IMG/VR virus record: IMGVR_UViG_3300025137_000174
Location: 1 to 30,319 of that record
Source of the DNA: a virus
Length of the DNA: 30,319 bases
Reading direction: 5' to 3' (one strand)
Part shown: positions 1 through 30,319 of the stretch, piece by piece
Layout of the letters: each line of letters begins with the position of its first letter
Position numbering within the stretch: position 1 is the stretch's first letter
Notes under the pieces: model-generated
Seen by the model: the letters and a program-made list of their open reading frames with translations, nothing else
Databases searched by the model: none
What the model was told of the DNA's origin: nothing
Made by a program: the position numbers and the translations under genes

Positions 1-50
1 GTGTTTTTTTTCCATAAAGCTCCTTGTTGTTTTTCTGTCCATTTACTCAT
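1..50 (-). CDS. Unidentified small protein, N-terminus only (partial)
   Basis: The reverse strand has an ATG at 50 followed by 16 open codons to the window edge, reading MSKWTEKQQGALWKKN. The rest lies outside the window. The 'GALWKK' string resembles the start of small phage and plasmid proteins of the DUF736 type, but 16 residues are too few to assign a family. Support for a real gene comes from the upstream sequence: a perfect TTGACA with a 17-base spacer and a weaker TAAAAA ends seven bases before the ATG. It follows the oxygenase-like gene on the same strand with a 25-base gap. Confidence 0.45.
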   Translation of the reverse strand, partial: MSKWTEKQQGALWKKN

Positions 51-57
51 TGTTTCT

Positions 58-86
58 TTTTTAACACGCATATTATTATTTGTCAA
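58..86 (-). promoter_or_regulatory. Candidate sigma70-type promoter before the left-edge gene
   Basis: On the minus strand TTGACA (81-86) is followed by a 17-base spacer and TAAAAA (58-63; four of six consensus bases). The ATG at 50 comes seven bases later, so a transcript would start at or next to the start codon. The ten bases ACTTGACAAA around the -35 are identical to those of the stronger promoter at 26580-26607. It overlaps the last codons of the upstream gene. Confidence 0.4.
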
Positions 87-612
87 GTCTTAAACCTATA
101 CTTACCCTATTTGTTTTTGAACCCACACAATGCCAAAACGGTTTATCCCTAGAAACAGTAAATTTTCTATACTGCCAGCCTTTTTTGTCCCAATCTGTAA
201 CAATTTCTTTTGTTTCTGGGTCTTGGTATCTAAAAAAACTTTTGTTGTCTTCAGCCGCCCAAGCAAAGTAAATTCTTTCACCCTCGCAATTGCTGTTTGT
301 ATGCCAGCCACAAAATCCATCACAAGGATACCAGAAAAATCCAGAATATCTTCTTTCAATACCGGTTTCTTTAAGCAATAAATTCTTCAAATCTATGCCA
401 TAAAGAACAGAAAGGTCTAAAATCATACGATTGTCGTTGTGGTCTATATTACTAGCTTTTGTTAAATCTCCCCTATCTTGTATGCTTTTTAAAGATTCTG
501 CCGATAATTTTTCCTCAATATCGTATTTATGAGGTAAAAACTCTGATCTTTCCACTAAATCGTATTTAAAATGCTCTAAAATAGCATCTAATTTTTTATA
601 AATGTTTTCCAT
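76..612 (-). CDS. 2OG-Fe(II) oxygenase-like protein
   Basis: This 178-residue protein is probably a double-stranded beta-helix 2-oxoglutarate/Fe(II)-dependent oxygenase, a class common in marine phages and used for hydroxylation or demethylation. The C-terminal half carries the expected pattern: a first His in GWHTN (H104), a second His in FWHCVGS (H161), and an Arg in SIGLRL (R175) suited to bind 2-oxoglutarate. The HxD/E acidic ligand is replaced by Asn (H104-T-N106), so iron binding may be altered or use another residue. The N-terminal 80 residues are mostly helical and unrecognised. It lies four bases after the GNAT-like gene on the same strand, suggesting co-transcription. Substrate is unknown. 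I am fairly confident of the fold and not of the activity. Confidence 0.5.
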   Translation of the reverse strand: MENIYKKLDAILEHFKYDLVERSEFLPHKYDIEEKLSAESLKSIQDRGDLTKASNIDHNDNRMILDLSVLYGIDLKNLLLKETGIERRYSGFFWYPCDGFCGWHTNSNCEGERIYFAWAAEDNKSFFRYQDPETKEIVTDWDKKGWQYRKFTVSRDKPFWHCVGSKTNRVSIGLRLDK

Positions 613-616
613 AATT

Positions 617-1123
617 TTAAAATTCTATAAAATATCTACCTAAACTATCTTTGTTGTGCACCTTTACTTTAAAATGTCTTTTCACAAATTCAACATATTT
701 TTCAAATTTATCCCTAGCACCCAAAATTGCATATACTTTTTTATTTTTTTTAATTTTTTTAAAAGTTAAAAGCAACAAATATTTGATGGCTTTATTAAAA
801 ATATAGTCTGGATCTTTGAATACTAACTGTAAATCAAGGGAATCTGTGGCGTAAATACCCTCGGTGAACGCCCCAAATCCAAATATCTCTTTAGTTTCTT
901 CGTCTATTGCAACGTATACGTGCTCAGATTTTTTAATTAACCTTTTAAATTCTTCAAATAAATACAAGGCAATCATTTGTTCGCTTTGCCCTTTTGTTAT
1001 ATTATAATATGCTCCTATTTTAGCTTTATCTTGAAATTTTAAAAAAAGATCGAAAACCTGTTTAAAATCATCATTTTCATACGGTCTTACTGAACCCCTT
1101 TTTAATTGTTTGTATTTTCGCAT
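617..1123 (-). CDS. GNAT-like acetyltransferase fold protein
   Basis: This 168-residue protein resembles GNAT-fold proteins found in tailed phages. It opens with a VRPYENDDF strand-helix typical of the GNAT start. Residues about 90-105 have an acidic turn followed by a GFGAF beta-4-like strand, and a helical stretch leads to a late 'ILGARDKFEKYVEFVKRHF' segment. I cannot see a clean Q/RxxGxG/A acetyl-CoA loop, so catalytic activity is uncertain. It is divergently transcribed from the tail operon with only 19 bases between the two start codons, and is followed by the oxygenase-like gene. It could modify host or virion proteins, or be a non-catalytic relative. Confidence 0.45.
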   Translation of the reverse strand: MRKYKQLKRGSVRPYENDDFKQVFDLFLKFQDKAKIGAYYNITKGQSEQMIALYLFEEFKRLIKKSEHVYVAIDEETKEIFGFGAFTEGIYATDSLDLQLVFKDPDYIFNKAIKYLLLLTFKKIKKNKKVYAILGARDKFEKYVEFVKRHFKVKVHNKDSLGRYFIEF

Positions 1124-1142
1124 TTTCGGTGTAATATAGTTT

Positions 1143-2228
1143 ATGGGTAAAGGATTAAATCAAGATTTTGCTAGAGCTATATTCGATGTAGAGCCAACTG
1201 CTTTAATTGAATTATATACTTTATATTACAACTATCAGAACGATAGTCAAGCACAAATTAACTTTCATGGTGGAACTAACGGAGTTGGAGGAAAAATTAT
1301 TTTTGCTGGACAAGAGTATTTACCTATTCCAGTCGAATCTGAAGGTTTTGAAATATTGGGAGATCAAAGACTACCTAGACCTAAAATTAGAGTGTCAAAT
1401 GCTGGACTTTATATTTCTTCATTGCTTAGAAAATATAATAATTTAAATGGCGCCAAACTAGTTAGAAAAAGAACTTTTGTTAAATTTTTAGATGATACAA
1501 ATTTTCCCGGTGGATCAAATCCTTTTGGCACCGCTAATCCAAACGCCAAAATGCCAGATGATAAATATTTTATATCAAGAAAAACATCTGAAAATAAAGT
1601 AGCTGTTGAGTTTGAACTTGTATCTAGTTTAGAGCTTGAAAACATAGAAATACCATCCAGAACAATCGCTTCAAGATATTGCCCCTTTATTTATAGAGGT
1701 TACGGATGTAGATATGGTTATAAATCTAAAGAAGATAAACATGACAGACCGGTTGCCACAGTAAATGATCAACTGTTCATAACTGGAGCTGGAACAACTT
1801 TTGGAATTAATCGACAATTATTTAACATGCATTCAAATGTAACTGTTTCTACTTTTGAAGATAATAGTGTTGACAATATAATAACAGCAAAAGGTCTTTG
1901 GAGCGGCAATCAAACTGATGGTGGCGATGATAGAACTTATGGAACAGGAGATTATGTTTTCACATATAGTGATCGAGTTCTTTCTGGTCAAGGTTTAACC
2001 GCTAACTATTATCAGCAGCACCCCGTTTATTATATTTGTAAATCCGGTCACACAGCAAAAACAAGTGAACCACCAAGCACAAGAACAGATTTGTGGATAA
2101 AAGACGCGTGTTCCAAAAAGCTTTTTGGATGTAAACTAAGATTTGCAAATTCCGATTGGGGTGGCGTCAACAATAATAAAAATTTACCATACGGAGGATT
2201 CCCTGGGACAGAAACATTTAGTTATTAA
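1143..2228 (+). CDS. L: Minor tail protein L (tail tip, Fe-S type) with inserted module
   Basis: Homologue of lambda gpL, which sits at the tail tip between the tube and the J hub and whose C-terminal domain binds an iron-sulfur cluster. The N-terminal part has the family pattern (acidic first strand, GGTNGVGGKIIFAGQEYLPIP, then RPKIRVSNAG). The C-terminal part has two Cys pairs, C180 and C189 (YCPFIYRGYGC) and C323 and C330 (CSKKLFGC), followed by the family ending PYGGFPG. Between the pairs lie about 110 extra residues that end in a segment (VYYICKSGHTAKT, then EPP and LW) resembling CBM5/12 chitin-binding-type modules. At 361 aa it is longer than lambda gpL (about 230 aa), and the insertion explains this. 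It is the first gene of the plus-strand operon. No Shine-Dalgarno sequence is visible; a TAATAT box lies five bases before the ATG. Confidence 0.85.
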   Translation: MGKGLNQDFARAIFDVEPTALIELYTLYYNYQNDSQAQINFHGGTNGVGGKIIFAGQEYLPIPVESEGFEILGDQRLPRPKIRVSNAGLYISSLLRKYNNLNGAKLVRKRTFVKFLDDTNFPGGSNPFGTANPNAKMPDDKYFISRKTSENKVAVEFELVSSLELENIEIPSRTIASRYCPFIYRGYGCRYGYKSKEDKHDRPVATVNDQLFITGAGTTFGINRQLFNMHSNVTVSTFEDNSVDNIITAKGLWSGNQTDGGDDRTYGTGDYVFTYSDRVLSGQGLTANYYQQHPVYYICKSGHTAKTSEPPSTRTDLWIKDACSKKLFGCKLRFANSDWGGVNNNKNLPYGGFPGTETFSY

Positions 2229-2229
2229 A

Positions 2230-2601
2230 ATGATCAAAAGAAAAATAGAAGTAGAGTGTGAAAAAAATGTACAAATAGAAATGTGTGGTTTTGTTGTAGA
2301 AAAAGACGGCGAATTTGATGTCGTACCAATGAAAAACAGATCACCCAATCCTAAAGAAGAGTTTTATATTCCAGCAAAAGAATTTTTGTATGTTAAAACA
2401 AATAATAAAATTGTTGCAGTTTATCATTCACATACAAGAGGTGGATGCGAACCATCTGATTTTGATATTAAAACTGCAGAAATGATTTGCTATCCGTTTG
2501 TGATGTATTCGTTGGAGAGAAATACTTTTGGGGTTCACAGACCAGAATATTCAGACGCAGACGAAACTAGTGTACAGAAATTAGAAAAGGCTTTAAAATG
2601 A
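2230..2601 (+). CDS. K: JAB/MPN metalloprotease-type tail assembly protein (gpK N-domain)
   Basis: A 123-residue JAMM (JAB/MPN) zinc-peptidase domain matching the N-terminal half of lambda gpK. The catalytic signature is intact: E17, H66-S-H68, S76 and D79 (HSH, seven residues, S, two residues, D). The NlpC/P60 peptidoglycan hydrolase half that gpK carries at its C-terminus is absent, and no other NlpC/P60 domain is seen in the window. I chose the ATG at 2230, one base after the L stop codon; an earlier in-frame start would overlap L by more than 80 bases. Its stop overlaps the next start (ATGA). It probably processes a tail-tip partner during assembly. Confidence 0.85.
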   Translation: MIKRKIEVECEKNVQIEMCGFVVEKDGEFDVVPMKNRSPNPKEEFYIPAKEFLYVKTNNKIVAVYHSHTRGGCEPSDFDIKTAEMICYPFVMYSLERNTFGVHRPEYSDADETSVQKLEKALK

Positions 2602-3224
2602 CAGAAGTAATATTACATGGGCTTGTTGGGAAAAAATTTAAAACTAAATATAAATTTGCAAATATTTATAAACCAACTGATGTCATAGAAGCAATAGATG
2701 CTAATTGCAATGGTTTTAAAAACTTTTTTAAATTAAGTGCAGGTAGAAACATGTATTACGAAATGATTGTTGATGGAAATGAAATTACAGCAATTGACCA
2801 AGCATTAGAAAAAAAACAAATCAACAGAGTGGAAATAGTTCCTTGTATATCTGGGGCTCTTCCGACATTTATAGCTGAGATTTTTATAAATGTATTGATT
2901 GGTGTTGTTATGGCTGGTATTCAATATTTATTAACCCCTATCCCAGAAGACGAACCTAAATCAGCTATAGCTAAATTAGGAGCAAGATCTTTTTTATTTG
3001 CGAACAGAGAAAATCTAGCACAACAATACACAGCAGTGCCTTTGGGTTACGGAGCTTTGAGAATCGGAAGTAAAATTATACAAACTGTAGTTGACCCTAT
3101 AAGTCTATCCAGTAACGAATCAAAAGTTGCATTTAATCTTGCTCCAGGTTCATCCGCATCATCATCTGATTCTGGGGGAGATGCCGGTGTTGGTGGAGCA
3201 GCAGGAGGAGCGGGAGGATACTAG
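2598..3224 (+). CDS. I: Tail assembly protein I, copy 1
   Basis: Homologue of lambda gpI, a tail-tip assembly factor not retained in high copy in the virion. The first 95 residues look like the ubiquitin/ThiS-like fold of the family (ILHGLVGKKF, KYKFANIYKPTDVIEAID, then EIVPCISG). A hydrophobic helix with small residues (about 97-117, ending AGIQYLLTPIPEDEP) and the hallmark VPLGYGALRIGS (about 150-160) follow. The last 35 residues are low-complexity Ser, Gly and Ala ending GAGGY, as in the Gly-rich tail that links I to its J partner in lambdoid phages (inference). It starts inside the K stop (ATGA) and ends by overlapping the next gene. Confidence 0.8.
   Translation: MTEVILHGLVGKKFKTKYKFANIYKPTDVIEAIDANCNGFKNFFKLSAGRNMYYEMIVDGNEITAIDQALEKKQINRVEIVPCISGALPTFIAEIFINVLIGVVMAGIQYLLTPIPEDEPKSAIAKLGARSFLFANRENLAQQYTAVPLGYGALRIGSKIIQTVVDPISLSSNESKVAFNLAPGSSASSSDSGGDAGVGGAAGGAGGY
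3213..3217 (+). promoter_or_regulatory. Strong ribosome binding site for the second I gene (GTG start)
   Basis: GGAGG lies six bases before the GTG at 3224. It is part of the codons for the Gly-rich end of the first I protein, so the same bases encode the tail and recruit ribosomes for the next gene. It supports the GTG as the true start although the gene overlaps the previous stop by one base. Confidence 0.6.
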
Positions 3225-3898
3225 TGAAAACTAAAATTATATTGCATGGAAAATTGGCAAAAATTTATGGCAAAGAATTTCAATTCGCTAACATAAATAA
3301 ACCTTCGGATGCTGTTTTAGCCATCGACACTATTTTTCCAGGTTTTAGGAAACATCTTATAAGGGAAAGTGCGGGTGGCTCTCATTATGAATTAATTTGC
3401 GATAACGATAGCAAAACATTAAAAGATGTACAAGAGAAACAAAGAATAAAAATCGTAGAAATAGTTCCTTGTATTATAGGTCAAGTAGAGTTGATTATTG
3501 GCGGTATTATAGGATTATTTAAGGCGGGAGCTATTCAAAGTGTTTTTCTACAACAACTTGTTGTTAGTGTATCTGTGGGTTTAATTATGGCTGGAATTAT
3601 GTATCTGTTAACTCCAATTCCGGAAAACGAACCAAATGAAGCAGCGATATCTACAAATATTAAAAATAATTCTTTCTTATTTCAAACTCCTCAAAACATA
3701 ACGGTACAAGGTAGACCTGTGCCCATTGGATACGGAAGACTAAGAATTGGATCTATGGTAGTTGGACAAAACTTAACCAACTATGATTTATCTAGCGATA
3801 GGCAAAATGTTAGTTACGACTCTTTGAAAACAGAAGCTCTCTTGAAAATAAATGCATCTTTTGGCTCTTCGATTTCTAATTATTTTAGAGGATACTAA
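3224..3898 (+). CDS. I: Tail assembly protein I, copy 2
   Basis: A paralogue of the preceding I gene, 224 residues from a GTG start. The same landmarks occur in the same order: ILHGKLAKIYG, EFQFANINKPSDAVLAID, VEIVPCIIG, a long hydrophobic helix region ending AGIMYLLTPIPENEP, and VPIGYGRLRIGS. It has about 18 extra residues before the hydrophobic segment and lacks the Gly/Ser-rich tail of copy 1, ending NYFRGY instead. Its junction to the J gene (AGGATACTAATG) almost repeats the junction of copy 1 to copy 2 (AGGATACTAGTG), which points to tandem duplication. Presumably each I serves one of the two J proteins downstream. Confidence 0.8.
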   Translation: MKTKIILHGKLAKIYGKEFQFANINKPSDAVLAIDTIFPGFRKHLIRESAGGSHYELICDNDSKTLKDVQEKQRIKIVEIVPCIIGQVELIIGGIIGLFKAGAIQSVFLQQLVVSVSVGLIMAGIMYLLTPIPENEPNEAAISTNIKNNSFLFQTPQNITVQGRPVPIGYGRLRIGSMVVGQNLTNYDLSSDRQNVSYDSLKTEALLKINASFGSSISNYFRGY

Positions 3899-6800
3899 TG
3901 AAAGATTACATAAAAGGCAAATTAAAAAAAGCTAAAAAAAATGTAGCTGGATCTTTTAAAAACTGGTTTGGACGCGGGGACGAAAGAAAAAAGAGAGCGG
4001 CGCGCATCAAAGCCAACGCACTGTCGGTAATAGAGAGTTTTAGTAATTTAAATCCTCCGTTATCAGCCGATATTTTAGTTGGTACCGCTAAATTAGATGC
4101 TGTTGATTTATTATCTGATGGCCCAATAGAAGGTTTTTTCAATAACAAAGGAGAAACATGTACGGCATTAGAAGCGACATATTTAAATAACATACCTGTA
4201 ATTCAAGAAGCTAAAAATAAAGAAACATACGACAATTTAAAAATAGCAAATTTAAAAGGATGTTACATAGATTATTCCGAACCAATAATAGATTTAGTTA
4301 ACAGGTATAAAGCTGAACTTAATAGTCGTTTTGAAACTAGAGAATCTGTTCCAAATGCTGATGATATCCAAGGGACGGCTGATGGTAGTATTTTTAGAGG
4401 GTTTTTAGTAACACCGAAACTCACTTTACAAAGTGCTTTGGGCGGTTCCTATGAAGGTCGAGTAGCCTATATTGCACAAATCCCAGCTATAGATAGTTCA
4501 GTAAATAGAATTACAGATATAGGGCTTGCGCCAACAGTAGGAAGAAAAGCCAATACAGCCGGAAAAGGATATAGAGTTTCACCCTACATGCAACGAAGTT
4601 ATTACGGGCAAACTCAAATATCTAACTCTGATGGAAGAGACGTGCCAACAAATAATTTTTATTCAATAACAAGGCCAAAAATATATCAAGGTGCTCTTGT
4701 GCAAGGGGCTGGTTTGAACATTGAGTCTGGAGGAAGTATATTTAATTCTTTTACTACTAGGGCTTGGTATAAAGGTCTTAACCCTGCGCCAAATAATCAT
4801 ACTGTTGATACCATGAACACCTTTCAAGAAGAATATGTCCAACCTTTGTTTTTTTATCCAAGCAGATGGAATACACCCGATCCAGATAATAATTATAACG
4901 GTGATTATTGTAGACCTACCGGGCAAAGACCTTACGATAGTTTAAATTTTGAATTTTCACCGGGATCAGACAATCCAGATGGTTTTAAAGAACCAATGAT
5001 TGCAGAACTCGATAAAATGTTAGAAAATTTTCCAAGAGCAAAACATTTTCCAGTTCAGCCAAGCTTACGTTATGAAAGTATGAAAAACAATAATAACATT
5101 AATGCTGAACATGTAAATTCTGTTACTATTGGAGGATTGACAAGATCGAATGTTTTAAGGCTTACGGGAAGAGGAGGAGCAACTGATTCGGTGTCAAATA
5201 GAACTGCGAATATGCAGTTCACCAATTACTTTACTGGAACAAATTATGATGGCACAGATTACAGAATTACTGGTTCTTATTACATTCCCGCGGGTAACAG
5301 AGTGAAGGGTTTTAGATTTTTTTGGGGAGGTATTGGCGGACCCCCAACAGTAAATGCAGCTAGTAGTTTAGGTGCTTGGACAAATTTTGATGTTACATTT
5401 ACTAATCCAACTTCAAGAACAAGCAATACGCGTAGCGGAAGTCTGTATATGTATTATTATGCCGCTGATTCAACATCTACAACTCCCGCAGGGTCAGATA
5501 CTGTTAGAAATTTTTGGACTGAAGATGATCAAATTTATTTTCATGGCTTAACGGTTATTAGACAGAGTGGAAGGTATCCATCTTTACAGGATTCATTATC
5601 TGGAAGTTCTGCAGTAAACACAACTAATAGTGGATTTTTGATATTTAATGCTAGTGGCAGTTTCGGCAATGATAGAATATCTGGGCATAGAAAAATTGGG
5701 TTTGCATTAGATAGTGGAAATTTGTATACAGATCATGATGGTTTCGATTTTGCTGTCAACGACATTGATGGTTTTACAGGAACAAAACGTTTCATTAAAG
5801 ACAGTATGTGTCATGAGGCTCTCCTTGGTTACTCCAGTCTTGATCAGTACAGACTTTTTACAATTACAGGTAATTCTGTAGCGTACGAACACTATACTGA
5901 ACTTTTTGAGAAAGATCCAAAAAGATTTCAAGGAGCATTTATGTGGCCTGTTTATTTTGGAAAAAATGGAGTAGGCATGTCTGGTGTTGCTCATGGATCT
6001 TTGGATAGAGTTTTAATTTCAGCAAACGATGATCACGAAGTTAAACAATTAAAATATGGAAGTGGAGTAACTTATGGTTATGATGTTTTTTCTGGAGATT
6101 CTAATGGAGATATGTTCTACGCTCATTTGGCTAATCCGAATGTAAAAAATTTACCTTCAGAAACAAATGGTAAGAAACTACAAGTAAAAGTTACAGAAAG
6201 ATCTTATGATAAGTTTAACTATACAAATGTAGCAATTCAAAGTAAATTTGGTGAAGAGATCCAAACACCTATAGTTAACGATTCAAAAACCGAATTTGTT
6301 TATTTGTTTCAGTTACTGGGACCTTATGAGCAAACACCGTTAAACCCCCAAAGACTTGATCAGATTAATGAATCTGGGTTTATGAGTTACTCAGCAGGTT
6401 TGACCTTAAGTGGTTATACTGCGACAAATAATGGAGAGCCCGTTTATCAACCATCGTTATCGAGTAGAGACTTTTATACTACAGGTAAATCTCTTTTTAG
6501 AGACTTCACTGATGCATCCCCTAATGTAATGGAAGGCTCACCCGTAACAGGTAAAAATGATTTCAGTAGTTGGAATTTAAATCCAGCTGTTGACGCTGAT
6601 GAAAATGCTGTTACTCATTTAGTGAAAAGAGAAGAAGTCGAACGTGTCGCCGTTAATTTAAAGCTTAATGCTTTAAGCCACGAGCGAGAAGAAGAGCAAA
6701 ATCCCGCAGGTCAAACAATAGATTTGGATAAAGGTAATTTATCTATACAGGTAGAAGTTGGTTTCCAGAATGTTGATTCAAGTATTTTTGAACCTCAAAT

Positions 6801-8727
6801 TACGAACTTTTTTTATCAAGGGATTGTAGAAAACCCTTACCCATTACAAACAGAAGATGTTAATTTACCTTCTCACAGTCAGTTGTTGTCCAGTTTCCCA
6901 GATCTTAATAAAAGAAGTATAGTCGAAAAATATCCAAGATACGTGAGAGTAAGAAAACTGGACTATGAAACTATATCGGTTAGAGTAAGAAGAGATGTTG
7001 TATTGCAATCTATATTGGAAATAATTCCTTGTAATTTTAGTTATCCTTTTTCAGCTATGAATAGAATACAATTAGACGCTAGATCTTTTGCGCAAATTCC
7101 TAACAGAACTTACAACACCAGACTTAAGAAAATTTTAATTCCATCAAACTATTTCCCCTTAGATAATGATGGTGTTGATAAGCGATTTGTTAAAAAAGCT
7201 TCAGATTTAGGAACAAGAGTTGTATATGATGGTGATTGGGATGGGTCTTTTAAATTAGGTTGGAGCGATAATCCAGCTTGGATTTTATATGATTTGTTAA
7301 TAAGCAGTCGTTACGGTTTAGGAAGCAGAATTGATGATCTAGAGGATATAAATATTTTTAACTTATACAAAATAGGTAGGTATTGTGACGCTGTGGCTGA
7401 AAATGGAAATTTTGTTGGCATGAGTGATGGAATAGGTGGTTTAGAGCCAAGGTTTTCTTGTAATGTTCTTATAGATGCATCAGATAATGCGTATGAAATT
7501 ATCAACCAAATAGCAACCGTGTTTAACGGAAAACCTTTTTGGTGTAATGGGATCATTGATTTTTACTCCGATAGACCATTGGAAACATCGGCTCACTTTT
7601 CAAACGCTAATGTTTTTGACGGTATTTTTAATTACATGGATATTTCTAAATCTGCAAACTTTAATGTCGTTGAGGTTCAATTTCAAAATAAAGAAAAAGA
7701 TTTTGAAATAACGTCGGAAACAGTAGAAGATGAAGACGGCATAAGAAAAGACGGAAAAATAGTTAGAAAAATAAACGGCAAAGGAACAACTAGTCGAGGG
7801 CAAGCAAGAAGATTAGCAAAATATATACTTTACTCTAACAAATTAGAAAGAGAAATAGTTAATTTTAGAGCTGGTTCGGAAAGTTTAGCGTTAAATGTGG
7901 GAGAAATTATAGAAATTAAAGACGAATTAAAAACTTTTGAAGTTGGTCACGCAAGAGTTTTAAACAAGACGAAAGTAAATAGTAAATATTACGTTCATAT
8001 AGAAGACACCATAGATGTAAATTCAATAGTCGTTGGAAATGAAGGAGGATTGCACATATTCACTCCCAGTGGTCAAAAAACACAAGAAGAATTATATAAT
8101 TTAGCTAGAACTGGAGGAAATTTAGATAACGTTCTTCTGCGAGAGCAAGATAGTTTGCAAGCTAGAAATGTACCAATACAAAGCGTTAGAAAAACAGGGC
8201 ATAATTTAATAAATTTAGAAATAAGCAACACTGGAATATGGGGCGAAATACCAACTGGTAGTTTTGCGGGAATAGATTTAAACACCGACCAAAGTAATGC
8301 TTATAGGGTTTTATCAATAACTCCAGCAGAAGATAATTTGTATGATGTATCAGCCACCCAATATAATAGTGGTAAATTTAATTTTATTGAAGGTGATGAA
8401 GAGGTTTTAAATTTTACTCAGTCAACACCTTTTAACATTGGGGAACCGGAACACACTGTTAATGCGCCAACACAACCAGAAGGATTTTCTTATAGCCCAG
8501 TTACAAATCACATGGGCACGTTGAACTTGGATTTATCAATAAGTGGAAACGCTAATGGAACTGAAGAAAAATATTTAATATCTGTAGTATACCCAAATGG
8601 GATGCGAAAAGAAAAAAAAGTAAGTAAGCAAAACAATGCGCAAGGTGGATATTTAGTGACCAACACGTCATTTAAAAATATACCCACATATGGAGAATAT
8701 AATATATTTGTAAGCTCAATAGAATAA
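3898..8727 (+). CDS. J: Tail tip / host-specificity protein J, copy 1
   Basis: A 1609-residue homologue of lambda gpJ, the trimeric tail-tip hub and receptor-binding protein. The N-terminus is basic, then has the family-like LDAVDLLSDGPIEGFFN. Residues about 415-560 look like an inserted beta-sandwich of CBM4/9 type (YRITGSYYIPAGNRVKGF, then WTNFDVTF, then DDQIYFHGLTVI). The conserved hub core resumes near residue 1010 (RYVRVRKLDYETISVRVRR) and includes RLKKILIPSNYFPL, DGDWDGSFKLGWSDNPAW (from about 1112) and the WCNGIIDFYSDRP segment. An FN3-like domain (about 1515-1609) ends the protein. Lambda gpJ is about 1130 aa, so the excess is mostly in the N-terminal half. It overlaps the gene before and the gene after (TAATG both times). 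Confidence 0.85.
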   Translation: MKDYIKGKLKKAKKNVAGSFKNWFGRGDERKKRAARIKANALSVIESFSNLNPPLSADILVGTAKLDAVDLLSDGPIEGFFNNKGETCTALEATYLNNIPVIQEAKNKETYDNLKIANLKGCYIDYSEPIIDLVNRYKAELNSRFETRESVPNADDIQGTADGSIFRGFLVTPKLTLQSALGGSYEGRVAYIAQIPAIDSSVNRITDIGLAPTVGRKANTAGKGYRVSPYMQRSYYGQTQISNSDGRDVPTNNFYSITRPKIYQGALVQGAGLNIESGGSIFNSFTTRAWYKGLNPAPNNHTVDTMNTFQEEYVQPLFFYPSRWNTPDPDNNYNGDYCRPTGQRPYDSLNFEFSPGSDNPDGFKEPMIAELDKMLENFPRAKHFPVQPSLRYESMKNNNNINAEHVNSVTIGGLTRSNVLRLTGRGGATDSVSNRTANMQFTNYFTGTNYDGTDYRITGSYYIPAGNRVKGFRFFWGGIGGPPTVNAASSLGAWTNFDVTFTNPTSRTSNTRSGSLYMYYYAADSTSTTPAGSDTVRNFWTEDDQIYFHGLTVIRQSGRYPSLQDSLSGSSAVNTTNSGFLIFNASGSFGNDRISGHRKIGFALDSGNLYTDHDGFDFAVNDIDGFTGTKRFIKDSMCHEALLGYSSLDQYRLFTITGNSVAYEHYTELFEKDPKRFQGAFMWPVYFGKNGVGMSGVAHGSLDRVLISANDDHEVKQLKYGSGVTYGYDVFSGDSNGDMFYAHLANPNVKNLPSETNGKKLQVKVTERSYDKFNYTNVAIQSKFGEEIQTPIVNDSKTEFVYLFQLLGPYEQTPLNPQRLDQINESGFMSYSAGLTLSGYTATNNGEPVYQPSLSSRDFYTTGKSLFRDFTDASPNVMEGSPVTGKNDFSSWNLNPAVDADENAVTHLVKREEVERVAVNLKLNALSHEREEEQNPAGQTIDLDKGNLSIQVEVGFQNVDSSIFEPQITNFFYQGIVENPYPLQTEDVNLPSHSQLLSSFPDLNKRSIVEKYPRYVRVRKLDYETISVRVRRDVVLQSILEIIPCNFSYPFSAMNRIQLDARSFAQIPNRTYNTRLKKILIPSNYFPLDNDGVDKRFVKKASDLGTRVVYDGDWDGSFKLGWSDNPAWILYDLLISSRYGLGSRIDDLEDINIFNLYKIGRYCDAVAENGNFVGMSDGIGGLEPRFSCNVLIDASDNAYEIINQIATVFNGKPFWCNGIIDFYSDRPLETSAHFSNANVFDGIFNYMDISKSANFNVVEVQFQNKEKDFEITSETVEDEDGIRKDGKIVRKINGKGTTSRGQARRLAKYILYSNKLEREIVNFRAGSESLALNVGEIIEIKDELKTFEVGHARVLNKTKVNSKYYVHIEDTIDVNSIVVGNEGGLHIFTPSGQKTQEELYNLARTGGNLDNVLLREQDSLQARNVPIQSVRKTGHNLINLEISNTGIWGEIPTGSFAGIDLNTDQSNAYRVLSITPAEDNLYDVSATQYNSGKFNFIEGDEEVLNFTQSTPFNIGEPEHTVNAPTQPEGFSYSPVTNHMGTLNLDLSISGNANGTEEKYLISVVYPNGMRKEKKVSKQNNAQGGYLVTNTSFKNIPTYGEYNIFVSSIE

Positions 8728-9107
8728 TGTTACATAGAAAAGCTATAATTTTACCAGTAAAGAAACAAAAGTTATTTATTTCACAAATAAATGATACTGC
8801 TCATGATTACGGTTACTCAATAGAGTCTAAAAGTGTTAAAGTAGAAATGCAGGATGAATTTTTTCTGTGTTTTCAGATTTTTAATGAAACAAGATTCAAG
8901 CATGCAAAGATAGAATATCCTAAAATATGGATTCAAATAGACCTTTTGGATGAAAATCTTGAAGTTTATCAAAGTAAATTTAAAATAGTAAAAGAACCTG
9001 CGATTATAATTAAAAAAAATAAAATAAATTTAAAAAAATTTAATTTCAGAGTTATTTTGAAACAAGAAGAAAAAGTAATAGACCAAGCTACTGTATTTGT
9101 AGTGTAA
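8727..9107 (+). CDS. Small unrecognised protein between the two J genes
   Basis: A 126-residue protein rich in beta-strand pattern, starting inside the stop of the first J (TAATG), so it is translationally coupled to it. I do not recognise a named family. Its last 22 residues (FRVILKQEEKVIDQ onward) look like the last 22 of the second J (FELRFELIQNEKTIDT onward), and the first J lacks any such ending. It may therefore be the separate C-terminal beta-domain of the first J. It could equally be an independent tail-tip or chaperone protein. No signal peptide or membrane segment is visible. Confidence 0.6.
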   Translation: MLHRKAIILPVKKQKLFISQINDTAHDYGYSIESKSVKVEMQDEFFLCFQIFNETRFKHAKIEYPKIWIQIDLLDENLEVYQSKFKIVKEPAIIIKKNKINLKKFNFRVILKQEEKVIDQATVFVV

Positions 9108-9118
9108 TATATTCGGGG

Positions 9119-12100
9119 ATGAAGGATTTTAAAAAATATTTAAAAAATAAGTTACTTAACAAAAAGAAAATTGTTGGTAAGGCGACGCTCACTCCCCCGG
9201 ATGCCCAAGAAACTCTTCAATCTTCCAGTTCTTTAGCTGTTTTAGATTTGTTAGCAGAAGGCCCGATAGAGGGGCTCGTGGCACAAGATGGTAAATACGC
9301 CAACGGTTTAAGGCTATTTGAATCCTTTTATTTGAATAAAATACCTGTTAAAGCGCCAGAAACTGTAACGCCATTAACAAAAGACATACCTTATAGCAAT
9401 ATTATTAATGTTAATAGAGTGGGTGTTGATCAAATTAATAAATCTTTAGACAATATAGCTTCAAGATTATCTGGGGCTAAGGATTTTACCAGTTATACGG
9501 GGACAACTAATATTGGAGAGTATTTTAGAACTGGAGCATATTTCAGAGAATCAGATGGAGAATTTGAAGTAGATGCCGGTTTAACTTCCGTTCAGAGATT
9601 TAAATACCCTTTAACTCAAACAGCTGGTGAAACGGGGTTTGATGAAGATTTCAAAACAGAAAATAGTTTATCTAACGATCACCAACAAGCATTTGTATGT
9701 TTATTTAGACCCACTCTAACTACCAACTATCAATTTAAGTTAACCGCTGATGATGGAGCTTATTTTTTCTTAGGGCCCGCAATAGAGAGAAATTCTAGAG
9801 GTAAAGTCGATATGTTTTTTGACGAAGGTCATGGTACTGATCTAGCTTCTGCTGGTGGTGTTTCTTTTACTTCAGAAAAAACAGATGGTACGTCTTTTAC
9901 TTTTAACTCAGATGACAATGGTTATACCGGAAGGTCTAGAAGTGGTATAATGATCAGAAATGGAGAAGCTCAAGGTGCTACTGCTAGATTTGGACAAACT
10001 GGATTGGAAGCTAACAGATTATATCCAGTTTTAGTATTACATCAAGATAATGGAGGTGATGATGATTTAGTTGTAAGATTTAGAACTGGTACTTTAGCGA
10101 TTGATGGAAATGGCGGAAGCGCTACAGCAGACGGTGATTTTAAAAAAAATACTGAAACTCCAGCAGGGGGAGTGCCCAACATAGGTAATTTTTTAGTTAG
10201 AAAAGAACCTCAAGACAGTCCATACGGGAAAACAATCGGTGCAGATACTTGCACTGGAGACATATTTAATCTAGAAGGATTAGACGAATTTGGTTTACCG
10301 CTTGAAGCGTATGGAAATGTGGCAGGAAGTTTAAAAAACAATAAGCTAACAGAATTACAAGGATTTAAATCTGAGTTAGAAAATTTTTTAGATACAAATT
10401 CTGGATTAGCTAGATTTGGATTTGCCGAATATGATATCAACAACTTGTATTCGACCGACGATTTAATATCTGGAAGAATAAGCAAAAGAGATAACTTAGT
10501 GAGTTTGGCGACTGCTTTTGATTTTGAAAATGTGCTGACACAAAAATCTGGAACTTTTACAAACGTACCTTTTAAGAGACAAATTAAAATAGAAAGCGAT
10601 GACACAATTACAATACCGGATGATATTCATTTTATAGTTCCCTTAGTTGAAAGTGGAGTTACTGGATCTCTCCCAAATGGTGTGGGTAAAGTAGAAAACA
10701 TGCGTCGAGTTAGTGGTTTCGCAGGTGGAGGAATATTCTTTTTTGAAATTGGAGATACCGATTCTGTTACAGATAGTGACAAATTTAATACGGGTAGATT
10801 TTTTGTAGATAGCACTTCAAATGTAACGGATGTTACTGGCGCAATTACTTCTGGAATCACTGGTAATTACGATGTTTTTGTTTACGATTCAAATTCATTA
10901 TCATTAGAATCAGCTACTCCTACACAAATCACTCCGATAAAAGGTTTAACTGACGGATCAAACGTTAAAATTGGAATGATCAATGATTTAAAATCAACCT
11001 ACAATTATTCTAATGTATCTTTGTCTTTTAGGCATGGTTACGAAACGCAACCCGTTTTGGATGGATACGAACAGGGCACGCAAGATTTTGAAGTAAGAAA
11101 GGAACTTTTTGGCCCACTTTTATACAAAACAGGAGCTGAAGCTGGAGCGGGATACCAAGACTTAAGAACGGGTGGTCAAGATTTTTCTAATTGGATGATT
11201 AACCCACCTTTAGAGCATGACTCTTATCCACATACTCACATTATAAAAAGAGAAGAAGTTGATGAGTGTTATCCAACTATAAGTATAAACGCTTTGTATG
11301 ATACTTTAGAGTCCAGCGAGGATGCCGGAAAACAATTACCTAATACATTAAAACTAAGGGTTACTGTTGGATTTGAAGGCGCAATTGGAACGCCCGGTGA
11401 CGGAAACACCGAAGAGCAATTAGAAGCTGGAAATTCAATAGAACAAATAGCTTTAAAAAATTATACTCAAACTTTTGATAAAACATTTACCTCTTTAGTT
11501 TTGTCTACATACATGACAAGCATAACTGATAATCTTGATTATTTACCAAGTAATGAAAGTTTAAAAAATCTAAGGGTAGACCAAGCAAGTGTAGGCTCAG
11601 ACTTAACAGATGCACTTGTCGCAGAATACGATTATACAAGTGGAGATTTATTATTTCCAGGAGAAACTTGGAAGAATGTAAACAGATTTGTCAAGATTGA
11701 AAAACTAGATTCTGAAACAGATTCTGTATTAATGGCGAGAAGCTGCAGTATTAGTTATTTTACAGAAGTTATTAAGCAAAAATTTATATATCCATATAGT
11801 GCAATAGCTGGATCTAATTTTGATGCTAGAAGTTTCACCCAACAGCCAAGTAGAGAGTTCGATGTAAGGCTTAAAAAAGTTTTGATACCATCTAATTACG
11901 AACCTTTAAATCCAGACGGAACTGATAAAAGGTTTGTTGATAATTCATCAATATATGGAAGGAGAAGTATATTTAAATTTGATGGAACTGCGGGTGCCGG
12001 AACTAGATCAACCAATGCTGGACTAGCAAGCAAATCAATTAAATTAGGGCCTCACAATTTTGAAATTAGTTTAAAAATAAAATTTGGCGATGTGTCCTCA

Positions 12101-14665
12101 AGAAGAGATAGATCTTATCATTTGCTTGATATGCAAAGTGTAGATGCCGGATCCTCTAATCTTAATGACGATAGACTTAGCCTTATACAAAGAGGTAAAA
12201 CCGATGGAGGTGATAATGATACAGACGTCAACCCACAGCTAGTTTTATACAGTCCGAACGAAGGAGATACTAATATAGATATACCGGCTGGATTATCTAC
12301 AAGCATTGTATATCAAATCAAAATTAAAAGGGTTGGGGATAAATTAACGCTTTCAATACACAACTATGCAACTGGCGCACTTATAGGCGAATCAAGTGAC
12401 ACAGGTTATTCTAACGATAGTGTTAATTATGATGTTCTGGGCGAAAAAAGACTTGCGATTGGGCAGGCTTTTAACTTGGGTAATAAAACTTCAGCTGGCA
12501 CCCAAATAGCAGATTTAATAATTAAAAAAAATAACGAAATCATAAATTGGTGGGACGGAACGATAATAGATACAATACGAGGTGGTCTAGCCTTAAGAGA
12601 TAAAGTTGGTGGCTCTCATGCAGATTTAGCAAATACGCCAGGCAATGCCGGATCTGTTGTAGAAGATACAACTTTTGAATTTGGAAAAAATAAATCCACT
12701 CTATACAATGGACATTGGGATGGAACATTTAAATTAGGTTGGACGGACAATCCTGCGTGGATATTGTATGACTTAATGATAAATCCAATATATGGAATTG
12801 GAAACACTATAGATGATAGAGAAGATATTAATATATTTAGATTGTTTGAGCTTGCAAGATATTGTGATGCCGTAGATGCAGATGGATTATTTGATGGTGT
12901 CGCTAATTCTAATCAAGGTTTAGAACCAAGATTTTCAGCGAACGTTATGCTAGGTGTAGCAAAAAATGCATATGAAGTTTTGGGCAACATTGCTTCAATA
13001 TTTAGAGCTATATCTTTTTGGGACGGAGCCTCCTTGAACTTTAATATTGATAGACCTAAAGAAATTGCAGGCATATTTAATAATGGTAATGTGTTTGATG
13101 GAGTGTTTAATTATGCAGATGTAGTATCTTCCGCTAGATTTACTAGAGTTGAGGTGCCTTATGCTGATGCTGATGATCAATTTGTCACTAAAGTCGAGTA
13201 CGTGGAAGATGAGGAAAGAATTAGAAAATATGGAGTCATAACAAGTAGAATCAATGGAATTGGCTGTAGCTCAAAATCCCAAGCAAGAAGAATGGCTAAG
13301 TATGTTTTGCTCTCTAATAAACTTGAAACGGAGTTGGTTACATTTCAAGCTGGTAATGAAAGTTTGTTTTTAGAACCTGGAGATATTATTAGAATCGATG
13401 ATGAGCTTAAAAACTTTGAAATCAATTACGGAAGAATTTTGGAAATAAACACAGGAACCCCGGGTACGGTTAGTCCATATTTTGTTTTAGAAAACCAAGT
13501 AAACCCAAGCTCAATAATAATAGGGGAATCTGCTGGTGGTTTATACACATATAGCAATCCAAAACAGAGAGAATTAGAAAACCTTTATGATACAATTAAT
13601 TATGATAGAGCTTTAACTTTTGGAAATGATGGAGATACCGTCACTGGGAAGGTGCCAATTTCCGTAATTGAAGATCAAAATAAAGAACAAGTAAGTAAAT
13701 TCCACATAACTGGAGTTAGGGGTATTCACAATGGACTTAAAGTTCTTTTGAACAGTGGAAATGAAAATTTTTCAAATATAACTGGAGTTCAAGTGGGAAA
13801 TTTCTTCAACGTAGAATTAAACAATCAAATTACTGGAGAATTTAAAGTAGTAAAAATATCCCCAGAAGAAGATAACTTGTATCAAATACATGCGCTTCAA
13901 TACGAAAGGAAAAAATTTGATATGATAGAAGCTGAAGATTTTGATTTGGTGGAAAATACATACAACATTGGTATCCCCGCACATACAGTAAGCAGACCTA
14001 CAGCGCCAACCTTTAACTTCGAAATATTTGAAATTCTTAATGGTACTTTCAGTGTGACTGGAGATATAAATGCGGCAGGTAGTAGCGACGAAACTTCTTA
14101 TAGGGTTACTGTTTTGAAAACTGATAGATCGTCACCATATTTACAGAAAGTTGTTGAGCGATCATCAGATGACAGCACACCATTTAGAATTAATGGTTTA
14201 ATTAACGGAGATTACACAATAAGGGTTAACGCTTTAAAAAATCCAGAATCAAGCAATAACGCTTATGAGACTTTTTCAATAGCCCCGCCAACTTTAAAAT
14301 ATGTAAAATCTTTGATTGAAAACATTAGTTCTGATGTTGGTTCTGTTTACGACAGAGTAGGAGCAACCGGTTATGGTACTGGTCAATCTTTATCAAACGA
14401 TACGTTATATAATTTAAACATTGTGGATAAATACTCCAGACAAATGGACTTAAGTTTAGTTAATTACAGCTTAAATATTTATGCAAAAAGTGGAGAAAAT
14501 TATAATTTAGTAAAAGAAAACCACAAAGAAAACCAGTATACATTTACTGAAGTGCAAAATAGATTGACTTACGGACAAATGAGTACTGGCTTTGAGTTGC
14601 GATTTGAATTAATTCAAAACGAGAAAACTATAGATACAAGTTATTACAAAACTATAATAACTTAA
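9119..14665 (+). CDS. J: Tail tip / host-specificity protein J, copy 2, with PA14-like and LamG-like inserts
   Basis: The second gpJ-like hub protein, 1848 residues. It shares with copy 1 the N-terminal LDLLAEGPIEGL, the middle IIKREEVDE region, RLKKVLIPSNYEPL, HWDGTFKLGWTDNPAW (from about 1195), the EPRFSANVM region, and an FN3-like segment near 1630-1720. Residues about 185-325 carry a PA14-like carbohydrate-binding beta-barrel: YQFKLTADDGAYFF is the PA14 'DDG' strand, followed by a DDDLVVRF strand. Residues about 950-1140 form a LamG/concanavalin-like jellyroll inserted between 'DKRFV' and the WDG motif, where copy 1 has only about ten residues. The C-terminal 120 residues are extra relative to copy 1. 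Its stop overlaps the convergent gene by 14 bases. A TAATAT box lies eight bases before the ATG and no clear Shine-Dalgarno is present. Confidence 0.85.
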   Translation: MKDFKKYLKNKLLNKKKIVGKATLTPPDAQETLQSSSSLAVLDLLAEGPIEGLVAQDGKYANGLRLFESFYLNKIPVKAPETVTPLTKDIPYSNIINVNRVGVDQINKSLDNIASRLSGAKDFTSYTGTTNIGEYFRTGAYFRESDGEFEVDAGLTSVQRFKYPLTQTAGETGFDEDFKTENSLSNDHQQAFVCLFRPTLTTNYQFKLTADDGAYFFLGPAIERNSRGKVDMFFDEGHGTDLASAGGVSFTSEKTDGTSFTFNSDDNGYTGRSRSGIMIRNGEAQGATARFGQTGLEANRLYPVLVLHQDNGGDDDLVVRFRTGTLAIDGNGGSATADGDFKKNTETPAGGVPNIGNFLVRKEPQDSPYGKTIGADTCTGDIFNLEGLDEFGLPLEAYGNVAGSLKNNKLTELQGFKSELENFLDTNSGLARFGFAEYDINNLYSTDDLISGRISKRDNLVSLATAFDFENVLTQKSGTFTNVPFKRQIKIESDDTITIPDDIHFIVPLVESGVTGSLPNGVGKVENMRRVSGFAGGGIFFFEIGDTDSVTDSDKFNTGRFFVDSTSNVTDVTGAITSGITGNYDVFVYDSNSLSLESATPTQITPIKGLTDGSNVKIGMINDLKSTYNYSNVSLSFRHGYETQPVLDGYEQGTQDFEVRKELFGPLLYKTGAEAGAGYQDLRTGGQDFSNWMINPPLEHDSYPHTHIIKREEVDECYPTISINALYDTLESSEDAGKQLPNTLKLRVTVGFEGAIGTPGDGNTEEQLEAGNSIEQIALKNYTQTFDKTFTSLVLSTYMTSITDNLDYLPSNESLKNLRVDQASVGSDLTDALVAEYDYTSGDLLFPGETWKNVNRFVKIEKLDSETDSVLMARSCSISYFTEVIKQKFIYPYSAIAGSNFDARSFTQQPSREFDVRLKKVLIPSNYEPLNPDGTDKRFVDNSSIYGRRSIFKFDGTAGAGTRSTNAGLASKSIKLGPHNFEISLKIKFGDVSSRRDRSYHLLDMQSVDAGSSNLNDDRLSLIQRGKTDGGDNDTDVNPQLVLYSPNEGDTNIDIPAGLSTSIVYQIKIKRVGDKLTLSIHNYATGALIGESSDTGYSNDSVNYDVLGEKRLAIGQAFNLGNKTSAGTQIADLIIKKNNEIINWWDGTIIDTIRGGLALRDKVGGSHADLANTPGNAGSVVEDTTFEFGKNKSTLYNGHWDGTFKLGWTDNPAWILYDLMINPIYGIGNTIDDREDINIFRLFELARYCDAVDADGLFDGVANSNQGLEPRFSANVMLGVAKNAYEVLGNIASIFRAISFWDGASLNFNIDRPKEIAGIFNNGNVFDGVFNYADVVSSARFTRVEVPYADADDQFVTKVEYVEDEERIRKYGVITSRINGIGCSSKSQARRMAKYVLLSNKLETELVTFQAGNESLFLEPGDIIRIDDELKNFEINYGRILEINTGTPGTVSPYFVLENQVNPSSIIIGESAGGLYTYSNPKQRELENLYDTINYDRALTFGNDGDTVTGKVPISVIEDQNKEQVSKFHITGVRGIHNGLKVLLNSGNENFSNITGVQVGNFFNVELNNQITGEFKVVKISPEEDNLYQIHALQYERKKFDMIEAEDFDLVENTYNIGIPAHTVSRPTAPTFNFEIFEILNGTFSVTGDINAAGSSDETSYRVTVLKTDRSSPYLQKVVERSSDDSTPFRINGLINGDYTIRVNALKNPESSNNAYETFSIAPPTLKYVKSLIENISSDVGSVYDRVGATGYGTGQSLSNDTLYNLNIVDKYSRQMDLSLVNYSLNIYAKSGENYNLVKENHKENQYTFTEVQNRLTYGQMSTGFELRFELIQNEKTIDTSYYKTIIT

Positions 14666-15386
14666 GTAATTTACGACATTCTTTAGCTGGTATATCCTTA
14701 AAAGCGTTCCAAGCTTTTACTTGTTCTGTGTCCCCGTCATATTTACCGTCTTTGTATAAAGCGCGTAGCCAGTCCTTAAAGCCTTCAAAAGAGCTAACCC
14801 CTAGCTTATCACTTAGGTTCTTGGCTAAGATCCCTTGAGGGCTAATGTCGGTTGATTTAGAGGCACTGGTGTTAATGGGGCCTTTGTCTTTAGAGCTGTC
14901 TATTTCATCTCCGCCAACAATGTGAATATTTAAAAAATTACGCACACAACGTACGAAAGCACGATTTTCAGCAATACACTCTAGAAATTTAGCTGCAAAG
15001 CCATTTGTATTGTTTGTCGTCGCATTTGCGATCGATGCAAAGGTTTGTACGCCGTTACTTTCATAATTGTCAATCCAATTTATCATACATTGAACGACCA
15101 CACGATCACTAGAAGATTCTGTAACATCGTATGTTACATTGTGAAAACCGCGAAGTTTCGCTAATTCTTTGATACCACTTAGCTTAATAAGCAATTGATT
15201 ATCGTTTAAGCCTTCGACAGAATCTGGCATAGGCATTTTTCTATACTCAAACCAATCTTTGTTTGGATACAAATGCTCTGGTTTAATCATGGCTCGCCAG
15301 TTGACGGAACCATCTTCGTTAAAAATATAATCTACTGATTGTAGGAGACCTAAGTCGTTTCTTGTAAATTTTTCTGGATTACTCAT
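14652..15386 (-). CDS. Conserved phage protein, possibly Rad52-like annealing protein
   Basis: A 244-residue protein. I do not recognise it firmly. The layout recalls Rad52-like single-strand annealing proteins of phages: an N-terminal FNEDGSVNWRAMI segment, a GIKELAKLRGFHNVTYDV helix-strand, a central basic strand (DRVVVQCMINW), then the helix AENRAFVRCVRNFLNI (about 138-153), which resembles the 'sKRAlvdAlR..lg' helix of those families. A polar linker (about 160-180) leads to a small helical C-terminal domain (GVSSFEGFKDWLRALYKDG). In a phage with its own nucleases an annealing protein would be expected, which is weak support. It is the last gene of a minus-strand run, overlaps the glycosyltransferase gene upstream by eight bases, and is convergent with the tail operon. 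Confidence 0.7.
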   Translation of the reverse strand: MSNPEKFTRNDLGLLQSVDYIFNEDGSVNWRAMIKPEHLYPNKDWFEYRKMPMPDSVEGLNDNQLLIKLSGIKELAKLRGFHNVTYDVTESSSDRVVVQCMINWIDNYESNGVQTFASIANATTNNTNGFAAKFLECIAENRAFVRCVRNFLNIHIVGGDEIDSSKDKGPINTSASKSTDISPQGILAKNLSDKLGVSSFEGFKDWLRALYKDGKYDGDTEQVKAWNAFKDIPAKECRKLLKLL

Positions 15387-16503
15387 ATAAATAAAAACTT
15401 TCTAATTCTTCTGATGAGATATCATCGTAGATGAAGTTATCTGAATTGTCAAGCTTTTTGGCAGAAAATTCTGCAGTAAATTGTTTTGAGTCTGTAATAA
15501 ATGATTTTTTTGACAAAAATTTGCATTTTTTATGCTCAGTTTTAACTTTTACAGTATCAGCTACTGGGTAATCAAAATATTTAAATCTAACATCTGATAT
15601 ATCTTTGGCGCCTTCGTATTTAATTATTAAATTAATTTTTCTTCTCTTTAGGTTTGTAAAGAAAGCGTTTAGATCAAGGTCATCATGTTTATCAGAATAA
15701 CGAAAAATAATTTGTTTTAAATTACCACAATAATTTAAAGCTTCTGTAGGAATAACTGTATCAGTATGTAGGTTAACGATACAGAACTGACACCATTGAA
15801 CGATATTATTTATATCAAAGTGCAAATCTGCTCTAAGATTAATGGGTCTTTGATGTAAAGCTTGAGATTGAGCGAAAAAATTTGGGACAATATCTATAGA
15901 TTCCTCTTGGAAGGTAGAGCCAATTCTTAATGTTTTAAAAGTAATTTTTTTGTCTATATTTAATTGATTTAAAATTGATTGAGCTATGTCTTCTGGTTTG
16001 ATATCATTGATTCTTTGACATTTATCTGAAAAAGAAGGTTTAGTTTTAGAAAAATCTGGCTCAAGGCTAATACATGTATTATTTTTGTGCCATAATGGTT
16101 TTGAGTTTTCTTTGTATAAATTGTAATGAAGTATAACGGAAGGTATATCATAGACACTGCAAACGTGTCCTGGTAGACTATCGCAACCAACGTGAGCCAT
16201 ACTGCTTTTAAGAACATAATTCATTTGTTTAAACGAAGCTCCAAGTGCATTATGGCTAACTCCTTGAATCGCTTTATCTTTAGGGCCTCCAACTTGAACA
16301 ACTTGAATATTATTATCAATCAAATGGGTGTTCAATAACCACAAAACAATATCCCAGTATTTATAAACAGAAGCGGGCATTTTATTTGACGAATGTAACG
16401 TAATATAACGATCTGGTAAACCCGGATAATAATGTTCTGTAATTTGTGGGCGACCTATTTTAACCCCCAATTCTTTTGCGTAAACCTCAGCTATATGACT
16501 CAT
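15379..16503 (-). CDS. GT9-like glycosyltransferase, C-terminal (nucleotide-sugar) half plus extra domain
   Basis: A 374-residue protein. Residues 1-130 match the C-terminal Rossmann half of GT9 (heptosyltransferase-like) enzymes: RYITLHSS, then VYKYWDIVLWLL, VVQVGGPKDK, and the donor-site segment AHVGCDSLPGH (D108, H113) followed by IPSVILHY. The N-terminal acceptor half is missing here and appears instead at the end of the gene two places upstream. Its start (MSHIAEVYAKELGV) reads like the middle of a GT9 protein, where the two lobes join. Residues about 190-374 are an additional domain I do not recognise. The start is supported by AAAGGAG ten bases upstream, and it overlaps the DUF6165 gene by 17 bases. 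A glycan role is inferred. Confidence 0.65.
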   Translation of the reverse strand: MSHIAEVYAKELGVKIGRPQITEHYYPGLPDRYITLHSSNKMPASVYKYWDIVLWLLNTHLIDNNIQVVQVGGPKDKAIQGVSHNALGASFKQMNYVLKSSMAHVGCDSLPGHVCSVYDIPSVILHYNLYKENSKPLWHKNNTCISLEPDFSKTKPSFSDKCQRINDIKPEDIAQSILNQLNIDKKITFKTLRIGSTFQEESIDIVPNFFAQSQALHQRPINLRADLHFDINNIVQWCQFCIVNLHTDTVIPTEALNYCGNLKQIIFRYSDKHDDLDLNAFFTNLKRRKINLIIKYEGAKDISDVRFKYFDYPVADTVKVKTEHKKCKFLSKKSFITDSKQFTAEFSAKKLDNSDNFIYDDISSEELESFYLYE

Positions 16504-16864
16504 ACGATTTCATCTCCTTTATGTCTGACTGTGTTAAAATATTAATTTTGCTTTTTATTGCAAATCGTTTATCGTTTATGTGATATACATCTCTTGCAAG
16601 GCTCACAAAATCAGAATCAAATTCTTGTTCTTTTTCTTTTCTCCTTAACTCGTCTTCCACAATCCATAAGCCTTTATTAATTTGATACAACACATCTCGG
16701 TTGGTCTCCATTTCGGAAAAATCTACATAAAGTTTTTCTAACTCTTTTTTTTCTTTACGAATATGTATTAATTTGTTTTCATCCGTAATGTTTTCTAATT
16801 TAATGTCAAGAATTGTTAACTTGTCAACAAGTTCTCCGACTGATATTGGTATACTAACTTTCAT
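16487..16864 (-). CDS. DUF6165 family protein
   Basis: A 125-residue, mostly helical, charged protein that opens with IPISVGELVDKLTILDIKLENI. That is the signature start of DUF6165, a family often found beside glycosyltransferase genes and of unknown function. The rest is coiled-coil-like (KEKKELEKLYVDF, RRKEKEQEF). It overlaps the genes on both sides (11 and 17 bases) and sits exactly between two genes that look like the N- and C-terminal halves of one GT9 enzyme, so it may hold them together or may have been inserted between them. Confidence 0.75.
   Translation of the reverse strand: MKVSIPISVGELVDKLTILDIKLENITDENKLIHIRKEKKELEKLYVDFSEMETNRDVLYQINKGLWIVEDELRRKEKEQEFDSDFVSLARDVYHINDKRFAIKSKINILTQSDIKEMKSYESYS
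16514..16520 (-). promoter_or_regulatory. Shine-Dalgarno sequence for the GT9 C-half gene
   Basis: AAAGGAG on the minus strand, ten bases before the ATG at 16503 and inside the end of the DUF6165 gene. It shows that the GT9-like C-terminal half is translated as its own protein, not by readthrough or frameshift. Confidence 0.5.
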
Positions 16865-18539
16865 ATAATTCTAATTGTGTTTTATCTGATCCGTTATGGT
16901 GATAGTTTTGATAAGCTTGTGTAGGGAAGTGTGGTAAGAATGCGAGATCAAAATAACCTTTATGATCATATTTGCCCTCTAAAAAGTGAGCATTATCTAT
17001 TTCTCTGGCATACGGTAACACCTTATAAACATCTGGGTGGTCTTCTATATAAGCGCTAAAATGCGGTTTTGTGAAAACGTAAATGTCATGATCTGGATAT
17101 AATTTTTTTGTATTATCTATTAAACTATTAACCCATAAAATATCACCTGCAGATTCTGGCATAAAAATAGCAAGTTTTTTACCATCATCAAGTAACTCTG
17201 ATAAATCCCTTCCCTTTTGCTCTTCACCAAAGACAAAATCATAATTAATATCCGGCATGTCATCTAGTACTTTTTCTAGCTTTTCACCGACACTCTCGAT
17301 TGAATAATGGTCTATTGTAAACTGACGAGCCTTTTTGCCCAACTCACTTACTTTATCTCTTTTCATTTGCCAAACTTTTTTTAATTGTTTGGCTATACTG
17401 GATGCATATGTAGAAGCTTTGATAAATTGAGTTCCTGGCTCACGATATTCTGCCCAATCTAAAGGAAAACCACCGCTTTCAGCTGTGCAAGAATCTTCAC
17501 CACAAGAATAGTTTGTCACTAAAGTTATAAGTTCAGTCAATTTAGCTTCAAAAATTGGTATCTCCATACCACCACTTGTAAACGGGTGGCAATAAACGTC
17601 CATCATGTTATATATTTCGTTAAGCTGTTCTTCGTTAACTCCTGCTCCCACATTTGTTGTATTTAAAGATTCTTTGGCGCCACAATGCCCGCAAGTTTGT
17701 TTTTCACCTGTGTATTGTCTTATTTCATATTGTCCGCAAGCTTTACAAAAGTAAGTGGTCAAAACATCTTCAAACTTTATATCTTTTTCTTTCAATAATC
17801 TAGGAATGTCCCAACCTTCTTTCCAATGAGTATGCAATAAAAGTTTAGCATTTTTGCAATCTTTTTTAAATATTTTAAAACCATCCAACATATTTGGAAC
17901 GCTTTTACGCAATTGATTTCTGAAAACAAAACCCACAATGTAACTATTGGTTAAATTAAATTTGTTTCTCAATTTGTATCTTTGGGTATCTGATAATTTG
18001 TAAAAGTCTTCGGTATTAATTGTGCCATGTAAAGTTTTTACATGTTCGTGGCCTATTTTAGCCATATCTTTTTCTGCGAAAGATGCCCAGGTAAAAAAGT
18101 TTTTAGTTTTAGGCGCCGCTTCTAAAGCTTGCGGCAAAATAGGTTGACTATCTAATGTAGTCCAAATCATATGGTTTATGTTATCCCACCAAGGTTTTTG
18201 CCAATAATTTGTAAAAGCCCAAATATCTTCCACACCTATATATATGTCTGGTTTAAATTCTTGTATAGCTTTATCAATCATTTCTGCGCCGTATCCGGCC
18301 GCTCTACCCCTATTTGGATCGGCGTTTAGTTGTTGCAGAACAGCTGGGTCGTCTGGCAAAGAACCTACGCATTTCCAAGGTTTAAATTGATGTTGCATAT
18401 CTGACCAGTGAGAACCGTTTGCGAACTCAATAATTTTATACTTCCCGGTCTTATGCAAATATCTTAATATATTTTTGCAGTGTTTTCCAAAACCAGTAAA
18501 AGCTTTAGAATTATTCGAATGATAAAGTATGGTTTTCAT
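16854..18539 (-). CDS. GT4-type glycosyltransferase with zinc ribbon, fused to GT9 N-terminal half
   Basis: A 561-residue protein in two parts. Residues 1 to about 430 are a GT-B, GT4-like glycosyltransferase: ILYHSNNSKAFTGFGKHCKN at the start, a domain boundary near IVGFVFRNQLRKSVPNMLDGF, and GGMEIPIFEAKLTELITLV as the donor-site segment with its two Glu. A zinc-ribbon-like insert (CKAC, then CGHC, about residues 263-287) interrupts the C-terminal lobe. Residues about 450-561 look like the first lobe of GT9 (LAIFMPESAGDILWVNSLI, then YPDHDIYVFTKPHF, DLAFLPHF) and stop where the second lobe should follow. That lobe is encoded two genes on. It starts by TAATG overlap with the previous gene. 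Substrates are unknown. Confidence 0.7.
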   Translation of the reverse strand: MKTILYHSNNSKAFTGFGKHCKNILRYLHKTGKYKIIEFANGSHWSDMQHQFKPWKCVGSLPDDPAVLQQLNADPNRGRAAGYGAEMIDKAIQEFKPDIYIGVEDIWAFTNYWQKPWWDNINHMIWTTLDSQPILPQALEAAPKTKNFFTWASFAEKDMAKIGHEHVKTLHGTINTEDFYKLSDTQRYKLRNKFNLTNSYIVGFVFRNQLRKSVPNMLDGFKIFKKDCKNAKLLLHTHWKEGWDIPRLLKEKDIKFEDVLTTYFCKACGQYEIRQYTGEKQTCGHCGAKESLNTTNVGAGVNEEQLNEIYNMMDVYCHPFTSGGMEIPIFEAKLTELITLVTNYSCGEDSCTAESGGFPLDWAEYREPGTQFIKASTYASSIAKQLKKVWQMKRDKVSELGKKARQFTIDHYSIESVGEKLEKVLDDMPDINYDFVFGEEQKGRDLSELLDDGKKLAIFMPESAGDILWVNSLIDNTKKLYPDHDIYVFTKPHFSAYIEDHPDVYKVLPYAREIDNAHFLEGKYDHKGYFDLAFLPHFPTQAYQNYHHNGSDKTQLELYES

Positions 18540-19003
18540 TAACCTTCGTAATCAAATAGCCTAGTAAGATATAACTCTAACAATGTTTTAAGGGTGCGGG
18601 CCTCGCCCTTTTCGATTCCAATGCCAAACTTAAGGACTGAATTTTTAATAACACCAAAAGACCAAGCATCTACACCATTGGGTTTTGTATAAGGCTTGAA
18701 CGACATTGTTGTTTTATCTTCGTTGTATGTATGATAAGCTGACCAATCTGTATATTTTTCAATAGCATCTATAATGGCTCCAGCTTCTCCTTCATTGATT
18801 TTGCAGTAAATGTTTTTTTCTGGGTCTTTAGCGTTGGCGCTAAACGATCCGGTTCTTCTGTTTGAGTCCCAGCTTGCTTGTTTAATCGCTTGAATTAAAA
18901 ATGTTGGTTTTGTTGGGTTACCTTCTTTATCTTTTTGAATAACTTTAAATGAGAAAGCGCAACCTGTTGATTTAGCGTTTGGTTTGTAAAGGTTATATTG
19001 CAT
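18539..19003 (-). CDS. Conserved phage protein, possibly ssDNA-binding
   Basis: A 154-residue protein beginning MQYNLYKPNAKSTGCAFSF. I know this opening from conserved phage proteins without an agreed name. The alternation of strands (TFLIQAIKQASWD, NIYCKINEGEAGAIIDAIE, TMSFKPYTK, SVLKFGIGIEKGEA) and a final helix (TLKTLLELYLTRLF) would suit a Whirly/PC4-like nucleic-acid-binding fold, but I see no decisive motif. It is the first gene of the minus-strand run; a TATAAT box lies eight bases before the ATG and no Shine-Dalgarno is seen. Confidence 0.7.
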   Translation of the reverse strand: MQYNLYKPNAKSTGCAFSFKVIQKDKEGNPTKPTFLIQAIKQASWDSNRRTGSFSANAKDPEKNIYCKINEGEAGAIIDAIEKYTDWSAYHTYNEDKTTMSFKPYTKPNGVDAWSFGVIKNSVLKFGIGIEKGEARTLKTLLELYLTRLFDYEG

Positions 19004-19011
19004 ATGACCAT

Positions 19012-19017
19012 ATTATA
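19012..19017 (-). promoter_or_regulatory. Consensus -10 box in the divergent gap
   Basis: TATAAT on the minus strand ends eight bases before the ATG at 19003. No TTGACA-like -35 lies 16-18 bases upstream, so it would depend on an activator, a phage sigma factor or an extended element. In this very AT-rich 58-base gap chance is a serious alternative. Confidence 0.3.
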
Positions 19018-19061
19018 TAATAAAAAGTTTAAAATTCTATAGTTAATTTAATATATTTTAT

Positions 19062-19697
19062 ATGCCAAGAAACATTAATTTACCAAAAGCTAGAGTCTTT
19101 ATAAGACAAGATATGTGGGGAGGTTCTCCAGAAGAGTTTGAGCCCGCGTGGTTAGTATCTGTACGAGCGTTAAGGGGTAGACCCTTTTGCTTTCAAGTAT
19201 GGATAGATAGTCATTGCGCTTGTTATGACAAAGTAAGACCCGACTGTTTATACTGGAAGCTGCCGGAAAAGGATCATGAAAAACTCGATTTAGTAGACGT
19301 GCAAATGTGGGAATGTTTATCGAATGATATAGAATTGTTTCAAAAAGCTCAACTTGCCGATGTCCCTATGTTAGTGAATATGGGTGATGGAGACTTTGAA
19401 GAAGGTAATTACTGGTTCACTATTGACTGCGTGCCAGAAAAACAATCACTTGGATATATGGATGTAGGTGATTCAGATTTATTGGACGAACACAAAGAAA
19501 TGAATGTTATACGCCTTAAAAATGGTCAAGTGGCTATTTACCCTAACAATAGATTAAAGTGGATTCCGGAATCTCTTAGTAGCACCGAAGCTATAAAAAA
19601 GATACCTAAATGGAAAGTAGCAGAAAATGCTGTTTGGGACAAAAAATGGCTGGAACAGCCATACGAATTATTTGGAGACTCCGATTGGAGTTATTAG
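19062..19697 (+). CDS. Unrecognised phage protein
   Basis: A 211-residue acidic, Trp-rich protein (INLPKARVFIRQDMWGGSPEEF at the start; DSDWSY at the end). I do not recognise the family. The arginine- and aromatic-rich beginning is followed by an acidic region (about 70-110), a strand-rich middle (NYWFTIDCVPEKQS) and a basic patch (KKIPKWKVAENAVWDKKW). No membrane segment or signal peptide is visible. It is a lone plus-strand gene between two minus-strand operons, divergent from the possible ssDNA-binding gene and overlapping the convergent kinase-like gene by four bases. TAATAT lies seven bases before the ATG without a Shine-Dalgarno, so it may have its own promoter. Confidence 0.75.
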   Translation: MPRNINLPKARVFIRQDMWGGSPEEFEPAWLVSVRALRGRPFCFQVWIDSHCACYDKVRPDCLYWKLPEKDHEKLDLVDVQMWECLSNDIELFQKAQLADVPMLVNMGDGDFEEGNYWFTIDCVPEKQSLGYMDVGDSDLLDEHKEMNVIRLKNGQVAIYPNNRLKWIPESLSSTEAIKKIPKWKVAENAVWDKKWLEQPYELFGDSDWSY

Positions 19698-20770
19698 ATG
19701 ATTTTATTAAAGTCCCCAAACATTTTATCGAGGGTTTCAACATATATTGGAAACTCCTTAAACACTAAAGGTCTGATATTTTGATACGAGTTGAACAAAC
19801 CAACCATTCCTTCATTGTTTACTATAATTAATCTGTAAAAATACGTGCATATTATTTCGTGAAGCATAATTTTAAAACAAACATCTTTATAGGCGGGTAA
19901 CGCATCTTTGATTTCTTTTTCTTTTTCTGCGTTGTAATGTTTTACAAACTTAGACTCTAAAATTGGGAAACGATGCAATTCTGTTTTAATACAAATCATA
20001 GCTAAATCCCAGATAGGGCTCAATACAAAAGATTCATGAAAATTACAGAACTTAAAGATATTATTTCTGAAAAGTATATTGGAAGGTTTTAAATTTGTAT
20101 GGCAAATACAAGCATCTACTTCCGGCATAGATTCGATTTGTAATAAAATACAATCTTTTAGTGATTTTAAAATTTGTTGACAATTATTAAATTGATCAAT
20201 ATTTTTTAATTCATCTAAGTCTTCGCTATCCAAAACTTCATCAAATGAAGCCATCGAAAAACACATATCTAAAAACATATCCCTCTCGGAAAAATCAGAT
20301 TTAGAATTATTGTGTATTGTTTTTAGCGACCCAGCAAAACTTTGAAGATTTTTAGTTATGCAAGATAAGCCTTCGTTTTTTACTGATTGTGAAAATTCAA
20401 AAGATGTTATGAGGCAAGAGTAATTTTCGTCTCTAGCAATTAATATTGGAGTGGGAGATACTTTGTGTTTTTCTATTTTCTTTAAAACATCAAATTCTCT
20501 TTTAAATATATAGTGATCATCTTCATCTCCAAATTTAAGGCAATAAGTTTCGTTTTCACTGGCAAAAGTAAAAACATCATAGTAAAAATTTCTATCTAAA
20601 AGTTTTAACGATTTAATTTCCTTAAAGCGAGATGAGATTTTATAATTTTTTTTAAAAATTTCTTTAATGAGTTTTTTTTCTATATGGCCAATACTCATAT
20701 CTTTGGATTCAGATATAACCCTGCCCTTTAGGAAATCTGAGTAATCCATATCTAATTGATCTTCTATCAT
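19694..20770 (-). CDS. APH/choline-kinase-fold protein, probable pseudokinase
   Basis: A 358-residue protein with the order of an aminoglycoside-phosphotransferase-type kinase. An ATP-site lysine sits in YCLKFG (K79), a matching Glu in KREFDVLKKI (E92), a catalytic-loop-like HTNLKPSNILF (H224 to N231), a metal-loop-like KFCNFHES (N243), and SPIWDLAMI closes the motif. The two key aspartates are missing: HGD is HTN (Asn226 replaces the catalytic base) and the DWE/DFG Asp is Asn243. Either the activity is lost or it depends on other residues. It follows the Clp-like gene by ten bases in the same operon, so the two may work together. AAGGA lies almost on top of the ATG; an internal ATG at 20749 is an alternative start. 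Confidence 0.65.
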   Translation of the reverse strand: MIEDQLDMDYSDFLKGRVISESKDMSIGHIEKKLIKEIFKKNYKISSRFKEIKSLKLLDRNFYYDVFTFASENETYCLKFGDEDDHYIFKREFDVLKKIEKHKVSPTPILIARDENYSCLITSFEFSQSVKNEGLSCITKNLQSFAGSLKTIHNNSKSDFSERDMFLDMCFSMASFDEVLDSEDLDELKNIDQFNNCQQILKSLKDCILLQIESMPEVDACICHTNLKPSNILFRNNIFKFCNFHESFVLSPIWDLAMICIKTELHRFPILESKFVKHYNAEKEKEIKDALPAYKDVCFKIMLHEIICTYFYRLIIVNNEGMVGLFNSYQNIRPLVFKEFPIYVETLDKMFGDFNKII

Positions 20771-20780
20771 ATCCTTTATA

Positions 20781-22172
20781 TTAAATAAAACCTATGTGTT
20801 TTCCAACAGAAATGTTAGTATTGTTTTTAACATTATCTATTGTAGTATTTAATTTTTGAGCAAAAATAGTATGTATTGTATTCAATTCTACTTTTGTAAC
20901 ACTTTGAGAGTCGCAATTTAAGATTCTGGTTTTAGCTCCTGCTTCATCTATAATATCAAATGCTTTATCTGGAAATTTTTTCTCTGGCAAATACTCTTCA
21001 CAAAGGTTAACTAACTGTTTGATTATTGATGGAGTGAATCTTACATTATGAAACTTTTCATAAGAAGATTTGGCTTTAAGCATTAATTTTACAGTTTCTT
21101 CTTTGTTGGATTCTAGTATATCTATTTTTTCAAAACGGCGATTTAAAGCAGAGTCTGCTTTAAAATACTTATCGTATTCATCTTTTGTTGTCGCGCCTAT
21201 GCAAGAAAAACCTCCCCTAGATAAAACGGGTTTTAAACTGTTGGCTAAATCCAAACTACCTTCAGAGCTTCCTGCGCCTACTATCGTGTGTATTTCGTCA
21301 ATAAACAAAACGTATTCGTCGCTATTTGATATTTTGTCTATAATCTGTTTAACCTTTTCTTCCATTTGGCCGCGATACATTGTACCAGCTAAAACAGAGG
21401 TCATATCTAAAGAAAGAATTTTTTTGTGTTTTAAAAACTTGGGGCATTTGTTTTGTACTATTTTTTCCACTAAACCCTCAACAATAGCAGTTTTACCTAC
21501 ACCCGCTTCACCAACCAAAATAATATTGCTTTTATTTTTTCTTAATAGTATTTCACAAGACCTTTCGATTTCTTTTTCTCGCCCAAAAATTTCAAAAGTG
21601 CCACGATCTTCAACTGTCTGGTTTATGTTTTCGCACCAATCGCCTATATCTATTTTTGTTTTTGTATTTGCTGTTGTGGGAGAAGGGGCGACAACTTCTA
21701 TCATAGGTGGAGGAGAATTGTAATCAATCCCATTTTTTATTACATATAATAATGTAGCGCAAAACTTATCAACATCTATTCTTAATCCTAAAAAGAAATC
21801 TCTAATTTCAGTTCTTGTGTTTAGTATGGTAATAAGCATGTGGTCTACGCCTATAAATTCATCTTTCGTCTTATCGGATAATTCTTTTGATTTATCTAGT
21901 ATCTCAAATATTTCTGGGGCAAAAACTCTATACTTTCTTTTAGGTTCTTTGTATGCTTCTAAAACGATTTCCAATGAAATCATAAACCCCTCTTGAAGCC
22001 AGCCATTTACTTCCATTGCAAATTTTATATTATTTTGTTCGCTTTGGAGTATAGAATATATTAAATGTACATCTATAACCTTTAAATGACCGTTTTCGGT
22101 GCCTATTTCTTGGGCTCTTATTAAAGCCTCTTTAGCTGAAGGCGTTAAGTTGTAGCTTGAAAAGTCTGTCAT
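20781..22172 (-). CDS. Clp-type AAA+ ATPase with N domain and a single D1 ring
   Basis: A 463-residue ClpA/ClpC-like unfoldase. Residues 6-145 carry a Clp N domain (two repeats, starting LTPSAKEALIRAQEIG and FAPEIFEILDKSKELS). A Pro/Thr linker (about 150-180) leads to a full D1 AAA+ module: GREKEIERSCEIL, Walker A GEAGVGKT (221-228), pore loop MYRG (Y266), Walker B VLFIDE (288-293), sensor-1 GATT, and arginine fingers RR345-346. The second ring (D2) and any ClpP-binding loop are absent; bacterial ClpA/ClpC are about 750-850 aa. It ends in a normal stop 24 residues after the D1 lid, not at a frameshift. It overlaps the polymerase gene by four bases (ATGA). It may remodel replication or host proteins. 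Confidence 0.8.
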   Translation of the reverse strand: MTDFSSYNLTPSAKEALIRAQEIGTENGHLKVIDVHLIYSILQSEQNNIKFAMEVNGWLQEGFMISLEIVLEAYKEPKRKYRVFAPEIFEILDKSKELSDKTKDEFIGVDHMLITILNTRTEIRDFFLGLRIDVDKFCATLLYVIKNGIDYNSPPPMIEVVAPSPTTANTKTKIDIGDWCENINQTVEDRGTFEIFGREKEIERSCEILLRKNKSNIILVGEAGVGKTAIVEGLVEKIVQNKCPKFLKHKKILSLDMTSVLAGTMYRGQMEEKVKQIIDKISNSDEYVLFIDEIHTIVGAGSSEGSLDLANSLKPVLSRGGFSCIGATTKDEYDKYFKADSALNRRFEKIDILESNKEETVKLMLKAKSSYEKFHNVRFTPSIIKQLVNLCEEYLPEKKFPDKAFDIIDEAGAKTRILNCDSQSVTKVELNTIHTIFAQKLNTTIDNVKNNTNISVGKHIGFI

Positions 22173-24739
22173 TTAATTTCGGATAATCTTGTATAGATTT
22201 TTTCATCTAGGATGTTTATTTTTTCCCCAAAGATAATATCTTCTCCTTTTGAACCGTAAATAAATACAATTTGACCTTCTTTGGGTTTCTTGCCCCCTTC
22301 GTTGAGATAATTATCAAGAGTAGCTGACCTTCTGTTATTGGTCATCATAAAGTTTATTTTTCCATAATCATCTTGTATTTCGACTCTCATGTATTTATTG
22401 CCCGCTCTACTTGTTCTGGAAACGCAATCTGTTACGACTCCAACATACTTTACACGATCATTTTGCTGAATCGACTTTAATTCCAAACTATTGACAAGAT
22501 TTTTTGTATCTTGAAAGACTTTTTTGATCTCGTTAGAATGGCTATACCCCAAATACTTGCGCTCAAAATACCAATTAGCGAAAACCAAATGTTCTTTGTT
22601 TTTGTCGTAAATTTGGCGGTATTTATCGTAATCTCTTTTAAATGTTTTGAATCTAGAATCTTTTATTAAAGGTCTGCCATCATCCGCAGGATAATTATCT
22701 TTTTTAACAACAGCTATAGAATTGAGAATATCATAGTTAAATTTGTCTCCAAGATTAATAAAGTTTCTTTTTTCCCTATCTGTTAAAAGATTAAAAGCTT
22801 GAGCCTCCAATACTAGACGGCACCGATTTGGTACACCGTCTACAAAATTACAAAAAGAATCCATCATGCCTCCTTGTATTAAGCCAGATACAATACCGAT
22901 GTTGATTCCAGATTGTTTCGCTGACACAAACACATCGTATTTGTTCTGCTCCAAGAGTTCAGATTTTCTAAACTCAACTAAATTTTCTAAAGTTTTTTCT
23001 GAAACTCCTTTAATACTGTTGATGCCATAACGAATATTTTTACCTTCAATAGAAAACTCTACATCAGATTTAGATAAATCTGGCGGCAAAAGCTTCATGT
23101 CGAAGAGGCAAAACTCTTGGCTTATTAAGGAAATTTCTGAATGAGAGTCTGGTTCATGCTTTGTCATTTTAAGCAGGGATAAGAAAAACTCTTTCGAATG
23201 GTTGAACTTAAGGTATGTAGTGATCGCCGCTAACGTAGCGTAACTAATTGAGTGAGATTTGTTGAAAGAATAATTAGCCGAATCTTCAGCAACCTTCCAC
23301 AAAACATCTCCGACTTGTTTTGATAAACCTTTTTCCTCTACCTTCTCTTCAATCTTAGCTTTCCAAGCTGGCATTAAATCTACTTTTTTCTTACCAACAA
23401 TTCTTCTTAGTTGTTCCGCTTCATCTAATGTGAAACCAACTTTAACAGCCATTTGCATTAACTGCTCTTGGTATAAAGGTATCCCGCCAGTATACGAAAG
23501 TATATCATCAAAAAACTCGTGCACAGAACTGAAAACACCAGTCTTTACGTAACTAGCGTATGTGTCTAAGTAATCAAGAGCACCAGGACGAGCAATAGCG
23601 ACAACAGCAGACAGTTCTTCAAGGTTTCTGGGAGCAATTTTCCTAGCTGCCTTAAAGTTTGTATCCGCTTCAATCTGGAAGAGACCCTTTGATGCCTCAA
23701 TGAATTTGAAGTTTTCATATATATCTGTTGATTCGACATCTATGGTTTCTACTTTTTTACCTAATTGCTGAAGTGTATCGTAAACAACAGATAAAGTTCT
23801 TAGACCTAAAATATCGAACTTAACCATCAAAGATGCCACATCGTTCATATCGTACCCCGAAACATAATTGCCATCATTTGTTTTCTGCATTGGCATTACC
23901 TCGTCGATATTATAGAAACTAATCGCAATCCCCGATGGGTGAACGCCAGTGTTCTTGTTTAATCCTTCTAATTTTCTGGCTATTTTAAATACTTTTGGGT
24001 TGTCGTCACAAAACTTTTTAAGTTTTTCGCTTTCATCATAAGCTTTTTCTAACTTAAACACCTTGCCGAATTGTTTTGGAATTGAGGAGCTAATGTCATT
24101 TACTTCTTCCTCTGAGAACCTCCCTACAATCTTACCGCACTCTTTTACACACAATTTACTACTCAACGTGTTGAGGGTTAAGATTTTACATGTTTTACCT
24201 TTATGCTTATCTTCAATATATTTGATTACCTCGGCTCTTCGGTCGTAACTGATGTCATTGTCCACGTCAGCCAATAAAGAGCCGTCTAGGTATGTTATAT
24301 CGTCAACAATGGTCTTTTTAGCTCTGCTCTTAGATACAAATCGCTCAAAAAAGAGATTATATTGGATTGGGTCAATATTTGTTACTTTTAATAAATATAA
24401 TACTAAAGAACCTGCCGCAGAACCTCGACCTGGGCCAGTTGGTATATCGTTTTCGTGACAAAAGTTAAGAATATCCCAATTTAAAAGTATATAGTCAATA
24501 AATCCAAGCTCCTGTAAGACGGTCAATTCCATTTTAACACGATCGTAATAATCTTGTTTATTATCTAATTTATCTATACCCCTTTCTTTGACTCCCTTTA
24601 AACACAATTCTCTGAGCAAATCGTAATTAGAGGATGTGTTTGGTATGCTTAATTCATCATAGAATCTTTGTTCTACCTCAATCTCTGGTAGTCTAACACC
24701 TACTGGCATTGGTTGTTTAAATGGGTTTAATTTAAGCAT
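22169..24739 (-). CDS. dnaE: DNA polymerase III alpha (C-family) lacking the PHP domain
   Basis: The catalytic subunit of a bacterial-type C-family replicative DNA polymerase, 856 residues. Visible in order: GPGRGSAAGS (about 100-109), the acidic palm segment ADVDNDISYDRR (about 155-166) with its catalytic aspartates, KFDILGLRTL (about 306-315) with the third catalytic Asp, IARPGALDYL, PLYQEQLMQMA, the SFNKSHSISYATLA finger segment, a helix-hairpin-helix-like INSIKGVSEKTLENL, and an OB fold (about 757-800). The N-terminal PHP domain of about 280 residues is absent and appears as a separate gene at 25878-26573. A short insert (KKTIVDDITYLDGSLL) precedes the palm. I chose the ATG at 24739, which overlaps the previous gene by eight bases, over a TTG at 24793. 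Confidence 0.88.
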   Translation of the reverse strand: MLKLNPFKQPMPVGVRLPEIEVEQRFYDELSIPNTSSNYDLLRELCLKGVKERGIDKLDNKQDYYDRVKMELTVLQELGFIDYILLNWDILNFCHENDIPTGPGRGSAAGSLVLYLLKVTNIDPIQYNLFFERFVSKSRAKKTIVDDITYLDGSLLADVDNDISYDRRAEVIKYIEDKHKGKTCKILTLNTLSSKLCVKECGKIVGRFSEEEVNDISSSIPKQFGKVFKLEKAYDESEKLKKFCDDNPKVFKIARKLEGLNKNTGVHPSGIAISFYNIDEVMPMQKTNDGNYVSGYDMNDVASLMVKFDILGLRTLSVVYDTLQQLGKKVETIDVESTDIYENFKFIEASKGLFQIEADTNFKAARKIAPRNLEELSAVVAIARPGALDYLDTYASYVKTGVFSSVHEFFDDILSYTGGIPLYQEQLMQMAVKVGFTLDEAEQLRRIVGKKKVDLMPAWKAKIEEKVEEKGLSKQVGDVLWKVAEDSANYSFNKSHSISYATLAAITTYLKFNHSKEFFLSLLKMTKHEPDSHSEISLISQEFCLFDMKLLPPDLSKSDVEFSIEGKNIRYGINSIKGVSEKTLENLVEFRKSELLEQNKYDVFVSAKQSGINIGIVSGLIQGGMMDSFCNFVDGVPNRCRLVLEAQAFNLLTDREKRNFINLGDKFNYDILNSIAVVKKDNYPADDGRPLIKDSRFKTFKRDYDKYRQIYDKNKEHLVFANWYFERKYLGYSHSNEIKKVFQDTKNLVNSLELKSIQQNDRVKYVGVVTDCVSRTSRAGNKYMRVEIQDDYGKINFMMTNNRRSATLDNYLNEGGKKPKEGQIVFIYGSKGEDIIFGEKINILDEKIYTRLSEIK

Positions 24740-25286
24740 TGATGATTGTTTTAATGTTTTTGATTTCTTCCACAAGTTTGTTGTTAAATGCAATTAATTG
24801 TTCAGCTTTGTATTTTTCCACTTCTAATTCATGTAAAGCTTGTAAATGTTTTTTTTCTAAATTTATTTGGTTTTTTAAAAACTTTTTAAATTCTGTTTTT
24901 AAGTCTTTTATATGGTATTCGAAATCATGTCTAAGTTTATCTGAATTAATTGATATTTTTTTAATATCTTCGCAATTAGCTTTTCTTAAACGACCGCAAT
25001 CAAATATTAGTTTAAATTCTACAAAGTAATTATATTGCACAGATTGCACCACACTAAATATAGAAAACGAACCGTTATAGTCTACGATTGAATCTTCTAA
25101 CATTAATAATCCATCTAAGGTTATGGTATAATTATTGTTTTCTTGTTTAAAGTCATAAGTTTGAAAAAGATTTGTTAAAGCAATATCTCTTTCAATATCT
25201 CTCAGTAGCACAAAAGATCCCCACTGCACCTTGTGTAGAAAGGCTTCGGGTCTCTCAAATACAATTATGTCAAAATCTTTTACCAT
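24732..25286 (-). CDS. Coiled-coil protein within the polymerase operon
   Basis: A 184-residue protein I do not recognise. The first 110 residues look globular (IIVFERPEAFLHKV, YTITLDGLLMLEDSIVDY, FVEFKLIFDCGRL). The rest (about 120-184) is a long charged helix with Leu/Ile spacing typical of a coiled coil (KKFLKNQINLEKKHLQALHE, then LEVEKYKAEQLIAF). The ATG at 25286 sits four bases after the exonuclease stop; earlier starts would overlap that gene by up to 140 bases. It sits between the DnaQ-like exonuclease and the polymerase, so it could bridge them, but that rests only on position. Confidence 0.7.
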   Translation of the reverse strand: MVKDFDIIVFERPEAFLHKVQWGSFVLLRDIERDIALTNLFQTYDFKQENNNYTITLDGLLMLEDSIVDYNGSFSIFSVVQSVQYNYFVEFKLIFDCGRLRKANCEDIKKISINSDKLRHDFEYHIKDLKTEFKKFLKNQINLEKKHLQALHELEVEKYKAEQLIAFNNKLVEEIKNIKTIINA

Positions 25287-25290
25287 TTGT

Positions 25291-25920
25291 TTATATTTCC
25301 AACTCCCATATTTGTTTTTGAAAAATTTCAAAATTCTTTTCAATATCATATAGAGCATCATGTAGTTTGCTTTCATTAAAGTCAATACTATAATGTTGCA
25401 AAAGGTGTTTTTGATTTGTTTTGAGACCACGCCTTCTAAAATTTAAGTATCTCATTTGCCAAGCAAGCAAGTCGTCTTCTGGTTTTTTATTATCTTCTGC
25501 AATAGCTTTAGCTAAGATGTTTGTATCTAAGAGTTGATTTATAAAGTTTGAGTGATTTAATCTTTGGCCAATTTTTCTAGCCCAAATACCTAAAATATAA
25601 ATATCGTAACCAAGAATATTATGACCAAGAATAATATTATCTCCATACAAGACTTTTTCGAAATCTGCCCAAACAACCTTTGGATCTTCGGCAACAGATT
25701 CATAATGAGCTCGGTCGAATCCTGTGACTCGAGCCGCATCTGGAGAAACATCTAAGTCGTCCCACTTAATAAAGCGATTATGTTTTTTTATAACCTTTTT
25801 ACCTTCACACTCAATCCAAGCTATTTGCCAAGGTTTAGAAGTAATTAGGTTTAATCCCTCTGTCTCCGTATCAAAAACTACGTAGCGCTGTTTAAAATTG
25901 TATCTGAGTAAGTCTTCCAT
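25291..25920 (-). CDS. dnaQ: DnaQ-like 3'-5' exonuclease (proofreading, DEDDh)
   Basis: A 209-residue DEDDh exonuclease matching the epsilon proofreading subunit of Pol III. The active-site residues are all present: D17 and E19 (VVFDTETEG), D106 (ILGHNILGYD), and H187 with D192 (HDALYDI). The spacing and length are normal for a stand-alone epsilon-type domain. I do not see a clear clamp-binding motif. It overlaps the PHP-like gene by 43 bases, and both conserved ends are needed, so the overlap is real. With the polymerase and PHP-like genes it forms one transcription unit that encodes the catalytic and editing parts of the replicase. Confidence 0.88.
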   Translation of the reverse strand: MEDLLRYNFKQRYVVFDTETEGLNLITSKPWQIAWIECEGKKVIKKHNRFIKWDDLDVSPDAARVTGFDRAHYESVAEDPKVVWADFEKVLYGDNIILGHNILGYDIYILGIWARKIGQRLNHSNFINQLLDTNILAKAIAEDNKKPEDDLLAWQMRYLNFRRRGLKTNQKHLLQHYSIDFNESKLHDALYDIEKNFEIFQKQIWELEI

Positions 25921-26573
25921 GATTCAAAGCTAAATTCATCACTACCAAAGTGATCTAGTCCAGGGTTTGATAGATCGTAAGTTCTACCTATCCTGCGGTT
26001 ACAAATTAATTTATAAGTTTGAAAAGCTAACACGTCTTCTTTGGTTTCGTAATATATTGATTTGCCGGGCAAGCATTTGTTTGCGTGGTTCTTGCAGTAA
26101 CTTAAAATTTTGTCTTCAATTAAACAATCAAAGGGTAAGTTATTGTCTTCTAAAATAAAAGGCACATCCGAGGGTAAGTCAACAACACAATTAGAGAAGG
26201 TTGTTAAGTTTTTATGTAAAAAAGAATCGTAAAAAGGTACAACATATTGCAAATTTTTTGTAGAGTCCCAAGGCTTTGCTATTTTAATATCTGATTGTTC
26301 TGTGAATAGTTTATATAGCTCTTTAGCTCCAGTATCTCCATTTGCGAAAGCAATCATTTTACTTTCGGATTCTTCATTGCGGTCTTCATTAAACATAGAA
26401 AATCTTAAACCAAATCGCAATCTATCACCAAATTTTCTAAAAGCTTCTGGAAAGCCCGTCATACTGTCTTCAACAAAGTAAACTTCATCAAAGTCTTTTG
26501 TTAAATCATAAACATCATCTATGCGTAAAATGCTTTTACCGATAGATGCGTGCGTTTTAAAGAATGGAATCAT
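25878..26573 (-). CDS. Detached PHP-like domain of DNA polymerase III alpha
   Basis: A 231-residue protein that reads like the first 230-280 residues of DnaE. FFKTHASIGKSILRIDDVYD matches the LH-x-HS opening; FDEVYFVEDSMTGFPEAFRKF matches the 'aiTDhgnm' strand; LRFGLRF matches the 'piiG.E' strand. The C-terminal LPGKSIYYETKEDVLAFQTY matches the 'NDvHYl..ED..a...' region before the polymerase core. The usual His-x-His pair has only one His here (H8) and several other metal ligands are not seen, so phosphoesterase activity is probably lost. A structural role with the PHP-less polymerase is the likeliest use. A well-formed promoter lies directly upstream and the ATG has no Shine-Dalgarno. Confidence 0.7.
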   Translation of the reverse strand: MIPFFKTHASIGKSILRIDDVYDLTKDFDEVYFVEDSMTGFPEAFRKFGDRLRFGLRFSMFNEDRNEESESKMIAFANGDTGAKELYKLFTEQSDIKIAKPWDSTKNLQYVVPFYDSFLHKNLTTFSNCVVDLPSDVPFILEDNNLPFDCLIEDKILSYCKNHANKCLPGKSIYYETKEDVLAFQTYKLICNRRIGRTYDLSNPGLDHFGSDEFSFESWKTYSDTILNSAT

Positions 26574-26579
26574 GCCACC

Positions 26580-26607
26580 AATATAGATGGTCTTACTGGT
26601 TTGTCAA
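26580..26607 (-). promoter_or_regulatory. Strong sigma70-type promoter, apparently giving a leaderless mRNA
   Basis: On the minus strand TTGACA (26602-26607; all six consensus bases) is followed by a 16-base spacer and TATATT (26580-26585; five of six). Only six bases separate the -10 box from the ATG at 26573, so the usual start of transcription would fall on or within a base or so of the ATG. It fills most of the 37-base gap and would drive the PHP, DnaQ, coiled-coil, DnaE, Clp and kinase-like genes. Confidence 0.65.
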
Positions 26608-26610
26608 GTT

Positions 26611-27087
26611 TTATATCAATAAATCTTTGATTAGAATATTGTAACAGTCAGATTTAAATTTCCACTTGCCATTGCCTCTAGGGTCTACCTGGCCTTTCTC
26701 GCCAAATATAGCCTTATCGTAAAAATCTTTCTTTTTCATAAAGCCGTAAACATAAGCTATTGTATTAGATTCGTTAACGCCAACAAAACAATAAGCGTCG
26801 CATTTTTGCTTGGTGTTGTAATCAGAAACATTCAAATTCCAGCTTTTGTTTGGGGCAAATTGATCTGAAAACTTTTTTGTTTTGATGTCGACTTTATAAT
26901 TTTTGATAATTGTGTCGTAGTCGTAAGTGTTTTCGCCACTTCCTTTGTATGCATCTTTAACTATGATTTCACCTACTGCTCCCGCCAAATTACCTTCGCC
27001 CTTTGTGATGCTATTATTTAATTCTTTAAAATCAAAAAGTTTTTTGGCTCTTTCTAGTTGTGGTTTTGTAACTAAATATTTTTTCAT
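26611..27087 (-). CDS. PD-(D/E)XK nuclease-like protein
   Basis: A 158-residue protein with the restriction-endonuclease-like core: an N-terminal helix with E40 (GAVGEIIVKDAY), D56/D58 in TYDYDTI, and the VDIKTKK strand (D67, K69) that gives the D-x-K pair. NVSDYNTKQKCDAYCFVGV supplies the following helix and strand. It may act as an endonuclease in genome processing, recombination or host DNA breakdown. I took the ATG at 27087, which overlaps the upstream stop as ATGA; an in-frame start at 27102 would overlap by 19 bases. It is the last gene before the strong promoter. Confidence 0.65.
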   Translation of the reverse strand: MKKYLVTKPQLERAKKLFDFKELNNSITKGEGNLAGAVGEIIVKDAYKGSGENTYDYDTIIKNYKVDIKTKKFSDQFAPNKSWNLNVSDYNTKQKCDAYCFVGVNESNTIAYVYGFMKKKDFYDKAIFGEKGQVDPRGNGKWKFKSDCYNILIKDLLI

Positions 27088-28073
27088 AAATGCTTTGGGC
27101 AACCTTTGTAATACTTTATAGAGTGAGATCCGCCTTGTGGAACCATGTCTTTAACAAAATTATCTTGAAAACACGACATAATATGTTCGCCTAACTCGTT
27201 GAGTATTTCTACATAAAAGAAATCGAATTTAAATGGGCAATGCCACATTAAAGAACCATCTTTTTTTAGTTGGCCTTTTTCTTTTGCGAAACCACATTGA
27301 AGTTTACCGCTAAAAGTTCCGTCATCTGGAAAGCCTTTATCGTAAGCAAAATTTCCTATAGCATCGCACTCATCAAAGTTTTCTAAATAGTTTTGTATAT
27401 TGGCTAACTGCATTTCGAAACCCTCTAAATCATCTTCATCTAAGGGTTTCATTTTCATTAAGCCTTTTTTCTTGAGATCAAATTTTAAAAATAAAAACTC
27501 AGCACTTCGATTTGTGTATTCTGGGAATAAATGTTTTACAGCCAAGCAATACATATAGTCTTGAAGATTGTCGTCTTTTTCTTTCCCCTCAAACATTTTT
27601 TTACTTGTTTTGTAATCTCTGATTATGGCTATCTTTTTATCTTTGTATAAAAACAACTGATCTATAAAACCTCTTATACGGTAACCGTTTTTTTCTATAT
27701 CAAAATCTAATTCTGCGTGAGCGGCATCTGGTATGCCTAAATCTTCACCATGAAAATTGCAACTTAAACCATTTAGAATCATTTGTTTGATTAGGGTCAT
27801 GTTATCTTCGTCTGTAACCCCAAGCTCTGTAGCATCAGACATAATTAAATCTTTGACAGCTTTAGCTGCAAAAGGATCCTTGGCTTTTGTTATTTTATTG
27901 AATTGTGTTTTTGTTTTTTGTTTGGAAAGGTGCTCGAATACATTATGACACACGGTACCTCTTCTAGCCCCATCATTGCCGTTTTCTGGCAACTTTAATT
28001 TGTATTTAGACCAATATAACCAACTACAAGATTGTGCGGTTTTTATGCGACTTGCTGATAGTATGGTTTCCAT
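27084..28073 (-). CDS. Cas4/RecB-like PD-(D/E)XK nuclease
   Basis: A 329-residue member of the RecB/Cas4/AddB nuclease superfamily. It opens with LSASRIKTAQSCSWLYW, has a GTVCHNVFEHL helix, then GFIDQLFLYKDKKIAIIRDYKTSKKM (D and D-x-K of the active site) and the DNLQDYMYCLAV motif that follows it in this superfamily. Cys16 near the start plus several late Cys (LQCGF, WHCPFKFDFF, GCPKH) could bind an iron-sulfur cluster, as in Cas4 and AddB, but which four would do so is not clear. It starts by TAATG overlap with the methyltransferase-like gene. The likely role is 5' or end resection for recombination in phage replication. Confidence 0.8.
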   Translation of the reverse strand: METILSASRIKTAQSCSWLYWSKYKLKLPENGNDGARRGTVCHNVFEHLSKQKTKTQFNKITKAKDPFAAKAVKDLIMSDATELGVTDEDNMTLIKQMILNGLSCNFHGEDLGIPDAAHAELDFDIEKNGYRIRGFIDQLFLYKDKKIAIIRDYKTSKKMFEGKEKDDNLQDYMYCLAVKHLFPEYTNRSAEFLFLKFDLKKKGLMKMKPLDEDDLEGFEMQLANIQNYLENFDECDAIGNFAYDKGFPDDGTFSGKLQCGFAKEKGQLKKDGSLMWHCPFKFDFFYVEILNELGEHIMSCFQDNFVKDMVPQGGSHSIKYYKGCPKHL

Positions 28074-28747
28074 TATATTTTTCTTAGATTTATTGCTCTA
28101 ATTTTTTTAAAGTCTGATAAAAGAATATATTCAAGCAATTGATTAAAATTTAATTCTGGCAGTGTTTTATATTTTGATTTTAATAAAGCGTATTTTTTTT
28201 CTATATTTTGAAAGTCATTTATATCGTATAGTATAGTCCAATACCACATCACTTTGTGTTTTATGTTTTTTGTTAGTTTGGTTAATGTTTCATGTATTGA
28301 ATCTTTGTCTTCTGGAGCGTTGTAATGATCTATAGTCAAAAAATCACATTCCCCAATATAATCGTTAGCGTCTATGCAAATAACGTTCATTTTTGGATGA
28401 TTCATTATTTCTGGATTCATTTTAAATTGCAAATCGATTAAATCTTGTGATTTTTCTAAAACAGTTATTTTTTCTACTTTTGAATTGGACAATAATAAAC
28501 TTTCTCTAATTAATAAACCTAATCCCGTGCAAACACAATGGCCAAAAGCTAATTGATAATCGGCTATATGTTCGTAATAGGTGATTAAGCTTTTCTTGTT
28601 AGTGTAGTTCATATTTTTACCATCAATAAATAATGTAATATCATCTTTGTGACCCAATAAGCCAGATTTAATTTCGCAACTTTTGTACTCTAGACGTTCC
28701 ATTCTAGGGTATATATAGTTTTTGTTTTTTACAATTTCAGAAATCAT
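28073..28747 (-). CDS. Class I SAM-dependent methyltransferase-fold protein
   Basis: A 224-residue protein with a Rossmann methyltransferase core: a glycine-rich motif I in FGHCVCTGLGLLIRE (about 68-82), an acidic residue ending strand 2 in ITVLEKSQDL (E98), D126 in VICIDAND, and FLTIDHYNAPED as strand 4. No NPPY or DPPY motif for base methylation is present, so DNA adenine methylation is unlikely; the pattern is nearer to spermidine-synthase-like proteins. I chose the ATG at 28747, which overlaps the primase stop (ATGA), over an upstream TTG. Its place between primase and nuclease genes is not explained by any known pathway. Confidence 0.6.
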   Translation of the reverse strand: MISEIVKNKNYIYPRMERLEYKSCEIKSGLLGHKDDITLFIDGKNMNYTNKKSLITYYEHIADYQLAFGHCVCTGLGLLIRESLLLSNSKVEKITVLEKSQDLIDLQFKMNPEIMNHPKMNVICIDANDYIGECDFLTIDHYNAPEDKDSIHETLTKLTKNIKHKVMWYWTILYDINDFQNIEKKYALLKSKYKTLPELNFNQLLEYILLSDFKKIRAINLRKI

Positions 28748-29766
28748 GATAAAGTTTTTATTAGTTTTTTGCAATTTGAATTTTTACGTAACACATCTAA
28801 TGATTTTATTTGTTCTGTAATCCATTCCTGTGTTTTCTTGTCTGACAGATTCCATTTGCACTTTCTACTATGCCACTTTTCAAACATATCAAAATTTGAT
28901 GGGTTGGATTCCAGCATGTCACCGAAGTCATTTGCAAGTGGTGGGTTGATACATATTTGATCAAGGTCGTATATTTGAGATAATTTAGCAACGGTTTTAA
29001 TTGTAGCTATGCCACCAGAATTAGTTTCCTTATCTTTATCGTTGTTCATTGATACAACAATTCTCTTTAGTGGAAAAGTGTTGATATAAGACATTAATTT
29101 TGACGAAATATCTAAACCAAAAGCAACCAAGACATTTTTAAATCCTGCTTCATGTAGCGCCAAACAATCTCCAATACTTTCTACTAAAACAACCTCGTTA
29201 TCTATTTCCGCTAAATGATTAGGGTATATCCAATCTGTTTTACGGCCCATGTGTTTCCATTTGGGTATATTATCACCTTCTGTTATTGTGCGGCCAGAAA
29301 AACCGTGTATTTGACCATTTAAATTATATATTGGGAAAACCATTCTACGATACATTTTGCCATTACCAGCATATCCACATTTAAATGTTTTTTGTGTCTC
29401 TGGTGATATGCTTTTCTTCTCGTAAAAAGTTCTTATTGGCAAAAGCTTTTCTAAATGTGATTCTGGGTATACTGTTTCCATCTCTATTTTTTCTTCTTTA
29501 GTTGTCGGGGTGTGAACCGTTAGCGACTCTCCAATATATTCTTTTAGTATATTTGGATTATCTGTTTTTAGGGTTTCTTTAACTAAAGCTTGAAATGGTT
29601 TCGCTTGATTATCTAAGCCGAAATCTTTCCAAACACCAGAGTCTTTATATATTATAATAGCAGTTTTGTTTTTTCCACTTCTATACACAGCGCTGGTTCT
29701 CCAGTGCGAACCGCAATCTTGGAGTCTATACCCCAATTTTTCTAAACTGTCTTTATAGGTCATCAA
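28744..29766 (-). CDS. DnaG-type primase with Toprim domain
   Basis: A 340-residue primase-like protein. Residues about 105-185 match the N-terminal lobe of the RNA polymerase domain (RMVFPIYNLNGQIHGFSGR). The Toprim domain follows (about 190-270): VLVESIGDCLAL gives E196 and D200, NVLVAFGLDIS is the next strand, and the DxD pair is D243 and D245 in MNNDKD. The N-terminal region keeps a zinc-finger-like strand layout (HWRTSAVYRSGKNKTAIIIY, then GVWKDFG) but has no Cys/His set to bind zinc. It overlaps the helicase gene upstream. It presumably makes primers for the neighbouring helicase and polymerase. Confidence 0.8.
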   Translation of the reverse strand: MMTYKDSLEKLGYRLQDCGSHWRTSAVYRSGKNKTAIIIYKDSGVWKDFGLDNQAKPFQALVKETLKTDNPNILKEYIGESLTVHTPTTKEEKIEMETVYPESHLEKLLPIRTFYEKKSISPETQKTFKCGYAGNGKMYRRMVFPIYNLNGQIHGFSGRTITEGDNIPKWKHMGRKTDWIYPNHLAEIDNEVVLVESIGDCLALHEAGFKNVLVAFGLDISSKLMSYINTFPLKRIVVSMNNDKDKETNSGGIATIKTVAKLSQIYDLDQICINPPLANDFGDMLESNPSNFDMFEKWHSRKCKWNLSDKKTQEWITEQIKSLDVLRKNSNCKKLIKTLS

Positions 29767-30319
29767 ATGAAGGTAAATCAGATTGTGTGTTTATTAAATC
29801 GCCACCAGTGTTTCTAAAAGCTACAATATCTCTTAAGTCACCGCACTCTGTGATGTTGAAATTTTTAAAATGAAGATTAATAAAATTCTTGCGAAGATTG
29901 TCGCCAACTTGTACTGGCTCACAAGCTCCGGCTATATCTCTGCCTAAGTGTCTTGATTTAACATTAATTAGTTTATGTGTCCCAAAAGAAGAACCATCAT
30001 CTGCAATTTCGTCTGTAGTTTTTTGTCGCAATATGAACATATGAGAACAAAATTGAGTGATCCTATCTGAAAGCGAAACAATAGATTCATCATCAACAAT
30101 ATTTTGAGCATTTCTGTTGGTGGTGATACCGCTACGATTAGATTGAACAGAAGTGATCATTGGTACCACTGGTTCGCCGTCTTCAAGTATTTCTTTTTGT
30201 ATGCATTTCTTAAACTTATCTACCATTTCGCCAACTAACTGCCATTCGTTTTTGTTGCCACTGATACCGTCAGAGGATGTTTTGATGTAATCAAAAGAAA
30301 AAATCATTCTGTTTCCTCT
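29753..30319 (-). CDS. DnaB-like replicative helicase, C-terminal part (partial)
   Basis: The reading frame stays open to the right edge of the window, so this is the C-terminal part of a longer protein; the ATG at 30307 is probably internal (the codons before it read RGNR). The visible 189 residues match the second half of the RecA-like core of DnaB helicases. MIFSFDYIKTSS is the Walker B strand, followed by NEWQLVGEMVDKFKKC, PMITSVQSNRSG (the conserved Gln and Arg strand), and SLSDRITQFCSHMFILRQK. A long acidic end (LINTQSDLPSFDDL) closes it. It heads the replication genes and overlaps the primase gene by 14 bases. Confidence 0.78.
   Translation of the reverse strand, partial: RGNRMIFSFDYIKTSSDGISGNKNEWQLVGEMVDKFKKCIQKEILEDGEPVVPMITSVQSNRSGITTNRNAQNIVDDESIVSLSDRITQFCSHMFILRQKTTDEIADDGSSFGTHKLINVKSRHLGRDIAGACEPVQVGDNLRKNFINLHFKNFNITECGDLRDIVAFRNTGGDLINTQSDLPSFDDL

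Follow-up and report, generated by a model that had tools for sequence, protein, structure and literature searches.

The DnaE-type replicase of a tailed phage is encoded in pieces: its polymerase gene begins at the palm, the missing PHP domain of DnaE is the product of a separate gene of 231 codons upstream, and a DnaQ-type exonuclease is encoded between the two. The split replicase is real and well conserved, its layout being shared across a widespread group of uncultured aquatic phages, and it is probably functional. On the reading that the evidence favors, and that seems likely, the alpha subunit was divided at the PHP/palm boundary, and the PHP protein became a structural subunit that docks in trans on the palm, where it probably holds DnaQ near the primer end and DnaQ alone carries out proofreading.

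The window, which is the whole 30.3-kb stretch of DNA that was analyzed, is a genome fragment of a tailed phage from a virus record. Its plus strand carries lambda-like tail genes and its minus strand a replication cluster, in which the order of genes in the direction of transcription is DnaG-type primase, an unknown gene, a PD-(D/E)XK nuclease, a 163-aa gene, PHP, DnaQ, a coiled-coil protein, the polymerase and a ClpA-like ATPase (Table 1). The four ORFs that the initial annotation had assigned to the replicase were all found where it placed them, on the minus strand. Both of the ORFs that it put between PHP and the polymerase are real, DnaQ being recognized by PF00929, but the coiled-coil gene is not conserved. 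The DnaQ and PHP ORFs overlap by 43 nt. A primase gene upstream of PHP and the PD-(D/E)XK nuclease gene are also syntenic in many relatives. The 163-aa gene is upstream of PHP in the window, but certain relatives, such as L021, L027, and L120, have it between PHP and DnaQ.

Table 1. Genes of the split replicase and its neighborhood in the window.
Feature	Position	Strand	Evidence
DnaG-type primase (context)	28744..29766	-	PF08275, phrog_47
PD-(D/E)XK (RecB/Cas4-like) nuclease (context)	27084..28073	-	PF12705
163-aa gene	26611-27102	-	weak DUF6998 match
Separate, degenerate DnaE PHP domain, 231 aa	25878..26573	-	profile, structure, hhalign
DnaQ-type 3'-5' exonuclease, 209 aa	25291..25920	-	PF00929, phrog_192
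Accessory coiled-coil protein, 184 aa from ATG 25286 (likely start); ORF open from 25430	24732..25286	-	
PHP-less DnaE polymerase core, 856 aa: palm, fingers, HhH, OB	22169..24739	-	Pfam, conservation

Several other genes of the window were also characterized. The ClpA-like protein downstream of the polymerase (20781-22172, minus strand, 463 aa) has an N domain and the first AAA domain only. More distant relatives (L020, L028) encode versions of about 800 aa with a second AAA domain; this second half was apparently lost in the lineage of the window (L002-L019). The adjacent 358-aa protein (19694-20770, minus strand), which carries APH-type kinase-like motifs (HTNLKPSN), was considered as the missing Clp half and rejected. 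On the plus strand, tandem proteins of 1609 and 1848 aa (3898-8727 and 9119-14665) both match the lambda central tail fiber J (phrog_31), indicating a duplicated tail-tip gene, and a 211-aa protein (19062-19697) matches a PHROG annotated as ferredoxin (phrog_3704, 1.2e-33) and is possibly an auxiliary metabolic gene.

The identification of the 231-aa protein as the PHP domain of a split DnaE, first suggested in the initial annotation, is borne out by profiles, predicted structure and profile-profile alignment, all of which agree. As a single query, the protein had no significant Pfam match and a faint match to the DnaE N-terminus (phrog_405, E 0.079). Among 73 of its homologues, however, 68 matched the PHP family PF02811 (best 1.9e-17) and 66 matched DnaE family models. 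A profile of the PHP piece matched residues 52-252 of Taq DnaE at about 4e-8. The initial annotation had also proposed a profile comparison with the PHP domain of DnaE, and hhalign aligned the two with a probability of 98.4 and an E value of 4.9e-15 over 217 columns. The top 20 matches of its AlphaFold model (pLDDT 90.5) in the PDB are all PHP domains of DnaE or PolC, with TM scores up to 0.81. The matches to PDB structures and the hhalign result rule out a different fold. The dN/dS of the PHP piece against near relatives is 0.05-0.10, and therefore the gene is constrained. A tblastn search of cultured phages with the PHP piece gave no match.

The position of the break can be read from an intact DnaE (L174), on which the profile of the PHP piece covers residues 24-251 and that of the polymerase begins at residue 280; the break therefore falls at the PHP/palm boundary. 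The upstream gene had been described as having the PHP layout through to the strand before the palm. While its identity as PHP holds, that strand (GVRLPEI) sits in the polymerase piece. In neither piece did homology recover the final helix of PHP, which precedes the palm at about residues 257-270 of DnaE.

The polymerase itself starts at the palm, as had been reported from the sequence. It matches PF07733 (5e-63) from position 2 of the profile, PF17657 (2e-27) and PF14579 (5e-13); its matches extend over the palm, the fingers, HhH and, weakly, OB, and no PHP domain was detected by Pfam in this ORF. The ORF is open from 24793, and the ATG at 24739 is favored because both the relatives and the conservation point there. 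The AlphaFold model (pLDDT 87.3) matches DnaE structures. The catalytic aspartates D176, D178, and D180 and the palm motif GRGSAAGS are invariant among 49 relatives. The protein thus has the palm, fingers and thumb and the three aspartates of a C-family (DnaE) polymerase, but not the PHP domain in the same chain. At the other end, only 23-36 residues follow the OB reference point in the family, and no position of a clamp-like Q-x-x-hydrophobic-aromatic motif is common to more than 4 of the 49 polymerases. The short chain and the lack of a shared clamp-type motif indicate that the polymerase is without the tau-binding and clamp-binding parts of the E. coli enzyme.

A second interruption was observed in the polymerases of four relatives (L171 5995-8979, L209 7372-10576, L216 7712-11608, and L223 7372-11250), which are cut again between SFNK and SHSISYA, apparently by a split intein. 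The N-half of these apparent inteins begins with Cys, and the C-half ends with HNFY...SN, followed by S. In L216 and L223, an ORF of ~315 aa with the look of a Vsr-like nuclease lies between the polymerase halves, as in "fractured genes." Relative to the split-intein site of cyanobacterial DnaE, the insertion presumably lies about three residues further on.

The third component, DnaQ, appears to be an intact exonuclease. All 48 sequences compared keep its five DEDDh residues (D17, E19, D106, H187, and D192), a site shared with canonical epsilon. The E. coli epsilon subunit binds the PHP domain via a C-terminal tail (PMC3666897). In contrast, in the phage protein (209 aa) about 17 residues follow D192, the last of the catalytic Asp residues, and past the exonuclease domain there is no C-terminal tail with which to bind PHP.

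The arrangement of these genes is highly conserved. All 146 loci that hold the three genes carry them on a single strand, with PHP first, DnaQ second, and the polymerase last. A wider search recovered 201 loci with both PHP and polymerase, although some contigs were fetched twice and the independent contigs number fewer than this; in all 201, the two genes share a strand and are unfused, with PHP upstream. Thirteen further loci with just one of the two genes appear to be contig or locus ends. The PHP piece is encoded by at least 577 viral contig stretches. PHP, DnaQ, and the polymerase all evolve under purifying selection, with dN/dS values of about 0.04-0.11. The earlier statement that the layout is not found in bacteria is consistent with the present results: those family members that come from genome contigs all belong to metagenome-assembled bins, and their contigs could be co-binned phage.

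The wider gene content of the family was examined in 18 larger records of relatives (up to 211 kb), which are fragments or of unknown completeness. Each encodes exactly one DnaE-type polymerase (PF07733), with no PolA or PolB by Pfam. Pfam found neither an additional PHP domain nor an additional replicative polymerase in these records, each of which has one or no detectable PHP domain. Four of them (G014, G016-G018) gave no Pfam match for PHP though their PHP piece is known by homology, which indicates that the sensitivity of Pfam for this domain is limited. Although 17 of the 18 records encode a DnaB-type helicase, neither a bacterial beta clamp nor a T4-type clamp (PF02916) was detected in them by Pfam, and the clamp-loader family PF13177 gave solely matches below its cut-off.

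The PHP piece has lost its metal site. The initial annotation noted that it lacks the His-x-His pair; this was confirmed, and the remainder of the site is gone as well. None of the nine PHP metal ligands (HHDHEH[C/H]DH) is kept in the window protein, and among 73 family members the fourth is retained in 3 and the others in none, where the columns of the first three ligands are approximate because they lie outside the part aligned by hhalign. Several of the former ligand positions now carry a different, conserved residue (R57, K72, F114, S172, and Y174). Judging from these replacements, the PHP piece is expected to be enzymatically dead, and for this reason a structural role is likely, in agreement with the earlier suggestion. 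Dead PHP domains are known to go with a separate exonuclease, and the dead PHP domain of E. coli still stabilizes Pol III and supports its activity (PMC3666897). The presence of a dead PHP and an intact DnaQ in the phage family matches this correlation.

Based on these observations, the PHP piece is most likely a structural subunit, as yet putative, that acts in trans. As a separate subunit it would dock back onto the palm of the polymerase and would stabilize it. Once docked, it would probably also position the DnaQ exonuclease near the primer end, and proofreading would then fall to DnaQ alone. The docking of DnaQ on PHP is the weakest step of this scheme, because DnaQ is without the tail by which epsilon binds PHP. 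Assembly of the pieces may be helped by their co-expression from a single operon, in which genes overlap both in the window and in many relatives.

A PHP piece that left the polymerase for another job, for example, binding a nucleotide, phosphate or DNA or regulating replication, would leave behind a polymerase that works PHP-free. This reading is unlikely, although it draws on two features of the family: the former ligand positions are conserved and several have become basic (E to R57 and H to K72), which could mark a new binding pocket, and in some relatives inserted genes lie between PHP and DnaQ. It must be set against the location of the PHP gene upstream of the polymerase in every locus with both and against the retention of the PHP fold over its whole length. 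Moreover, PHP is reported to be a strictly conserved domain of bacterial replicases, needed for their stability and activity (PMC3666897). Within the preferred reading, that of a subunit docked on the palm, the conserved residues may have a further meaning. It is conceivable, if rather doubtful, that the old metal site has turned into a pocket, conserved and in part basic (R57 and K72, perhaps also K6 and K13), for the binding of DNA, pyrophosphate or the exonuclease. The separated PHP would then be a new kind of obligate polymerase subunit, which brings in a tail-less DnaQ in a manner unlike bacterial Pol III and within a replisome that has no recognizable bacterial clamp.

The initial annotation proposed a four-gene replicase that included the coiled-coil protein. 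The coiled-coil gene lies between DnaQ and the polymerase and has a dN/dS of 0.075 against L007; it is therefore a real gene, and this constraint would be compatible with an obligate four-subunit enzyme. However, homologues are present in 9 of 156 loci, all from near relatives of the window, and in 98 of 146 loci the DnaQ and polymerase genes overlap with nothing between them. The conserved unit thus consists of three genes (PHP, DnaQ, and the polymerase), and the coiled-coil protein is a lineage-specific extra that stands outside it. An obligate role for a protein missing from nearly the whole family is improbable, and it would be at best the accessory of one sub-lineage.

The remaining two alternatives are far less probable still. 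Many DnaE PHP domains keep their metal site, including those of split cultured actinophages, but the loss of all ligands in the window, their near-complete loss in its family and the complete active site of the neighboring DnaQ make it most improbable that the PHP piece is itself the proofreading nuclease. The split inteins inside the polymerase of the four relatives described above might suggest that PHP and polymerase are likewise joined after translation, or the split might be a frameshift or an assembly artifact; there is next to no likelihood of either, since the extra sequence is too short to hold intein halves at the PHP/polymerase break (PHP pieces of 226-285 aa in the relatives and 16-34 residues before the LPEI motif of the polymerases), which rules out joining by an intein, the DnaQ gene lies between the pieces, and the layout recurs in the 201 loci from many samples under purifying selection, the dN/dS values ruling out a pseudogene or frameshift.

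The split replicase bears on two wider questions. The role of the dead PHP domain is still debated. Because PHP is a separate protein in a large family of aquatic phages, its contribution can be tested by adding or omitting it. In addition, it shows that in phages a replicative polymerase can be divided between two of its domains while the resulting pieces stay together as neighboring genes, and this has probably happened more than once.

The initial annotation implied that the split is unique. This was too strong, as the same PHP/palm split is found among deposited genomes of cultured actinophages. In Rhodococcus phage MacGully, the depositors annotated gp68 as "PHP domain" and gp67 as "palm, fingers, thumb domains," and Gordonia phage Terapin (gp65/gp67) and Microbacterium phage FreddieHg (gp57/gp58) are divided in the same way. 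As in the window, the PHP gene is upstream. In contrast to the window family, the PHP proteins of all three actinophages keep all nine metal ligands and look catalytic, and no DnaQ gene is annotated between the pieces. In a maximum-likelihood tree, the window family forms one clade (100/100), the deep placement of which is unsure given the long branches, while MacGully pairs with the intact DnaE of Skysand and Terapin with that of Troll4, apart from the window family. With the actinophage splits placed among intact actinophage DnaEs, the splits look independent and not of shared origin. The PHP/palm cut therefore probably arose several times.

Other divided DnaEs differ in where the break falls or in how the pieces are joined. 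In Cellulophaga phage phi13:1 (gp38/39), Rossellomorea phage phiT1 (gp18/20), and Bacillus phage KLEB27-3 (gp164/166), DnaE is likewise spread over two genes, but the break is inside the palm or fingers and PHP is still fused to the palm. Cyanobacterial alpha is also encoded by two genes, but its parts are joined by protein splicing of a split intein, whereas the PHP/polymerase break of the window has no intein halves. No description of a phage DnaE split between PHP and palm was found in the part of the literature that was searched, and a published mention may exist.

Another close parallel is the Pol III core of E. coli (alpha and epsilon), which likewise combines a dead PHP domain with a separate DEDDh exonuclease. 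The E. coli PHP domain (2hnh/5fkw) matches the fold of the phage PHP piece with TM scores of 0.79-0.81. While PHP is part of alpha in E. coli, it has a gene of its own in the phage, whose polymerase is without the tau-binding domain and the consensus clamp motif and whose DnaQ is without the PHP-binding tail. Because DnaE is well known and PHP/palm splits exist in cultured phages, the split replicase of the window family is best regarded as a variant on what is known and not as wholly new.
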